Assembly: GCA_001655195.1 (NCBI GenBank)
Contig: LPNY01000027.1
Location: 1 to 64,000 of the forward strand
From: Arcobacter sp. EP1
Lineage (GTDB): Bacteria; Campylobacterota; Campylobacteria; Campylobacterales; Arcobacteraceae
Reading direction: 5' to 3'
Length of the DNA stretch: 64,000 nt
Shown here: piece by piece, positions 1 through 64,000 of the stretch
Position numbering within the stretch: the first letter of the stretch is position 1
How the letters are laid out: each line of letters begins with the position of its first letter
Program-made: the position numbers and the translations under genes
Notes under the pieces: generated by a model
Seen by the model: only the letters and a program-made list of their open reading frames with translations
Database searches by the model: none
What the model was told of the DNA's origin: nothing

Positions 1-30
1 ATTACAATAATAATTTTGAACACTCTATTT

Positions 31-60
31 AAACCTAAGTCTTCGGGCTTAGGTTTTTTT
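31..60 (+). terminator. Rho-independent terminator of a gene left of the window
   Basis: Bases 31-41 pair with 46-56 (one G.T wobble) to form an 11-bp stem closed by a C(TTCG)G tetraloop, and the stem runs into a T tract at 54-60. Read on the plus strand this is a textbook intrinsic terminator, so it should end a plus-strand gene that lies before the window. On the minus strand the hairpin follows the Maf stop codon by only three bases, but there it lacks a U tract, so it is at best a weak terminator for the glycan cluster. Confidence 0.8.
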
Positions 61-63
61 ATG

Positions 64-2112
64 TTAAATTTTTCTAAAGTATTCTAAGTACTCTCCAACT
101 AAACGTAACACTTGTTCAAGCCAAATTGATTTAACTTGATTGACCTTCTTAATTTCATTTTTAATTTTTTTCTCATTAAAATAATAACAAAGGTACATGT
201 TCGTAAATTTAAAGTATGCAATCATTTGAAAATCAAGAAAGGTGGGGTAACCAATTTTACGAATACTATTTTCAACAAATGTCATAACATCGTATAGCTC
301 CATAAAAGATTTTAACTCTTGTGATTGTAAAGTGCTAATTTCATCATATACAGCAGTGAAATATTGAATTTCAGTTTGAATAGTTTCCTGCTCACTTTGA
401 GTTAATTGATGTTCAGAAATAGTATTAAGCTTTTCTAATAACTCATCTTTTAAGTCATCTTTATTTATCGGGTTAAAGGATCTACAATCAATATCTTCAA
501 CACGTTTAGCTTGTGTTCCTTCTAAAAACGCACCATAGTTTGAGAGATTAAAAACTTTTTGATATTGCTTTTTAAACATTGCTAACGATTGGGCATAAGC
601 AAAGATAGAGTTTATAAATATTCGTGTTGTGAAAACTTCTTTTTGAAAGTTACCTTTGACAGGAATTAGTTCATCTTTAAATGAAGACTTCTCGCTTGAA
701 AGCGTTTGAGTTATATCATAATCTTCTAAATCATGTTGCTTTGCAATCTCTTCTTTATATCCATAGTGAGTAGCACCTGTATCTTGATTAACGGCTAAAT
801 CTGTTCCTAATAAATATAATTCATCTACACCTAAATCCAAAAGTAAAGATACTGTAATTTCTCCAACACTATAACCTCGATAAACTGTTTCATTTTTCTT
901 TAATGAGTGGTTTACTTCATAAAAAAAGAGTTGCTCATCACTAAATCGATTACAAAAGTTTTCAGGAGAGAGAATTGAAGCCAAGATAATCGTTTTTTGT
1001 AGACTCTTTATATCTTCATCATTAAACTGATATGCTATTAAATCGCGATAACTAGGTTCAACTGTACTTAAAATATCAGGTACTATTTCATGTTCCATGA
1101 GTTTTCGATATGATGAACCAATTGTAACAATGACAAAACGTTCTTGATTTTGCTTTAACCATTCAATATTTTCACCTAAAGAAGGACCAGCGGCTACAAA
1201 TAAAACTGGTTTTTTACTTGAAAGGGTAAAAGTATTTTCTTTTTTATGAGGAACTAAAATTTTCTCACTATTAACTCTTTTTGTTGAGAGTTTTACCAAG
1301 TTATGTAAAACCCTCGTATAATCAAAAATTGCAGGGTTGACTTTATAAAGCGTTGAAATCATAGTATGCATTGCATTTGATACATTATAATTCGTTGTTG
1401 CAAATTTTAGATTATAATTTTCATACATATTCTTTTCTAAAAACAATTGAAATTTTGTCATGAATATATTTTCATCATCCATAATTGAAAAACTTACTGT
1501 TGAATTTTGAGCAAGTACGTCATAACTCGTTACGAATAATGAAAGTCTAAAAATCTCTAAGTTATATTCATAAATAAAGTAATGTTGTGAACCAACTTTT
1601 TTCTGTATATCTGGAATATGTCGTCCAAGTAATGTGCCTATAAAAATAAACTTATTAATATATTTAAAGTTTTTCTTACCTGTTGTATCATCTTTTAAAA
1701 TATCAGTAAAAGCTTTTACGTCGTTATTGATTATTCCCTCTATTTCTTCATAACTTTCATAATCTAAGTCAATATCAACATAAGGATTTTTTAAATCATA
1801 GGTTTCAGATATGAGCATTGAAAAATTTGAACTCTTATCAAACTTGACACTATTTACTATTTTATGATTAAACTGCTTTGCTTTTTTACTATAGACATAC
1901 TTATTAGTGGTCGAGTCAAGAATATCAAACTCACCCTTCTCTTTTATAAACTCCAGATGATAACGTTCCGGATATAATCCACTCTCTAATACTTCAGAGA
2001 GTCCCATAATTCTCGAATACAAATCTTTATCATTTTGTTTTAAAAACTCTAAGTTAGCAAAATAGGTTTCAACAAGCGCTTTTTGAAGTTGTTCTTCTGC
2101 ACTATTTGACAT
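64..2112 (-). CDS. Maf-type motility accessory factor (DUF115), putative flagellin glycosyltransferase
   Basis: This 682-residue protein matches the Maf/DUF115 family of flagellated bacteria, which transfers nonulosonic acids or related sugars onto flagellin in the cytoplasm before export. The hallmark is a Rossmann-like core at about residues 300-470, with the AAGPSL motif at 307-312 followed by VTIGSS, and LLGTDLA near 434-440. The N-terminal 290 residues and the C-terminal 190 residues, rich in helix, are as expected for the long Maf type. It is the last gene of the minus-strand glycan cluster, one base behind the DUF354 gene, and it is the best clue that the cluster product goes to flagellin. 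No flagellin gene is in the window, so the acceptor is inferred. Confidence 0.88.
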   Translation of the reverse strand: MSNSAEEQLQKALVETYFANLEFLKQNDKDLYSRIMGLSEVLESGLYPERYHLEFIKEKGEFDILDSTTNKYVYSKKAKQFNHKIVNSVKFDKSSNFSMLISETYDLKNPYVDIDLDYESYEEIEGIINNDVKAFTDILKDDTTGKKNFKYINKFIFIGTLLGRHIPDIQKKVGSQHYFIYEYNLEIFRLSLFVTSYDVLAQNSTVSFSIMDDENIFMTKFQLFLEKNMYENYNLKFATTNYNVSNAMHTMISTLYKVNPAIFDYTRVLHNLVKLSTKRVNSEKILVPHKKENTFTLSSKKPVLFVAAGPSLGENIEWLKQNQERFVIVTIGSSYRKLMEHEIVPDILSTVEPSYRDLIAYQFNDEDIKSLQKTIILASILSPENFCNRFSDEQLFFYEVNHSLKKNETVYRGYSVGEITVSLLLDLGVDELYLLGTDLAVNQDTGATHYGYKEEIAKQHDLEDYDITQTLSSEKSSFKDELIPVKGNFQKEVFTTRIFINSIFAYAQSLAMFKKQYQKVFNLSNYGAFLEGTQAKRVEDIDCRSFNPINKDDLKDELLEKLNTISEHQLTQSEQETIQTEIQYFTAVYDEISTLQSQELKSFMELYDVMTFVENSIRKIGYPTFLDFQMIAYFKFTNMYLCYYFNEKKIKNEIKKVNQVKSIWLEQVLRLVGEYLEYFRKI

Positions 2113-2113
2113 T

Positions 2114-3178
2114 TTAATCCTTTAAAATAGCATCAACTATTTTGGGTATATCTATTTTCATATCATCAAAAATATTTCGTTTGTTTTCTTTATCCATTGA
2201 TAATAGCTCTTCTACACGATAAAGTAATTCAGGTTTTGTATTCACCCAAACCATCAATCCATTATCAATTTGATATTTATCATAATGACAAATAAAGCTT
2301 CGAGTACTTATGGTTGGTGTATTAAAGTAGCAAGCTTCAGTATTAAGAGTACCACCCCCACCGATGAATAAATCGGCAAAAGCTAATAAATGTTGAATAA
2401 TAACCTTTTCCTCAAGAACCGTTGCAAATGGAAATTCTCTCTTTAAATACTCACTCTCATATCGAGGAATAATAATAATATTTCCATCAGTTTGTTCTTT
2501 AATTTCTTCTAAGGCTTCATATAAAATTGGATATTTCTTATCAACATAAGAAGATTTATACTCCTCTTCTCTAATTACAATTAAAGGCTTCGTTAAATCT
2601 AGTTGAAAAGGAGTAAGTACTTTTTCAACGTAACTAAAATCAGGTTTAAAGTCTTTTAGCCAAATAAGTGGGTCGATAAATTCATAATCAAAGATTTGTT
2701 CTTCATCTAAAGAAAATCGTAAGAAAATTTCCTCAGGTACAACAAAAGGTTTAAAAACTTTACTTGAAAGAGGTAAAGTTAATCGCGCTTGAGGCAGAGC
2801 TTTTCTAAAGTTGGTTTGATAATCAGAAAGAGGAATATCATAAAAGTTAATAACAGGAATACCTAAGCCAAAAGCAACACGATTGGCATCTACAGAACAT
2901 AAACATACTAATCTATCAATTTCATATAGTGTCACAAACTCCATAAGTGCTTTTTGTCGCTCAATTGACGCGTGTAATTTATCTTTTAGACCAGCTCCTC
3001 CAAACTCTCCTCGATTTACAAACTCCATATCATATAAACGTAAAAGTTCAACAACTTCGGAATACCCTGCACCTTCACGAGCAGTGATGAGTACTTTCCT
3101 CCCCTGTTTTTCAATCTCTTTAATCATAGGGATAAAAAATAAAACCGATTTTGGAGTTACTAAATCAAACCAAATCAT
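2114..3178 (-). CDS. DUF354-family glycosyltransferase-like protein
   Basis: The 354-residue protein looks like DUF354, a GT-B-like family found in surface-glycan gene clusters of bacteria and archaea. It opens with a MIWFDLVTPKS start typical of the family, carries a helical stretch with a Gly-rich loop near 55-65, and has a C-terminal nucleotide-sugar-type loop FIGGGGTLNTEA around 271-282 that resembles the UDP-GlcNAc 2-epimerase/GT-B fold. No signal peptide or membrane segment is visible. It lies between a radical SAM gene (3 bases upstream) and maf (1 base downstream), so it is clearly cotranscribed. Its sugar donor cannot be told from sequence. An epimerase-like role is the main alternative. 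Confidence 0.72.
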   Translation of the reverse strand: MIWFDLVTPKSVLFFIPMIKEIEKQGRKVLITAREGAGYSEVVELLRLYDMEFVNRGEFGGAGLKDKLHASIERQKALMEFVTLYEIDRLVCLCSVDANRVAFGLGIPVINFYDIPLSDYQTNFRKALPQARLTLPLSSKVFKPFVVPEEIFLRFSLDEEQIFDYEFIDPLIWLKDFKPDFSYVEKVLTPFQLDLTKPLIVIREEEYKSSYVDKKYPILYEALEEIKEQTDGNIIIIPRYESEYLKREFPFATVLEEKVIIQHLLAFADLFIGGGGTLNTEACYFNTPTISTRSFICHYDKYQIDNGLMVWVNTKPELLYRVEELLSMDKENKRNIFDDMKIDIPKIVDAILKD

Positions 3179-3181
3179 TTG

Positions 3182-4285
3182 TTATACTAAACCTCTCTCT
3201 TTATACTCTTCATACCACCAAGGACGAAGAGGAATTACGTCATTTTCACTAAATGCAAAACCATACTTTCCACCACTATATGGGATCATTCCTACAGCTT
3301 TTACATTGGGATTAATAATCTCACATTTATTTGCACAGGTATAAAGACAATCTTTTTGACAAGTCTTATTTTCAATCAAATCAAGAACATTAACTCCTTG
3401 TTCTAATACATTATCAAAACCGCCTAGCTCTCGAATATTTCCAAATTTCAAATAAGGTAACCACAATAAACAAGGATATACATTTCCATATGGATCAATA
3501 TCTATATTTCGACTTCCCATATAGCAGTTAAAATCAATTTGTTCACCGTCAAACACTGCTTTTTGGAGTAAGTATTTACTTGCATATCGTCCTTTATGAT
3601 ATCCAATATTTCGTAATTGTTTATCAATTGAAGCTAATTCTTCCTCAGTAAAGATAAAACTATCTCGAGATAGTTCTTCTTGTGTTAAATTGTCTTTTTT
3701 GTTTCTATATCTATCAGGATTGTATCTTCCATAGCCAATATAAAGTCCAACACCTAACTCTTTAGCAAAATTATAGACCCATTCGATTTGATGGAGGTTC
3801 TCTTTATAAATCGTGAATTGTAATCGTAATGCAACACCCTTAATTTTCTTTAATCGCTCAATTGTTTCCATCGATTTTGCAAATGCATCTTTATGTAATC
3901 GAATTTTTCCATTAACTTCTTCATCTCCATCCAAAGAGATATCTAAACGAATCAACTCCATTTTTTCTAAAGCATATCGTGCAATTTCCTCATGACGTTT
4001 TGGAAACCATCCAGTAATAGGAGAATCAATAACGGTTTCTGGATGAAACTTTGCAATTGAATCAATTGCCCTAAAATATGTATCACTTAAATGAGGTTCT
4101 CCCCCCGTAATATGCACTTTTTTTAAGTCCAAATATTGAGAAGAAAAAATCGAATCTAATTCTTGGCTTGTTAATTCTTCGTTTTGACGCTTTGGAAGCT
4201 CCCACATTGAACAGTACCGACACGGTCCTGGACAAAAATCACTTATTGTATACGAAATATCTTCGATTTTATATCGACTTGGCAT
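3182..4285 (-). CDS. Radical SAM enzyme with SPASM-type C-terminal cysteines
   Basis: Cys18, Cys22 and Cys25 form the CxxxCxxC motif that binds the SAM-cleaving 4Fe-4S cluster, and GGEP at 61-64 is the SAM-contact motif. C-terminal cysteines at 254, 272, 309, 313, 317 and 321 look like a SPASM or twitch domain holding one or two auxiliary clusters. SPASM enzymes act on peptides, proteins or sugars; in a glycan cluster a sugar dehydrogenase or epimerase activity is plausible but unproven. The start is an ATG behind AAAAAGG. About 117 bases without a gene separate it from the upstream epimerase gene, so it may have its own promoter. One of eight radical SAM genes in the cluster. Confidence 0.85.
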   Translation of the reverse strand: MPSRYKIEDISYTISDFCPGPCRYCSMWELPKRQNEELTSQELDSIFSSQYLDLKKVHITGGEPHLSDTYFRAIDSIAKFHPETVIDSPITGWFPKRHEEIARYALEKMELIRLDISLDGDEEVNGKIRLHKDAFAKSMETIERLKKIKGVALRLQFTIYKENLHQIEWVYNFAKELGVGLYIGYGRYNPDRYRNKKDNLTQEELSRDSFIFTEEELASIDKQLRNIGYHKGRYASKYLLQKAVFDGEQIDFNCYMGSRNIDIDPYGNVYPCLLWLPYLKFGNIRELGGFDNVLEQGVNVLDLIENKTCQKDCLYTCANKCEIINPNVKAVGMIPYSGGKYGFAFSENDVIPLRPWWYEEYKERGLV

Positions 4286-4304
4286 GTTTAACCTTTTTAT
4301 TTTT

Positions 4305-4310
4305 ATAATA
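4305..4310 (-). promoter_or_regulatory. Candidate -10 box in front of the last three cluster genes
   Basis: The 117-base gap between the two flanking minus-strand genes is almost pure A+T and contains overlapping TATTAT/TATATT boxes on the minus strand about 20-25 bases before the start codon at 4285. In this phylum sigma-70 promoters depend on the -10 box and lack a clear -35, so this could serve the radical SAM, DUF354 and maf genes. The A+T richness makes chance matches likely. Confidence 0.3.
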
Positions 4311-4402
4311 TATTATTTTTCATGTTTAAATATAGAAAAATCCAAATCTACTTATTAGTATTAATTGTAGCAAACCATTGATTAAGTCATCTAATACTTT
4401 AA

Positions 4403-5464
4403 TCAAACTCGCTTGGACATGGACATAAACACTTCTTTTAATATAGCTTCAATATCATATTTATATTCCCACTTAGGATAGTGTCTCTGGAACTTTGATA
4501 CATCACTAATCCACCAAATATGATCACCAATACGATTATTATTACTATATGAGTAATTCATCTTTTTTTGCGTTAGACTCTCGCAAAGAACAATGGCCTC
4601 TTGCATTGAACAATTTGAATACCTACTTCCTCCTGCATTATAAACTTCTCCACATCGTGGATTTAAATAAAAATGCCAAAACATATTAACTAAATCATAC
4701 GCATGAATATTATCACGAACCTGTTTTCCTTTATATCCAAAAACGGTATAATGTTCTGATGTAATTGCACACTTTATTAAATAACTTAAAAAACCATGCA
4801 ATTGGGTTCCACTATGATTAGGTCCAGTTAAACACCCTCCTCTAAAAACAGCTGTTTTCATTCCAAAATAGTGTCCATATTCTTGTACCAAAATATCTGC
4901 AGCAACTTTACTTGCACCAAATAAGGAATGTTTTGTTTGATCAATACTCATGCTCTCATCAATACCTTTTTCATAGTACCTATGACTCTTATCAATCTCC
5001 CATCGCGTTTCTAGCTCAACTAAAGGAAGAAAATTGGGAGTATCTCCATAAACCTTATTTGTCGATGTGAAAATAAATGTAGCATCTTGACAATAGTTTC
5101 TAGTATTCTCAAGAAGAACCAATGTTCCATTTGCATTAACACTAAAATCTTTAAAGGGATCTTTTACTGCCCAATCATGACTTGGTTGAGCTGCAGTATG
5201 AATAATAAGCTTTATATCATGACCATATTCACTAAAAATAGCTTCAACAGCTTTCTCATTACGAATATCTGTATTTAGATGTTTATAATTAATGATTTCT
5301 TCTTCTAAACGTTCTTGGTTCCATCTCGTTGAAGCCTCTTTTCCAAAAAACTCCTCACGCATATTATTATCAATTCCTAAAACCAAATCAAATTTTTTTG
5401 AAAAAAACTCTACGGCTTCACTTCCTATAAGACCTGCGCTTCCAGTTATTAAGCAAATATCCAC
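4403..5464 (-). CDS. NAD-dependent epimerase/dehydratase, CDP-paratose 2-epimerase-like (extended SDR)
   Basis: The 353-residue protein has the N-terminal NAD-binding loop GSAGLIG (8-14), an AAQPSHDWA segment near 91-99 typical of CDP-tyvelose/CDP-paratose 2-epimerase relatives, and TSTNKVYG at 133-140. The position normally held by the catalytic Tyr of YxxxK is Phe182, with Lys186 kept (SLFGASK). I have the impression that this substitution is shared by a subgroup of the family, so it may be functional. The product probably interconverts a nucleotide sugar, but the substrate is unknown. Its start overlaps the end of the next epimerase gene by 16 bases, which suggests translational coupling of the pair. 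Confidence 0.8.
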
Positions 5465-6486
5465 TTAAGATCCTTTTTATTCATTATTAGCCAAGAATGA
5501 ATCTCTTGAACTGTCTCTTTGACTGTTCGCTTAGGAGTCCAACCATATTGACTAATTTTACTATTATCAGTGACATAATACTTGATATCCAATTCTCGAA
5601 GCGGCTTAATATTCACATCTTTATTCCCTATCAACTCTTTACAAATAGAATCAAGTTCAAGTAAAGAAGTAGAAGCATTCAATCCTCCTCCTATATTAAA
5701 TCTTTTTTTATTAAATTGTTCAAAATTATGAATTTGTAAATCAATCAAATCAAAAAGGTCATTAACATTTAAAATATCTCTTACTTGTTTACCATTACCA
5801 AAAATACTTAGTGGTTTATTATATAAATAATTTGCAACCCAGAGAGTCACAACTCCTTGATCTACTTTACCAAACTGTCCAGCACCTGCGATAACTCCAC
5901 TTCGATTAATAACTGCATCCAGCCCAAACATATGCACATACTCATCTATAATATACTCACTTGAGAGTTTTGTAGCACCATAAAGTGTTCGGTATCCATT
6001 TAAAGAAAGTTCATCACTAAAGCCATTTTTGCTTACACCTTTTTCATTATTTTGCAATAATGAATAGCGCATTTCTTCTTCTTCATACGATAAAGAATTA
6101 ATTAACTCCATGGGATAGACTCGACTTGTAGATAAAAAAATTACTTTTGCTTTGTTCTTCAAAGAGACTTCAAGACAATTAACTAATCCATTCAAGTTTG
6201 TATCAATAAGATACTTTCTTTCACCATCTTTTCCAGCTAAAACAGAAGGCTCAGCACTTGCTTCAATTAGTAAATCAAACTCAATATTCTCTAAATCTTC
6301 TTGATGTCTTACATCGCCATGAACGAAATTAATTTCTAATTCTTGAAAACGTCTAATGTTTAACTCACTTCCTCTTCGTCTTAAATTATCAAACACAATT
6401 ATTTCATAGCTTGGGTATTTCTTTTTTAAGCTTACAGCTAAATTACTTCCAACAAAACCTGCCCCACCTGTAATTAAAACTCTCAT
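5449..6486 (-). CDS. NAD-dependent epimerase/dehydratase (extended SDR)
   Basis: Residues 6-13 (TGGAGFVG) form the NAD-binding loop, STSRVYP follows near 119-125, and Tyr169-Gly-Ala-Thr-Lys173 is the intact YxxxK catalytic pair. The 345-residue length fits the extended SDR superfamily that includes UDP-glucose 4-epimerase, dTDP-glucose dehydratase and CDP-paratose 2-epimerase; the overall look is closest to the last. It overlaps the downstream epimerase gene by 16 bases and the upstream glycosyltransferase/radical SAM fusion gene by 4 bases. The two neighbouring epimerases differ at the catalytic Tyr, so they probably do different steps on one nucleotide sugar rather than being simple duplicates. 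Confidence 0.82.
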
Positions 6487-9077
6487 ACTACCCTACTTAT
6501 TGGTTTATTGTTTTTAAAATTAAGCCACTGTTCTATCCAGTTAGCTTTTATTTTCTCTAAATAGTGTGTCTCTAAATTTGAAGTAACAACACTAAATGCT
6601 GCACCATCGTATTTAGAAAAATCATTCTCCAAAGTAAAGCCTTTTTCTTTTGCTTCTTCATACATAACTGTTCCTGGAAATGGGGTTACAATAGATATTT
6701 GTTGAGAGTCTGGATTTTGTTTTATTAACCAATCAAAACTTCGTTGTATACCCTCTTTGGAATCATTAAAATATCCTACAGAAAATGTCAAATGCACTTT
6801 AATATCAAGCCGTTTACACAAAGTAATTGTCTCTTCACATTTTTTAATATCTAAATCTTTTTGCATCACTTCTATTACATCATCTTCAACACTCTCAATC
6901 CCAAACTTTAACATGATTAACCCCGTTCTCTTTAACAAGGTCAATGTTTCTTCGTCCACTATTGTATCAGCTCTTGCCATTGCAGCCCAAGGTAAATCAA
7001 TCTCATTTTCTATTAAAAGGTTAGCAAATCGCATTAAATGTGCTTTGTTAATATTAAAAGTATCATCATCGATATAAAAAGACTGTATACCAAAATCTTG
7101 TTTAGCTCTTTTTAACTCAAAGATAGCATCATCTAAATCTCTTAATTGATAATTTTTATTATACATGACTTGTGGCCACAAACAAAATGTACACTTATAA
7201 GGACAGCCTCTACTTAATTGGATTTGAAAAGAGGGATAAGATAACTCTGGAATTGGTCTATCATTATAATTATAAAAAGGTAACATATTAAAATAACTAT
7301 TACGCAATGATTTAAAGTCTACTGTTTTCGTTTTTCCATTACTTTGTATTCCCATAGTATCTCTATAAATTAATCCATCAATATTTTTATAGCTTGCAGA
7401 GTTTTTGAGAGCAGTTGATAATTCCAAAACTGCTACCTCGTATTCAGAATTTATAGCAAAATCAATATCGTGGTGTTCTAGAGCTTTTTCTTTTTCAAAG
7501 GCAATATGAGAACCAACTAAACAAATCTTTACATTAGGTAACGTCTTTTTTATCTTTTTTATCTGTTCTAAATCATGATAAAAACTAGGTGTTGAAGTTT
7601 CAAGAATAATTAAATTAGGTTCATAGCCCATCACTTCATAAAAGTATTCATCTTCACTATATCCTTCTGCAACCGCATCTAAAATCCAACTTGAGATATC
7701 ACTTTTTTGAAGAAGTTCATAAGTATATGCTAGAAAAAAAGGATATGGAATATATGATACTAAGGGAGCTTTATTTTTATCTAAAACTTGTGAATGAGGC
7801 CATCTGCTACCTGATTTAACTCCAAACCTTCCCTCTTTCTGCCATGGAGAATTCAGCAATAATACTCTAAATTTTCCATAAATGTTTAACTCATTTTCTT
7901 GTAAAATTCTCTCGTACGAAGACTCTACAGCTTTAACTTGAATACCCTTGTCAACAGCATCGAGTTTTTTATCATGTATAGCAGGAAACTTCTCATGTAA
8001 AACATCTAAAGTTGCAAGCTCTTTAAATCGACTAAAAATCACCTCATCGACTTCTATTCCCTCTATTAGGTCAATTTCTTTAAGTAAATAAGCATTATCT
8101 TTTAGAATCGCTTGTTTAATATTTTCAGATGCAAATAAGGGTAAAACTTTTTGAAAACTATTATAAATTTTTGAAGCATACTCAACATTTCCAACTTCGA
8201 TAAACTTTAATATATCTTCCAAAAAGAAATTAAACCCTGCAAAAACAAATGGATATATGAGATAATAACGTGCTTTTTCATAAGCTATTTCAATGCCCAT
8301 ATTTGTATAATTTACATTATGGTCAATTCTTCTTTGATAAATTTCATGATCTTTAAAAGCACCCTTTATTTCCCATTTAAATACACGATATCGATATGCT
8401 CTGTGAACAAAAGAGTGCAACGTATCTTTTTGCATATGATAAGTCTTGATTGATGGGTCAAAATAGAGTTTATAACCTTGCTTATGTAACTTATTTCCAA
8501 TATCAACATCTTCATAATTAGAGACTAAAGAGTCTTCAAAAGGACGACAAGGATTTTTGTTTTCTATTAAACCAACTTCACGTAACTTTTCTACATCATA
8601 AATATTATTTGAACCTAAAATAAAATCTTTATAACATGCCTTTTGTTCATCTAATGGGACACTTAAATCTCGCATTTCGACAACAGCTCTTGCTCTGTCT
8701 CCAATGTGAATACGGTTAAGTTCAATTTGTTTACCTGCAATTCCAGCAATTTTCTCATCAATATCAAAAAGAGGTAAAACTTTTTCAATATGATCAGGTT
8801 CAATAATAATATCGCTATCTACAGAGAGTAAATATTTCGTATCAATGAGTTCTAAAATTCTATTTCGTGCACGTCCTAATCCCAAAAAATTTAAGCCAAA
8901 ATAAGAAGGAGAATAAAATTCTATACCTTCTTCCTTGGCAATTTTCTCAGTATTATCAGTGGAACCACTATCAATAATAATAATTGTTCTAGGTTGAACT
9001 GTTTGTTTTTTAAGTGCTTGAATAACACGGCGTATTGTTCGTTCATTATTTAGGGTTGGGATAAATGCAGAAATCAT
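6483..9077 (-). CDS. Fusion of a GT2 glycosyltransferase and a B12-binding radical SAM enzyme
   Basis: Residues 1 to about 250 are a family 2 GT-A glycosyltransferase: IPTLNNERT at the start, DSGSTDNT near 36-43 and the metal-binding Asp87-Ser-Asp89. After a helical linker, residues about 405-560 form a cobalamin-binding-like domain, lacking an obvious DxHxxG histidine (LDAVAEG is found at that place). Residues about 615-850 are a radical SAM domain with Cys625, Cys629 and Cys632. B12 radical SAM proteins are often methylases, sometimes with other rearrangement roles. The 864-residue single frame shows no break, so this is a true fusion. It overlaps the epimerase gene by 4 bases and lies 2 bases behind the GT9 gene. 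Confidence 0.88.
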   Translation of the reverse strand: MISAFIPTLNNERTIRRVIQALKKQTVQPRTIIIIDSGSTDNTEKIAKEEGIEFYSPSYFGLNFLGLGRARNRILELIDTKYLLSVDSDIIIEPDHIEKVLPLFDIDEKIAGIAGKQIELNRIHIGDRARAVVEMRDLSVPLDEQKACYKDFILGSNNIYDVEKLREVGLIENKNPCRPFEDSLVSNYEDVDIGNKLHKQGYKLYFDPSIKTYHMQKDTLHSFVHRAYRYRVFKWEIKGAFKDHEIYQRRIDHNVNYTNMGIEIAYEKARYYLIYPFVFAGFNFFLEDILKFIEVGNVEYASKIYNSFQKVLPLFASENIKQAILKDNAYLLKEIDLIEGIEVDEVIFSRFKELATLDVLHEKFPAIHDKKLDAVDKGIQVKAVESSYERILQENELNIYGKFRVLLLNSPWQKEGRFGVKSGSRWPHSQVLDKNKAPLVSYIPYPFFLAYTYELLQKSDISSWILDAVAEGYSEDEYFYEVMGYEPNLIILETSTPSFYHDLEQIKKIKKTLPNVKICLVGSHIAFEKEKALEHHDIDFAINSEYEVAVLELSTALKNSASYKNIDGLIYRDTMGIQSNGKTKTVDFKSLRNSYFNMLPFYNYNDRPIPELSYPSFQIQLSRGCPYKCTFCLWPQVMYNKNYQLRDLDDAIFELKRAKQDFGIQSFYIDDDTFNINKAHLMRFANLLIENEIDLPWAAMARADTIVDEETLTLLKRTGLIMLKFGIESVEDDVIEVMQKDLDIKKCEETITLCKRLDIKVHLTFSVGYFNDSKEGIQRSFDWLIKQNPDSQQISIVTPFPGTVMYEEAKEKGFTLENDFSKYDGAAFSVVTSNLETHYLEKIKANWIEQWLNFKNNKPISRVV

Positions 9078-9079
9078 AA

Positions 9080-10015
9080 TTACTTCTTTAAATGATACTT
9101 TACTTCATTAACAACAGCATTTAAATCAATATTATCTAAACAAAACTTATCATTATCGCACATAGCCAAATAACAAGGCATCTTTTCACATTTAAATTCC
9201 TCTTTTGCGGTAAAGACTTTTCCCCTATTATAAAAAAATATCTCTTCATGGGCGGTAGGTCCAAAAATTCCAATAACATTTTTTTTCAAAGCCAACGCGA
9301 TATGTAATCCCAAACTATCACTTGTAATCAATAACCTAGATTTATTAATCCAATCAATATAATCATAAATACTATCTAAACCTTCTTGCCACGTGACAGA
9401 AATATTGTTAACGTGAAGTTTTTCTTCTAGCCTTTCCCATTTCTCTTTTGGCATTGCTTTCGTAGGCCATTTTTTACCAACAAAATAATTAAAACCTACA
9501 TCATATTCAACTTTACTTTTAGGTTCATAACCCAAAGAATACTCTTGTTCCTTCCACTCACAACCAACCATTTCAACAATAATCTTTTGCCAAATATCTT
9601 TCTGACTATTTTTATTTTCAATATAGTCTTTTGCCATAGAAGATTGCAAATATGTATCAAAGTCTCCCGTTTGCGAATTAAATCTAAAGCCTACTTTCTC
9701 CCATGCATCAATCATATCTGCCAGAGCACAAATACCACTAATCTTTTCTAAGTTAATTACCATGTCGTACTTTTCTCGCATGAGTACATATGGTATAAAT
9801 TCATCCCAAACTAAGATTTTATCGACGTATTGATTATTTGCAATTAGTGGTAGTGCTTCTTTAGATACTACCCACGTAATTTTTGCTGTTGGAAACTTTT
9901 GCTTTAGTGGTTCTAAAGCAACACTACACCGTAAAACATCACCAAGACTTACTACTTTACTTGTTTCAGAATCTAGTGTTTCAGAATAACCTAATTTTAG
10001 TATTAATATTTTCAT
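9080..10015 (-). CDS. Glycosyltransferase family 9 (heptosyltransferase-like) protein
   Basis: The 311-residue protein resembles ADP-heptose:LPS heptosyltransferases (GT9, GT-B fold). The N-terminal half contains GDVLRCSVALEPLKQKFP near 25-42 and a WVVSKEA strand; the C-terminal half holds the family signature LLITSDSLGLHIALAL followed by IGIFGPTAHEE, which binds the nucleotide sugar. A second, divergent GT9 lies at 25707-26603 in the same cluster and shares the motif WQEGLDS. The donor may be a heptose or another nucleotide sugar. The start overlaps the end of the upstream glycosyltransferase gene by 4 bases. Confidence 0.82.
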   Translation of the reverse strand: MKILILKLGYSETLDSETSKVVSLGDVLRCSVALEPLKQKFPTAKITWVVSKEALPLIANNQYVDKILVWDEFIPYVLMREKYDMVINLEKISGICALADMIDAWEKVGFRFNSQTGDFDTYLQSSMAKDYIENKNSQKDIWQKIIVEMVGCEWKEQEYSLGYEPKSKVEYDVGFNYFVGKKWPTKAMPKEKWERLEEKLHVNNISVTWQEGLDSIYDYIDWINKSRLLITSDSLGLHIALALKKNVIGIFGPTAHEEIFFYNRGKVFTAKEEFKCEKMPCYLAMCDNDKFCLDNIDLNAVVNEVKYHLKK

Positions 10016-11262
10016 AGTACTTCTTTCTTTTTATCAACAATATTGTCAATAAAGGTTAACAAATTATTTTTCTCTTTCTCTAAATAATACTGTTTTTGGA
10101 ATTTTACAACATTATTTTTCAGCATATTATAGTCATATCGTTTCAAAATTTGATTAAGATTTATAAACTCTGAACTTTTCACAGCTATTCCTAATCTATT
10201 CTTTACAATAAAATCTTTTGCTATTCCATATTCATCATTGATAATAACGGGTAAGCCTGCAGCTAAATAAGTAAAAATTTTAGTAGGAAAGAGATACTTA
10301 TGTGCATCAATAATTGAGCTATCAATAAGTCTAAAGTCTTGTATACATAAACCAAAGTCGAAGTGTACAATTTTCTCAATCAGAGTTTGAACGGGCAAAG
10401 ATTTATGCAGTGTAAACTTTGAACCTAAAGAATTATAACAGCCAAATTCATGAAAGGGGAATACTGGTTCAGGAAAAGCATGTAAACTATATGTTTTATT
10501 GGAAACAAGAATATCTTTAAAAATACCAAGTTTCACTGATATTTGATCAAACTTTTTTATATACTTTGTAGGGTACATTGAGCCTGCATATACAAATGAG
10601 AACTTCTTAGGTACATTATGAAAACGTACATTTTTATAAATAGTTTTGGAAAGGACAGGTAAGAAAAAATAGGTATTAGGGTTTTGTTTTTTTATAGTAT
10701 CAAAACCTTTCCCACTAAAACTCGTTAAAATACCATCTGCTGAACTAATAATTTGTTCATTTGCCTCAAATTCCAAGAGTGCTTTTTCTTTGCTCCCATT
10801 TACCTCTATTAAAGTATCAAAACACTGACAGTGAAATGTTGAAATAAAATCACGTGCATACACAATAATTTTTGCAAAAGTATAATGACGAACGTATAAA
10901 TAATACCAATTCCATATTAAACCCATATTTGTGATTACAAATGTATCTATATTATTGCACTCTTTTAATATCTTTTTTAAGGCATTAAAGTTTCTATTAA
11001 TAGTAACTGTTTTTTTCACTAAATAGTCATTTGAAAATTCTTGCACCGTTCTTGTATAAATAATATAAATATCAAATTCTTTACATAAAAAATCTATACA
11101 TTGTCTAAAAGGATCCACCAAATTCTGATAAGAGCAAAATAAAACTAATACCTTATTTTTATTACTCTTTATATGATCAATAAAAGCATCAACTCTTAAT
11201 TCGTCAAAAGGATTATCTCTTTCAATTAAATCAAGTTTTTCGATTACATTCAAATAGCTCAT
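10012..11262 (-). CDS. GT-B glycosyltransferase-like protein (short member of a cluster-specific family)
   Basis: The 416-residue protein has a C-terminal GT4-like block: DADGILTSFSG-like sequence near 175-184, VYAGSMYPT at 224-232 and TYLAAGLPVIIN at 331-342, which is the donor-binding end of GT-B enzymes. It is related to the three longer proteins at 11259-12866, 12863-14464 and 23060-24685 but lacks their N-terminal Rossmann-like domain. All four share the ending in which an AAG(L/I)P motif is followed by (F/L)xxxxxxGI(A/S)V. It overlaps both neighbours by 4 bases. A sugar-transfer role is inferred from the fold signature; the donor is unknown. Confidence 0.72.
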   Translation of the reverse strand: MSYLNVIEKLDLIERDNPFDELRVDAFIDHIKSNKNKVLVLFCSYQNLVDPFRQCIDFLCKEFDIYIIYTRTVQEFSNDYLVKKTVTINRNFNALKKILKECNNIDTFVITNMGLIWNWYYLYVRHYTFAKIIVYARDFISTFHCQCFDTLIEVNGSKEKALLEFEANEQIISSADGILTSFSGKGFDTIKKQNPNTYFFLPVLSKTIYKNVRFHNVPKKFSFVYAGSMYPTKYIKKFDQISVKLGIFKDILVSNKTYSLHAFPEPVFPFHEFGCYNSLGSKFTLHKSLPVQTLIEKIVHFDFGLCIQDFRLIDSSIIDAHKYLFPTKIFTYLAAGLPVIINDEYGIAKDFIVKNRLGIAVKSSEFINLNQILKRYDYNMLKNNVVKFQKQYYLEKEKNNLLTFIDNIVDKKKEVL

Positions 11263-12866
11263 TTTCTATCTTCTTTCAAAAAACTATTAAAAAAGTCTAC
11301 AATATCATTATTCTCTTTTTTAGTAATTACTTCTTGTAAATCTTTGAGGTTATCTTTTAACATTTGATAATCTACCCCTTCTATAATTGTTTCAAGATCT
11401 TTAAACTCCTCATTCTTCAATGAGATTCCAATACCATACTTTAAAATAAAATCTGATGCAAAAGTGTACTCTTCACTAACAATCATAGGTATTCCTGCCG
11501 CTATATAACTATATATTCGTGCTTGAAATAGGCTATTAAACTGTGTTTTATAAACTTTTTGTACATTTACTGTTGCGTTGACAATAACTAATCCAAAATC
11601 ATATTGACAAATCTCTTTTTGCAAAAGAGACGAAGGCACAAAGTTATGCCAATGGAATAAGTTGGGGAAGGTCTCTTTTAAAGATTGGAAATCACCTTCT
11701 ATATCATCCTTTAATCTTTTTCCATTATAAACATGTAATGAAAAATTTTGTTTGAGCATCTCTGCAAATAGTTTATCAAATTTTGATGATGTGAAAATAG
11801 GATTATCTTCCATTGCCCTAAACTCTACCGAACCTAAATTACAAATATGAACTTCTTTTGGATTTAAGTCTCTTTGAACAAATTCAAAGCTACGTACATC
11901 AACAAAAGAAGTTGTATATAAAAAAGCCTTTTTATAAGTATTCTTCACAATTGTTTCAAAGTCTCCAGAAAAATTCGAAATTATTCCATCACAGTTTTTC
12001 AAACAATATAATTCTGATTGATAATTAATATTGGCAAGTATTTTATCCATTCCAATGCATTGTGCCAAGTGCATAGGTTCTAAATGATATATACTAAAAA
12101 AGAAATCTGAAGATCCAATAATAAATTTTGTTTTTGGGTGTAACAAACTTTTAATATAATATGCAATCCACATTTCAAATTGAGAGCTTATCCAAAAACA
12201 AACAATATCAATCTCATTTGTCTTATTCAAAATAGTAGATAATGCTTCAATACTATTATTTAATTTAATTACCTGAGAAACTGCATCATTTTGGTAATAT
12301 ATTTCATCTTCAATATATATTTTAATAATATTAAAGTATTTCGCAAGTTTATCTAATGAAACACTTATGACATCTTTTCTATCGTAGGCTAAAATCAATA
12401 CAAGTGTTGGTTTTTTATTACTTAAAACTAAACTATTCTTCTGTACAAACCTTTGTGAAATTTGATCTTTTAAAGCTGTTATTTTATAAGGTAATAAAAA
12501 AATCTTTTCATCACACCCAAACTTTTCACTTAGCAAGCGAACTGCCGTAATTTTCCAATTTCCTAAAAGAACGATATAATCAAATTCTAATCTTCTTACC
12601 TCATCTTCTTGAAATATTGTATAGTTATTTAAAGCACACTCTTTAAAACCAACAACAGAAGATTTTTCTTTAATAATACCTAGAACAAAATCAGTCAAAT
12701 CGACACTTGATAACAGTTCTTGTGTATGCAAACCCAACCCATAAATCAAAATCTTTTTATCGGAATAACTCTTTTTAAGATATTTAGCAACACTATATGC
12801 ATCACGAATATATCCATCCCCGAGGAGCTGATGTTCCATTAAAAGACTTAATGATAAATTTTTCAT
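11259..12866 (-). CDS. Two-domain GT-B glycosyltransferase-like protein, paralog A
   Basis: Residues about 25-125 look like a small Rossmann-type domain with ILIYGLGLHTQE (39-50) and DYIVLLGNW (96-104). The rest (about 150-535) is a GT-B-like region with LVLILAYDRKDVISV near 155-169, FWISSQFEMW near 224-233, NCDGIISNF near 291-299, HWHNFVPSS near 405-413 and YIAAGIPMIV at 454-463. The neighbour at 12863-14464 repeats all these motifs in the same order, so the two are tandem paralogs; 23060-24685 is a third. The substrate cannot be predicted. It overlaps the upstream and downstream genes by 4 bases. Confidence 0.7.
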   Translation of the reverse strand: MKNLSLSLLMEHQLLGDGYIRDAYSVAKYLKKSYSDKKILIYGLGLHTQELLSSVDLTDFVLGIIKEKSSVVGFKECALNNYTIFQEDEVRRLEFDYIVLLGNWKITAVRLLSEKFGCDEKIFLLPYKITALKDQISQRFVQKNSLVLSNKKPTLVLILAYDRKDVISVSLDKLAKYFNIIKIYIEDEIYYQNDAVSQVIKLNNSIEALSTILNKTNEIDIVCFWISSQFEMWIAYYIKSLLHPKTKFIIGSSDFFFSIYHLEPMHLAQCIGMDKILANINYQSELYCLKNCDGIISNFSGDFETIVKNTYKKAFLYTTSFVDVRSFEFVQRDLNPKEVHICNLGSVEFRAMEDNPIFTSSKFDKLFAEMLKQNFSLHVYNGKRLKDDIEGDFQSLKETFPNLFHWHNFVPSSLLQKEICQYDFGLVIVNATVNVQKVYKTQFNSLFQARIYSYIAAGIPMIVSEEYTFASDFILKYGIGISLKNEEFKDLETIIEGVDYQMLKDNLKDLQEVITKKENNDIVDFFNSFLKEDRK

Positions 12867-14464
12867 AGATTCACCAAAAAACTAAGAATTTCTTTATCTA
12901 ATTGTTGATTAATATATTTTTTTTGAAATTCTTTTACTGCTAATTTCAACGCTTTGTAATCAACTGTTTTCAAGTATTCTTGTAAATCTTTAATTTCACC
13001 TAAACTCACAGAAATACCAATACCATGCTCTTTAACAAAATCTGCTAAAATTGCATATTCTCGACTTATAATAATGGGAATACCTGCAGCTAAATAACTT
13101 AATATTCTTGCTTGATACAGTGAATTTAAATGTACTTGGTAAGCTTGTTGTACTTCTTCTTTTGCATTAAATAAAACAAGGCCAAAATCATACTTTGCAA
13201 TCTCTTTTTGTAATTTCGATGAAGGTACAAAATTGTGCCAATGAAAAGACGTTGCGTAATCAATATGTAATTGACTATATTTTTGACTAGTATCATTTTC
13301 TAAACTCTTTGAACTATAAACATTTAATTGAAATTCATTCGATAAAAGTTCTTTGAAAATATCAAAATAATATGAATATGCTAAAATTGGATTATGTTTT
13401 AAGTCTACATCAAATTCTATTGAGCCCAAAGAACATAGTTGTATTGTATCATGCATACTCATATTTTCAACAAAATAAAATGAATTTGGATTAACAAAGT
13501 AATAAGAGAAAAGATATTCTTTGTTATAATTTTTTTTGATTATATTAGAATACCTACCACCAAAATTACTAATAATTCCATCACATTGTTGAATGAGTTC
13601 TAATTCACATTGTGCATTTACTAAAGCTAATGACTCTTTCATATGAATAGCACTACCTAAAAATTTAACTGAAAAGTTATGAATATGGTTAAAGTAAAAA
13701 TCAGAGGAAGCAATTATAAACTTACACTCTTCTGGTAGTATAGATTTAACATACATCGCTTCCCACATCTCATATTGAGAACTTATCCAGTATATAACTA
13801 TATCAGGGTAATTTGATTGATTAATATAGGCTTCGATTAATGAACTATTTCCATTTAAGCTTCTAACTATTGAGAAAAATTCATTATCACATTCACTCCA
13901 TGAAGTTTGCTGGGTATAGAGTTTGGTCATATTGTATTGTGTCGATAATAAATCTGAAGCAACAGAGATAACATCTTTTCTATCATGAGATAAGATTAAA
14001 ACTAAATTCTTTTCCTCTTTTGGAAATTCAAAAATATTATCTTGTAAATATTTATTATAAATACCTATTTGAACTTGCATATCTAAATAAGGAGCAATCA
14101 AGCGTGGCATTTTAATATTAAGATTATCTGATAATTGTTCTATTGCCTCACTCGACCAATTACCTAATAAAAGTATATAATCATACTCAATTGTACTAAT
14201 TTCATTTTTAGTAATTATTTTATAATCACTAAAAATGAAATTTGTATAGGATTCATCAATAGGTTCATTCTTAATAACCGCACTAATATGATTAGTTGTT
14301 CTGTTTTTTTCAATAAACTCTTTAGTATGTAATCCTGTTCCATAAAGTAAAAACTTACTATTTTTATAATTTATATTTAAAAACGTGACAATATAATCAA
14401 CATCCCGGATATAGTTATTAAATACCAATCCCTTAGAAATTAAAAATTCTTTATTTATCTTCAT
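12863..14464 (-). CDS. Two-domain GT-B glycosyltransferase-like protein, paralog B
   Basis: This 533-residue protein is a tandem paralog of the downstream neighbour: LLYGTGLHTKE in the N-terminal Rossmann-like domain, LVLILSHDRKDVISV, YWISSQYEMW, QCDGIISNFGG, HWHNFVPSS and YLAAGIPIII appear in the same order. A longer reading frame begins 60 bases upstream, but I chose the ATG at 14464 because AAGGAG lies eight bases before it and the stop codon of the preceding methyltransferase gene overlaps it by one base (TAATG). The pair arose by duplication and diverged strongly, which suggests transfer of different sugars or to different acceptors. Confidence 0.7.
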   Translation of the reverse strand: MKINKEFLISKGLVFNNYIRDVDYIVTFLNINYKNSKFLLYGTGLHTKEFIEKNRTTNHISAVIKNEPIDESYTNFIFSDYKIITKNEISTIEYDYILLLGNWSSEAIEQLSDNLNIKMPRLIAPYLDMQVQIGIYNKYLQDNIFEFPKEEKNLVLILSHDRKDVISVASDLLSTQYNMTKLYTQQTSWSECDNEFFSIVRSLNGNSSLIEAYINQSNYPDIVIYWISSQYEMWEAMYVKSILPEECKFIIASSDFYFNHIHNFSVKFLGSAIHMKESLALVNAQCELELIQQCDGIISNFGGRYSNIIKKNYNKEYLFSYYFVNPNSFYFVENMSMHDTIQLCSLGSIEFDVDLKHNPILAYSYYFDIFKELLSNEFQLNVYSSKSLENDTSQKYSQLHIDYATSFHWHNFVPSSKLQKEIAKYDFGLVLFNAKEEVQQAYQVHLNSLYQARILSYLAAGIPIIISREYAILADFVKEHGIGISVSLGEIKDLQEYLKTVDYKALKLAVKEFQKKYINQQLDKEILSFLVNL

Positions 14465-15600
14465 TATACTAACTCCTTGGCTTCTTCTTTCGAAAAAGAA
14501 CCTCTCCACGGTAGTAGTACACATTCAAACTCTTTTTCTAAAACTTTATTTAAAATAAGATTTTGAACATAAGGAACATCACTACAAGTCACCACAAGAG
14601 AATTTGCAAAATTCTCAAGTCTTTTTAATCCATATCGTTCCTCTTTCTCGTGAAGATAATTATCATCAAAAAAATAACAATTGGATAAATTAATAGACTC
14701 TTTTTTAAGACACTCCAACAAATAATAAAAGTAGTAACTCACTCCATAAAAGATTACATTTGAATTATTTGAATATTGAATAAGTTGGTATATCGCCTTT
14801 TTTTTATTCTCATTCATTAACTGTGTTCTACTTTGTATCCAATTAACCTCTAAATCCTTATACTCGATAGAAGAGAGTTCTTTTCTTCTTAATTTAAAAA
14901 TAGCCCTCAAAAAAGTACTATTCTCAATGGAAATACAAGTAAATTCTTCATTAAAAGCTCGATATAATGTATTTTGAGAAAAATAACTCACATGATCTGG
15001 AGCAAAGTCTTCAGTTAAACTTGCTAAACAGTTTTCTATATTAGGAACTTCAACATAAACAAAACCGTCGTCTGTTAGATTCTCTTTTAAAGTTTTTACA
15101 AACTCTTTTGGATGACAAATATGTTCAAATACATGTCTGATAATAATAATATCAAACTTACTTGAAAATAAATTCGCTTGAAAGTTCATTCTTAGGGTTG
15201 GAACTTGTAAATTCTCAAATTTAGTTGGTTCTATCCCAAGTATACTTATTTGCGGATTTTTTTGTTTTAATAAATAAAGAAAATCACCACGATTTGAGCC
15301 TATTTCGAGAACATTATTATATTGATTCGTAATAAAACCAGATACAAAAGATAATGAATCTATTGTTGTACGATCTTGTCTTGGAAAATCAAACACCGTA
15401 CTCATATCATAATTTTCATACACCTTTTGAATTTCACGTGCATACTCTTTACTATACGCAGTAGACTGAAAGATATATGAACAATTACTACAAACCTCAA
15501 CTCTAAAGTTTTTTAAGATTGAAATAGAATTCATAAATGGGACATTATCAGAAGCCAATAATGTTAATATAGTTAAATTATCACATAATGGACATTTCAA
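14464..15600 (-). CDS. Zinc-binding class I SAM methyltransferase (sugar C-methyltransferase-like)
   Basis: Cys3, Cys6, Cys37 and Cys40 form the N-terminal zinc site typical of deoxysugar C-methyltransferases of the TylC3/NovU type. The SAM-binding motif is LEIGSNRG at 108-115, with IIIRHVFEHI near 162-171 as the post-motif. The last 120 residues form a Rossmann-like domain (NVIFYGVSYYFYYLLECL), as in this family. Known members methylate nucleotide-bound 4-keto sugars, but many homologs in glycan clusters are uncharacterised. It is one base from the upstream gene and shares its stop with the next start. A second zinc-type methyltransferase is at 21714-22982. Confidence 0.78.
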   Translation of the reverse strand: MKCPLCDNLTILTLLASDNVPFMNSISILKNFRVEVCSNCSYIFQSTAYSKEYAREIQKVYENYDMSTVFDFPRQDRTTIDSLSFVSGFITNQYNNVLEIGSNRGDFLYLLKQKNPQISILGIEPTKFENLQVPTLRMNFQANLFSSKFDIIIIRHVFEHICHPKEFVKTLKENLTDDGFVYVEVPNIENCLASLTEDFAPDHVSYFSQNTLYRAFNEEFTCISIENSTFLRAIFKLRRKELSSIEYKDLEVNWIQSRTQLMNENKKKAIYQLIQYSNNSNVIFYGVSYYFYYLLECLKKESINLSNCYFFDDNYLHEKEERYGLKRLENFANSLVVTCSDVPYVQNLILNKVLEKEFECVLLPWRGSFSKEEAKELV

Positions 15601-17058
15601 TTATAAGAACCTTTTTTCTAAATCTTTCTTTACATCATCTTTTGAAAATACTTTTTTATTGTTAATATCATTGCGTAAGTATAATGTCTCTAAATCCATC
15701 TCTTTTGCAACAAAATATGGTCGTCTAAAATATTTCATATCGTGATATTTCTCATACAATTTATGCTTACTATTTACAAATACTGCATTCCACATACAAA
15801 ACTGAATAGGATCAGTTATTTTGTCATCTAAACTAATTGTTTCAATATTCTTACTCTCAAATACGTGAGTGAACTTTTCACGTAAGGAATCTGTATATGT
15901 TCCAACCATTGCTTTTGCACTTATATTAGAATTATTAAAAGCGTCTGTAGTCATAAATTGACACTCTGGAAAATCTTCATGTGATGTTATATTATCATCA
16001 ACAATAATAATTTTTTTACCAGTTAGTGTCTCTTCTAAATATTCATAAAGATATCGTCTTACCTTTTCTGAAAAAGGAGCAAGTATAACGGTCTCTTCTT
16101 GATCAAAAAATTTCCCAATACTATTTAAATCATAAATATCTGCTGTTCCTTGAAGCAACATAATGGGAGCAAATCCAGCTTTATATATAAACTCATTTAA
16201 CTGCTCAAACTCTTCTATCGTTGCATAGTAGCCAGAACCAATAACTGTAAAATAGCCATTTGAATCTAATTTTTTATGAATAAAGTCCAGATAATAAACT
16301 AAAGCACCTTTTGAAAACTCTAATAAATTACTATTTGACATAACAATATCAAAAGTTGATTCATTATCATATAAATTACCCAATTGCCACCATGGGTAGT
16401 GAGAACACTTTATAACATTATTATTTACAATATTACATGAGTGATCATCAATTTCAGTCAAAGTAATATCACTTAGTCCTAGTTTACGATTAATTTCAGG
16501 TCCATTATAATTCAAGTCCAAAGGTACTTTTTGTTCATAATTATTTCCAAAGCAATATTGATTCACTTGGTTTTGCAGTAAATAAAAACTTTCACAAGCA
16601 TCTGTTACACTATAATTTTCTAACGTGTTTTTATCTTTTAAATAAAAACTATTATATCCACAGCCTGGACCAATTTCTAATAATGATTTAAATTCTGGCT
16701 TCAAAGATTCAAGTCTTAGATTTACTAATAAGGCATGTAACATTGCATCAAAGGGAGGTAAAGGTTCTAGATGAGGATACATTTGAAGCTGCAACCTAAC
16801 ATTTGATTCTAACGCATTCAAATATCGTTCATACTCTTCTTCACTCAAACCATGAAGTTCGTTTAAAATCGGTTCAAACCTTTCTTCTTGCATTGTATCA
16901 ATAATTGTACGTAATTCTAAATTACTTTCAATACGAATAGGAAAGCCTGTTTTTTGAAAAACATCAAGATTAAATAGGGCTTGTATTCTCCAGTTTGGTA
17001 ATTGGGATTTTGCTATCTTTTCATAAAATCTATATGTTGAGAAATCTAAAGTTGTCAT
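15601..17058 (-). CDS. Putative sugar methyltransferase (class I SAM)
   Basis: A 485-residue protein with a clear SAM-binding motif, LLEIGPGCGYNS at 126-137, in the middle of the chain and FDIVMSNSNLLEF about 110 residues later. The first 120 residues are helical and precede the methyltransferase domain, an arrangement I associate with the putative sugar O-methyltransferase group. The last 140 residues include KKIIIVDDN and read as a second alpha/beta domain. It directly follows the carbamoyltransferase gene with a gap of two bases. The target hydroxyl or carbon is unknown. Confidence 0.6.
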   Translation of the reverse strand: MTTLDFSTYRFYEKIAKSQLPNWRIQALFNLDVFQKTGFPIRIESNLELRTIIDTMQEERFEPILNELHGLSEEEYERYLNALESNVRLQLQMYPHLEPLPPFDAMLHALLVNLRLESLKPEFKSLLEIGPGCGYNSFYLKDKNTLENYSVTDACESFYLLQNQVNQYCFGNNYEQKVPLDLNYNGPEINRKLGLSDITLTEIDDHSCNIVNNNVIKCSHYPWWQLGNLYDNESTFDIVMSNSNLLEFSKGALVYYLDFIHKKLDSNGYFTVIGSGYYATIEEFEQLNEFIYKAGFAPIMLLQGTADIYDLNSIGKFFDQEETVILAPFSEKVRRYLYEYLEETLTGKKIIIVDDNITSHEDFPECQFMTTDAFNNSNISAKAMVGTYTDSLREKFTHVFESKNIETISLDDKITDPIQFCMWNAVFVNSKHKLYEKYHDMKYFRRPYFVAKEMDLETLYLRNDINNKKVFSKDDVKKDLEKRFL

Positions 17059-17060
17059 TA

Positions 17061-18773
17061 TTACCTCTTTTCATTTTTAACTAAGTAATTACCTATAATT
17101 ACATAATCTAATCCTGTTGAATAAAAACTTTTTATCGCATCCTTAGGTGAACAAACGATAGGTTCTCCTTTATCATTAAATGATGTATTTAAAACAACTG
17201 GCACACCTGATAGTTTATAGAATTCACTGATGAGTTCATAATATTTTTCATTTGTTTCTTTTGTTACCATTTGAATTCTTGCAGTATTATCAACATGTGC
17301 AATTGCCTCGACATCTTTTAACTTATCTTCGACAATATCAAAAGCCATTAACATAAATGGTGAATCACAATTAATTTTGAAATAATCAGCTGCTTTATCT
17401 TTTAAAACAGAAGGAGCAAAAGGCCGAAACCATTCTCGATGTTTTATCTCATTATTCACATAATCTTTTTTTGCTAATGGAAAAGGGGCAGAAAGAATAG
17501 AACGATTTCCTAATGCTCTTGGGCCAAACTCCATTTTACCTTGAAACCAACCAACTACACTACCTTCATAAAGTAATTGTGCAGCTTTAATCGAGGGGTT
17601 CTCAAGATAAACATATTCAATCTTCTCATCATCAAATACTTTTTTAATTTCAGCATCAGAGAAAGCCGCCCCTAAGTAAGTTGTATTAACACGTTTAACA
17701 TTTAATTCTTTTTTAGACAATTCCCTATATGTATTTAATGCTGCACCAATTGCTGTACCACTATCACTAGCTGCAGGTTGAATATAAATATCATCGAATT
17801 CAGTTTCATTCAAAATCTTTGCATTAGCAACACAATTTAAAGCACATCCACCAGCAACAGAAAGTTTTTTTAAGCCAGTTTTCTTCTGTAAAGCTACGGC
17901 TAAATGAACATAAGTTTCTTCAAAAACTTTTTGTAAAGCAGCAGCAATATCTTTGTGTTTTTGTAAGATTTCATCACTATTCTTCCGTTTTTCACCAAGA
18001 AGTTCTACTGTTTTTTCACTCACCCATCCTTTTCTTGTAAATGGGTAGTTGAAATATTCTAAATTAAAACTAAATGTTCCATCATCATGTAAATTAATCA
18101 TATCTCTAAAAATGTCAATATAAGCCACTCCTTGAGCATTTTTAGAATTTTCATCCCCAAATGATGCTAGTGCCATAACAGTACCTTCTGCAGAATTTGG
18201 TGTAAACCCTAGAAAATAAGTAAATGCTTGATAAAGCATTCCTAACGAATGTGGAAATTTAATTGAATCTAAAATTGTTATCTTTCCATTCTTACCATGT
18301 CCTAGTACAGTTGTATCATTCTCTCCTAAGCCGTCGACTGATAGTACAGCTGATTCTTCAAAACCACTAAGATGATATGAAGAGGAAATATGACAAACAT
18401 GATGTAAACAATATTTAATTTTTCCATTATATTGTAATGTCTCTCGAATCTCATTTTCTACATTTGTGATTTCTTTAATATTATCAATTCCACCTAAAAA
18501 TAGCTCATTTGCTTTAGGATAATTATCTAAAGTATATTGTAAATATTTTTCTTTAAACAACTTGTCAAAATCTTTTGAAACTGCTAAACAATCAATTTCA
18601 TTAAGAGTAAGACTTGCTTCTTTTAAACAATATTCAATAGCCAAATAAGGAAAATCACGATCATGTTTCTTTCTACTAAGTCGCTCTTCTTCTATGGCTG
18701 CAATTAGTTCACCATCTTTAACAATTGCAGCAGCAGTATCGTGTCCATAAATATTTAATCCTAAAACCACCAT
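17061..18773 (-). CDS. NodU/CmcH-family carbamoyltransferase
   Basis: The 570-residue protein begins with LGLNIYGHDTAAAIVKDGE, the signature of O-carbamoyltransferases such as NodU, CmcH and TobZ. These enzymes make carbamoyl-AMP from carbamoyl phosphate and ATP in a Kae1-like domain and carbamoylate a hydroxyl group. Further family motifs are EEERLSRKKHD near 28-38, HHVCHISSSYHLSGF near 123-137, SVDGLGEND, the LSVAGGCALNCVANAKI segment, and GPRALGNRSIL in the C-terminal domain. Length is normal for the family. The start ATG follows AAAGGATAACT. It implies that the glycan carries a carbamoyl ester. Confidence 0.9.
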   Translation of the reverse strand: MVVLGLNIYGHDTAAAIVKDGELIAAIEEERLSRKKHDRDFPYLAIEYCLKEASLTLNEIDCLAVSKDFDKLFKEKYLQYTLDNYPKANELFLGGIDNIKEITNVENEIRETLQYNGKIKYCLHHVCHISSSYHLSGFEESAVLSVDGLGENDTTVLGHGKNGKITILDSIKFPHSLGMLYQAFTYFLGFTPNSAEGTVMALASFGDENSKNAQGVAYIDIFRDMINLHDDGTFSFNLEYFNYPFTRKGWVSEKTVELLGEKRKNSDEILQKHKDIAAALQKVFEETYVHLAVALQKKTGLKKLSVAGGCALNCVANAKILNETEFDDIYIQPAASDSGTAIGAALNTYRELSKKELNVKRVNTTYLGAAFSDAEIKKVFDDEKIEYVYLENPSIKAAQLLYEGSVVGWFQGKMEFGPRALGNRSILSAPFPLAKKDYVNNEIKHREWFRPFAPSVLKDKAADYFKINCDSPFMLMAFDIVEDKLKDVEAIAHVDNTARIQMVTKETNEKYYELISEFYKLSGVPVVLNTSFNDKGEPIVCSPKDAIKSFYSTGLDYVIIGNYLVKNEKR

Positions 18774-18782
18774 AGTTATCCT

Positions 18783-19898
18783 TTAATCAAGTTTAGCAAC
18801 TGCATCTTTACAGTCATTATATATTTCATACATATCTTTATACTTATAAGCACCTTGTCTTCCCATACTTAAAACCCCTTCAGGTAACTCTGCAAAATAT
18901 CTATTAGCTCTATCCACCTCAGCTTTAGTCGGATAAGGGTAAAGTTTATTATTTTCTGAAGGGAATTCGATTCCAATAAGAGTCTCTTTTGATTCATATC
19001 CTGTCAATAGTTTATATTCACAAATTCTAGTATATGGTTCATCTCCTGCATAATATAAAAAGTAATAAGGGTCAGGCGTGATTTTTTCAATTGGCAAAAT
19101 AATCTTTAAGAAATCTCTCCCTTTGTACTTTAATTCCCCATACTTATAATCTAAAAGTTTATCTGGACTTGTTGTAGAGACTAATATATCAGCTTCATCC
19201 CACTCTCCATTAACTAAAACAGCTTTTCGTTGTACATCAAATTTCTCAACTTTTGTATTAAACTGTACATTACAGTTTTCAGTTGTCTTTTCAAAATAAG
19301 GATTATACCCATCTAGGTTTTCTGGATAAATAATATATTTAGCTCCCTCAAAATACTCTTTGACACCATCTCTAATAGGCTCTTTTTTTAAAGAAAATGC
19401 AATATCTTGATCTAACTCTTGATTATTTTCAATCCCCCACATTTTCTTGGAATACTGTTCAACAAACATTCCATAAAGTGTCTCCCCTACAGAATTTTTC
19501 CAATAGTCTTCTAAATTTTCAATTTTTGCATTCTCATCACGATTTGCAATCTCTTCTTTTATCTTATCTTTATGTGGCATTTTTTCTATATCACTTCGAA
19601 TAGGTGGATAATTATAAAACTGATCTCCACCATTTGGATAAGTTAATACATGATGATCAAGGTTTCTAAATTTTAGGAACTTATTAAAATAGTCTGCAGC
19701 TTCTTGGTCTCCAGTTTTCATAATCAAATGATGTGGTCCATATGTATAAGGATGTCCTCTATAAAAAAATGTTCGGCAGCCGCCACCTAAAATATCTGAC
19801 CCCTCATAGATTGTTACGTCATAACCCTTTTCCTTAAGCATATATGCCATTGTACAACCTGTAAAACCACCACCAACAATTATTGCTTTTTTTCTCAT
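18783..19898 (-). CDS. UDP-galactopyranose mutase-like flavoprotein
   Basis: The N-terminus carries an FAD-binding GGGFTG loop (9-14), an acidic residue at the end of strand 2 (TIYEGSDILGGGCRT) and YTYGPHHLIM, which resembles the sequence that UDP-galactopyranose mutases use around the flavin. The 371-residue length matches bacterial mutases, and the C-terminal GRQGAYKYKDMYEIYNDC resembles their substrate-side end. The family converts UDP-hexopyranose to the furanose form with reduced FAD, but a mutase on another nucleotide sugar is equally possible here. It lies 16 bases downstream of the radical SAM gene and 9 bases ahead of the carbamoyltransferase gene. Confidence 0.75.
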   Translation of the reverse strand: MRKKAIIVGGGFTGCTMAYMLKEKGYDVTIYEGSDILGGGCRTFFYRGHPYTYGPHHLIMKTGDQEAADYFNKFLKFRNLDHHVLTYPNGGDQFYNYPPIRSDIEKMPHKDKIKEEIANRDENAKIENLEDYWKNSVGETLYGMFVEQYSKKMWGIENNQELDQDIAFSLKKEPIRDGVKEYFEGAKYIIYPENLDGYNPYFEKTTENCNVQFNTKVEKFDVQRKAVLVNGEWDEADILVSTTSPDKLLDYKYGELKYKGRDFLKIILPIEKITPDPYYFLYYAGDEPYTRICEYKLLTGYESKETLIGIEFPSENNKLYPYPTKAEVDRANRYFAELPEGVLSMGRQGAYKYKDMYEIYNDCKDAVAKLD

Positions 19899-19914
19899 AT
19901 CTTCTCCAACTTTT

Positions 19915-20988
19915 TTAATGATAACATGCTTTACATATATCTGGAATATTTCCTTGAATATGCGCTTTTCTAAAATCTCTTAATACTTTTCCAAACCATA
20001 ACTCTTTAAACTGTCCTTGCTTATACTCACCAAATGATGCAATAGAAGGGTCAGCGATAATACAACAAGGAACCACCTGTTTTTCAGAAGATAAAAGAAA
20101 TCTTTCAAAAGGCCACATACAGATATTTTCATTTGTAAATCGTTCTGTTGCATGCCAGAAAGTAAGTTCTATTCCTATATTTTTTGCAATGGCTAAATGT
20201 TCTTCAATCCATTCTTGATGTATCTCTTTATCTATACGACTTTCTTTAATATTTTCGTTAAGTTCATCGTTATTTTCCCACTCTCTTAACTCAATACTAA
20301 ATGTAACCCGCTTAAATCCAATCTCTTTTGCCATATACAATAATGCTTTTGACTCATCTAAGTTTTTATCTTGAAAAACCGTCCACATTCTCGTATAGTC
20401 TATCCCTTTTGTATCACAATAATCATTAAGTAATTTACAATTATTCTTAATCGTTTCTAAGTCAGATTTAGGTCGAATCAACCCTTGTGTCTCTTGTGTT
20501 GCTCCATCAATTGAAACTTGTATTTCTCCAACATTTGCATCAATAATTTTTTTATAATTATCATTTTTATGTAATACAGTTCCATTTGTCGTTGTACGTA
20601 TCCAAATATCTTTAGCAGTAGCATATTCAACCATTTTCGTAAAATCTTTTTGTAAAAATGGTTCACCTAAACCTTGCATTTTAATTTCTACTAATCCAAT
20701 TTGTTCATCTATAAAATCTTTAAAATCTTCAAAAGTTAAATCTTCTGCTCGTTTATTGTTAGGAAAAGTACTTACCAAACAATGCGAACAACTTAAGTTA
20801 CAACGGCTGACATTTTCAATATCTGCTTTAATGGGAAAAAAATCTATATCTTCCGTTTGTTTAGAGTTTTTATATTTTTTATAATTTTCTGTTCTATCAG
20901 GATGGTTTTTAAACCCTATACTTAGCATTTCGTTATAACGCTTCATATCTGGTTTAGGAATAGGAAAGTCTAATTTAAATTGATACAT
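19915..20988 (-). CDS. Radical SAM/SPASM enzyme
   Basis: Cys63, Cys67 and Cys70 (CNLSCSHC) make the radical SAM cluster motif, preceded by a 60-residue N-terminal extension; QGLGEP follows as the SAM-contact motif. Near the C-terminus MWPFERFLLSSEKQVVPCC and CKACYH give the cysteine pattern of a SPASM-type auxiliary cluster domain. Of 357 residues, none look membrane-bound. It sits between the SDR gene (10 bases) and the mutase-like flavoprotein gene. Sugar dehydrogenation or dehydration, as in BtrN- or AprD4-like chemistry, is a guess from the context. Confidence 0.84.
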   Translation of the reverse strand: MYQFKLDFPIPKPDMKRYNEMLSIGFKNHPDRTENYKKYKNSKQTEDIDFFPIKADIENVSRCNLSCSHCLVSTFPNNKRAEDLTFEDFKDFIDEQIGLVEIKMQGLGEPFLQKDFTKMVEYATAKDIWIRTTTNGTVLHKNDNYKKIIDANVGEIQVSIDGATQETQGLIRPKSDLETIKNNCKLLNDYCDTKGIDYTRMWTVFQDKNLDESKALLYMAKEIGFKRVTFSIELREWENNDELNENIKESRIDKEIHQEWIEEHLAIAKNIGIELTFWHATERFTNENICMWPFERFLLSSEKQVVPCCIIADPSIASFGEYKQGQFKELWFGKVLRDFRKAHIQGNIPDICKACYH

Positions 20989-20998
20989 ATCTTTTGTC

Positions 20999-21724
20999 CT
21001 AATTTTTATTTCTTAACAATACTTCAGGAGTCATTAATGATAATCCTCCATCTACAACAAGAGTTTGACCCGTTATAAAAGATGATTGTTTACTTAATAA
21101 AAAATCAATTACATTACAAACATCTTTAGATTCACACATTCTGCCCAAAGGAATTGCTTGACTAAACATTTTCTTCAAATTCTTTTCTTCATTATAAAAC
21201 TTTATATTTTCTGGTTTTAATGTAATTGCAGGAGAGACTCCATTTACTCTAATTTTCTTATCTGAAAATTTTACAGCAAAATATCGAATCATCTGTTCTA
21301 ATGCTGCTTTCGCAGCATGGTAACTAACAGGTTGTTCTATTGCAACAGATTTCGCAGCATTAGAACTAATAGCAACTACAGAAGCGTTTTTTTTCAAATA
21401 AGGATAACAAAGCTCCATCACTTCTTTAAATAAATCTACACTTGAAGCCATTTCAGACTTCCAATCATCTTCATTTCCTCGATAACGTTGAGTAAATACT
21501 AGTGCATCAATTTTTTTTAAATCTGGTAATACTTTTAATAATTGTTTTTTAACATTATTAATTTCACAAAAATTTGTAGAAATAAAAATAGGTTCAAACT
21601 CTTCTTGTTTTTTCCAACTTCGAGAAAAAACATACACATTATCCCCGTTATTAACTCTTTTTTGTGCAAAAACACGTCCTATGCCACGACTTCCTCCAAA
21701 AACTAAAATATTTTTATTTTTCAT
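20999..21724 (-). CDS. SDR-family oxidoreductase
   Basis: A classical short-chain dehydrogenase of 241 residues: FGGSRGIGR at 9-17 binds NAD(P), VAISSNAAKS contains the catalytic Ser strand, YHAAK is the catalytic Tyr/Lys pair, and GRMCESKDVCNVIDFLLS followed by FITGQTLVVDGGLSL is the standard C-terminus. A TTG 12 bases further up could extend the frame, but the ATG at 21724 is the normal family start. It overlaps the preceding methyltransferase gene by 11 bases. In this setting it would reduce a keto sugar or oxidise a hydroxyl; the NADP/NAD preference is unknown. Confidence 0.85.
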   Translation of the reverse strand: MKNKNILVFGGSRGIGRVFAQKRVNNGDNVYVFSRSWKKQEEFEPIFISTNFCEINNVKKQLLKVLPDLKKIDALVFTQRYRGNEDDWKSEMASSVDLFKEVMELCYPYLKKNASVVAISSNAAKSVAIEQPVSYHAAKAALEQMIRYFAVKFSDKKIRVNGVSPAITLKPENIKFYNEEKNLKKMFSQAIPLGRMCESKDVCNVIDFLLSKQSSFITGQTLVVDGGLSLMTPEVLLRNKN

Positions 21725-22982
21725 TACTATACTCAACTAAAGTCAGTTTTGATAAATCTAAAACAAGAAACTTACCACCTTGTTCTATAAACTTAGTATG
21801 CTTATCACAAATAGAGTCAATGTACCTCCATGCTAAAACAAAAAGAGTCTTTAACTTTTGCTTCTCATATATAATATTTGAATCAAATACTTCAATGGTA
21901 CTTCCAGGTAAATACTTACCAAACTTAACTGGATTATCATCAATTAAATAATCAACATCCTTAACCATATCAAAATGATATAACATGGTAGTACATCCTA
22001 CAGAAGCCCCATAACAAACTATATCCTCTTCAAAACTTTTAATTGTTTTAATTTTATTTAAAATGTTTGTTTTAAAATCTTGAAGATTTAAATCGAAAGT
22101 TTTATATAAAATTAAATCATATATACCACTATTATTTTCTAAATTAATTAAATTAAAGACATTATCTGAAGTCTCTATATCATTTGTCTTTAAAGATACA
22201 AAACCTCTTAGTGACCCACCTTTTGTTCCAATTTGTTCAGCATCAAAAAGTTTAAGCCCAAACTTATCAAAAAATGCCACAAGTGGTTTAACAGCTAAAT
22301 AACTAATATGTTCGTGATAAATTGTATCAATCAAATGACTTTCAAAGACATCAATAGCATAGGATGTTTCAAAAATAAAAATACCTTTTTCATCTAATAA
22401 ATCAACCAAAGATAATGCTATTTCTTCTAGATTTGGGATATTTGCAATAACATTGTTAGCAATAATAATATTCGCTCTACCAAACTCTTTTGCAATTGAT
22501 TGTGCTAACGGACGTGTAAAAAACTCAATTTTAGTTTCAACTCCAATCTCGATGGCTTGCTTAGCAACTTCAGTAGCAGGTTCTATACCTAAAACACGCA
22601 TTCCTTTTTCTTGAAAAGCTTTTAACATAATCCCTTTATTACTTCCGAATTCAACGACCAAGTTATCCCGTTTAAGCTCAAATCTACGCGTTATTTCCTC
22701 ACAGCTTTTCATAAAATGTTCAGGCAAGCCAATTGAAACATCCGTAGTATATAAGTAATCTTCATCATAAACTTGTGCTGGTTCAATAATCTCTGATAGC
22801 TGTATTTGTCCACATTCTTTACATAAAACTATTTCATTATTATGCATTTCAAGAGATAGAGCACTTTCTTTATTTCTTAAAAACTTATCTCCTATAGGAG
22901 TAGGTTCAAGTTTTGAAACAACAGATATATCTTTACTGTTACATAATCGACAGTTTTGAATATAGATAACTTTATCTTTCAC
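21714..22982 (-). CDS. Zinc-binding class I SAM methyltransferase (C-methyltransferase-like)
   Basis: Cys11, Cys14, Cys54 and Cys57 form the N-terminal zinc site, VVEFGSNKG at 109-117 is the SAM-binding loop, and YHEHISYLAV is the family motif with the proposed catalytic His-Glu-His found in NovU/TylC3-type sugar C-methyltransferases. The C-terminal domain (DIVCYGASVGCTTML, DYLIDDNPVKFGKYLPG) is the second Rossmann-like domain of these proteins. Length of 422 residues is typical. The start is a GTG with AGGAG six bases before it, and a strong extended -10 promoter lies just upstream, so this gene probably opens a transcript inside the cluster. Confidence 0.84.
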   Translation of the reverse strand: MKDKVIYIQNCRLCNSKDISVVSKLEPTPIGDKFLRNKESALSLEMHNNEIVLCKECGQIQLSEIIEPAQVYDEDYLYTTDVSIGLPEHFMKSCEEITRRFELKRDNLVVEFGSNKGIMLKAFQEKGMRVLGIEPATEVAKQAIEIGVETKIEFFTRPLAQSIAKEFGRANIIIANNVIANIPNLEEIALSLVDLLDEKGIFIFETSYAIDVFESHLIDTIYHEHISYLAVKPLVAFFDKFGLKLFDAEQIGTKGGSLRGFVSLKTNDIETSDNVFNLINLENNSGIYDLILYKTFDLNLQDFKTNILNKIKTIKSFEEDIVCYGASVGCTTMLYHFDMVKDVDYLIDDNPVKFGKYLPGSTIEVFDSNIIYEKQKLKTLFVLAWRYIDSICDKHTKFIEQGGKFLVLDLSKLTLVEYSNEK

Positions 22983-23008
22983 TTTAATCTCCTAACATTA
23001 TTCTTATT

Positions 23009-23014
23009 ATTATA
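23009..23014 (-). promoter_or_regulatory. Extended -10 promoter inside the glycan cluster
   Basis: On the minus strand TGATATAAT gives a perfect TATAAT box (23009-23014) with a TGn extension. It lies in the 77-base gap between the genes at 23060-24685 and 21714-22982 and would start a transcript about 20 bases before the GTG start codon at 22982. It is the best promoter match inside the 44-kb cluster and would allow the second half of the cluster to be transcribed separately. Confidence 0.6.
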
Positions 23015-23059
23015 TCACTAATAAAATTAAACTAACCATTTCATAAATTTAGCTTAATT

Positions 23060-24685
23060 CTAGCTCTCTTGAATAAAGTTTGCCATAGCAATATCTCTTT
23101 GTTCATTAAAATATTTTTCTCGGTATTTTTGAACATTTTTTAATAGTTTTGAATATGAAGCATCTTCTATTTTAGTACGTAAATCATGGATTTCATCATA
23201 TCTAAATGTTATACCAATCCCTTCTTCTTCAATAATATTAGCAATAAAACTATACTCTTTATTGCAAATAATAGGTATTCCAGCACTTACATATGTAATA
23301 ATCTTTGATAAAAAACAGGAATTTAAAATAGGGCTCATTTTATCAATAATAGGTTCTGTCATATGGTATAAAACAAGTCCAAAATCATACTTATTCAATA
23401 CAGATGGTAATCTTGAATGTTCAGTATTAAAGTAAATATCAAATTTCGTTTCTTCCTTTTTCATTATGCTATAACATTCATGCCCACAACTACTAAAAGT
23501 ATAAATATCAACAGTAAAATCTTGTTTTAGTAATGCTTTAAATTCACGAGTAGGAGTCATAAATGCTTTATAAAAATCTTTAGGGTTAGTATCAGCAGTT
23601 GTAGAATCCAAAGAACCGGCAAAACACACTTTAATGTCTTGAGATAATGAACTATTATCTTTATCTAGAATCTGAAAAGACTCTTTTTTCATAAAAAAAT
23701 TAATAAATATGGACTTTTTAGCTTCTTTCTTCAAGACCTCACTATAGTACTCACCACCATAACTACTTATTATTCCATCACTGTGCTTTAAAAGATACTC
23801 TTCACTTTTTGTCATTAGTTCAACATCGCTAACATCTTTATTTAAAATATATGCGAACTCAGAATTTGTAAAATTTGTCACCTTATACAACAACATATCT
23901 CCTGCTGCTAAAAAAATAAATTTCGTTTCAGGAGGTTTATTCATTAGAATGTAACAAGTAGACATCGTCACCATAGGAGTTGGTTTCATACATACTATTG
24001 TATGAGGAACAATCTCCTTTATCAAAGACTGCAAAGAGTTTGTTCTATGTGCAATTGATTGATTGTATGCAAAAATTGACTGATCCAAGATTAAATCAAA
24101 CTCTTTATCTAATTCATGAGAAAAGAAAAATGCATTCATATAAATTTTAATTAAATAATATTGTTCTTTGTACAAATAAGCAGACTCAGAGAACATATCA
24201 TTCTTACTATCCCAAACAATATGCAATAAAACTTTTTTGTCAGTTTTTCCTATTCTATTGATAAATTCTTTTTTAATATATTGGGGTAAGTGAATCTGAT
24301 TATAAATGGGTAAAACTTGCTGTTGCATCAACTTATACTCAAGTTGAAAACCTTCAATAGCTTCTTGAGTCCAAAAACCAAGCAATAAAACGTAATCAAA
24401 TTCTACAGTTTCTAGTTCTACTGATGTAATAATTTTTTGAGTAAACTCTTTTTCAATAAAAGTACTTTCTAAATTATCAGGTCTTAAAATAGCATTAACA
24501 CTCAATGATTTTAAACCGTCTACAAATTCAAAACTGTGTCCACCTGTACCAAAAATAATAAATTTCTTTTCACTATAATTTTTTTCAAGATATTGACAAA
24601 CTGCTTTTGTATTTTTCATATAAAATTCATTTTGCCCGTAACCTTCATCTAAAAGCTCTTTTCTTAATATTTCAATACTTTTCAT
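23060..24685 (-). CDS. Two-domain GT-B glycosyltransferase-like protein, paralog C
   Basis: A 541-residue relative of the tandem pair at 11259-14464. The N-terminal Rossmann-like domain has KFIIFGTGGHSFE (41-53) and VLLLGFWTQEAIEGF; the large C-terminal region has HSDGIISSYGGEY, CFAGSLDS, YDFGLVLYHM and YVSAGIPIICN, which line up with the same blocks in the paralogs. The motifs RKDVISV and WISSQ of the pair are not kept, so it is the most diverged of the three. It is followed by the internal promoter at 23009 and lies two bases behind the gene at 24688. Donor and acceptor unknown. Confidence 0.66.
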   Translation of the reverse strand: MKSIEILRKELLDEGYGQNEFYMKNTKAVCQYLEKNYSEKKFIIFGTGGHSFEFVDGLKSLSVNAILRPDNLESTFIEKEFTQKIITSVELETVEFDYVLLLGFWTQEAIEGFQLEYKLMQQQVLPIYNQIHLPQYIKKEFINRIGKTDKKVLLHIVWDSKNDMFSESAYLYKEQYYLIKIYMNAFFFSHELDKEFDLILDQSIFAYNQSIAHRTNSLQSLIKEIVPHTIVCMKPTPMVTMSTCYILMNKPPETKFIFLAAGDMLLYKVTNFTNSEFAYILNKDVSDVELMTKSEEYLLKHSDGIISSYGGEYYSEVLKKEAKKSIFINFFMKKESFQILDKDNSSLSQDIKVCFAGSLDSTTADTNPKDFYKAFMTPTREFKALLKQDFTVDIYTFSSCGHECYSIMKKEETKFDIYFNTEHSRLPSVLNKYDFGLVLYHMTEPIIDKMSPILNSCFLSKIITYVSAGIPIICNKEYSFIANIIEEEGIGITFRYDEIHDLRTKIEDASYSKLLKNVQKYREKYFNEQRDIAMANFIQES

Positions 24686-24687
24686 TT

Positions 24688-25716
24688 TTACTTCATTACT
24701 AAAAAATTTGTTAAATCTATGAGTTTTTGTTGCTTAAAATCTAAGAACTCTATACCTTTTTGATGTGGACCAAGGATAATTGTATCAACTTCTCCTGCAA
24801 AAGTTTTAGCAAAGCTTTCTCTCGTATAAATAGCTTGATTACAAAAGTTCCCTTGCTTATAATCATCAATAAAACAAACAATATCAACCTTAGATCTTTT
24901 TACACAATCATATGCTATCTGACCTGCTTCTCCACATCCAAAGATTGCAATTTTTTTACAGTTTTCAAAAATATTTTGCAAATAAAAATCTGTAATGATT
25001 TCTGTTTTCCAATATGCTTTATCAGGAACAAAGTACTTATGATTAGGTATTTTAAATAATTCATTAGTATTTTTTCGCATTAATACGATAAGTAAAATAA
25101 CACTATTATCTCCATCTTTTACATCCATTGAAAAATTATTATACATATGCTCATAAGTTAAATCTAATGGTTCACAACAATCATTTATAATATCAAACCC
25201 CCAAACTCCTTCAATGCTATAATTATTAATTTGTGCCATTTTAAAAAAAAGATATGGATGATAACAAAAAAAACCATGTTCAAAACTACCTTGAGAAGGT
25301 ACAAGATGCAACATCAAGCCATCTTTTTCACATAAATTATGTATATTTTCAAATAACATACTTTGATTAAAAATATGTTCACTTGTACCACCATTATAAA
25401 TCAAGGAAAATTGCTTATTTATTTCTGTGATGGGTTCATTTAAATCATACTTTAAAGAATAAATATGTTCATCTAAATCAATTGACATATAATCAGAAAA
25501 ACCCAAATAATCATAAATGATTTTTGTGGATACTCTTTTTTTTTCAAATTCAGTTTTTGCAACATTATCTTCATATTCAATCAACTCTGTATATTCTTGA
25601 AAATTTAAACCTACGATATCTTGAGAACCTATATCTAAAGCTGCATTATTATTAATAAAAAGTTCTTCTTGTTTTATTTTTTTTAAGATTGAAATAATTT
25701 CTTTAGTCATTCCCAT
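24688..25716 (-). CDS. Methyltransferase-like protein with C-terminal Rossmann domain
   Basis: Residues 1 to about 215 resemble class I methyltransferases that have lost the canonical glycine-rich loop: ALDIGSQDIVG at 26-36, SIDLDEHIYSLKYDLNEP near 78-95 and FSLIYNGGTSEHIFNQ near 103-118 stand where motif I, the acidic loop and motif IV would be. The C-terminal part has KKIAIFGCGEAGQIAYDC (254-271) and VCFIDDYKQG, like the PglD-type or sugar-methyltransferase Rossmann domain. I chose the first ATG because AGAGG precedes it by seven bases. The gene start overlaps the end of the GT9 gene by 10 bases. Whether it is a working methyltransferase is uncertain. Confidence 0.55.
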   Translation of the reverse strand: MGMTKEIISILKKIKQEELFINNNAALDIGSQDIVGLNFQEYTELIEYEDNVAKTEFEKKRVSTKIIYDYLGFSDYMSIDLDEHIYSLKYDLNEPITEINKQFSLIYNGGTSEHIFNQSMLFENIHNLCEKDGLMLHLVPSQGSFEHGFFCYHPYLFFKMAQINNYSIEGVWGFDIINDCCEPLDLTYEHMYNNFSMDVKDGDNSVILLIVLMRKNTNELFKIPNHKYFVPDKAYWKTEIITDFYLQNIFENCKKIAIFGCGEAGQIAYDCVKRSKVDIVCFIDDYKQGNFCNQAIYTRESFAKTFAGEVDTIILGPHQKGIEFLDFKQQKLIDLTNFLVMK

Positions 25717-26603
25717 ATTTTAACCTCTAAATATTTTTTAAGAACAGAAATCACATCATAAGAAGTAATCTCTTCCAAACAGCTTAATTTATAATCACTA
25801 TGAGTACAAACTTCTCTATTGCAGGGCATACAAATCTTTTTATTGGGATATATCTTTTCAATTCTATTATAGGAATACTCATTACTTTCACAAGGTCCAG
25901 ATAATAATAAAATTTGTTTTTTTAAAGAAGAGGCAATATGTAAACCTAACCCTTCAATCGTAATAATAATATTACAAGAAGCTATCCAATTTATATAATC
26001 TTCTAAAGAATCTAATCCTTCTTGCCAAGAAACAGAAATTTGATTTTCTTTACAAAAAGTATAAACTTCATTCCAATTCTCTAGGTCCCATTGTTTTGTT
26101 TCCCAATTAACATTATGATTCAATCCGACTTTGAAAGAAGTTGTTGAAGTTGAAACATTTGGATATAGATAGTCTTGTTTATTCCATTGTAATCCTACAC
26201 CGCGTATAAGATTTTCTTGCCATGATAAACCATTTGTTTCTATATGATTATAAGCAACTGTTTGAAGTAAGTTTGTATTAGCATTAAATTGTTCACTTAT
26301 AAAAGAAAAACCTTTGAATATAATATTTGAATAACGCTGAGTCAAATGGGTTAAGCACCAATCAAAATTATCTAAGTAATAAATCGTTTTATATTCATGT
26401 GATTTAAGTTCATTAATTGATAAAATGGCATCTTCATTTAAATAATTTAGAAGAAATTCTTTACCTTTTTTATCTGTTAAAATTTTATTATTTAACTCGT
26501 TACGGACATTGAAAAGTATTGTGCATCGTAATAAATCCCCAATATTAGACTTTAAAGAACCATCTTCTATTTTAGAGTAAGAACTTCTAACAATTAAGTT
26601 CAT
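25707..26603 (-). CDS. Glycosyltransferase family 9 (heptosyltransferase-like) protein, second copy
   Basis: The C-terminal signature IIITIEGLGLHIASSL followed by LLLSGPCESNEYSYNR is the GT9 donor-binding region, and the protein shares SWQEGLDS with the GT9 at 9080-10015. A cysteine-rich end (CMPCNREVCTHSDYKLSC) parallels the CEKMPCYLAMCDNDKFC end of that paralog and may bind a metal or form disulfides. A frame 18 bases longer exists, but the ATG at 26603 aligns with the start of the paralog; the gene then overlaps the upstream epimerase gene by 17 bases (35 with the longer start). About 298 residues. Confidence 0.78.
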   Translation of the reverse strand: MNLIVRSSYSKIEDGSLKSNIGDLLRCTILFNVRNELNNKILTDKKGKEFLLNYLNEDAILSINELKSHEYKTIYYLDNFDWCLTHLTQRYSNIIFKGFSFISEQFNANTNLLQTVAYNHIETNGLSWQENLIRGVGLQWNKQDYLYPNVSTSTTSFKVGLNHNVNWETKQWDLENWNEVYTFCKENQISVSWQEGLDSLEDYINWIASCNIIITIEGLGLHIASSLKKQILLLSGPCESNEYSYNRIEKIYPNKKICMPCNREVCTHSDYKLSCLEEITSYDVISVLKKYLEVKIWE

Positions 26604-27540
26604 TACTAACTTCTTCTTCATAAGAATTTACTTTTTCTACATTCTGGTGTTCATTTAAATATGCCATTTCTGATTGAAAAGATTTATCTATCCATATTTC
26701 AAAAGGGGTAAACTGAAACGAATCGCAAGCTTGCAAAAACTTATCCATATTTAACAAAGGACCCCAACCAAAACTTGGGATATATCCTTTTTGCCACAAT
26801 AAAGTAGCAGGCTTAAAAAACTTCTTCTTTTTATAGATATCTTCAACTGGTAAGAAAAAGTCATCTAGAGAAAAAGCACGAGGGTCACTTACATTAAATA
26901 CTTCATTATAAAATTGTTTTTGGAATATACAAGAGATAATGGCATTTACAGCATCATGTACATAAATTAAACTAAACTTATCTATTTCTTTCTCAAACAA
27001 AACTCTATTTAAAGTATTAAACCGATATAAAAAGTAGCTGATTTTATGGGCAAAGTCTTTTTCTCCAAAAATATTTGGGAATCTCAAAATAGTATAATTT
27101 TTTATTTCTCGTTGAATAAACTTTTCACACTCTAATTTGTTCGTTGCATATTCAATAATATTAGGAGAATAGTTATCATCACTTCCAACTATTGCCGTCT
27201 CTGTTAAAGCATCAGTTGTATATAGCCGTTTATAAATAGCCGCACTACTTATAAAAATATACTGTTCAAACCTCTTATTCAAAACTTTTACTAACAAACT
27301 CACTTGTTCTTTATTATATGCATTATTATCAATAATAATATCAAACTGAAGTGTTTTTGTTACATTTACTAAGTCTTCAAGGCTATTTCTATCAGCTTTC
27401 AAGTGCTTTATACTCAAGGGATATTCCGTTCTATAATTACCTCTGTTTAAAACATATACTTCATATATTGAAGATAGTTTAATAAGTAATTCATAACCAT
27501 GAAAACGCGCTCCACCTACGATTAAAATCTTTTTTTTCAT
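26587..27540 (-). CDS. NAD-dependent epimerase/dehydratase-type protein
   Basis: The 317-residue protein starts with ILIVGGARFHG (5-15), a GGxxFxG loop seen in atypical extended SDRs, followed by VLNRGNY. ISSAAIYKR provides the serine strand and EYATNK the Tyr/Lys pair. The C-terminal third (SLDDFFLPVEDI, SFGWGPLLNMDKF) is where the sugar part of a nucleotide sugar would bind. It overlaps the old-yellow-enzyme gene upstream by 4 bases. It could be a dehydrogenase, reductase or epimerase; the class cannot be narrowed from sequence alone. Confidence 0.75.
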   Translation of the reverse strand: MKKKILIVGGARFHGYELLIKLSSIYEVYVLNRGNYRTEYPLSIKHLKADRNSLEDLVNVTKTLQFDIIIDNNAYNKEQVSLLVKVLNKRFEQYIFISSAAIYKRLYTTDALTETAIVGSDDNYSPNIIEYATNKLECEKFIQREIKNYTILRFPNIFGEKDFAHKISYFLYRFNTLNRVLFEKEIDKFSLIYVHDAVNAIISCIFQKQFYNEVFNVSDPRAFSLDDFFLPVEDIYKKKKFFKPATLLWQKGYIPSFGWGPLLNMDKFLQACDSFQFTPFEIWIDKSFQSEMAYLNEHQNVEKVNSYEEEVSNELNC

Positions 27541-28616
27541 TCTTCAAAATCCCTCTGAGAACAACTCATTTCAGTTTTATTATGTCGAAGATAAGAACAA
27601 GTATCACATTGAATACAGTTGACTAAAGACTCATTATCATAATATTTTGAAACCATAAAAGGATCAGCTATCATTCCTCTTCCTATTGCAACATAATCAC
27701 AATTTTCATTGATTAGCTGTTCATTTGCTTCATCCAAATTTAAAATTTTTCCTACACTAATAATAGGTAAAGAGGTTATTGATTTAAGTGCCTTAGAATA
27801 TGTAAAGAAAGCTTTCTTTTTCATTGCTTTATGTTTTTCTTTACCTGTTTTGTAAGTACCTGCTGTGATACTAAGATAATCCAAACCTGCTTTTTCAAGA
27901 AGTGGTACAATCTCTTTATTTTTACTAAAAGTTATTCCTTCATCCAAATAATCTTCTGCTGATATTCTTGCTCCAATTAGCTTATTAGGATATTTCTTCT
28001 TAATAGCAGTGATTATATCTATAATTAAACGTAAACGGTTTTCTAAACTCCCACCATACTTGTCAGTACGTTGATTGAAAAATTCAGAAACAAACTCATG
28101 AAGTAAATAGCCATGCGCCATATGAAGCTCAACACCATCAAATCCACTCTCATAAGAAAGAGTTGCACTATTGATAAAATCATCTCTTATTTTCTCAATT
28201 TCTTCTATTAATAATTCTTTTGCATGACAGTTAGTAGCTTCACAAAAAAATGCACTTGGAGCTACAGGTAACGTGTCATTAAAAGCAGGGTTACCTTGTC
28301 CACCTACATGCATAAGTTGGATAATAGCTATCGTTTTATACTTTTTTATTGTATTTACTAGCTTAATAAATCCCTCTTTATGCGAAGGGTTGTACAATGC
28401 AGTAGAATACTTTATGCCTTTAGCTTCTTGACTAATAGCAGTACCACAAAAAATAATTGCACCACACCCCCCTTTTGCTATGTTTTCATAGAAATTTAAA
28501 AGCTTTTGACTAATACCACCATTAGGTAATGCCCAATTTGGAGAAATAGGAGGAAATATAATTTTATTTTTTAACTTATAGTTTTTAATAAAGCTCTCTC
28601 TTTCCCAGGCATTCAT
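27537..28616 (-). CDS. Old yellow enzyme-family NADH:flavin oxidoreductase
   Basis: A TIM-barrel FMN enzyme of 359 residues. QLMHVGGQGNP near 100-110, GVELHMAHGYLLHEF at 161-175 with the catalytic-position Tyr170, and the NQRTDKYGGSLENR segment at 181-194 are the core family motifs; AIGRGMIADPF near 310-320 binds the FMN phosphate. At the end, Cys334, Cys337, Cys340 and Cys352 look like the 4Fe-4S site of the 2,4-dienoyl-CoA reductase branch, but the second FAD/NADH domain of that branch is absent. The family reduces activated C=C bonds, which is unusual for a glycan cluster. It shares one base with the upstream B12 radical SAM gene. Confidence 0.85.
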   Translation of the reverse strand: MNAWERESFIKNYKLKNKIIFPPISPNWALPNGGISQKLLNFYENIAKGGCGAIIFCGTAISQEAKGIKYSTALYNPSHKEGFIKLVNTIKKYKTIAIIQLMHVGGQGNPAFNDTLPVAPSAFFCEATNCHAKELLIEEIEKIRDDFINSATLSYESGFDGVELHMAHGYLLHEFVSEFFNQRTDKYGGSLENRLRLIIDIITAIKKKYPNKLIGARISAEDYLDEGITFSKNKEIVPLLEKAGLDYLSITAGTYKTGKEKHKAMKKKAFFTYSKALKSITSLPIISVGKILNLDEANEQLINENCDYVAIGRGMIADPFMVSKYYDNESLVNCIQCDTCSYLRHNKTEMSCSQRDFEE

Positions 28617-30367
28617 TAAACTTCACCGCTCGCAGTATTTGCTTTATTAATGGAAGATGTCCACGTTTTTAAATAAAGTTTATTAAAAGGAAGTTTCTTT
28701 TTTTCTAAAAAAGTTAATAATTCATCAAGACCACAAGATAAACACTCATATTGTCCTTTTACCTCTTTATATAAAGAACATCTTCTATCCTCTATTTCCA
28801 CGTCATTATTATTTTCTTTCTCTATATCTTGAACTAATTGGACAAAATACTGAAAGTAAAGTTCTGATAATTCATTTTTTACGTTATCAAGCAGTTCATT
28901 AAAACAGAAAAACTCTTTTTCATAAATATGAAATTCACTATTTAACTTATTTTTATAGCGTGACAATAAATTTAAAGAATCATAAATTAATGTATTCAAA
29001 TCTAAGAAAAGAGATGATTTTATTTTTAATTCTCCAATCAATTCAGAGACTAACTCTACTCGTTGGTCTTCATAAGAATAAGGTATTGTTGCATGAATTG
29101 GACTAATCGGTTTCTCAAGATTTAATGTTCGTATCAAATCATGGAGTTTTGTTCCTCTATACACAATTAAATTATTAGAAATATTCAAGAAATCCCAAGC
29201 TCTATTAATATTATAAAGATAGTCAATTTTAGAATATAAGTCCTCCAATCTTAAAAATGGACTAAACATCATATGCCCTAATAGAACAAAAAAATCACTA
29301 TTTAAATCAATATAATCTACATTTTTACTATTTTTTAATAAAGAAGTTTTTTTAGTATAAAAAAACAACTCTCTTTCAACACCAGACTCTACACCCGTAA
29401 TAATGACATCCACCCCTGCATTCTTTAAAAGAATTAGAAAATCCTTATCGAGCTTTCCAATTGTTGCAATACGTAAATGTATCTTAAACGATGCATTAAT
29501 TTTACGAGATATTATCTCATTACAAAAATAGCGCATTCGTTCTATTCCTTGATTTCCATATGACTCAAAAGAACTATCAATTATATTAAAGAAAATGACT
29601 TTATATTCAGTTTGTAGATATACAATTTCATCAATAAAACGATCAATTTGATCTTCAATTACAGGTTTTTTTCTACCTCCATCTATAATATTAACACTTG
29701 CTTCACTACAGTATAAACACCCAGATGGACATCCACGAGAAGATGTTATTTTTGTTGAAAAACTATTTAAATTTCCGTTAACTTCATATTCAAGATAATC
29801 CCTTTGAATTCGAGGTAAAATACTGAAATCAATCGAAACCGATTCTTTTTTAGAAAGAACTATATCACTTCTATTTCGATACATTAACATAGGAACTTCT
29901 TTACAAGAACTTCTATTAAAGATTACCTCCATGAGTTTTAAAAATGAGTATTCACACTCACCAAGTAAAATATAATCTAGTTTACTGCAGGAGTTCATTA
30001 ACTCCACTGCATATAAGGATGCTTTTGGGCTACATAAAATCATTTCATGCTGATATTGGTCAGAATTAAATAATACTGTTTTAAAGGAAGGGGAAGAGTA
30101 GCTATTAAGCAAATTTATTATGTCAATAATAGTTGCTGCCATTGGGTATATAGCAACAACATCATATTGCTCAAATTTTGATTGAGCACATGTACTAATC
30201 TCTTCAACACAAATAGTCACATGTATATTGTTATGACGTAATATACCAGCAATAATTGATAAAGCCAAGGGATACTCTGATAAAACAATTGATTTGTTTT
30301 TTACAAAAAATACTAAGGCTACATTTAAAGCTACTTTTGCATTATCTAGCTGATATATTGTTTTCAT
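28616..30367 (-). CDS. B12-binding radical SAM protein
   Basis: Residues about 20-150 look like a cobalamin-binding domain (YPLALSIIAGILRHNNIHV, DVVAIYPMAATIIDII, DYILLGECEYSFLKLME) without the DxHxxG histidine. The radical SAM core begins at SSRGCPSGCLYCSEAS with Cys213, Cys217 and Cys220. A C-terminal helical region of about 130 residues has Cys at SLYKEVKGQYECLSCGLDE-type positions. Such proteins are often methylases or catalyse ring and carbon-skeleton changes. It overlaps the FkbM gene by 4 bases upstream and the reductase gene by 1 base downstream, so the B12 enzyme and the ene-reductase may act in sequence. Confidence 0.83.
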   Translation of the reverse strand: MKTIYQLDNAKVALNVALVFFVKNKSIVLSEYPLALSIIAGILRHNNIHVTICVEEISTCAQSKFEQYDVVAIYPMAATIIDIINLLNSYSSPSFKTVLFNSDQYQHEMILCSPKASLYAVELMNSCSKLDYILLGECEYSFLKLMEVIFNRSSCKEVPMLMYRNRSDIVLSKKESVSIDFSILPRIQRDYLEYEVNGNLNSFSTKITSSRGCPSGCLYCSEASVNIIDGGRKKPVIEDQIDRFIDEIVYLQTEYKVIFFNIIDSSFESYGNQGIERMRYFCNEIISRKINASFKIHLRIATIGKLDKDFLILLKNAGVDVIITGVESGVERELFFYTKKTSLLKNSKNVDYIDLNSDFFVLLGHMMFSPFLRLEDLYSKIDYLYNINRAWDFLNISNNLIVYRGTKLHDLIRTLNLEKPISPIHATIPYSYEDQRVELVSELIGELKIKSSLFLDLNTLIYDSLNLLSRYKNKLNSEFHIYEKEFFCFNELLDNVKNELSELYFQYFVQLVQDIEKENNNDVEIEDRRCSLYKEVKGQYECLSCGLDELLTFLEKKKLPFNKLYLKTWTSSINKANTASGEV

Positions 30368-31587
30368 TTCACTGGTTTACAATAAAGATTAATACTATAT
30401 GGTCCTTCCATCTTACATCTTAAGTAAAACTTATAACTACCCAATGATTGAACCAACTTAGGTAAAGTGATTAAATCATCTGTATTATGATATAAAGGGA
30501 CAACCATTTTAGGTTTGAACTTCTGAATACTCTCTTTTGCACCCAAAAGTACATTTTCTTCAAAGCCTTCAACGTCCATTTTAATAAAATCTAATTTATT
30601 CATATTATTATCTTTAATAAAATCATCAATTTTTGTTAATTTTATATCAATATTACCTATATCCTCAGATACAAAGGACCAAGGCGCTCCACAATCAATA
30701 GAGACTGCTTTTGCTATTGTTGTGGTATCCGAACAGCCCATATTAATGCAGGTAACAACATTCTGTAAATTATTATTTGCAATATTTTCATTAAAATGAT
30801 TAAAGTTTGCAGTTATAGGTTCAAAAGAGAATACACGTCCCTCTTCTCCTACACGAGAGGCAAAAAATATTGCAGTATCACCTTTATACCCTCCCACATC
30901 AAAAATAACATCTCCTCTTTCTGGTTTTAAATATTTCATTTCATATAGCTCTGCTAGTAATTCATGTTTACAAACATTATCCATATAGTCAATTGTATGC
31001 CCTTTATATTCTAAGGGTCCATCATTAAAAGTAAACTCTTCTTCTGGTTCGAATAAATATGTTAAGCTTTCATCATTTAATACTTTTGATAACCAAACCA
31101 TTAAGTAAGTAGCTTTTGATTTTTCATCTTGAAAAAGATTATATACATCTCGAATTTGAGATAATATATCTTGAGTATTTTGCTCGGTCAAGGAATAATC
31201 AAAATAAGATAGTTTTAAAATATTTTTAGGAACTTTTCCTGTATTACTAACAAGTTTTTCTTCACGTTCATAATATGTATTTGATGCAATAATTAGCAAT
31301 GAAATATCTTCTGCATAATTAGGAATATCATTAATAGTCTTTGTTTCAACATCTTCATCAAAATTAACATTATCACTTCTATCAAAACATGCAATAATTG
31401 AATCCATTAGAAATGGCTTTTCCCTTTTAATATACATAATAATATTTCTTGCATATCTACTACAAGGGCAAAATGCTATTTTCCCATTTTTTGATTCCTC
31501 TTCAATTAAAGAAACAATTTCATCTAAACTTTTTCTCTCATTTATCTTATCTTCTAAAATTTTAAATGCTAACTGCGCGAACTTCAT
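30364..31587 (-). CDS. FkbM-family SAM methyltransferase with N-terminal Rossmann-like domain
   Basis: The C-terminal half is an FkbM methyltransferase: GDVIFDVGGYKGDTAIFFA is the SAM-binding motif, GRVFSFEPITANF the acidic loop, and LDFIKMDVEGFEENVLLGA the family signature. FkbM proteins methylate hydroxyl groups of sugars and polyketides. The N-terminal half (GKIAFCPCSRYARNIIMYI, ACFDRSDN, LLIIASNTYYEREE) looks like the extra Rossmann domain seen in several other proteins of the cluster. A frame 45 bases longer exists, but I prefer the ATG at 31587, behind AAAAGGGAAG and just after the stop of the RmlD-like gene. Confidence 0.82.
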   Translation of the reverse strand: MKFAQLAFKILEDKINERKSLDEIVSLIEEESKNGKIAFCPCSRYARNIIMYIKREKPFLMDSIIACFDRSDNVNFDEDVETKTINDIPNYAEDISLLIIASNTYYEREEKLVSNTGKVPKNILKLSYFDYSLTEQNTQDILSQIRDVYNLFQDEKSKATYLMVWLSKVLNDESLTYLFEPEEEFTFNDGPLEYKGHTIDYMDNVCKHELLAELYEMKYLKPERGDVIFDVGGYKGDTAIFFASRVGEEGRVFSFEPITANFNHFNENIANNNLQNVVTCINMGCSDTTTIAKAVSIDCGAPWSFVSEDIGNIDIKLTKIDDFIKDNNMNKLDFIKMDVEGFEENVLLGAKESIQKFKPKMVVPLYHNTDDLITLPKLVQSLGSYKFYLRCKMEGPYSINLYCKPVK

Positions 31588-31589
31588 AA

Positions 31590-32429
31590 CTATTTCTTCC
31601 CTTTTAAATAATCTTCCAATGCTTCTTCCCAACTTCTTAAAGCGTTAAGTTTTATCGATAACATTGATGTCTTCAATGGCTTATGTGCCAATGCCTCAAA
31701 GTCATTATCTTTTGCTCTTTTGATATCACATTGTAATCCCAATATATCTTTTACTTTACAAATAAATTCATAATAACTCACTCTTCCCCTGTTTGCAATA
31801 TGATAAAGTCCAAATGATTTCCCTTGCATTAAAACATTTATCATTTCCGTTGCAACATCCAAAGAGTAGGTAGGAGTGTCTATCTTATCATCAGCAACAC
31901 TTATGGACTCTTTCTTTTCCATAAACTCAATCATTTTATCCACAAATCCCATGGCGTCGTTTCTTCTTTCTCCAAACATTGTAGGTACTCTAAAAATATA
32001 ATATTTAGCGCATACATTGGAGACTAAAGTATCGGCTGAAGCTTTTGCCATGCCGTAAATATTTGTTGGATTATACATATCATGTTCAGTATAAAAATTA
32101 TTAGATTCACCATCAAAAACAGCGTGAGAACTAACATGAATAAAAGTAATATTCTTTTCATGACATAACTGTGCTAAGGTATATGGTATTATTGTATTAA
32201 CTTCAAAAGCTTTTAACATCTCCTCTTCACAAGGGTTAATACCTACCATTGCAATACAATTAATAATAACTGTGGGAGCATGATTTATAATTACAGCTTC
32301 TAGTTCTTCTTTTTTTGTTGCTTCAATATCATTATGATTGAGTGCAATAAAATCCAAACTATTTATTTTACAAACCCTAATCAATGCCGTGCCTAAAACC
32401 CCAGACGAACCTAAAATCAATATTTTCAT
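31590..32429 (-). CDS. RmlD-like NAD(P)-dependent sugar-nucleotide reductase
   Basis: A 279-residue protein of the dTDP-4-dehydrorhamnose reductase (RmlD) superfamily: GSSGVLG at 7-13 binds the cofactor, VINCIAMVGINPCEEE corresponds to the family NAAAYTxVDxAE region, HVSSHAVFDG near 98-107 contains the catalytic Ser/Thr strand, and Tyr125-Gly-Met-Ala-Lys129 is the catalytic pair. Length agrees with RmlD. Genes rmlA, rmlB and rmlC are not in the window, so rhamnose is not implied; reduction of some other 4-keto sugar is likely. It lies 8 bases behind a radical SAM gene. Confidence 0.8.
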   Translation of the reverse strand: MKILILGSSGVLGTALIRVCKINSLDFIALNHNDIEATKKEELEAVIINHAPTVIINCIAMVGINPCEEEMLKAFEVNTIIPYTLAQLCHEKNITFIHVSSHAVFDGESNNFYTEHDMYNPTNIYGMAKASADTLVSNVCAKYYIFRVPTMFGERRNDAMGFVDKMIEFMEKKESISVADDKIDTPTYSLDVATEMINVLMQGKSFGLYHIANRGRVSYYEFICKVKDILGLQCDIKRAKDNDFEALAHKPLKTSMLSIKLNALRSWEEALEDYLKGKK

Positions 32430-32437
32430 ACGTTATC

Positions 32438-33517
32438 CTATATAAAATTTACATGTGGTGGGGCAGTTTTAATCTTACTTAAAAACTGATTGACATAATG
32501 TTGTCGACAATTGGTTTCACAGTCTTTGATAACATCCACACTTTCGATACGTTTTTGAACGTTCCAATATTGTTCACTATTAACAATGTCTTTAAACGAT
32601 GTTTCAACAATATTACCCATTAAAAACTCTTCTGGACGAATATTAAACCAGTGACCACATGGAAATACATTACCATTACCACTAACTGCTAAAATAAATT
32701 TTGTTCCGTAACAGACTTGATAATCTTTTTTACCCTCATTCATCATTTTAGCCCATTTTACGGACACAATATATTCATCATCACTATACGATTCTGCTTC
32801 TTTAAAGATATCTTCCATATCTTTATACTCTTTATCTGGAGAATTTAAACGTTTATCAAATGTATCAGAGGTTGGTTTTACAACAAGGTAATCTACTCCA
32901 AGTTCTTTTCCTAGTTTTGCTAAAGGGACAACATCATCTACATTATCATGCATTAAAACCATTTGTAAACCAATAGTAGCTTTTAAATTATACTTCTTTT
33001 TAATTTCAACACATTTTTTAATATTATCTAAGATTTTTAAATACTCATCTTCTCTAACTTTATGCATATTATAAAAAGACTCTGCCCCCACTGCTGAAAA
33101 ATTAAACCTTATCCAAGTTAAAGACTCAAGCATATCTTTTATACGATCATGTTCTATTTCTATTCCATTAGTAGCCAAGCTAACATCAAGTCCAATCTCT
33201 TTTGCATAATTTAAAGAATCATATAAAGCAGGATTCAATGTGTTTTCACCTTCACCAATAAAGGCTATTGAACGAACACCTACATCTTTTGAATCTTTTA
33301 GAAACCTTAGAATTGCTTCTTTAGGCATCAAGTATCCACCATATTCACCTTTTCGACCTTGAATAACACCATAACAATATTTACACCCCATATTACATCC
33401 TGTAACAATTCCAAAATCAATATGTAAAGGGGCATTTCTTTTTCCCGATTGCCACTCATGTACTCGGTCTAAATGCCATAATAATTTATGGCTATCCATC
33501 ATAAATTTATCTGCCAA
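32438..33517 (-). CDS. Radical SAM/SPASM enzyme
   Basis: Cys41, Cys45 and Cys48 (CNMGCKYC) are the cluster ligands; the SAM-contact motif is GEGEN instead of GGEP. Cysteines in CYGTKFILAVSGNGNVFPC and in DCETNCRQHYVNQF at the C-terminus fit a SPASM domain. The 359-residue protein is a paralog of those at 34769-35839 and 38202-39260: all three share a T(W)(I/L)R(F/I) strand after the first half-barrel and a conserved start around DSHK or its equivalent. Its substrate is unknown, but its place in a run with two other paralogs and a split transketolase hints at a dedicated sugar pathway. Confidence 0.84.
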   Translation of the reverse strand: MADKFMMDSHKLLWHLDRVHEWQSGKRNAPLHIDFGIVTGCNMGCKYCYGVIQGRKGEYGGYLMPKEAILRFLKDSKDVGVRSIAFIGEGENTLNPALYDSLNYAKEIGLDVSLATNGIEIEHDRIKDMLESLTWIRFNFSAVGAESFYNMHKVREDEYLKILDNIKKCVEIKKKYNLKATIGLQMVLMHDNVDDVVPLAKLGKELGVDYLVVKPTSDTFDKRLNSPDKEYKDMEDIFKEAESYSDDEYIVSVKWAKMMNEGKKDYQVCYGTKFILAVSGNGNVFPCGHWFNIRPEEFLMGNIVETSFKDIVNSEQYWNVQKRIESVDVIKDCETNCRQHYVNQFLSKIKTAPPHVNFI

Positions 33518-33528
33518 GATATACCCCT

Positions 33529-34254
33529 TTATTTTTCTAGTATATTTAAAAATGTATGTTGATAAGATATTCCCATAAATTGAAAATATTCACTAATCAA
33601 ACTATGTAATTGTTTTTGTCGCTTTCTAAAAAGTTCATTAGTAATGCATTGATTCATTACCCACTCAAATCTTTTTTCTGATTCAAGTTCACTTGTATAT
33701 AATTCTAAAATTTCTTCTTCATTTAACGTACCAAAATACAAATTTCTTAAAATATCAATTGGTGCTTTAATCTCATATTGATAGTCTATAAACTGTGGCA
33801 AATATTCAAAATAAATTTTCTCTTTATTTAAAAATGCCCCTTCCATTGAGCTCTTTACCGATTCTAATATATCAAAAGGTGTTGAATTAAAACAGTCTTG
33901 TTCTAGTCTATTATATAAGTTATACAAAATATTTGCAGAAAATCTCAAACAAATATCACTTTTAAGAATTAAACTTTTACTATTCTCCTGAGAGATATCA
34001 ATTCTGTTAAGAAAAGAATGAAAATAGGATTTAAGACCATCTTCATACTTACTATCATTACAGTGAATAATAAATCTAATCTCAGAATACTGAATTAGTA
34101 AATTTTTAATATAAGAAAACTCTTTTTTCTCACTAGGACATATTGAGAAAAGAGTAATTACACTCTCCTCTTTCTTTACCTTTTCTTCTGAGAGATTACA
34201 TACACATTCAATAGCTAAAGATGCTTCATATTCATATTTCTCTAAACTCGTCAT
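33529..34254 (-). CDS. Protein of unknown function
   Basis: I do not recognise this 241-residue protein. It is rich in Glu, Lys, Leu and Ile, predicted to be soluble and mixed alpha/beta at the start (VITLFSICPSEKKEF, IRFIIHCNDSKYEDGL) and strongly helical in the second half. It has no signal peptide, no membrane segment and no clear nucleotide-binding loop. The strand pattern in the first 80 residues could be half of a Rossmann or GT-B fold. It overlaps the WbuC-like gene by 4 bases and precedes a radical SAM gene by 11 bases, so it is part of the same operon. A partner or chaperone for a radical SAM enzyme is one option. Confidence 0.6.
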   Translation of the reverse strand: MTSLEKYEYEASLAIECVCNLSEEKVKKEESVITLFSICPSEKKEFSYIKNLLIQYSEIRFIIHCNDSKYEDGLKSYFHSFLNRIDISQENSKSLILKSDICLRFSANILYNLYNRLEQDCFNSTPFDILESVKSSMEGAFLNKEKIYFEYLPQFIDYQYEIKAPIDILRNLYFGTLNEEEILELYTSELESEKRFEWVMNQCITNELFRKRQKQLHSLISEYFQFMGISYQHTFLNILEK

Positions 34255-34772
34255 AACGATACACCATAATTATTCAAAAATAAATCTATTTCTTTCGTTC
34301 CAGAAGAGGGAGACCAATCAGCAAAAATTGTATCTTTATCTCTAAGAAATGGGCCAAGTGCTATTTCATGGAAAGTCACAATAGTCGTCAAAGGAATCAA
34401 AAGAATAAATGTACCTTTTTCTACCCGACAAATTTTACTTTCCTTCTCATCTAAAGTTATTCGATTTATTTCATTTGCATTCTCATCTAAAAAAATCATA
34501 AGTACTGAACCATTCAAAATCTGATATGTTTTTGCTTTTTGAAAATTTGCATGGGGTCGAATATAATTACCTTTATAATGAGAAATAATCATATTATGTA
34601 ATTGCTCTTCACTATTAGGATGCATACATATACGCACAGTAGACTTTTCTTTATTTGCAATGTTTTCAAGCCATTGAATCATCTCATCATTAATTATTTG
34701 AAAGGAATCTTTTTTAAAAAAATATGTTTGACTTTTTGCTTCTGAATTTGCAATTAAATTTTCTAAACTCAT
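34251..34772 (-). CDS. WbuC-family cupin protein
   Basis: This 173-residue protein resembles WbuC, a cupin-fold protein of O-antigen clusters. A helical N-terminus is followed by RICMHPNSEEQLHNMII, YIRPHANFQKAKTYQILNG with the first cupin metal ligands, and GPFLRDKDTIFADWSP at the C-terminus, all of which recall WbuC. The exact reaction of WbuC is not known to me; a metal-dependent sugar isomerase or epimerase step is usually suggested. It overlaps neighbours by 4 bases on both sides. Confidence 0.75.
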   Translation of the reverse strand: MSLENLIANSEAKSQTYFFKKDSFQIINDEMIQWLENIANKEKSTVRICMHPNSEEQLHNMIISHYKGNYIRPHANFQKAKTYQILNGSVLMIFLDENANEINRITLDEKESKICRVEKGTFILLIPLTTIVTFHEIALGPFLRDKDTIFADWSPSSGTKEIDLFLNNYGVSL

Positions 34773-35839
34773 ACAAATCCCAAATGGTCACTATCTACAT
34801 TTAAATAGTCAAGAATCATTTTATTTTTTTCATTTGCTACACAGTGGTTATTACAATCACATTTTGGATTAATCTTATAGAATTTATTCTTATCACTAAA
34901 CCAAAACTCTTTAAAACTGCTCTCTTTTATTGTACCAACCAAACCATTATCAAGATTATAAGCCTTGTCTTGACAAGGATAAATATTTAAATCTGCTCCA
35001 ATAACAGGTAAGATCTGCAAATAAGGACACCATTCATAATCTTTTTCAAATTTATCTTCTAATAAATGATATGAATCATAGATTTCAAATGTCTCATCAT
35101 GAAACTCTTTTATTGCCTTTTGTGTTTGCAATTTAACTTCATCATAAATAGGCTTATGGTATTCATTATTAACCTTTCCATCATTATCAACAATACATGG
35201 AGAAATTTTAATGCTATCAGCCCCTGTAGACTTAATTAACTTAATAAAATTATATATATGTTTATAATTTTTGTTATCTATAATAAAACTAACCCCTAAA
35301 GCACATTTACCGCCAAGTGCTTTAAAATTTTTCATATTAGTAATAACTTTTGTAAATTCACCCTCTTTAATACTTCGATACTCGGCATAACTTTTATCAT
35401 CCCAACCGTCAATTGAAATTCGTAGCCAGGTAGCATGATGAGCAAATATCTCAGCAATTTCTCCATCAAGCTTTGCCCCATTTGTTAAAGAGGCAAAAGA
35501 AATAGGCGTGTCTTTTAACTTTTTTACTGCATCTAAAAGGTATTTATAATAAAAAGGATCTCCTCCACCACTAAAAGTAATGGCTTTTACCCCCATATCT
35601 AAACAATCATCTATAATTTCAAAAATTTTTTCTTTTGGGATAGAATCTTTAGTAACCATATCCTGTCCCAATTGTAAATCATCTGATTTATAAGCACAAT
35701 ACCAACAGCTATGAGCACAAACATTTGTTGGTTTTATACGTATATGAATAGGAGGCTTAATCTCTGGATTATTTTTTGGTAAACTGTCAATTTTATCTTT
35801 AAAATGAAAAATTTTTAATTGAGAATACTTAGACATCAT
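34769..35839 (-). CDS. Radical SAM/SPASM enzyme
   Basis: Cys41, Cys45 and Cys48 (CAHSCWYC) bind the SAM cluster and SGGGDP replaces GGEP. The C-terminal part with EWCPYLQILPVIGADLNIYPC and CDCNNHC fits a SPASM-type auxiliary cluster domain. The 356-residue protein is a paralog of 32438-33517 and 38202-39260. Between it and the next paralog lie a methyltransferase and the two transketolase subunits. Paralogs side by side usually act on successive intermediates or different positions of one substrate; here that is an inference. Confidence 0.84.
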   Translation of the reverse strand: MMSKYSQLKIFHFKDKIDSLPKNNPEIKPPIHIRIKPTNVCAHSCWYCAYKSDDLQLGQDMVTKDSIPKEKIFEIIDDCLDMGVKAITFSGGGDPFYYKYLLDAVKKLKDTPISFASLTNGAKLDGEIAEIFAHHATWLRISIDGWDDKSYAEYRSIKEGEFTKVITNMKNFKALGGKCALGVSFIIDNKNYKHIYNFIKLIKSTGADSIKISPCIVDNDGKVNNEYHKPIYDEVKLQTQKAIKEFHDETFEIYDSYHLLEDKFEKDYEWCPYLQILPVIGADLNIYPCQDKAYNLDNGLVGTIKESSFKEFWFSDKNKFYKINPKCDCNNHCVANEKNKMILDYLNVDSDHLGFV

Positions 35840-35846
35840 TTACTCC

Positions 35847-36509
35847 TTATTCAAAATAGATAAATTCATAATCACCTGTATAACCATACTCGTTATACAA
35901 CCAAATCCACTCATCAGGTCTAAAAAAACTTTCACAAGTCAATGCCCAACACTCTAAATTAAAAAGTTCTGTATCATTCCGGTAAGCTTCTACCATTATA
36001 TAAGCATTTTTTGATACTCTTTGAACTTCTTGAAGTGCCGATTTCAATTCATATACTTTTAAATTATGTAATGTAGTTAAAGAGATGACTAAGTCAAACT
36101 CATTATCACCAAAGGGATAAATATCTTGAGCTTTATGGCTAAAAAGATTTGGTTTCATCTCTTCTTTTGCATTTTCTAATCCATACTCCGAACTATCAAA
36201 ACCCACAATTTTAGCATTTGGAAGCAATTGTTGTAACTCATAAATTAAAAATGCCTTACCACAACCAACATCTAAGATTTTACAACCATCTTGTAAATTA
36301 TATTGTGCAATAAGATCTTCTGCTACAACTTTCCATCGTCCATCATACTTGTATCCTCCATAACCAAAACGTCTATCTCCATCCCAATAATCATGTCCAT
36401 ATTCTTTAGATTTTGTCATACAAGTTATTTTTTCATCAACCATTCGAGAAACATAATCTCTCGAAGTTTTTGTATGTAATTTTGTTACAATATTTAAAAG
36501 TTGTCCCAT
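35847..36509 (-). CDS. Class I SAM-dependent methyltransferase
   Basis: The 220-residue protein has KILDVGCGKAF at 77-87 (motif I), IVGFDSSEYGLENAKEE near 100-116 (acidic loop and following helix) and FDLVISLTTLHNL (motif IV), which is the standard small-molecule methyltransferase layout of the Methyltransf_11 type. It overlaps the transketolase C-subunit gene by one base. The likely target is a sugar intermediate, but homologs act on many small molecules, so this is only context. Confidence 0.8.
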   Translation of the reverse strand: MGQLLNIVTKLHTKTSRDYVSRMVDEKITCMTKSKEYGHDYWDGDRRFGYGGYKYDGRWKVVAEDLIAQYNLQDGCKILDVGCGKAFLIYELQQLLPNAKIVGFDSSEYGLENAKEEMKPNLFSHKAQDIYPFGDNEFDLVISLTTLHNLKVYELKSALQEVQRVSKNAYIMVEAYRNDTELFNLECWALTCESFFRPDEWIWLYNEYGYTGDYEFIYFE

Positions 36510-37417
36510 TATTTTATTACCTCAAGAATTTCACTTCCTACACTTTTTGCATCAATTCCATAAAAGGCACGAAGATAATCCCTATTACCTATTTTATGGA
36601 TATACTCATTCTTAATACCAAACTTATTAATTTTCTTGAAAATATTATGTTGGTTACAATATTCATTTAAGATAGAGCCAAAGCCTCCATTAACATAGTG
36701 TTCTTCTAATGTAAAAATATGTTCAAAATCATCTAACAACTCGCTAAAGTCATAATTTGTAGTAAGCATAGGAACAGTCGCAATTGTTATTGACTTATTA
36801 TTCGCTTTTAATAAAGCTTCAATAGCATCAACCTCATCAATAATAGAACTATGTACAAACAAAATTCCATCACTACCCTCTTTGATTATAATAGGTTTCG
36901 AGATATCAATATCTTCATTTGCATGAATCTGTGCCTCTCCTGCTTTTGGTATTCTAATATATGAAGGAAGATTACTATTATATGCATACTCAAAGCATTT
37001 TTTTGCTTCAATAGGGTCTGCGGGTGAAAAAATATCAAGATTAGGCATTGTTTTACCTAATGCAATATCTTCTACGACATAGTGTGTCATACCAGCAGGA
37101 GCATATGTTATACCACTACCTGTACCTATTAAAATTACGGGTAGGTTTTGATAGCAAATATCATTACGAACTTGTTCATATGGTCGCATTATAACAAAAG
37201 GTGCAATATTATAAAATATTGGTTTATGCCCTCTAAGAGCCATTCCCGCAGCTAAACCAATGTCACACTGTTCATTTACCCCTGGGTTAATATATTGTTT
37301 AGGAAAATCCACTTTGTAATCATCCCAAACACCAAGACCTGCATCTCCAGCAATTAAATATAAATTCTTATCTTCTTTTGCCTTTTTAATAATCTCATTT
37401 GCAACTGTATTTCTCAT
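36509..37417 (-). CDS. Transketolase, C-terminal subunit
   Basis: The 302-residue protein covers the pyrimidine-binding and C-terminal domains of transketolase: YLIAGDAGLGVWDDYK near the start, YINPGVNEQCDIGLAAGMALRG with the catalytic-position Glu, and RPYEQVRNDICYQNLPVILIGTG-type strands. The last third, with ILFVHSSIIDEVDAI and HIFTLEEHYVNGGFGSILNE, is the transketolase C domain. The N-terminal subunit is coded directly upstream with a 4-base overlap. Split transketolases of this kind are common in special sugar pathways and rarely serve the pentose phosphate cycle. A ketol transfer to or from a cluster-specific sugar is likely. Confidence 0.85.
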   Translation of the reverse strand: MRNTVANEIIKKAKEDKNLYLIAGDAGLGVWDDYKVDFPKQYINPGVNEQCDIGLAAGMALRGHKPIFYNIAPFVIMRPYEQVRNDICYQNLPVILIGTGSGITYAPAGMTHYVVEDIALGKTMPNLDIFSPADPIEAKKCFEYAYNSNLPSYIRIPKAGEAQIHANEDIDISKPIIIKEGSDGILFVHSSIIDEVDAIEALLKANNKSITIATVPMLTTNYDFSELLDDFEHIFTLEEHYVNGGFGSILNEYCNQHNIFKKINKFGIKNEYIHKIGNRDYLRAFYGIDAKSVGSEILEVIK

Positions 37418-38193
37418 GATAACTCTTTTAATGCTTTTTCTTTGATTTCATCTGTAACAATAAAATAGTGCCAAATCAATTCATCTTCCATAAAAGGAAC
37501 ACCTTTACCTTTAACTGTATTACAAATAATAGCTTTAGGTTTATCAGACTGAATATTTGCAGTTTGTTCAATCTCATCATAATCATGTCCATCAATCACG
37601 TAAGTATCCCATCCAAAACTTTCCCATTTTTCCTTAACAGGATAAAACTCTACAAGTTCAGTAGCTCTTCCATATCCTTGAAGATTATTGTGGTCAATAA
37701 ATATTGTCAAATTATCTAAACCAAGTTTAGGTGCTAACATTGCAGCTTCCCAAACAGATCCTTCTTGCATCTCACCATCACCCATTAGGACAAAGACCTT
37801 ATTTGATTCTTCTTTAAGTTTAATAGAATTAGCAATTCCTAATGCCATTGGTAATCCATGTCCTAAACTTCCAGCACTAATTTCTATAAAATCACTAGTA
37901 TCTCTATCAGTATGAGCAGGAAGTGTTCCATCATTTTGATAATATCCATCAATATCTTCTTTACTCATAAAGCCTTTTTCATATAAGGTTGAATACAATG
38001 ACATTGCAGAATGTGCTTTTGAAAGAATAAAATAATCACGATGATCTTGTATTGGGTTTGTAATATTTAAAACTTTAAAATAAAGTGTCGATATTATATC
38101 TGCACACGAAAGTGCAGAACCTACATGAGGAGACTTTGAAGCATTTGCCATCTGAAGAATGGTCTTACGAATATTAGTTGCAATAGCTTTCAT
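37414..38193 (-). CDS. Transketolase, N-terminal (thiamine diphosphate-binding) subunit
   Basis: The TPP/Mg motif runs from GDGE (138-141) to DHNNLQ (167-172), with SVWEAAMLAPKLGL between. Earlier, SKAHSAMSLYSTLYEKGF near 58-75 and ISAGSLGHGLPMALG near 105-119 carry the conserved His residues of transketolases. At 259 residues it is exactly the N-terminal half, with the rest in the downstream gene. It lies 8 bases behind a radical SAM gene. The reaction is transfer of a two-carbon ketol unit from a ketose to an aldose; a role in making a chain-extended or branched sugar of the glycan is inferred from context. Confidence 0.87.
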   Translation of the reverse strand: MKAIATNIRKTILQMANASKSPHVGSALSCADIISTLYFKVLNITNPIQDHRDYFILSKAHSAMSLYSTLYEKGFMSKEDIDGYYQNDGTLPAHTDRDTSDFIEISAGSLGHGLPMALGIANSIKLKEESNKVFVLMGDGEMQEGSVWEAAMLAPKLGLDNLTIFIDHNNLQGYGRATELVEFYPVKEKWESFGWDTYVIDGHDYDEIEQTANIQSDKPKAIICNTVKGKGVPFMEDELIWHYFIVTDEIKEKALKELS

Positions 38194-38201
38194 TTTTACC
38201 C

Positions 38202-39260
38202 TTATATAAAATTAATATGTTCTATATCTGGATGTTTGATATTCCAAAGATAGTTATTTATTTGATGATGTCGACAGTTGGGTTGACACATATTTTTATC
38301 AATACAATCATTAATATAGTTAACGGCATCTTTTTTTTCTTTAGATTGCCAAATCTCTTTAAAACTCTTTTCAAAAATATTACCATGAATTGTTTTTTTG
38401 TCATGCTGATGAGAGAAACAAGTATAAACATCCCCCAGCTCATCAATAAATACAATAAATTCTAATCCGTAACACTTATTATAAATACGTGTTGAGGATA
38501 AATTCTGGGTACTCCGCACAACAAATGAGAAATTCTTATCACTGATATTTTCAGACTCAGATTCTAAAATTTTTAAAAAGTTCTCATCTAAAAAATTTGA
38601 ATCTGTACTATACTCATTATGTAAATGATTATAAAAATGTTTTACACTAAAATAATCAACACCTAAACTTTTCAAACGATTTGCATGTTCTATAATAAAG
38701 TCTTTATTTTCAGGAATGAGTACACACTGACTTCCTATTGTTATATTGCTTTTTAAGCGATCCTTCGTTTCTTTTAACTTTTTAATATTTTCAATAACTT
38801 TATCAAAGTCAGCTGAATCCGTTTGATGTACAAGGGCATAGTTTTCTGCGCTTCCTGCGTTAAAAGAAAATCGAATCCATGTTAAATTTTTAGCCAGTAT
38901 TTCAAAATGTTTATCCTTCAAAATTGCACCATTTGTACTTAATGCAACATCAATTCCTAAACTTTTTGCCAATTGTATTGCTTCAAATGTATCTACATGT
39001 AAAGTCGGTTCTCCATTACCTGCAAAAACTAAAGATTTTACGCCCATGCTTGCAAACTCACGTACTAACTCTAACATTTTGCCTTTCTTAAATCGTCCTT
39101 CATGTCCTAAGTAATTATAATTACAAAACAAGCACTTATGATTACAAACTCCAGTAGGAGATATCTCTACATAAATAGGTGCGCCTAAGTCTCCATCTAA
39201 AAAATTAGCTATCTCTTTTGGATGATAGTTTATTTTATGTGAATCTAGTAAATTAGCCAT
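38202..39260 (-). CDS. Radical SAM/SPASM enzyme
   Basis: Counted from the ATG at 39260, Cys39, Cys43 and Cys46 (CNHKCLFC) form the SAM cluster and GNGEP is the SAM-contact motif. CYGLEFIVFIDELGDVYTC and the final MCQPNCRHHQINNYLW match a SPASM-like end very similar to that of the paralog at 32438-33517. Longer starts at 39284 and 39305 are possible, but the chosen ATG lines up with the paralog start (MANLLDSHK against MADKFMMDSHK) and overlaps the upstream gene by only 8 bases. About 352 residues. Substrate unknown. Confidence 0.83.
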   Translation of the reverse strand: MANLLDSHKINYHPKEIANFLDGDLGAPIYVEISPTGVCNHKCLFCNYNYLGHEGRFKKGKMLELVREFASMGVKSLVFAGNGEPTLHVDTFEAIQLAKSLGIDVALSTNGAILKDKHFEILAKNLTWIRFSFNAGSAENYALVHQTDSADFDKVIENIKKLKETKDRLKSNITIGSQCVLIPENKDFIIEHANRLKSLGVDYFSVKHFYNHLHNEYSTDSNFLDENFLKILESESENISDKNFSFVVRSTQNLSSTRIYNKCYGLEFIVFIDELGDVYTCFSHQHDKKTIHGNIFEKSFKEIWQSKEKKDAVNYINDCIDKNMCQPNCRHHQINNYLWNIKHPDIEHINFI

Positions 39261-40218
39261 CAATATACTCTCTATCTTTTTCATAATTATAGATTCCCAA
39301 ACCAAAATTATTATTAGTTTCTAAATCTAATCTCTCTTCATTAGTTAATTCTCTAATGTTTTGGATATCGACAGAAGTGTGTCCAAAAACTTGATGTCTG
39401 TTTGTCTTAACTTTAATATCACAAGGATTACAATGTCCAAAGACATAACACGGTCGATGAATTTGTTCAATATCAAAGTTAGGGTCCAAGATATGCCCAA
39501 TAGGCGTTCTATTCTCATACAAATCAGAGTGACATCTAAAGACGTGACCACTAGGTGCAAGAATTAACTCTGTTGTCTTACAGTCACAATACTTTTCTAC
39601 GCGTTGAGATATCGCTTCAGGATATTTGTAAGTTCCGTGCCACTCTTGTCCATCAAAACCAAGATACTCTTTAACTCGAAAATCAATACCTTCGTCTAAA
39701 CACTTCTTTTGAACTTCTTCAATATGGGTTTTATTTTGAGGAACCATCACAGCATAAATACCGATATAAAAACCAGCTTTATCAAACTTCTTTGCTTTTT
39801 CAATCAAATCATCAATATCATTTTGCCCAGGATGATAACTCACACGAATAGCAGCATACTTTGCTTCTCGGGTAAATTTTTGAGCATCAATATTTTCGAT
39901 AAAAGCATCCACATCAAATACCATATTAGTTAATAAGTCAAGCTTTACATCCTCATCTACACCATTAACCATCTCAAAAAAGTCTTTATGCATGGTAGGC
40001 TCTCCGCCTTGAAGAGTTACGGGTAAATCAGGATTAAGAATTTTTAAACGATTAAGTGCTTTGGCCCAGTTCTTACCCGACATCGCTTTTCTCGAAACAC
40101 TTTTTCGGGTTGAACTCTCTTCATTTAGATTAATACAATAATTACAAGTAAGATTACATCCCAAGGAGACAAATGCTCCTATATAATTATATTCATTTGG
40201 TACTACAATTTCTTTCAT
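39253..40218 (-). CDS. Radical SAM enzyme with C-terminal cysteine cluster
   Basis: The protein begins almost directly with the barrel: Cys21, Cys25 and Cys28 (CNLTCNYC) and QGGEPTMH as SAM-contact motif. The C-terminal part contains YCDCKTTELILAPSGHVFRC and RPCYVFGHCNPCDIK, giving at least six cysteines for auxiliary clusters. With 321 residues it is the shortest radical SAM protein of the cluster and is more distant from the three paralogs downstream. It lies 4 bases behind the glycosyltransferase gene at 40223-41863. Function unknown beyond radical chemistry. Confidence 0.83.
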   Translation of the reverse strand: MKEIVVPNEYNYIGAFVSLGCNLTCNYCINLNEESSTRKSVSRKAMSGKNWAKALNRLKILNPDLPVTLQGGEPTMHKDFFEMVNGVDEDVKLDLLTNMVFDVDAFIENIDAQKFTREAKYAAIRVSYHPGQNDIDDLIEKAKKFDKAGFYIGIYAVMVPQNKTHIEEVQKKCLDEGIDFRVKEYLGFDGQEWHGTYKYPEAISQRVEKYCDCKTTELILAPSGHVFRCHSDLYENRTPIGHILDPNFDIEQIHRPCYVFGHCNPCDIKVKTNRHQVFGHTSVDIQNIRELTNEERLDLETNNNFGLGIYNYEKDREYIDG

Positions 40219-40222
40219 TCTA

Positions 40223-41863
40223 TTACTCTTTATTTAAACTAACTACATATTTGTTATCGTCAAGGGATAGAAACTCATTGACACTCTCTCCACCTGGATC
40301 TGGGAAAGTGTTTAAATAAACATCTATCACCCGTCCATAAACTTTTGGATTTACAAAACCTGTGAATATAAAACGCTCCTCAAGGCTATGTTTTCTAACC
40401 ACTTCCTCAATACGAGACTTATCACCATCACCACATGCTAAATAGATTGTTTTTGGATTTTTTTTCATTATTTGAAAAACTGTTTGTAAATATTTATCAT
40501 TGTCAATTTTTATTAATCGCCCTACACTTCCAAGAATAGTGTAATCAGAAGGAAAACAATCACGTACTTCTTTTGCACTTTGTTCCAAACCAGTCTCTTG
40601 AGACTTCTTATAATCACCTAAAACAAAAAAACTTTCCATTTCAAAAGAACAAGTTGGTGATATTCCACAATGTGAAATTCTTTTATCAATTCCTTCAATA
40701 TCATACTCTTCATTACTTCCATGATACCAATAAAACTGCTGGGGGGCGGTTCTTGTTCCATAGAAAAAAATGTACTCTATTCGTGTGTGTAAGCCAATGA
40801 AGATATCAACTTTATCTTCAATTAAAATTTCGCGAGATTTTATACATTTTTCCAATAAAGAATATGTTTGATTACTATTCCCAAATATTTTTTCATGTAA
40901 ATTGACATATTCTATACCCAATAACTTAAATTCTTCAACATAGGTAGCATCACTTCCATTAGATTCTGGAAAAGCCAAATCATACAAAACAAATTCATAG
41001 TTATCTTGTTTCTCAGACAACACTTTTTTTAATAAATTAAATAAAACATGCACTGTTGAATGTCGAATGATTCGCTGCATAACAAATGCAACTTTTTTCT
41101 TTTTATTCTTTTCAGGTTTTCGAGTATTTGGTTGTATGTTATATTTGGGAATTACTTTCTCTTCTATATATTTTTCAAGTGGTTTTTCAATCTCTTGTTT
41201 AAACCGTTCATTAGCTTCATGCTTATTACTGTGTGTTCCAGAGTTAAAATAGTGTAAAGGAGTATAATATAACCAAAATGCCACTTCTGTTTTCTCATAG
41301 ACTAAGGCTGTATGAAAAAGTTTCTTTAACTCACCATAAGCAAATTGTGAAGCTTCATTATCTTGAAAAACTTGTAAGGATAAATTCCAAGCTTTATAAA
41401 GACAATCTATTTGAATACTTTCATCAAGGGTTAAAAAACTATTATTAAAAATATATTGCATAAAATCAGAGAAAAGATCTTTTACCGTAGCATTCATCAC
41501 AGAAAAAATAGAAAATGCATCAGAAAAATGTTCTTTTGAAACACGTAAAAAAAGATACACATAAAGTGCCTTTTTAATATCTTCTTCTTTTCCTATTAAG
41601 AAATCTAAAGCCGTTCGAATCGACAAATTAACCGCTGTGTTAAAATGCAATTCCTCTTGCAAAATTCCAATAATTTCATTGAGTTCATTATTATGTACGT
41701 ATTTTACATCATACGTTTTAAGTAACATTATGTCTTGAATAAATGTTGTAGTTAAAGGTAGACTTACGTAGTTATTTTCTCCATAAAAAGTCGCTATTTG
41801 TACTATATCTTGATGAAGTAGTTGGGATACTTGTTGTTGTAGTTCTTCTTTACTCTCATTCAT
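40223..41863 (-). CDS. GT-B glycosyltransferase-like protein with short C-terminus
   Basis: Residues 1-250 are helical with no clear repeats; from about 256 (KKKVAFVMQRIIRHST) a GT-B fold begins, with YDLAFPESNG, DIFIGLHTRIEYIFFYGTRTAPQQ, YWYHGSNEEYDI and, in the second half, ILGSVGRLIKIDNDKYL, LACGDGD and RFIFTGFVNP. The block YLNTFPDPGGESVNEF (516-531) is the donor-binding motif found in SPINDLY-type and bacterial protein glycosyltransferases, but the chain stops 15 residues later, where relatives usually run on for about 100 more. It overlaps the CMP-sugar synthetase gene by 4 bases. Either a natural short form or a truncated gene. Confidence 0.68.
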   Translation of the reverse strand: MNESKEELQQQVSQLLHQDIVQIATFYGENNYVSLPLTTTFIQDIMLLKTYDVKYVHNNELNEIIGILQEELHFNTAVNLSIRTALDFLIGKEEDIKKALYVYLFLRVSKEHFSDAFSIFSVMNATVKDLFSDFMQYIFNNSFLTLDESIQIDCLYKAWNLSLQVFQDNEASQFAYGELKKLFHTALVYEKTEVAFWLYYTPLHYFNSGTHSNKHEANERFKQEIEKPLEKYIEEKVIPKYNIQPNTRKPEKNKKKKVAFVMQRIIRHSTVHVLFNLLKKVLSEKQDNYEFVLYDLAFPESNGSDATYVEEFKLLGIEYVNLHEKIFGNSNQTYSLLEKCIKSREILIEDKVDIFIGLHTRIEYIFFYGTRTAPQQFYWYHGSNEEYDIEGIDKRISHCGISPTCSFEMESFFVLGDYKKSQETGLEQSAKEVRDCFPSDYTILGSVGRLIKIDNDKYLQTVFQIMKKNPKTIYLACGDGDKSRIEEVVRKHSLEERFIFTGFVNPKVYGRVIDVYLNTFPDPGGESVNEFLSLDDNKYVVSLNKE

Positions 41864-43026
41864 ATTTTATTCTCTTTTCTCAGTAACTCGATAAACTCTC
41901 TAACAGCACCATTGCCACCACTTTTAGTAAGCTTAATTATACTAAACATTTCTTCAATTTCGCTTAATGAATTAGAAGGGCATGCGGCGATACCTGCACA
42001 TTCTAGTAACTCTTTGCAATTAATATCATCCCCAATATAGGCTACCTCATCTAAACTAATTCCCTCTTTTTCACAAATTTCTTTTGCTATGTCTAACTTG
42101 CCTCCATGTTCTACACCTTGATATAAATAATCAACTTTCATTTTTTTCGCACGATTTTCTACTATCTTAGTATTTTCACTTGTTATTAATCCCGTTTTAA
42201 TACCTAGACTTCTTAATATTTCAAAGCCTTTTCCATCATGAGTATTAAACTTTTTTAACTCATTGCCATTAATATCATAATACATACCAGCATCTGTTAG
42301 GGTACCATCAACATCACTTAAAAAGAGTTTTATTTTTTTATTGGGAACTATTTTTTTTGATAAAATATGTTCTTGCATATATTTTTCTGCAATAACCCAA
42401 TCTAAATGTTCATCAATTTCAATTGAAGTATAATCTTGCATAATATATAAAGAAATTTTCCCACTTAATCTGTTTTTATCTCTTAAAATATTCCCAACAC
42501 TATTAATATAAAAAGCACCATTTTCTAAATAAAAACCATCAAAATCTTGACGTCGAGGACGATTCTCATAATCATAGTTCATAGGGGTTCCATCACTATT
42601 CCAATAAAATCGCTTTTCGTTTACTACAGTTAAAAGGGAATCACAACAGCTATTATCTAACTGTCCTAATGCGTTATCAAAATCTTCAGCTTGTGTAATA
42701 GGGGATGTTGCTTGTACCAATAAGAACTTATCATCATCATTAAAATCATTATATTGTAAAAACTCCAACAGAACAGCTTCTGTTGCAGATTTATCTTGCG
42801 CATTCTCTTTACTTCGTTGAAAAACTTTTACCTTTGAAAATGCAAATTTTTTAACTACATCTTCTATTTCCTGACAATCTGTTGCTACGTAAACCTCATC
42901 AATCAAAGAAGCATTTTCTAATGCTAAAAGATTCCAATAAATTAGTGGTCTCCCACAAAACTCTTTAATATTTTTAAAACGTATGGCCTTACTTCCACAT
43001 CGTGCGGGTACAAAAGCTATATTCAT
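41860..43026 (-). CDS. Fused CMP-nonulosonate synthetase and KdsC-like HAD phosphatase
   Basis: Residues 1 to about 225 are an acylneuraminate cytidylyltransferase (NeuA type): FVPARCGSKAIRFKNI near 5-20 binds CTP, with VATDCQEIEDV and QATSPIT further on. Residues 232-388 are a HAD phosphatase of the KdsC/NeuA C-domain type with the nucleophile motif DVDGTLTD at 238-245, GLITSENT and YIGDDINC. Together they would dephosphorylate a nonulosonate 9-phosphate and activate it with CMP. AAGGA lies six bases before the ATG. The neighbour upstream is the NeuB-like synthase, so the order of genes follows the pathway. Confidence 0.88.
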   Translation of the reverse strand: MNIAFVPARCGSKAIRFKNIKEFCGRPLIYWNLLALENASLIDEVYVATDCQEIEDVVKKFAFSKVKVFQRSKENAQDKSATEAVLLEFLQYNDFNDDDKFLLVQATSPITQAEDFDNALGQLDNSCCDSLLTVVNEKRFYWNSDGTPMNYDYENRPRRQDFDGFYLENGAFYINSVGNILRDKNRLSGKISLYIMQDYTSIEIDEHLDWVIAEKYMQEHILSKKIVPNKKIKLFLSDVDGTLTDAGMYYDINGNELKKFNTHDGKGFEILRSLGIKTGLITSENTKIVENRAKKMKVDYLYQGVEHGGKLDIAKEICEKEGISLDEVAYIGDDINCKELLECAGIAACPSNSLSEIEEMFSIIKLTKSGGNGAVREFIELLRKENKI

Positions 43027-43063
43027 TCATTATCCTTGCTGGACTGTGTCATTTAAAGTATTT

Positions 43064-43069
43064 GTTATA
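43064..43069 (-). promoter_or_regulatory. Weak -10-like box before the CMP-sugar synthetase gene
   Basis: The 64-base gap between neuB and the CMP-sugar synthetase gene contains TATAAC on the minus strand, about 38 bases before the start codon, inside a 6-bp inverted repeat (AAGTAT...ATACTT, 43056-43072). It may be a weak internal promoter or an mRNA hairpin that separates expression of the two genes. The evidence is slight. Confidence 0.25.
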
Positions 43070-43090
43070 CTTAACAATTAGTTATTTGTA

Positions 43091-43972
43091 TTATTTTCTA
43101 TTTTTTAACTTATCCCGTTGTACTTGTTCAATAGGAAGTATTTCATCATTTTTAGGATGTAAGGCTTCATAACTTTGTGTTAAAGCATTCACCAAATTTT
43201 CTAGCTCATAAGGTTCCAAAGAAGCTCCATGATCCGTTCCTTTCCAATTTTTATCTTTGGTAAAGTGTCGTTCAATCCATTTAGCACCAAGAGTGTACGC
43301 TGCAACATCTAGATTTATTCCTAAATGATGTCCAGAAAAGCCTATCTGGTGTACTCTATTTCCATATGTTTCATATAACCAATTGATCTCTAACAAAGAA
43401 ACATCACAAGCAGGTACTGGATAACCAGAAGTACAAGAATAAATAAGTAGTCTTGATTTAGCATGATTAGTCTCTTCAAAAAAGCTTACTATTTCCTCTA
43501 CTTCTTCTTTTGTAGTCATTCCTATAGAGAGTTGAACCTGACCATTAAAATTATCCCTTAAAACTCTTAACATCTCAAAATTATTATTGCAAGCAGATGG
43601 CACCTTTAAAAACTCAGGTTCAAAAGAGATCATCTCTTTTGCACTGGTTACATCCCACACAGAAGTAGAATAAACCATATCAATAGATTCACAATACTCT
43701 TTTAATCTTTTGTGTTGTTCAACATTAAACTCTAAAAACTCTCTATGAGCTCCATAAGTATTCCCATAAGAATTTTGAGGTACTGGATGAGGGGTATCAT
43801 ATTGTTCTTGGGTTAATAATTCTCTGTTATTTCTTTTTTGAAACTTCACATACTTTGCGCCACTTTTTTTTGCTAAATCAATTAATTCTATAGCAATATC
43901 AAACTCACCTTTATGATTACATCCTATTTCTGCTATTACTTTTGGTTCTTCATATTTAAAATCAAATGCCAC
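43091..43972 (-). CDS. neuB: NeuB-family nonulosonic acid synthase lacking the SAF domain
   Basis: The TIM-barrel domain of sialic acid synthases is complete: VIAEIGCNHKGEFDIAIEL near 12-30, AKYVKFQKRN, STSVWDVTSA, LKVPSACNNNFEML, IGFSGHHLG and the WIERHFTKDKNWKGTDHGAS block near the end. The enzyme class condenses a hexosamine derivative, or its 6-phosphate, with phosphoenolpyruvate to a nine-carbon ulosonic acid. At 293 residues it stops after the barrel; typical NeuB, PseI and LegI proteins run to 340-350 residues with an antifreeze-like SAF domain. The partner phosphatase fusion downstream suggests a phosphorylated product. Substrate unknown. Confidence 0.85.
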   Translation of the reverse strand: MAFDFKYEEPKVIAEIGCNHKGEFDIAIELIDLAKKSGAKYVKFQKRNNRELLTQEQYDTPHPVPQNSYGNTYGAHREFLEFNVEQHKRLKEYCESIDMVYSTSVWDVTSAKEMISFEPEFLKVPSACNNNFEMLRVLRDNFNGQVQLSIGMTTKEEVEEIVSFFEETNHAKSRLLIYSCTSGYPVPACDVSLLEINWLYETYGNRVHQIGFSGHHLGINLDVAAYTLGAKWIERHFTKDKNWKGTDHGASLEPYELENLVNALTQSYEALHPKNDEILPIEQVQRDKLKNRK

Positions 43973-43974
43973 TA

Positions 43975-44718
43975 TTATATCCTTCCATATTTATCTTCAT
44001 ACCGTATAATGTCGTCTTCCCCAAAATAATCCCCTAGTTGAACTTCTGCAAAAATTAAATTCTCTACTTTAGAACTATTAATAACTTTATGCTTAGTTCC
44101 CTTTGGTATATACACATACCTTCCCTGTTCAACTTTTATTCTAGAATCTTCCAAAATAATTGTACCTTCCCCTTTGATAACAATCCAATGTTCTTCTCTT
44201 CGTTTATGCTTTTGAAGGCTCAATTCACCTTCTGGGAAAACAGTGATAATTTTTGATTGTACATGTTCAGCTAAAAGGGTACTTTTATAAAAACCCCAAG
44301 GTCTATCATAGATTTCATCATCAAGTTCATTTTCATTAAGATAGGGCAGTTTTTTCATATCATAATTCATGTCTTTTAATAACATTAAATGAAATTGTTT
44401 TTTAGAAATAACATTTACTAACTTCTCTTCATGATTTAAGATTGGAATATAAGCAAATTTTTCGAGTTTAAAATATTCAAATAAATTAGTGAAGGGTTCT
44501 TTTTCATAAATTTTAATAAAATTATTGTTGTAAGGAACTAAACTTTCTAGGGAAGCACCATTAATAAGCTCTCGTCTAATATCTCCTTCTGTTGTTATTC
44601 CTACTACTTTGTTCTCAGCATTTATAACAACTAAAAAACCTTGTTTATTAAAATCAATTTTTTTTAAAGCTTCTAAAATAATAGTAGAATGAGAAATAAT
44701 ATATTTATTAATAACCAT
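43975..44718 (-). CDS. CBS-pair protein with C-terminal mannose-6-phosphate-isomerase-like cupin
   Basis: Residues 1-115 hold two CBS motifs (GFLVVINAENKVVGITTEGDIRREL and FAYIPILNHEEKLVNVIS, joined here with gaps), the type of domain that senses adenine nucleotides. Residues about 135-240 form a type II cupin as in the isomerase end of GDP-mannose pyrophosphorylase: RPWGFYKSTLL, LSLQKHKRREEHWIVIKGEG and YIPKGTKHKVIN give the His/Glu metal site. CBS domains are often joined to nucleotidyltransferases in legionaminate clusters; here the transferase part is missing and the cupin is present. It is the first gene of the minus-strand cluster, with TAGGTAAG before its ATG. Confidence 0.8.
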   Translation of the reverse strand: MVINKYIISHSTIILEALKKIDFNKQGFLVVINAENKVVGITTEGDIRRELINGASLESLVPYNNNFIKIYEKEPFTNLFEYFKLEKFAYIPILNHEEKLVNVISKKQFHLMLLKDMNYDMKKLPYLNENELDDEIYDRPWGFYKSTLLAEHVQSKIITVFPEGELSLQKHKRREEHWIVIKGEGTIILEDSRIKVEQGRYVYIPKGTKHKVINSSKVENLIFAEVQLGDYFGEDDIIRYEDKYGRI

Positions 44719-44737
44719 GAACTTACCTACAGTATTT

Positions 44738-44755
44738 ATAATAGTTGATATAATA
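44738..44755 (-). promoter_or_regulatory. Candidate promoter of the whole glycan cluster
   Basis: In the 153-base divergent gap before recA, two TATTAT boxes are present on the minus strand (44738-44743 and 44750-44755), 20-37 bases before the start codon at 44718. One of them would be the -10 box for the first gene of the 38-gene run. No -35 box is expected in this phylum, so the choice between the two is open. Confidence 0.45.
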
Positions 44756-44833
44756 TCTTTTCAATCTATAAATCTAACTAAAATAAAAATCTTACAATTT
44801 GTAATAAAAATAGTAGCTTTAAAAAAAACGTGT

Positions 44834-44839
44834 TATTAT
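44834..44839 (+). promoter_or_regulatory. recA promoter -10 box
   Basis: TGTTATTAT at 44831-44839 gives a -10 box TATTAT, with TG two bases before it, 33 bases before the recA ATG, after a run of eight A residues. No LexA-type or other clear SOS operator is visible, in keeping with the loss of LexA in most of this phylum. A ribosome-binding site AGGA is at 44861-44864. Confidence 0.5.
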
Positions 44840-44871
44840 TCCACCATAAAAAAAGCACGTAGGAAAATAAT

Positions 44872-45900
44872 ATGGATGATAATCAAAAAAAATCACTTGA
44901 CTTAGCAATTAAACAAATCGATAAAACCTTTGGTAAAGGGACACTTATTCGTCTTGGAGACAAAGAGATTGAACCCGTTGAATCAATCAGCACAGGTTCT
45001 CTTGGTCTTGACTTGGCTTTAGGTGTTGGAGGTATTCCAAAAGGAAGAGTTGTTGAAATTTATGGTCCTGAATCTTCAGGTAAAACAACACTTACTTTAC
45101 ATGCTATTGCAGAGTGTCAAAAAGCCGGTGGAGTTTGTGCCTTTATTGATGCAGAGCATGCTCTTGATGTTGTTTATGCAAGAAACTTAGGCGTTGATAT
45201 TGACAACTTACTTGTATCGCAACCTGATTATGGTGAGCAAGCATTAGAGATTTTAGAAACGGTTATACGAAGTGGTGCTGTTGATTTAGTTGTTGTAGAT
45301 TCTGTTGCAGCCTTAACACCAAAAGTTGAAATTGATGGAGATATGGACGATATGCAAGTAGGTGTTCAAGCACGTCTTATGTCTAAAGCTCTTCGAAAAA
45401 TTACAGGTATTCTAAACAAAATGAACACTACTGTGATTTTTATTAACCAAATTCGTATGAAAATTGGTATGACAGGATACGGAAGTCCAGAAACAACAAC
45501 TGGTGGAAATGCTCTTAAATTTTACTCTTCTGTACGATTAGACATTCGAAGAATTGCCACACTAAAACAAGCTGAAAACTCTATTGGTAACCGAGTAAAA
45601 GTTAAAGTCGTTAAAAATAAAGTAGCTCCACCATTTAAACAAGCAGAATTTGACATCATGTTTGGTGAAGGAATTTCAAAAACTGGTGAGTTAATTGACT
45701 ATGGGGTAAAACTTGATATTGTTGATAAAGCAGGAGCTTGGTTTAGTTATAAAGATGCAAAAGTCGGACAAGGGAAAGAGAATTCAAAAGTCTTCTTAAA
45801 AGACAATCCAGAAATTGCCCAAGAGATTGAAGGAAAAATCCTTGATGCAATGGGTGTTACTGAAGATGAATTCATGCCTGTTGATGACAGTGAAGAATAA
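44872..45900 (+). CDS. recA: Recombinase RecA
   Basis: Full-length 342-residue RecA, the ATP-dependent strand-exchange protein for homologous recombination and repair. The Walker A motif GPESSGKTT covers 65-73, [14 protein letters not shown] the Walker B region, and [10 protein letters not shown] with [11 protein letters not shown] the core. The acidic C-terminus [12 protein letters not shown] is typical. It has its own promoter and a terminator behind it, and marks the border between the glycan cluster and the conserved housekeeping segment. The gene is divergent from the cluster, so its surroundings on the left may be exchanged without harm. Confidence 0.98.
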
Positions 45901-45922
45901 AATAAATGTCCATTAAAAAAAC

Positions 45923-45953
45923 AAAATCAAAAGAGCTTTTCTCTTTTGATTTT
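45923..45953 (+). terminator. Intrinsic terminator after recA
   Basis: A perfect 13-bp inverted repeat (45923-45935 with 45941-45953) with a 5-base loop lies 22 bases behind the recA stop codon. The outer stem is A/T pairs, giving four T residues at the end and three more pyrimidine-rich bases after it. It should separate recA from eno. The short T tail makes it moderate in strength. Confidence 0.65.
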
Positions 45954-46017
45954 ACTACTCAAACAACATAAAAATAATCATAAACTTTACAAAAGCAAAT
46001 CAAAATCATTTTTTCGA

Positions 46018-46023
46018 TATAAT
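46018..46023 (+). promoter_or_regulatory. eno promoter -10 box
   Basis: A perfect TATAAT at 46018-46023 follows a T-rich stretch and lies 33 bases before the GTG start of eno. The sequence upstream is A/T-periodic without a clear -35 box, the usual look of sigma-70 promoters in this phylum. Ribosome-binding site TAGGAG at 46045-46050. Confidence 0.65.
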
Positions 46024-46047
46024 CGTGCAAAATTATATAAATAATAG

Positions 46048-47331
<1,284 letters not shown>

Positions 47332-47336
47332 TTTCC

Positions 47337-47588
47337 ATGGCTAAAAAAAGAAACTTAGGCAACGACGTAAAAAAATTTACACTAATAGCAATATTTTCTA
47401 TTGCTATTACGTTGTTTCTAAGTTACCATGTGGCAAACTTAATGTTTGGAGTAAACTCCTATGAAGTTTACAGCTCACTCAAAGATGAACGAAGCCGTTT
47501 AAAGAGTGAAATTGTACGATTGCAAGAAAACAATGCATATCTACAAAAAGAGTATTTTGAATTAAAAAATCTGGAGCCTGAAGAATGA
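47337..47588 (+). CDS. FtsB/DivIC-like septum formation protein
   Basis: An 83-residue protein with a short basic cytoplasmic start (MAKKRNLGNDVKK), one membrane segment at about 14-36 and a coiled coil at about 40-78 (SLKDERSRLKSEIVRLQENN). This is the layout of FtsB and DivIC, bitopic proteins of the division complex. Sequence identity in this family is low, so the call rests on the layout, the length and the place behind eno, where ftsB also sits in many other bacteria. It starts 5 bases after the eno stop and overlaps the next gene by 4 bases. Confidence 0.72.
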   Translation: MAKKRNLGNDVKKFTLIAIFSIAITLFLSYHVANLMFGVNSYEVYSSLKDERSRLKSEIVRLQENNAYLQKEYFELKNLEPEE

Positions 47589-48328
47589 AACCTTTCTCTA
47601 TTTTAGTAACACTACTAGTTTTAATTATCAACCTAGAAGCACGTGAAAATCCTTTTATGCCAACAAAAACTTACCAAGATGAAATGGCAAGAATGATGGA
47701 ACTAGAAACATTAGAGGGTGATTACCCACCTGAGTTTCAAGCAAAAGACGTACCCGAAGTTCAAGATGTACCAGACATGCCAAAACCAGTTGCAAAAACA
47801 AAAAAACAGTTAGAAGCTGAAGCTTATGCAAAAAAAGCAGCCGCAGCCGCAGCTAAAAAAGCTAAAATGTTAAAGATGCAAAAAGCAGCCGCAGCTAAAA
47901 AAGCTAAAGAAGAGGCAATGCAAAAAGAGGTTGAAGAGTTAGCTATGAAAAAAGCTAAAGAAAACCCAATGATTTATGTTAAAAAAAGAGAAGATATTGT
48001 TGTTGACAAAAAAATTGACATCTTACCTTTTATCAATATTGAATATACAAATGACAAACTAACTATTCTTTCTAAATACAATGTATTTAAAAAATTCTAT
48101 CTAGAAGATGAAAATAAACTGATCTTAGACTTTAGAGGGAAAACAACTTTCTATACACGTCACTATGATTTAGAATCAAAAAACTTTAAAAAGTTTAGTA
48201 TTGGAAATCATAAAGAGAAACGATTCTTTAGAGCAGTAATTATTTTAAAAGAGCATCCAGCTAAATACAGTGTAACTTATGATACAAATATGGTATTAGT
48301 TACTCTCAACGAAGAAATGGCTCAATAA
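47585..48328 (+). CDS. Secreted AMIN-domain protein with Ala/Lys-rich linker
   Basis: Residues 1-19 are a signal peptide ending LEA, followed by an acidic stretch, then an Ala/Lys-rich, probably helical linker at about 75-130, and an AMIN domain at about 145-245 (KKIDILPFINIEYTNDK, KFYLEDENKLILDFRG, FRAVIILKEHPAKYSV). AMIN domains bind peptidoglycan or target periplasmic amidases and secretins. The linker contains an exact 24-base direct repeat in frame. It overlaps the FtsB-like gene by 4 bases, and its 3' end overlaps the convergent antiporter gene by 33 bases. A role at the division site fits the neighbour but is inferred. Confidence 0.75.
   Translation: MKPFSILVTLLVLIINLEARENPFMPTKTYQDEMARMMELETLEGDYPPEFQAKDVPEVQDVPDMPKPVAKTKKQLEAEAYAKKAAAAAAKKAKMLKMQKAAAAKKAKEEAMQKEVEELAMKKAKENPMIYVKKREDIVVDKKIDILPFINIEYTNDKLTILSKYNVFKKFYLEDENKLILDFRGKTTFYTRHYDLESKNFKKFSIGNHKEKRFFRAVIILKEHPAKYSVTYDTNMVLVTLNEEMAQ
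47843..47908 (+). repeat. 24-base direct repeat in the linker of the AMIN protein
   Basis: Bases 47843-47866 and 47885-47908 are identical and start 42 bases apart, so recombination between them would add or remove 14 residues in frame. The unit encodes an AAAAKKAK-type segment. A partial third copy (an additional CCGCAG) precedes the first unit. Confidence 0.85.
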
Positions 48329-49450
48329 CCGTACCAATATCATTACAATTAATACTTGTAAAATTGATGCTAAAATAAACGCATAGTAATAAAATTGTGT
48401 GATACTATGGCTGTGATATGCCAAAGTACTTACAGCAATTAAAAGTGTTAGTGGCATAGAGTGAGATAGCCCTAACATATAAAACTTGTTCCAACCCAAA
48501 TCTTTAATAAAGAGTGATGACGCTACTAATCTAAATACTATCATTGCTAATGCAATCAATAAAGCTTTTTCAAATAATCCATCATGAAACAGTGCTTCAA
48601 TCTCAAATGAAGACCCAACATAAACAAAAAAGATAGGTACTAACCAACCAAACCCAAAGTGTTCAAGTTTTGTGGGCAAGCTCTTATTATGAACTTCAAA
48701 ATAGGTTTTAATAAATGTTCCCGCAATAAAGGCACCAAAAGCAACTTCGAGTTTCAAATATAACATCACAGCAATCATAAAAAAGAACACCGCCATAGAG
48801 ACACGAATATCTTGTTCTTGGTGATCTTTCTCTGGCATTAACAGATTTTTAATTTCAGGAAACCACCAAATTGCATTGTGAAAAAGTTTATACACAATAA
48901 GAAGCGCCACTAAGAAAACAACAAATAAGACCATTGTTTTAGTAAAATCCCAACCAAAACCAAACTCTAAACCAGCACTCACTGTTGTTAAAACACCAAT
49001 AGAGATAATTTCACCAATCAGTCCAACTACAATTGAAAGTTTAATCCAGTCTGTATCGCCATACTCTTTTTTTAGTGCGGCTAAAATACCAATAGAGATT
49101 AGTGGCAGTGTTACAATAAAAATTTTTCCTAAATCAAAATACATTGTTACAAAGATTGATAACCCGTATAAAATAGCATTATAAAAAAGTGCCTTTTTTA
49201 AAGTACGCGATGGAATATTTACAAGCTTCTTTAAATCAACTTCAAGTCCCGCTAAAAACATCAGATATAAAAATCCAAGTTCCGCAACAAGTTCAAAGAT
49301 AGAGTGTTCTACAATAAGATGAAAATAGACAAAAACTGCCCCTAATATTATCTCCACAGGTGTTGTAGGGATTTTTGTTACCTTTGAAATTAAAGGTGAC
49401 GAAAATAGAATAAATGATAAAGAGATAATTATTAGGACTTCTTCACTCAT
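48296..49450 (-). CDS. Cation:proton antiporter (CPA2, KefB/NhaS-like)
   Basis: The 384-residue protein is almost entirely hydrophobic, with about 11-12 predicted membrane helices. TPVEIILGAVFVYFHL near 30-45 and LGFLYLMFLAGLEVDLKKL near 59-77 are typical of CPA2 monovalent cation/H+ antiporters, the latter being the FLAGLE signature; FGAFIAGTFIK is the second family block. There is no RCK/TrkA domain, so it is the short form. It would exchange Na+ or K+ for H+ at the inner membrane. It converges on the AMIN gene with a 33-base overlap and lies 19 bases behind bioB. Confidence 0.88.
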   Translation of the reverse strand: MSEEVLIIISLSFILFSSPLISKVTKIPTTPVEIILGAVFVYFHLIVEHSIFELVAELGFLYLMFLAGLEVDLKKLVNIPSRTLKKALFYNAILYGLSIFVTMYFDLGKIFIVTLPLISIGILAALKKEYGDTDWIKLSIVVGLIGEIISIGVLTTVSAGLEFGFGWDFTKTMVLFVVFLVALLIVYKLFHNAIWWFPEIKNLLMPEKDHQEQDIRVSMAVFFFMIAVMLYLKLEVAFGAFIAGTFIKTYFEVHNKSLPTKLEHFGFGWLVPIFFVYVGSSFEIEALFHDGLFEKALLIALAMIVFRLVASSLFIKDLGWNKFYMLGLSHSMPLTLLIAVSTLAYHSHSITQFYYYAFILASILQVLIVMILVRLLSHFFVESN

Positions 49451-49469
49451 TACAACCCTTTGTTATGTC

Positions 49470-50327
49470 TTATTTACAATCACGTTCAGCGGTAATTGTA
49501 AATCCTGCTGCTTCAATAGAAGCGATATCATCTTGTGCTGATTTACCAGCAGTGGTTAAATAATCGCCAACTACAACTGCATTAGCACCATGTTCAAAAA
49601 CTTTATACTGTTCTTCTTTAAACATCAATTCTCTTCCACCTGCTACCATAATCTTTTGTGCATTTGGAATCATTTTTCGCGTAAGCTCAATAAGTTCAAA
49701 GGCCTCTTGGCGATTAATACTATTTTCAACAAGTGGTAAAGCTTCATTAGGATGGAAAAAGTTAATGGGAACATTTCGTGGGTTTAATGATGCAATTGAT
49801 TCAAGCATTGATATTCTTTGCTCTTGTGTTTCACCAAGACCAAAAATACCACCACAAATAAGTCTTAAACCTACTTTGTTAACATTTTGGCAAGTTTCAT
49901 ATCGTTCTTCCCACGTATGTGTTGTAACAATCTCAGAATAGAAATCTTGTGCCGTTTCTAAATTATGATTATAAGCATCTGCACCAGCCTCTTTTAGTGC
50001 CTCTAGTTGTTCAACAGAAGCTGTTCCATTACAGGCAATAATAATCATACCTAGGTTCTCTTTTTTTACAGCACGTACTGCTTCACATACAAACGCTAAT
50101 CGTTTATCGTCAAGCCCTTTTCCAGCAGTTACTAAACAAAAACCATTGGCATGGTTTGCTCGTGCTCGTTTTGCTTCTTCTACGATTTGTTCAATCTGTT
50201 TTCGCTTATACCTTTCGATATCCGCTTTATATTTTACACTTTGCGTACAAAACTTACAATCTTCATTACATGTACCACTCTCGATATTACAAATAGCACA
50301 TAAAAAAATATCTTTATTATTTGACAT
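49470..50327 (-). CDS. bioB: Biotin synthase
   Basis: A radical SAM enzyme that inserts sulfur into dethiobiotin in the last step of biotin synthesis. With the start at 50327, Cys20, Cys24 and Cys27 (CNEDCKFC) bind the SAM cluster, and FCLVTAGKG, YNHNLET and CGGIFGLGE are BioB motifs, with the Cys positions for the second cluster. The 285-residue length is the short form seen in Campylobacterota. I preferred the ATG at 50327 because AGAG lies nine bases ahead; a start 21 bases further up is possible. It overlaps the phosphodiesterase gene by 11 bases. Confidence 0.93.
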   Translation of the reverse strand: MSNNKDIFLCAICNIESGTCNEDCKFCTQSVKYKADIERYKRKQIEQIVEEAKRARANHANGFCLVTAGKGLDDKRLAFVCEAVRAVKKENLGMIIIACNGTASVEQLEALKEAGADAYNHNLETAQDFYSEIVTTHTWEERYETCQNVNKVGLRLICGGIFGLGETQEQRISMLESIASLNPRNVPINFFHPNEALPLVENSINRQEAFELIELTRKMIPNAQKIMVAGGRELMFKEEQYKVFEHGANAVVVGDYLTTAGKSAQDDIASIEAAGFTITAERDCK

Positions 50328-50829
50328 ATTTAATCTCTTTTTTTTCAAATTCTGCTTGTTGTATTGCTTTGGAGTAATAGTTGATTATATACTCATTTTC
50401 TTTAATTTCAAGCAACACACACTCAATGAGAGGTTTCTCTCTCGCACACAGTTCTCCTGGATTTAAATACAGGGTTCCTCCAGTGTAATCACATTCAAAG
50501 TAATGGGTATGCCCAGAAATGACTACATCACTATTTCCATTCATATAAAAAGGTAGGTGCATTAATGTAAAGGTTACATCTTTTATTTTAAAATGATAGG
50601 GTTCTTGGTGTATATTAAAATCATTCGAACACGTGTACAAAGCACGGTCGTTATTTCCAAATACACTCACATAAGGCAAACCTAGTTCTTTTAATGCTTT
50701 AAGATTTTCAACAACTTCTAAGTCACCCGCATGTATTACATAAGAAGCACCTTGTTCTTTTAAAAATGTCAAAGCTTCTTTGGTGTAATCAACCTTTCGG
50801 TGACTATCAGATACAACAGCTATTTTCAT
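50317..50829 (-). CDS. YfcE/MJ0936-type metallophosphoesterase
   Basis: A calcineurin-like phosphodiesterase of 170 residues. Asp8 and His10 (SDSH), Asp36 (HAGD, 33-36), Asn60 (GNND, 58-61), His91 (MHLP) and His107/His109 (GHTH) complete the binuclear metal site. The family hydrolyses phosphodiesters in vitro with Mn2+; the natural substrate is not settled. It lies 2 bases behind topA and overlaps bioB, in an order that looks like a conserved housekeeping operon rather than a functional unit. Confidence 0.9.
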   Translation of the reverse strand: MKIAVVSDSHRKVDYTKEALTFLKEQGASYVIHAGDLEVVENLKALKELGLPYVSVFGNNDRALYTCSNDFNIHQEPYHFKIKDVTFTLMHLPFYMNGNSDVVISGHTHYFECDYTGGTLYLNPGELCAREKPLIECVLLEIKENEYIINYYSKAIQQAEFEKKEIKYVK

Positions 50830-50831
50830 AA

Positions 50832-53213
50832 TTATTTGGCAGATTTTGCTGTTGTTTTCTTTGTTGTAGTTTTTTTGGCAGTTGTCTTTTTTGTTGCAGT
50901 TTTTCGTGTCGTTTTCTTTGCCGGTGCTTTTTTAGCACCTGTTTTACTCTTTGGATCTTTTGCAATAATCTCTTGACACGCTTCTAACGTTAAATCTTCT
51001 GCTTCTACACCTTTTGGTATTTTAAAGTTTTTACGCCCTTGTTTAATATAAGGACCATATTGCCCGATAAGCACATGAATTTTCTCTTTTTCAAACACTT
51101 TGATAGTAGCTTTAGCTTTGGCTTCATCAATCTCTTTAATAACCTCTAATGCCCGTGGTAACTCAACAGTATAAGGGTCATCAGTTTTTAATGAATAATA
51201 TTTTGTTTTGATTTGTAAATAAGGACCAAATCGACCAATATTTGCTTTAATATCATCACCATTAGCATCTTGCCCAACTACACGAGGTAGCGTAAATAAG
51301 AATAGTGCTTCTTCAAGGGTAATAGTATCCATATTAAGATGATCTGGAATTGCAACAAATTGTGGTTTTTCTTCATCATCTTTGGTTCCAATTTGAACAA
51401 ATGGACCAAATCGTCCAACTCGTGCACTCATTGGTTTACCTGATTTTGGATCTGTTCCAATTTCTCGAACCTGTAAATAATCATTTCTATCAACAGACTC
51501 TTCTTTATCTTCAATGGTCTTTTTAAAATCCCCATAGAACTCAAGCATTACTTGTTCCCAAGCAATCTTTCCATCAGCAATTTCATCAAACTCTTCTTCA
51601 ACTCGTGCAGTAAAACCTAAGTCAACAATACCAGGAAAATGATCCACTAAAAAACTATTTACTATTTCACCTGTTGGTGTTGGTGTTAGTTTTTTATCTT
51701 CTGTTTTTACTACGTATTCCCGTTGTTGTATCGTTGAAATCGTTGGTGCATACGTTGATGGTCGACCAATACCTTCTGATTCTAACTTTTTAACTAAACT
51801 AGCTTCAGTATATCGTGCAGGTGGTTTTGTAAAGTTTTGTTCTAAGTCCAGTTTTTCTAAATTTAAAACTGTCCCTACTTTAATCGTTGGTAAGATTTTT
51901 TCAGTACTATCAAGTGCCGCTTCTGGATTGTCACTACCTTCTGTATAAGCTTTCATAAATCCAGCAAAAACAATTCGTTGACCTTTTACTTGAAATTCAA
52001 ACTCTTTATCTTTTCCCGCTTCAATTTTATAGGTTGTATTTGCAATCTTTGCAGGTGCCATTTGCGTAGCAAGGGTTCGTTTCCAAATAAGACTATAAAG
52101 TTTATATTGTGCATTATCAACATAGGCTTTAATATCACTTGGTTTCAATGCTAAATTAACTGGACGTATTGCTTCGTGAGCCTCTTGTGCTCCTTTTGCT
52201 TTACTCTTATAAGCTCGAGGTTTATTTAAACTATACTCTTTTCCATACTCAGTTTCAATAACCTCTTTAGCAGCACTTGTTGCTACTTTTGAAAGGTTTA
52301 ATGAGTCAGTTCTCATATAGGTAATCAAACCACCTGTATGCCCAGGGATATTACCAACATTACCTTCATAAAGCTGTTGAGCAATAATCATTGTCTGTTT
52401 AACTGAGTAACCTAGTTTTCGGCTAGCCTCTTGTTGTAAGGTTGATGTTGTAAAAGGCGCAGCTGGATTTCGAGAGCTATCTTTTTCTTCAATATCATTT
52501 AAAACAAAATTACCTTGATTGATTGAATCTTCAATAGCTTTTGCTTCTGCTTCATTTCTTACTTTTTTTGCTTTTCCTTCAATCTTTGCTAACTCAGCTT
52601 TGATATCAGGATTAACAAAATCACCTTTAATTTTCCAAAACTCTTCTGGAATAAATGCTTTAATTTCATTTTCTCTATCTACAATAATACGTACGGCAAC
52701 AGACTGAACTCGTCCAGCACTTAGACCATATCGTACTTTTTTCCATAAGAGTGGTGAGAGTTCATACCCTACTGCTCTATCCAAAATACGACGTGCTTGT
52801 TGCGCATCTACTAGATTTTGGTTTACTTCTCTTGGGTTATCAAGGGCTTCTAAAATTGCATCTTTTGTAATTTCATGAAAAACAATTCTTTTTAGGGGGT
52901 TCTTTTCAATTTTTAGTGCAGGGATTAAGTGCCATGCGATAGCTTCTCCCTCTCGGTCCTCATCGGCCGCGAGGTAGATAACCGTCTCTTTGGTTATCTC
53001 TTTTTTCAATTCAGCGATAATTTTTCGTTTATCTGTTGAGACCAAATATTGCGGCTTAAAATTGTCAGCAGGATCAAATCCTAACTTTGACTTTGGTAAG
53101 TCCCTTACATGACCCATTGAAGCCATTACTTTATAATCTTTACCAAGGAACTTTGATATTGTTTTTGCTTTTGCCGGAGACTCGACGATAACTAAATTTT
53201 TCACTGCGTACAT
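50832..53213 (-). CDS. topA: DNA topoisomerase I with a histone-like C-terminal tail
   Basis: Type IA topoisomerase, which relaxes negative supercoils. The Toprim domain starts LVIVESPAKAKTI (7-19) with LAADEDREGEA at 81-91; the catalytic Tyr299 is in GLITYMRTDS. After the core, three Toprim-C repeats are present (GRFGPFVQIG, GRFGPYLQIK, GQYGPYIKQG) instead of zinc fingers: the whole C-terminal region has a single Cys. The last 40 or so residues are a Lys/Thr/Ala-rich tail built of AKKTT-like units, resembling histone H1. The ATG has AGAGG four bases ahead. Length 793 residues. The tail probably binds DNA. Confidence 0.96.
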   Translation of the reverse strand: MYAVKNLVIVESPAKAKTISKFLGKDYKVMASMGHVRDLPKSKLGFDPADNFKPQYLVSTDKRKIIAELKKEITKETVIYLAADEDREGEAIAWHLIPALKIEKNPLKRIVFHEITKDAILEALDNPREVNQNLVDAQQARRILDRAVGYELSPLLWKKVRYGLSAGRVQSVAVRIIVDRENEIKAFIPEEFWKIKGDFVNPDIKAELAKIEGKAKKVRNEAEAKAIEDSINQGNFVLNDIEEKDSSRNPAAPFTTSTLQQEASRKLGYSVKQTMIIAQQLYEGNVGNIPGHTGGLITYMRTDSLNLSKVATSAAKEVIETEYGKEYSLNKPRAYKSKAKGAQEAHEAIRPVNLALKPSDIKAYVDNAQYKLYSLIWKRTLATQMAPAKIANTTYKIEAGKDKEFEFQVKGQRIVFAGFMKAYTEGSDNPEAALDSTEKILPTIKVGTVLNLEKLDLEQNFTKPPARYTEASLVKKLESEGIGRPSTYAPTISTIQQREYVVKTEDKKLTPTPTGEIVNSFLVDHFPGIVDLGFTARVEEEFDEIADGKIAWEQVMLEFYGDFKKTIEDKEESVDRNDYLQVREIGTDPKSGKPMSARVGRFGPFVQIGTKDDEEKPQFVAIPDHLNMDTITLEEALFLFTLPRVVGQDANGDDIKANIGRFGPYLQIKTKYYSLKTDDPYTVELPRALEVIKEIDEAKAKATIKVFEKEKIHVLIGQYGPYIKQGRKNFKIPKGVEAEDLTLEACQEIIAKDPKSKTGAKKAPAKKTTRKTATKKTTAKKTTTKKTTAKSAK

Positions 53214-53239
53214 AACCCTCTAAAATTTTTCGAATTTGA

Positions 53240-53245
53240 ATTCTA
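53240..53245 (-). promoter_or_regulatory. topA promoter, extended -10 box
   Basis: On the minus strand TGTTAGAAT provides a TAGAAT -10 box (53240-53245) with the TGn extension. It lies in the 80-base gap between murB and topA and would begin a transcript about 20 bases before the topA start codon. It would read topA, the phosphodiesterase gene, bioB and possibly the antiporter gene. Confidence 0.5.
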
Positions 53246-53293
53246 ACATATTTACATTAAAAGCACTTAAGGTTTAAAATTAAGTTAAAGCCC

Positions 53294-54073
53294 TTAATAG
53301 ATAATCACTTCGGTTTCTAAATCAACCGAAAATTCTTCTTTGACTTTTTCTTGAGCTCTTTGGATTAAACTCAAAGCATCCTCATAGGTTCCAGAACCTA
53401 AATTGACTAAAAAATTAGCGTGCTCTTGACTAAACGACATGTCACCTTGACACACTCCTTTTAAACCAACGGCTTCAATTAAACGTCCTGCGGCATCACC
53501 TTGCGGATTTTTGAAACAACTTCCCGCACTTGGTAGTTGGGGTTGGTTGTCGCGCATTCGTTTAAAAAGCTCTGCTTGTGTTTTTGAATACCCTTTTTCA
53601 ATATTAAAGACCACTTCATACACGATTGTATTAATATCTGTATGACGATAGGAGTAGCCAATCTCCTCTTTGTTAATATATCCCTTATTTGTTTTAATAC
53701 TATGAATATAATTAAAAATTTCCCACTCTTTAAGTCCAGCATTCATTTTGACCAAACCGCCTAAGCTTCCAGGTAATTTTCCAAGAAACTCTAAATTAGC
53801 CAAATCATGTTTTTTAGCATAGGAAAGCAGTTTTCCAGACTTTGTAGCACACCCAACATACAGTCTATCCTCTTCTTGATGAATATAATCAAAAGCAGCA
53901 CCCAAAACTGCAAATTTAGGTGGAGTAGGAGAGACTAACACATTGTTAGCTAAACCCAATATTTGATACTCGTCATACTCGCCTATTTCATTTATAACCA
54001 GTACTTCACTTTTGGGTCCTATACGCAAAGAGGAGTATTTTGCAAAGTCAATCTCTTTAAAAAAATTATCCAT
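53294..54073 (-). CDS. murB: UDP-N-acetylenolpyruvoylglucosamine reductase
   Basis: MurB reduces UDP-GlcNAc-enolpyruvate to UDP-MurNAc with NADPH and FAD in peptidoglycan precursor synthesis. At 259 residues it is the short form found in Campylobacterota. Visible motifs are YSSLRIGPK near the start, LEFLGKLPGSLGGLVKMNAG, SYRHTD, and in the C-terminal domain PSAGSCFKNPQGDAAGRLIE with the catalytic Ser position, and SQEHANFLVNLG. It follows mqnD by 11 bases. No other mur gene is in the window. Confidence 0.94.
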   Translation of the reverse strand: MDNFFKEIDFAKYSSLRIGPKSEVLVINEIGEYDEYQILGLANNVLVSPTPPKFAVLGAAFDYIHQEEDRLYVGCATKSGKLLSYAKKHDLANLEFLGKLPGSLGGLVKMNAGLKEWEIFNYIHSIKTNKGYINKEEIGYSYRHTDINTIVYEVVFNIEKGYSKTQAELFKRMRDNQPQLPSAGSCFKNPQGDAAGRLIEAVGLKGVCQGDMSFSQEHANFLVNLGSGTYEDALSLIQRAQEKVKEEFSVDLETEVIIY

Positions 54074-54084
54074 AAAACGCTATT

Positions 54085-54948
54085 TTACCTTGAACGTAAT
54101 TCACTGTACTCTTGAGGAATCAAGAACTCTTTAGATTTAATCAAGTTTTCATAAAAGCCATGTTCATACCCTAAAGCATAAAGTTTATCCAGTGCTTCAT
54201 ACTGTAAATCACTCAATTCAATAGAGTCATCATTTGCATAAAGGTCTAAATAGGTATCTAATGTTTTCGCATCCACTCTAATTAAGTTTCGCTCTAACAA
54301 CATATCTGAAAGTAGTTTTTTATTGCTGTTCGCTACTTTTACTGCATTGATTAAAGTGTTTTCATAATCAATGGCACGGTTAAGAGGAATTGAACGCCGA
54401 AGACACATTCCACCAAGAGGTAGAGGTAAATCAGGACCTGCTAACTCTTGCCAAATATCCCACATCTCTCGTTCAACTTCAAGTTTTGCATCATAGGTTA
54501 AAATTGACTCATGAATCAATACTCCCGCATCAACATCACCATTTAAAACTGCCCCTTCAATCTCTAAAAAGTTCATATAAGTGATTCGCGCATTTGGATA
54601 AGCAATTTTAAATAAAAGTGCATTGGTAGTAAACTCTCCACTTAATGCCACTTTGAAATTCTTTTTGAGTTTCGTACCCTTTTGTTTGATAAGTTTTGGT
54701 CCATATCCATTACCAAATGAAACAGCCGTTCGTAAAAGTGCATAATCATCTTTTACAAAAGGATAAAGTGCAAATGAAATAGCACAAATATCATACTCAC
54801 CTTTTAGGGTTGCTTGATTTAATGTTTCAATATCATCTGCAATATTAGTAAACTGGGTCTCTTTGGGTGTTACCCAACCAAACTTAATAGCATAATACAT
54901 AAAAATATCATCTGCATCAGGTGAATGGGCTACGCTTACTGTTCTCAA
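54085..54948 (-). CDS. mqnD: 1,4-dihydroxy-6-naphthoate synthase, MqnD type
   Basis: A 287-residue protein of the MqnA/MqnD periplasmic-binding-like fold, with SPDADDIFMYYAI near 9-21, the start motif of MqnD, LNQATLKGEYDICAISFALYP (in two pieces) near 47-67, and PLPLGGMCLRR near 175-185. MqnD converts cyclic dehypoxanthine futalosine to 1,4-dihydroxy-6-naphthoate in the futalosine route to menaquinone, the only menaquinone route in this phylum. The start is a TTG behind AAGGATAGAG. MqnA is the closest alternative, but the SPD start and PLGG motif favour MqnD. It is divergent from the flavodoxin-like gene. Confidence 0.8.
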   Translation of the reverse strand: MRTVSVAHSPDADDIFMYYAIKFGWVTPKETQFTNIADDIETLNQATLKGEYDICAISFALYPFVKDDYALLRTAVSFGNGYGPKLIKQKGTKLKKNFKVALSGEFTTNALLFKIAYPNARITYMNFLEIEGAVLNGDVDAGVLIHESILTYDAKLEVEREMWDIWQELAGPDLPLPLGGMCLRRSIPLNRAIDYENTLINAVKVANSNKKLLSDMLLERNLIRVDAKTLDTYLDLYANDDSIELSDLQYEALDKLYALGYEHGFYENLIKSKEFLIPQEYSELRSR

Positions 54949-54973
54949 TACTCTATCCTTAGTTTTTAATGTG

Positions 54974-54986
54974 GTGATTGTATCAC
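54974..54986. promoter_or_regulatory. Inverted repeat over the mqnD -10 box
   Basis: A 5-bp inverted repeat GTGAT-TGT-ATCAC overlaps the minus-strand extended -10 box TGATACAAT (TACAAT at 54977-54982) that would drive mqnD from about 27 bases further on. An inverted repeat in this place could be an operator that blocks the polymerase. It is short, and chance cannot be excluded. Confidence 0.35.
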
Positions 54987-55062
54987 TTTATCGTTTATGC
55001 TTTGGTTATAACACTTTTTGTCACAAAATTAAAAACTTCACACCAATATCATATGCAAAAAG

Positions 55063-55068
55063 TATAAT
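55063..55068 (+). promoter_or_regulatory. Promoter -10 box of the flavodoxin-like gene
   Basis: A perfect TATAAT at 55063-55068 in the divergent gap lies 30 bases before the GTG start at 55099. A TTG at 55069, which would also open the reading frame, lies directly behind this box and so would precede the transcript start; this is one reason to prefer the GTG. Confidence 0.6.
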
Positions 55069-55098
55069 TTGAATCAGCATTCACTCAAGGAGATAACA

Positions 55099-55704
55099 GT
55101 GAGAATTGTATTGATTGACTCAACAGAACATCAGCACAGTGATGTTGAACAAATGATTGAATACCTAAAACACTATTATCGCAGTCATCAGTTAGAACTG
55201 GAAACGGTAAAACTTAAAAATTTACGTATCACAAAATGTAGTCAATGCAGGGGTTGCACCCAAAAAATAGGCGATATGCCAGAGAAGTGTTTTATTGATG
55301 ATGAGATGAACTACATCATAGATGAAATCGAATCAGCCGATGCTTATATTATTCTTTCTGATACGAAATCTGTTTTTAATAAAAATAAAATCCATCAAAA
55401 ATTTTCAACAAGACTTGTTGCTTACTACTACTGGCCTTTTGGACAGCTTCAATCCATCCCACGAAAAGTTAATCTTCATAAAAAATCAATACTCATTAAC
55501 TATAACACTGCAAGCTACTTTAAAGCACAGAGTTTTAAAACAAGCACTCAAGAACTAGGTCAAACAGCAACGGCAATTGGTGCTGAAGTTGTAGATTCAT
55601 TGATGATTAAACCCGCTGTAAACTTTCAAGCGATGATGAATAACTATACCAAACAGTTAGAAGCCCTGTGTTATAAGTTAATCCCTAAGCGTCAAATGGC
55701 ATAA
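55099..55704 (+). CDS. Flavodoxin-like NAD(P)H-dependent reductase family protein
   Basis: A 201-residue protein starting with GTG behind AAGGAG (six bases). RIVLIDSTEH opens a flavodoxin-like fold; LRITKCSQCRGCTQKIGDMPEKC has Cys47, Cys50, Cys53 and Cys64, the pattern of NADPH-dependent FMN reductases and iron-sulfur flavoproteins of the IsfC type; ADAYIILSDTKSVFNKNKI is the flavin-contact strand and loop. It may bind FMN and possibly a 4Fe-4S cluster. It stands alone on the plus strand, its 3' end 6 bases from that of the convergent glucosaminidase gene. Physiological role unknown. Confidence 0.72.
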   Translation: MRIVLIDSTEHQHSDVEQMIEYLKHYYRSHQLELETVKLKNLRITKCSQCRGCTQKIGDMPEKCFIDDEMNYIIDEIESADAYIILSDTKSVFNKNKIHQKFSTRLVAYYYWPFGQLQSIPRKVNLHKKSILINYNTASYFKAQSFKTSTQELGQTATAIGAEVVDSLMIKPAVNFQAMMNNYTKQLEALCYKLIPKRQMA

Positions 55705-55710
55705 CATAAT

Positions 55711-56829
55711 CTATTCTTGTGCTTTTTTAGTTACTTTAACCTCTTCTATAACCGAATCTTTTTGAGTCTCTGTCATTAGCTCATTTTGAGTCTCTACTTT
55801 TTTTGTTACTTCTTTAGTTGCTGATTCATTGACTTTTTTATCCTCAGGTACAGGTATCATGTTTTCTTGCTCATTAGGAGTTGCTACATGCTCTTGTTGG
55901 ATGTTTTTTAGGATATCACCAAAAGAGTCTTCAGAATCAGCTAACGCGTCTGTGACCGCTTCTAAATCAACATTTTTATTCACTTGTGTAATAGTTTGCT
56001 GAGCTTTTTCATCTGCAACCACTTTTTGTGATTCCATAGGCTGGTGAGATGATTGAGGAATCTCTTCTTTTTTTGCAACCGCGTCATACGGTTTATCATA
56101 AGAAGCACCATCAAAACGTACAAATCGGTTATAGTCAATCATTTGAGCTAACTCTTGCCCGTATAGCGCCCCTTTTTCAGAATATCGATCAAGTTTTTTA
56201 ACCAATAAATAAGGGTTTTGATGTTTTGTTTCGTAGTTGAGTTTTTTAAACTCTTTAAAGGCTTTACTTCGAGAAAGAGTTAAATAATAATCCTCTAAAG
56301 AGGCTTTAACACTATTATATTTTTTAAGCCAAATTGTTTTATCACCCCGTTGACTTCCTGCTGCAATTCGGTTGTCTTTTTCAGTAAACGACCACACCCC
56401 AAAAATATTGTAAGCTTCTTTATAAAAACGTGATGTACCCCAAGCACTCTCCATAGCACCTTGAGCAAGTGCAATTGACTTTGGGTGAGGTTTAAGAGCA
56501 ATGAGAAGTTCTTCATTGCTTTGTACTTTATACTTTCTTTTTAAGTTCGTGATAATTGTACTTGTTTGATCGATTTGAAGTAATTGTTTAATCTCTCGAT
56601 ACTGGTTATCTAAATTATTATAGACTTCATTCAGTGCTGGCACCATCATATCTAAATAACGTTGCTTCTTTTTGGTTACACTAAGTGGTTTTTTTTTTGG
56701 CTTTTCCACGTCAACAATTTTAGGCTGAACAATAGGTTCTGGTACTTTATCTTTAGCATTATTACTTTTATAAAGATAATAACCAATTAAGATTAGACAC
56801 AATAATCCAACTAATAATAAACGATGCAT
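55711..56829 (-). CDS. Membrane-anchored glucosaminidase-domain protein (Bax-like)
   Basis: Residues 4-20 form one membrane anchor; a basic, Pro/Lys-rich stretch follows; residues about 50-245 are a glucosaminidase domain related to Bax and the flagellar FlgJ end, with ALAQGAMESAWGTSRF near 120-135 (Glu127 as probable catalytic acid), YNIFGVWSF and GDKTIWLKKY. The last 120 residues are low-complexity, rich in Glu, Gln, Lys and Thr. Such enzymes cut the glycan strands of peptidoglycan from the periplasmic side. It lies 104 bases behind nuoN on the same strand, with a hairpin between, so it is probably transcribed separately. Confidence 0.78.
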   Translation of the reverse strand: MHRLLLVGLLCLILIGYYLYKSNNAKDKVPEPIVQPKIVDVEKPKKKPLSVTKKKQRYLDMMVPALNEVYNNLDNQYREIKQLLQIDQTSTIITNLKRKYKVQSNEELLIALKPHPKSIALAQGAMESAWGTSRFYKEAYNIFGVWSFTEKDNRIAAGSQRGDKTIWLKKYNSVKASLEDYYLTLSRSKAFKEFKKLNYETKHQNPYLLVKKLDRYSEKGALYGQELAQMIDYNRFVRFDGASYDKPYDAVAKKEEIPQSSHQPMESQKVVADEKAQQTITQVNKNVDLEAVTDALADSEDSFGDILKNIQQEHVATPNEQENMIPVPEDKKVNESATKEVTKKVETQNELMTETQKDSVIEEVKVTKKAQE

Positions 56830-56898
56830 TAATATTTCCTATACTTTAAATAAAAGATATTATATCAAAAATTGAAGAAAATTTTGTTTTAGTAGTTT

Positions 56899-56918
56899 TC
56901 CACTCCCGAAGGAGTGGA
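56899..56918 (-). terminator. Hairpin behind nuoN, possible end of the nuo operon
   Basis: Bases 56899-56906 and 56911-56918 form a perfect 8-bp GC-containing stem with a TTCG loop on the minus strand, 15 bases behind the nuoN stop. The run after the stem on that strand is A-rich rather than T-rich, so it is not a classic intrinsic terminator. It could stabilise the 3' end of the nuo mRNA or reduce read-through into the glucosaminidase gene. Confidence 0.4.
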
Positions 56919-56933
56919 CTTTAGATAATTATT

Positions 56934-58412
56934 TTAAAATCCTGAGATTTGTACAAAATAAGAGATAATTGATAACAATGGCTCAATCATAAAGATAGAA
57001 ATAATTGTTACAATTGCACAAAAACCAACTACAGATTTTGAAATAGTTGTTGCATTTACCATGTATTTTACCTCATGATCTGCATCTTTTAAGAACATGT
57101 ATACGATTGGTCGTAAGTAGTAAAATGCAGCAATAGCAGAGTTAATCGCAATGATAATTGCTAATACAAACATCCCTGAATTTACAGCTGCCCCAAGAAG
57201 GTACATTTTTCCCCAAAATAGTGCAAATGGAGGAATCCCTGCAAGTGAAAGCAAGAATAATCCCATAATAGAAGCTGTAAATGGAGAAGTTTTCACTAAT
57301 CCCGCATATTTTTCCAGTGAGTGATCACTTTTAAATGTATGGTAATCTTTGTTTCGGTTCAGCCATAACATTGCAAATCCACCAAGGTTTGTTACTAAGA
57401 ATAAAATCCAGTATAAGAACAGTGCAGAAGTTGCTTGTGTTGTACCAATAAGTACAGCTGACATAGCAAACCCTGCATTTGAAATAGATGAATATGCAAG
57501 CATTCTGTTAATATCAGTTTGAAGTAACGCAATCAGATTTGGTACTGTCATTGTTAACACAACAGCTCCATATAAAATAGCCGTTACCCAAGCATTATTT
57601 GCGGCTACAAAAATTTCAAAGAATCTTAAGGCTACAACAAAACCTGCCATTTTTGGAACAATTGACATAAATCCAGCTAAAACTGCCGTTGAACCTTCAT
57701 AAACATCTGGAACCCATGTATGAAATGGTACCAGAGATAGTTTAAATGCTAAAGCACCTAAGATAAACACTACTCCCACTAAAATCAATGGATAGTTTTC
57801 AAAGTTTGATGCCACTAAAACTTCAGAGATTTTTCCTAACTCTACTGTTCCTGTGAGTGCATAGAAGATCAGTGAACCAAAAGCAAAGAATCCAGCTGCT
57901 AATGCACCCATCGTAAAGTACTTGATAGCTGCCTCAATAGCATTGTTTCTGTTGTGCATTGCAATCATTGTATACAGTGCCATAGATGCCGTCTCAAGTC
58001 CTACAAAAATGAGAATCAAAGAATCTGAACTTACCATGAACTGGAAACCAGCAATCATAAATAAGTATAAAGCAAAATACTCTGGGTATTGAGTTTCATG
58101 GAATCGTTGTTTTGTCATATATAACAGAGCAAACATAATTGAAGCAATTACAATCACACATTGAGAAAGAATTGAAATACCATCAACTACCATCAAGTCG
58201 AACATTCCTCGAACTTCACCACTGTAACCCATTAGTGTTCCAAAATCAACAATCAAGAAAAGTACTGTTAGCATAACATAGAGTGATTTATCCAGTTTTT
58301 TATTCACTAAATCAATACATAAAATCACCAACGCTCCAACAATTGCCACAAGCATTGGAACGATTGTTCCAAAGTTTAAGCTTGCAAAGTCAATAGATAC
58401 TGCAGGTATCAT
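56934..58412 (-). CDS. nuoN: NADH-quinone oxidoreductase subunit N
   Basis: A 492-residue antiporter-like membrane subunit of respiratory complex I, with about 14 predicted helices. LGLETASMALYTMIA, FTMGALAAGFFAFGSLIFYALTG (in parts), FKLSLVPFHTWVPDVYEGS and MLAYSSISNAGFAM are the conserved NuoN blocks, including the Lys and Glu residues of the proton path. It is the last gene of the nuo operon and its ATG overlaps the nuoM stop by 4 bases. Low-GC codon use is less extreme than in the glycan cluster. Confidence 0.96.
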   Translation of the reverse strand: MIPAVSIDFASLNFGTIVPMLVAIVGALVILCIDLVNKKLDKSLYVMLTVLFLIVDFGTLMGYSGEVRGMFDLMVVDGISILSQCVIVIASIMFALLYMTKQRFHETQYPEYFALYLFMIAGFQFMVSSDSLILIFVGLETASMALYTMIAMHNRNNAIEAAIKYFTMGALAAGFFAFGSLIFYALTGTVELGKISEVLVASNFENYPLILVGVVFILGALAFKLSLVPFHTWVPDVYEGSTAVLAGFMSIVPKMAGFVVALRFFEIFVAANNAWVTAILYGAVVLTMTVPNLIALLQTDINRMLAYSSISNAGFAMSAVLIGTTQATSALFLYWILFLVTNLGGFAMLWLNRNKDYHTFKSDHSLEKYAGLVKTSPFTASIMGLFLLSLAGIPPFALFWGKMYLLGAAVNSGMFVLAIIIAINSAIAAFYYLRPIVYMFLKDADHEVKYMVNATTISKSVVGFCAIVTIISIFMIEPLLSIISYFVQISGF

Positions 58413-59938
58413 TTTGTCACCTCCCCAATTGTGTTAGCCGATAAGATTTTAGCCTTAGCTGTAGGTGTTTGAGCTTTAAGCTCCATCACTTTTACTAATT
58501 GGCTTACTGATTTATCAACTGGGTCTAAAATAGGTTTTGGATAAACCCCTAAGATAACAACAAGTGCAACTAAAGGTACAAGAGCAACTAACTCTCGTCC
58601 TTTTGCATCTTCAAGTGTTTTATTCTTTTCATTAGTTACCGGCCCAAAGAAAGTCTTTTTGTATAAAACTAACATATAAACCGCACCTAAGATAATAGTA
58701 AGACCTGCAACCACAGTTAATACAGGTTGTACTTTAAAGAACCCTAATAGAGATAAGAACTCACCAACAAATCCAATAGTTAATGGCAACCCAACTGAAC
58801 CCATAAGCATTACCCCAAAGATAACTGCATATTTAGGCATCACTGAAGCCAATCCACCAAATTCACTAATCTGCTTGGTATGCCGCCTATCATAAATGAC
58901 CCCAACGAGCATAAACAGGGCCCCTGAAACAATACCGTGAGAAATCATAAGGAAAATTGAACCACCAATACCTTCAACATTTAGTGCAAAAATACCTAAA
59001 ATAATTACACCCATATGTGATACGGAAGAGTAAGCAATTACTTGTTTCATATCCTCTTGAGCATAAGCAACCATGGCAGTATAAACAATTGCAATAAGCG
59101 CTAAGATTGCCATTGCCACAGCTAAATATGATGATGCATCAGGGAATAGTGGTAAACTAAATCTGATAAACCCATATGTACCCATTTTAAGCAGAACCGC
59201 GGCTAAGATAACCGAACCGATTGTTGGTGCTTGACCGTGAGCATATGGAAGCCACGTATGGAATGGGAACATTGGTACTTTAATCGCAAATCCAGCAAAA
59301 AAGGCACCAAACAGAATAAGTTGCATATCAAATGGAAGTAGTAACATATTCCAATCAGTGATTGCAAATGACCATGTTCCTGTTGTTGCGTAATAAACAT
59401 ACCCAAGGTATAACATACCAACAAGCATAATTAATGAACCAATAAACGTATATAAGAAGAACTTAATTGCCGCGTAAATACGTAGGTTTCCACCCCATGC
59501 TCCAACAATGTAAAGCATAGGTACTAATGAAAGTTCCCAGAATAGATAGAAAACAATTGCATCTAAACATAAGAAAACTGCAATCATTGTCATCTCTAAG
59601 AAAAGAACCGTGATAATCAGATTCTTTAAATCTCTTTTTTCAGTTAATCCAATGATAGAAATCATTGTCATAAACGTTGTCATTAAGACTAAAAATAAAG
59701 AAATACCATCAATACCCACTGCATAGTTTACTCCGTATGATGCAATTAATGGCATCACTTCTGTAAACTGAAATCCCGGGTTGTTTGTATCAAAGGCACT
59801 CCAAAGTACGATACTTAATATAAATTCTATTGCAGTTACGGTAATACCATACATTCGAATTGAGTTTTTATCTACTAAGAAACCAATCGCTGCTGCAAGT
59901 GCTGGAAAAAATATTAAAATTGATAAAATGTGTTCCAT
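58409..59938 (-). CDS. nuoM: NADH-quinone oxidoreductase subunit M
   Basis: A 509-residue proton-pumping membrane subunit of complex I. YAVGIDGISLFLVLMTTFM near 72-90, FYLFWELSLVPMLYIVGAWGG with the conserved Glu, IKVPMFPFHTWLPYAHGQAPT and IAYSSVSHMGVIILG are the NuoM signature blocks. About 14 membrane helices. The C-terminus is extended by some 30 mostly polar residues after the last helix. It lies 12 bases behind nuoL and overlaps nuoN by 4 bases. Confidence 0.96.
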   Translation of the reverse strand: MEHILSILIFFPALAAAIGFLVDKNSIRMYGITVTAIEFILSIVLWSAFDTNNPGFQFTEVMPLIASYGVNYAVGIDGISLFLVLMTTFMTMISIIGLTEKRDLKNLIITVLFLEMTMIAVFLCLDAIVFYLFWELSLVPMLYIVGAWGGNLRIYAAIKFFLYTFIGSLIMLVGMLYLGYVYYATTGTWSFAITDWNMLLLPFDMQLILFGAFFAGFAIKVPMFPFHTWLPYAHGQAPTIGSVILAAVLLKMGTYGFIRFSLPLFPDASSYLAVAMAILALIAIVYTAMVAYAQEDMKQVIAYSSVSHMGVIILGIFALNVEGIGGSIFLMISHGIVSGALFMLVGVIYDRRHTKQISEFGGLASVMPKYAVIFGVMLMGSVGLPLTIGFVGEFLSLLGFFKVQPVLTVVAGLTIILGAVYMLVLYKKTFFGPVTNEKNKTLEDAKGRELVALVPLVALVVILGVYPKPILDPVDKSVSQLVKVMELKAQTPTAKAKILSANTIGEVTK

Positions 59939-59950
59939 GCTTTTAACTCC

Positions 59951-61882
59951 TTACTTCAAAAAACCAAGTGCAACGCTAAGCACAAGTAAAATTGTAATAC
60001 CAATCACCATTGTTCGTAATGCTGTGGAAAGGTTAGCACTTTGCATTGCTCGTGCTTCTTTTCCTGTTGCATAAATAAACTTCGCAATACCATCAACAAT
60101 TGTATCAACGATTTTAAGATCAATCTCTTTCCACGCAAATTTAGACATTGCTAAATATGGTTTTAAAATTATGTTATCAATCATATGTGGCATATAGTAT
60201 TGGTTTGCCAATAGTTTATAAAACCATCTGTCTTTGATGGCTTCACTGTAGTAACCACCATCTTTTTTATGTTTGAATACTGCAAAAGCAATACCTGATA
60301 GTGCAATACCAAGAGTCACTGCAACCAGTGTCCAGAAGGTACTTGAACTCACATGGATTTCAAGTGCTGGAAGTTGTTTTTCAATCATTGAAATAAATGC
60401 ACCTTTAAATGCACCTGCAACAACCGCTAAAATTGCTAACGGGGTCATTGCCGCAATAACAAACGGATAGGTTTCATGTGGGTGATAACCAAACTTTTTA
60501 AAGTTCTCTTCCCCATGGAAAACATACATCACTAATCTAAATGAGTAGAATGCTGTTAATCCAGCAGTAATCCATAAAACACCCCAAATAATATAAGAGT
60601 GATTTCCAAAAGCAACTTCAAGAATTAAATCTTTTGAGAAGAACCCTGATAGTGGGAAGATACCAGCAAGTGCCACAGAAGCAACTGTCATAATAATTGA
60701 TGTTCCTTTCATGTGTTTATGCAATCCACCCATGTTTTTAATGTTAATTTCATCATTAAGTCCATGCATTACATTACCCGCACCCAAGAACAGAACTGAT
60801 TTAAAGAAGGCGTGCGTAGCAAGATGGAACAGTGCCACCCAATATGCACCTAAACCAGCAGCTACAAACATGTACCCTAACTGTGACAGTGTAGAGAATG
60901 CAATGATTTTTTTAATGTTAGTTGCAACCAATGCCATAGATGCTGCTCCAATAGCAACAAAAGCACCAAGACAAGCAATAAAGTACCCAACTTCAGGAAC
61001 AACAACAAAAATTTCATTAGCTCGAATTACTAAATAAACTCCAGCTGTTACCATTGTTGCTGCATGAATCAATGCAGAAACAGGTGTAGGACCTTCCATG
61101 GCATTTGCAAGCCATTGGTTAAATGGAAACTGTGCTGATTTACCCATCGCTCCAATAAAAAGAAATGCAGCAATTGCAATCACAAGACCATCAGAGAGTG
61201 TTCCAATTTGAGCAAAAACTTCGTCATATTGTAAACTTCCTAAGTTCCAGTAAATTAGGAACAATCCAACTAGCATTCCTAAATCGGCAACTCTGTTTGT
61301 AATAAACGCTTCATTTGCTGCAAACCCCGGAGAGATTGAAGAAAATGGAGATAGGGTTGAAAACGGTGATTTATAAATATCATCCGTTTTAGCTTGGTCT
61401 TCTTTGTGGTACCAAAACCCAATTAATCCCCAAGAACATAATCCAACACCTTCCCATCCAATAAACAGTCCAGCAAAGTTATCACTCATAACAAGAATCA
61501 TCATAGAGAAAACGAACGCTGATAACCATGCAAAGAATCGGTTAAATGATTTGTCATGGTCCATATACCCAATTGAGTGAATATGTACCATCGTTGATAC
61601 GATTGTAACAACACACATCATAGTAGCACTCACTTGGTCAACAACAAATCCAAATGGAATATTTAAGTTACCAATAACAATCCAATCCATCAGTTTTACA
61701 TGGACTATTTGACCCGTAGAGTAAATCTCAAACAGTAGTGCTAAAGAAGCGATCATTGAAATAGCAAGTAGCGCTGATGTTAAAAGTCCTGTAAATAGTA
61801 ACTTTGGTCGCATTGAAAAACATGCGGCTATCAGTGAACCTACAAGAGGTGCGAAAAGTGCAACGTATAAATAAGTTTCCAT
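59951..61882 (-). CDS. nuoL: NADH-quinone oxidoreductase subunit L
   Basis: A 643-residue complex I subunit, the largest of the antiporter-like ones, with the lateral helix extension at the C-terminus. VDQVSATMMCVVTIVSTMVHIHSIGYM (in parts) near 82-108, FAGLFIGWEGVGLCSWGLIGFW, GKSAQFPFNQWLANAMEGPTPVSALIHAATMV (in parts) and ALFHLATHAFFKSVLFLGAG are classic NuoL blocks. It lies 3 bases behind nuoK. Subunits K, L, M, N and J follow the usual bacterial gene order. Confidence 0.97.
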   Translation of the reverse strand: METYLYVALFAPLVGSLIAACFSMRPKLLFTGLLTSALLAISMIASLALLFEIYSTGQIVHVKLMDWIVIGNLNIPFGFVVDQVSATMMCVVTIVSTMVHIHSIGYMDHDKSFNRFFAWLSAFVFSMMILVMSDNFAGLFIGWEGVGLCSWGLIGFWYHKEDQAKTDDIYKSPFSTLSPFSSISPGFAANEAFITNRVADLGMLVGLFLIYWNLGSLQYDEVFAQIGTLSDGLVIAIAAFLFIGAMGKSAQFPFNQWLANAMEGPTPVSALIHAATMVTAGVYLVIRANEIFVVVPEVGYFIACLGAFVAIGAASMALVATNIKKIIAFSTLSQLGYMFVAAGLGAYWVALFHLATHAFFKSVLFLGAGNVMHGLNDEINIKNMGGLHKHMKGTSIIMTVASVALAGIFPLSGFFSKDLILEVAFGNHSYIIWGVLWITAGLTAFYSFRLVMYVFHGEENFKKFGYHPHETYPFVIAAMTPLAILAVVAGAFKGAFISMIEKQLPALEIHVSSSTFWTLVAVTLGIALSGIAFAVFKHKKDGGYYSEAIKDRWFYKLLANQYYMPHMIDNIILKPYLAMSKFAWKEIDLKIVDTIVDGIAKFIYATGKEARAMQSANLSTALRTMVIGITILLVLSVALGFLK

Positions 61883-61885
61883 TCT

Positions 61886-62185
61886 CTACCCCTCCATGCT
61901 TTGTAATGTATCAAGGTTAATTGTATTTTTACGTTTGTACCAAACAATTAATAACCCAAGTCCAATTGCAACTTCACTTGCTGCAATTGCCACAATAAAG
62001 AATGCAAACATTTGACCTGTTAAATCCCCATAAAACTTTGATACAGCGGCAAGTCCAATATTAACAGCATTTAACATGATTTCTGTAGAGAAGAAAAGCA
62101 TAAGAAGATTTTTTCTTCTCATTACTCCTATCAACCCTATAGCAAACAGCAGTGCTGAGAGAATTAAATATGCGTTTAAACTCAT
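61886..62185 (-). CDS. nuoK: NADH-quinone oxidoreductase subunit K
   Basis: A 99-residue subunit with three predicted helices. The block FFSTEIMLNAVNIGLAAV near 31-48 carries the conserved Glu of the proton channel, and FFIVAIAASEVAIGLGLLI the second conserved Glu. It overlaps the nuoJ stop by 4 bases, which suggests translational coupling. Confidence 0.96.
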   Translation of the reverse strand: MSLNAYLILSALLFAIGLIGVMRRKNLLMLFFSTEIMLNAVNIGLAAVSKFYGDLTGQMFAFFIVAIAASEVAIGLGLLIVWYKRKNTINLDTLQSMEG

Positions 62186-62760
62186 TTGCTATCCTTTTGT
62201 GTTTCTTGCTCTTCTAAAGCATCAATCTCTTCTTCACTTAATTCACTGTAAGAGATATCCATCTTTTTTCCAGCTAAAATAATTCCACCAATCATTGCAA
62301 CAAGAAGCATCACTGCTGCAACTTCAAATGGAACTAAATATTTTGTAAATAAAACAACCCCAACATCTTGTGTATTTCCCCACTCAGGATGTACAGGATA
62401 CTCAGCAATTACATTTGTACTTATAATTGGTGCCGTAAAAATAAGTACAATTACAACTGCGGCAACCCCTGATAGTAAAAATACTAACTTAGGATTTTTA
62501 ATCTTCTCTTCAACTGTTGATAGTGAATCAAAGAACATCATACCAAAGGCATACAGTGCCATAACAGCCCCTGTATACACAACGATTTGTACAACACCTA
62601 AGAAGTCTGCATCTAACAAAAAGAAAAATGCTGAGATAAAAATCATACCCGCTGCAAGTGCAGATAATGCGTAAAGTGCATTATTTGTAAATACAGTAAT
62701 ACTAAACATCACAATCGTCAAGATTGCGAATAGATAAAAAGCAACTATTTCAAACATCAT
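62182..62760 (-). CDS. nuoJ: NADH-quinone oxidoreductase subunit J
   Basis: A 192-residue membrane subunit with five predicted helices. NNALYALSALAAGMIFISAFFFLLDADFLGVVQIVVYTGAVMALYAFGMM is the NuoJ core, seen as segments LYALSALAAG, LDADFLGVVQIVVYTGAV and ALYAFGMMFF, including the flexible third helix with its conserved glycines and Tyr. A short Glu-rich tail (SELSEEEIDALEEQE) is an extension behind the last helix. It lies 5 bases behind nuoI. Confidence 0.95.
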   Translation of the reverse strand: MMFEIVAFYLFAILTIVMFSITVFTNNALYALSALAAGMIFISAFFFLLDADFLGVVQIVVYTGAVMALYAFGMMFFDSLSTVEEKIKNPKLVFLLSGVAAVVIVLIFTAPIISTNVIAEYPVHPEWGNTQDVGVVLFTKYLVPFEVAAVMLLVAMIGGIILAGKKMDISYSELSEEEIDALEEQETQKDSK

Positions 62761-62765
62761 CTCTC

Positions 62766-63389
62766 CTAATACGCTAGTGGTGTTTTTTTGATTTTTTCAT
62801 CTGCATCTGGAGATACAGCACCAAATCCTGGATACTCTTGTTGTTGTGCAAGCTTATCAAGTGGCGTGAGTAAATCATCTTTAATTACAAAGTGTGCTCT
62901 TTGCTCACTTGCATTTTCATATCGTCCACCATGAACAATTGCAAGCTCTGGACACACTTCCGCACAATATCCACAAAAGATACATCGTCCAAAGTTAATA
63001 GAGTACTCTAAAACCTCTTTTCGTGAATTTTCATCGATTTTAGTATCCATTCGAATACAATCTGCGATACAAATCTTTTCACAAAGTCCACATCCAATAC
63101 ATCGGTTTTCACCTGATTCCATGAGTCCTAACAACTTATGAACTGCTCTATATCGTGGACCAATTGGCATTTTTTCTGATGGATATTGAACTGTATGCAT
63201 GTTATCTTTAAAGAGTGCCTCAGTCATCATTTTCATTGTAATTCTAAGACCACCAAAAAGTTCACCTTTAACAGATCGGCTCACAACTTGTTTAAATGCG
63301 CTCCAACCTGTTTTTGGATAATCATCTTCTTGAACGGTAACATAGTTACCTTGACCTATGTTTCTGTCTTTAAATTCTTCTAAACTCAT
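62766..63389 (-). CDS. nuoI: NADH-quinone oxidoreductase subunit I
   Basis: A 207-residue iron-sulfur subunit with two 4Fe-4S motifs: Cys97, Cys100, Cys103, Cys107 (CIGCGLCEKIC) and Cys136, Cys139, Cys142, Cys146 (CIFCGYCAEVC), which hold clusters N6a and N6b and pass electrons towards quinone. The N-terminal 40 residues are a polar extension before the amphipathic helix. It lies 10 bases behind nuoH. Confidence 0.96.
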   Translation of the reverse strand: MSLEEFKDRNIGQGNYVTVQEDDYPKTGWSAFKQVVSRSVKGELFGGLRITMKMMTEALFKDNMHTVQYPSEKMPIGPRYRAVHKLLGLMESGENRCIGCGLCEKICIADCIRMDTKIDENSRKEVLEYSINFGRCIFCGYCAEVCPELAIVHGGRYENASEQRAHFVIKDDLLTPLDKLAQQQEYPGFGAVSPDADEKIKKTPLAY

Positions 63390-63399
63390 ATTACACTTC

Positions 63400-64000
63400 C
63401 TAAAACATCATCACAAAACCAGTAATTAAAATATTAATTACTGCTAATGGCATAAGTATCTTCCAACATAACCACATTAATTGGTCAGGTCGAATATGTG
63501 GCCATGATGCTCTTGTCCATAAGAAGAAGAAAATCAATGACATCACTTTAAGTACGATTGCTAATCCACCAGGGATAAACCATAAATCGTTAAATCCACC
63601 TAAGAACACAAGTGAAATTAAGAAACAAATTGTAAAGAGATTTGCATACTCACCAATAAAGAACATTCCCCATCGCATACCTGAATACTCTGTTGCATAT
63701 CCTGCAACAAGTTCCGCTTCATGCTCAAGTAAATCAAATGGTGTTCTATTTGTTTCAGCAAATCCTGCAATTACAAAAAGAACAAAAGCAACAGGTTGAT
63801 ACACAACCATCCAGTAGTTATCTAATTGATAATTATTTAAATCAATCAGTGATAGTGACCCAACAATCATCAATGGTGGTAACAAAGCAAGTCCTGATAC
63901 AACTTCGTATGATAAAAGTTGAATGGCTGTACGAGCACCTCCAAGAAGTCCCCATTTATTTGCAGAACTCATACCTGCTAATAGTGGTCCATATAATCCA
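63400..64000 (-). CDS. nuoH: NADH-quinone oxidoreductase subunit H, C-terminal part
   Basis: Only the last 200 or so residues are in the window; the reading frame stays open to the edge (GLYGPLLAGMSSANKW), so the 5' end lies outside. SYEVVSGLALLPPLMIVG, FAETNRTPFDLLEHEAELVAGYATEYSG (in parts; the conserved acidic loop near the quinone site), and WTRASWPHIRPDQLMWLCWK at the C-terminus are NuoH signatures. NuoH anchors the peripheral arm and forms part of the quinone chamber. Confidence 0.95.
   Translation of the reverse strand, partial: GLYGPLLAGMSSANKWGLLGGARTAIQLLSYEVVSGLALLPPLMIVGSLSLIDLNNYQLDNYWMVVYQPVAFVLFVIAGFAETNRTPFDLLEHEAELVAGYATEYSGMRWGMFFIGEYANLFTICFLISLVFLGGFNDLWFIPGGLAIVLKVMSLIFFFLWTRASWPHIRPDQLMWLCWKILMPLAVINILITGFVMMF

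Follow-up and report, generated by a model that had tools for sequence, protein, structure and literature searches.

The window analysed here is a stretch of 64,000 nucleotides from Arcobacter sp. EP1 (GCA_001655195.1, contig LPNY01000027.1, positions 1-64,000), in which the block under study occupies positions 32438-40218. All genes of the block lie on the minus strand and adjoin or overlap one another, with intergenic gaps of -53 to 11 bases across 31590-43026. Three radical SAM paralogs, a divergent fourth radical SAM enzyme, a WbuC cupin, a methyltransferase and a split transketolase (TK) form a single gap-free operon in a Campylobacteria glycan island. Every gene was found where an earlier reading, made from the sequence alone, had placed it, and profile matches (Pfam/NCBIfam) confirmed the interleaved cupin, methyltransferase and TK halves and left one interleaved protein, at 33529, without a family. 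Below, L-numbers denote individual loci, T1 the TK clade of the window's split enzyme, and T2 another TK clade. The features are as follows.

64..2112, minus strand: Maf-type flagellin glycosyltransferase, same island (PF01973 and PF20157 over cut-off)
31590..32429, minus strand: RmlD-like SDR, candidate branch-ketone reductase (TIGR01214, 197 bits, cut-off 224; relatives beside T1 TKs)
32438..33517, minus strand: rSAM_A, predicted twitch-type radical SAM enzyme (PF04055, PF13186; four C-terminal Cys)
33529..34254, minus strand: orphan protein of 241 aa (no Pfam/NCBIfam match)
34251..34772, minus strand: WbuC-family cupin (TIGR04366, 84 bits, cut-off 42)
34769..35839, minus strand: rSAM_B, radical SAM enzyme kept across phyla, with an extra invariant Cys179 (orthologs at 54-70%; model pLDDT 88)
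35847..36509, minus strand: class I SAM-dependent methyltransferase, the usual partner of rSAM_B (PF13847)
36509..37417, minus strand: TKC, transketolase C-terminal half with Pyr and C domains (PF02779, PF02780; catalytic Glu kept)
37414..38193, minus strand: TKN, transketolase N-terminal half with the thiamine diphosphate domain (PF00456; 6yak 3e-57; clade T1)
38202..39260, minus strand: rSAM_C, predicted twitch-type radical SAM enzyme (PF04055, PF13186; model pLDDT 86)
39253..40218, minus strand: rSAM_D, divergent radical SAM enzyme and T1 marker (seven invariant Cys beyond the others; always beside a T1 TK)
40223..41863, minus strand: GT40, GT-B-type glycosyltransferase upstream of rSAM_D (PF00534, 37.6 bits)

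The sequence-only reading had taken the proteins at 32438, 34769 and 38202 for paralogs and the one at 39253 for a more distant relative. BLASTP agrees: 32438 and 38202 align at 31% (4e-56), 34769 and 38202 at 28% (9e-29), and 32438 and 34769 at 22% (1e-22), with a weak match of 39253 to 38202 (3e-7). The label SPASM, which had been given to the paralogs, was not upheld. The SPASM domain is a seven-cysteine C-terminal motif with two auxiliary clusters (PMC6231123), whereas rSAM_A, rSAM_B and rSAM_C have exactly four conserved C-terminal cysteines, arranged as CX17C...CX3C and invariant in their respective ortholog groups (n = 7, 21 and 23). Among these three, only rSAM_A and rSAM_C score over the cut-off of the Pfam SPASM profile (PF13186). 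Judged by their cysteines, all three are of the twitch type, with CX3CX2C and a single predicted auxiliary cluster site. The start of rSAM_C is probably the ATG at 39260 (MANLLDSHK, as in homologs) instead of the TTG at 39305 that opens the ORF. The SAM-contact motifs GEGEN, GGGDP and GNGEP do exist as described. We rejected the suggestion that they signal different intermediates or substrates because the same variation occurs inside each ortholog group; that of rSAM_B has GGGDP in 7 members and GGGEP in 14.

The domains Transketolase_N, Transket_pyr and Transketolase_C all exceed their Pfam gathering scores and are spread over the two genes TKN and TKC. We compared residues in E. coli numbering, mapped via a housekeeping TK, across a T1 alignment of nine rows. 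H26, H66, H100, H261, H473, E411, D155 and N185, which include the GDG...N motif and the catalytic Glu, are kept in all rows. In all nine, H461 is replaced by Gly, S385 by Gly, D469 by Ala or Ser and R520 by Lys, so that R358 is the sole kept residue among R358, S385, H461, R520 and D469; the equivalents of H461, S385 and D469 are accordingly lost from TKC of the window. The alignment thus indicates that the cassette TK keeps the predicted thiamine and ketol-transfer residues and has lost two predicted phosphate-binding residues and the acceptor-hydroxyl Asp. Since phosphate-site changes are also present in TKs with sugar-phosphate-making neighbours, they are insufficient on their own as proof of a ketone acceptor. 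The genome encodes a separate housekeeping TK elsewhere (641 aa, C175, E 9e-124), and the cassette enzyme is therefore not its sole transketolase. Given this second enzyme and the changed phosphate and acceptor residues, we rejected a housekeeping role in the pentose phosphate pathway, and the cassette split TK is by these residues predicted to be no pentose-phosphate enzyme.

A search for the same block elsewhere, as the sequence-only reading had proposed, recovered parts of it in many genomes of several phyla, among them other Campylobacteria, Geobacter, Omnitrophota and Elusimicrobiota, and this recurrence places the block beyond chance. Each T1 TK locus that is not cut by a contig end has rSAM_D and an rSAM_C-type gene. 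In a sample of 298 genomes of the class, rSAM_D is present in 11, each time beside a T1 TK (hypergeometric 4e-19, uncorrected for kinship). Orthologs of rSAM_A adjoin the TK in six loci (L099, L100, L035, L113, L116 and L117), those of rSAM_B occur in several phyla, and methyltransferase orthologs (about 57-77%) adjoin rSAM_B in most loci. The WbuC cupin lies near the cassette in several loci, GT40 homologs (32-40%) hold the same position in L036-L040, L042, L043 and L099, and relatives of the RmlD-like SDR (33-42%) stand beside T1 TKs in L099, L100 and L058; the RmlD-like gene is absent from the g11/g20 loci. For the protein at 33529, none of the remaining genomes in the 298-genome class sample has a homolog.

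The clade sister to T1 (support 96/88) comprises the TKs of L102-L104, where TKN-TKC lies amid RfbF, RfbG, an SDR and RfbH. RfbG is over its cut-off in L102, L103 and L104, and RfbF and RfbH are in L103 and L104. Their gene content identifies these as putative CDP-3,6-dideoxy-4-keto-hexose operons, in which the TK would occupy the slot that YerE has in yersiniose synthesis; YerE is a thiamine enzyme that adds a C2 unit to CDP-3,6-dideoxy-4-keto-D-glucose (PMC12247030). RfbF, RfbG and RfbH are absent from the window and from the other T1 loci. The RmlD-like SDR was considered as a homolog of the SDR of L102-L104 and discarded for want of significant BLASTP similarity (E about 0.05).

Base 1, next to the Maf gene, is where the contig stops. 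The window itself has no flagellin gene; the flagellins detected are on other contigs. In relatives, the cassette has flagellin and Maf genes as neighbours in L040, L042, L043, L099, L100, L046, L047 and L116, and such genes also lie beside L037. Literature searches on radical SAM, flagellin glycosylation and Maf found no paper, and neither did searches on Campylobacter, transketolase, radical SAM and capsule.

We give about even odds (a probability of roughly 0.5) to the reading that the cassette tailors a sugar that enters a surface glycan, the flagellin O-glycan being the likeliest, and that its TK transfers C2 to a keto-sugar nucleotide to give a branched sugar. We infer the reactions and their order; what was observed is the genes, how they are conserved as a block, the altered TK active site, the surroundings of the sister-clade TKs, and the flagellin and Maf genes near the cassette in relatives. 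At least one of rSAM_D and rSAM_C would probably make the acceptor ketone by a BtrN-like oxidation of a secondary alcohol, which is the job of RfbG/RfbH in the sister operons. The split TK would then most likely move a two-carbon hydroxyacetyl (glycolaldehyde) unit onto this sugar-nucleotide ketone. The product would be a branched-chain sugar that bears a tertiary alcohol, and the RmlD-like SDR may reduce the branch ketone afterwards. The methyltransferase with rSAM_B, and rSAM_A, may carry out further tailoring (O-methylation, epimerisation or a second oxidation) before the finished sugar is attached, probably to flagellin. Of the earlier proposal, the joint action of a ketol-transferring TK and radical enzymes on an unusual sugar has good support from gene context and active-site residues; of its two products, a branched sugar has become likelier and a chain-extended one less likely. 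Its order, ketol transfer before the radical steps, is probably wrong for at least one radical step. The two conditions that it had named as refuting did not refute it: the genome has a second, housekeeping TK, and the cassette shows neither a gap for a precursor peptide nor an RRE-like domain. Weighing against the branched-sugar reading are the missing RfbF, RfbG and RfbH of the window and the other T1 loci, the patchy occurrence of the RmlD-like gene and its lack of significant similarity to the sister-clade SDR, the resemblance of rSAM_C to the peptide enzymes SuiB and SkfB, and the missing flagellin gene of the window. More tentatively, and with some doubt, we suggest a new cross-phylum route to branched sugars, in which radical SAM enzymes unmask a sugar-nucleotide ketone and a ketone-accepting split TK adds the hydroxyacetyl unit; in Campylobacteria the route would serve flagellin, and its radical SAM step would be phase-variable in some lineages.

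Chain extension, which we consider unlikely, would have the TK join C2 to an aldose phosphate; the resulting longer ketose phosphate (an octulose or unusual heptulose) would be converted by a GmhA-like isomerase and an HldE-like kinase/nucleotidyltransferase to an NDP-higher sugar and then modified by radical chemistry. The lincomycin octose is made by comparable logic, a transfer enzyme (LmbR) acting before a GmhA-like isomerase (LmbN). That pathway parallels the T2 loci in building the carbon chain before isomerisation; it differs in using a transaldolase instead of a transketolase and in having no radical SAM cassette. In T2 and L050/L051 the TK does share its locus with a divergent GmhA-like and/or HldE-like gene, usually with rSAM_C (GmhA/HldE-like genes and rSAM_C occur together in L046, L112, L116, L117, L048, L050 and L060), and the GmhA/HldE-like genes that were scored fall short of the equivalog cut-offs, a hint that their substrate is not the standard one. 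However, such genes are missing from the window and from all T1 loci except the truncated L101, T2 is a different clade whose TKs lack the TK C-terminal domain and mostly have Cys for H100, and the clade nearest T1 sits in keto-sugar nucleotide operons. AU tests on the TK tree, which addressed a single recruitment of one lineage, gave p 0.094 for T1 and T2 as one clade and p 0.043 for T1 and T2 with L050/L051.

It is improbable that the TK only boosts local sedoheptulose-7-P or pentose-P for heptose or nonulosonate synthesis while the radical SAM enzymes act on unrelated sugars. Several split TKs of other glycan loci adjoin heptose-type genes, among them those for heptose nucleotides (in L111, HddC exceeds its cut-off), neighbours that we also count in favour of the branched-sugar reading. 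The island has NeuB/NeuA, but the genome has its complete housekeeping TK and the phosphate and acceptor residues are changed in all T1 TKs. Very improbable, and rejected, is the view that the radical SAM enzymes mature peptides (RiPPs) or metalloenzymes and stand in a glycan island by chance. Their best NCBIfam match is weak (TIGR04317, tungsten-oxidoreductase maturase, 82-104 bits, cut-off 380), and the peptide enzymes SuiB and SkfB are among the best folds for their models. Against this, the small gaps leave no room for a precursor peptide, no RRE-like N-terminal domain is seen in the structure models, and the glycan-gene context is fixed across phyla.

For the branched-sugar reading, the cassette offers a compact, widespread and genetically testable case of a candidate ketone-accepting split TK, and the T1 residue changes offer a specific signature for such candidates. 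If the reading is true, surface glycans are built by radical SAM chemistry, and some bacterial flagellin glycans contain sugars beyond the known nonulosonic acids.

Among solved split TKs, the Carboxydothermus enzyme (6yaj/6yak) is closest in sequence to the cassette TK; as a phosphosugar enzyme it (6yaj) keeps H461 and D469, both of which T1 has lost. BtrN, the twitch-type radical SAM dehydrogenase that acts in butirosin biosynthesis, uses four auxiliary-site cysteines and converts a ring alcohol into a ketone (PMC9012708). It shares the four-Cys pattern of a single auxiliary site with rSAM_A, rSAM_B and rSAM_C, but is much shorter than rSAM_C and overlaps it poorly in structure (TMq 0.37); close kinship is not supported. 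DesII, which acts on a TDP-sugar, is the closest solved fold for rSAM_B; the near folds of rSAM_C are SuiB, DesII and BlsE, the last acting on cytosylglucuronate. Identity to DesII and BlsE is only 13-16%, and their reactions are a deamination and a decarboxylation. A 2025 review counts split transketolases among the candidate users of a ketone acceptor, as yet unproven in vitro (PMC12247030). Miharamycin and amipurimycin resemble the cassette in their described features: split-gene TKs are proposed, unproven, to add hydroxyacetyl to keto-sugars after an oxidation step (PMC12247030). These are streptomycete antibiotics with an ordinary oxidoreductase, and the TK role is likewise a proposal. 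In the YerE pathway to yersiniose A, a thiamine enzyme adds C2 to a keto-sugar nucleotide within a glycan cluster, and the TKs of the T1 sister clade lie in the matching slot. YerE is of the decarboxylase type (AHAS/decarboxylase) with pyruvate as donor, whereas the window enzyme is a split transketolase whose Pfam and PDB matches are to transketolase/DXS and not to YerE-type enzymes, and the radical SAM enzymes of the window stand in the place of RfbG/H.

The window, the first 64,000 bases of contig C126, comes from a genome of 3.0 Mb, which its gene content and relatives place in the class Campylobacteria, and carries an island of glycan genes that spans positions 64 to 44718, lies entirely on the minus strand and is bounded by recA-eno. 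Encoded in the island are a Maf flagellin glycosyltransferase, NeuB and a NeuA-HAD fusion, as well as glycosyltransferases, SDRs and several radical SAM proteins. Within it, at 32438-40218, the sequence-only reading had placed three SPASM paralogs, a more distant fourth radical SAM gene and a split transketolase (TK). All the genes that it named are there, in an operon without gaps. The cassette and its neighbors are as follows.

31590-32429, minus strand, RmlD-like SDR
32438-33517, minus strand, radical SAM enzyme rSAM_A
34251-34772, minus strand, WbuC cupin
34769-35839, minus strand, radical SAM enzyme rSAM_B
35847-36509, minus strand, methyltransferase (MT)
36509-37417, minus strand, C-terminal half of the split transketolase (TKC)
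37414-38193, minus strand, N-terminal half of the split transketolase (TKN)
38202-39260, minus strand, radical SAM enzyme rSAM_C
39253-40218, minus strand, radical SAM enzyme rSAM_D
40223-41863, minus strand, glycosyltransferase GT40

At least eight radical SAM genes fall within 3182-40218 of this single island (at 3182, 6483, 19915, 28616, 32438, 34769, 38202 and 39253). A single 864-aa protein (6483-9077) fuses a family 2 glycosyltransferase with a radical SAM domain. The fusion of a CTP-dependent cytidylyltransferase with a HAD-type phosphatase (41860-43026) adjoins NeuB and suggests a 9-phosphate nonulosonate route. Four proteins of 416-553 aa (10012-14524 and 23060-24685) have no Pfam match and are similar to one another by eye; they are perhaps a new glycosyltransferase family.

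Pairwise comparison bore out both the paralogy of three of the radical SAM genes and the distance of the fourth. In a tree of 63 radical SAM relatives, rSAM_A, rSAM_B and rSAM_C form separate lineages and rSAM_D is placed far away. The SPASM label did not hold for the paralogs. Because four rather than seven C-terminal cysteines are conserved in rSAM_A, rSAM_B and rSAM_C, they have the twitch arrangement under the published definitions that separate it from SPASM (PMC6231123, PMC9012708). An additional invariant cysteine of rSAM_B, Cys179, could be the hydrogen donor for an epimerisation, a guess from precedent. The AlphaFold models of rSAM_B and rSAM_C have pLDDT values of 88 and 86. The fold nearest to the rSAM_B model is DesII, and the rSAM_C model is near SuiB, DesII and BlsE. 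Short of proof, these modeled folds allow a sugar substrate for both enzymes.

We found rSAM_B orthologs at 58-70% in nine other genomes within a sample of 298 genomes of the class, and at 54-67% in Arcobacteraceae, Omnitrophota, Nitrospirota, Elusimicrobiota, Geobacter, Desulfovibrionaceae and others. Gene maps of genera g11 and g20 repeat the order GT40 - rSAM_D - rSAM_C - TKN - TKC - MT - rSAM_B, with one to three copies of rSAM_C. The order rSAM_D - rSAM_C - TKN - TKC recurs in Geobacter and in genomes G240 and G163, and the Geobacter loci additionally have MT and rSAM_B. Neither a TK nor an MT was mapped near rSAM_B in the three Nitrospirota loci. Flagellin and Maf genes adjoin the cassette in loci L040, L042, L043, L099, L100, L046, L047, L116 and L124, the last being the flank of L037.

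Many cassette genes in the g11 and g20 loci (L036-L043) contain tracts of 8-14 G or C, including rSAM_C types, WbuC, methyltransferases and further radical SAM genes. Tract density reaches at most 13 per 20 kb, and the pattern is as in phase-variable genes. A phasome study reported two radical SAM genes among the phase-variable genes of C. fetus (PMC6321876). No such 8-14 G or C tracts were found in the window.

A tree of TK N-terminal halves places the window's sequence together with those of cassette loci in a clade, T1, with support of 100/99. We mapped the TK residues onto the housekeeping TK of the same genome. All T1 TKs retain the thiamine and ketol-transfer residues; all have lost H461 and S385, which contact phosphate, and D469, which contacts the acceptor hydroxyl, and have Lys in place of R520. 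The roles of all these residues are established for the yeast and E. coli enzymes. By alignment, the solved split TK 6yaj retains equivalents of H461 and D469, whereas T1 TKs have neither. In the pathway that we propose, a ketone would be opened by one radical SAM enzyme of the T1 cassette, the TK would then add a hydroxyacetyl branch, and the RmlD-like SDR, found in the window, L099, L100 and L058, may reduce that branch.

Split TKs also occur in other glycan loci. L111 encodes one alongside the heptose-nucleotide gene HddC (above cut-off). A separate clade, T2 (L035, L046-L048, L056, L060, L112, L113 and L117), has its TKs alongside GmhA/HldE-like genes of the heptose-nucleotide type. The T2 TKs have a short C-terminal half, about 160-185 aa long and missing the Transketolase_C domain, and His100 is replaced by Cys in most. 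A single clade of T1 and T2 was not rejected (AU test, p 0.094), and independent recruitment is therefore only suggested. In the cassette loci L060, L048 and L051, a GSU2086-family protein is encoded next to GmhA-like and HldE-like genes; in L060, NF052581 scores above cut-off. The feature common to the split TKs of glycan loci is a sugar nucleotide able to carry a ketone.

The clade sister to T1 comprises three loci from three genera (L102, L103 and L104), whose operons combine the TK pair with a glucose-1-phosphate cytidylyltransferase, a CDP-glucose 4,6-dehydratase, an SDR and RfbH. In each of the three loci the dehydratase exceeds its curated cut-off; RfbH and the cytidylyltransferase were scored in L103 and L104 only, and exceed theirs in both. 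Enzymes of these kinds make CDP-3,6-dideoxy-4-keto-D-glucose. In the sister operons, dehydratases stand in the slot that is taken by radical SAM enzymes in T1 loci. When yersiniose A is made, the thiamine enzyme YerE uses CDP-3,6-dideoxy-4-keto-D-glucose as its acceptor (PMC12247030), and the TK pair of the sister operons occupies the position where YerE would act.
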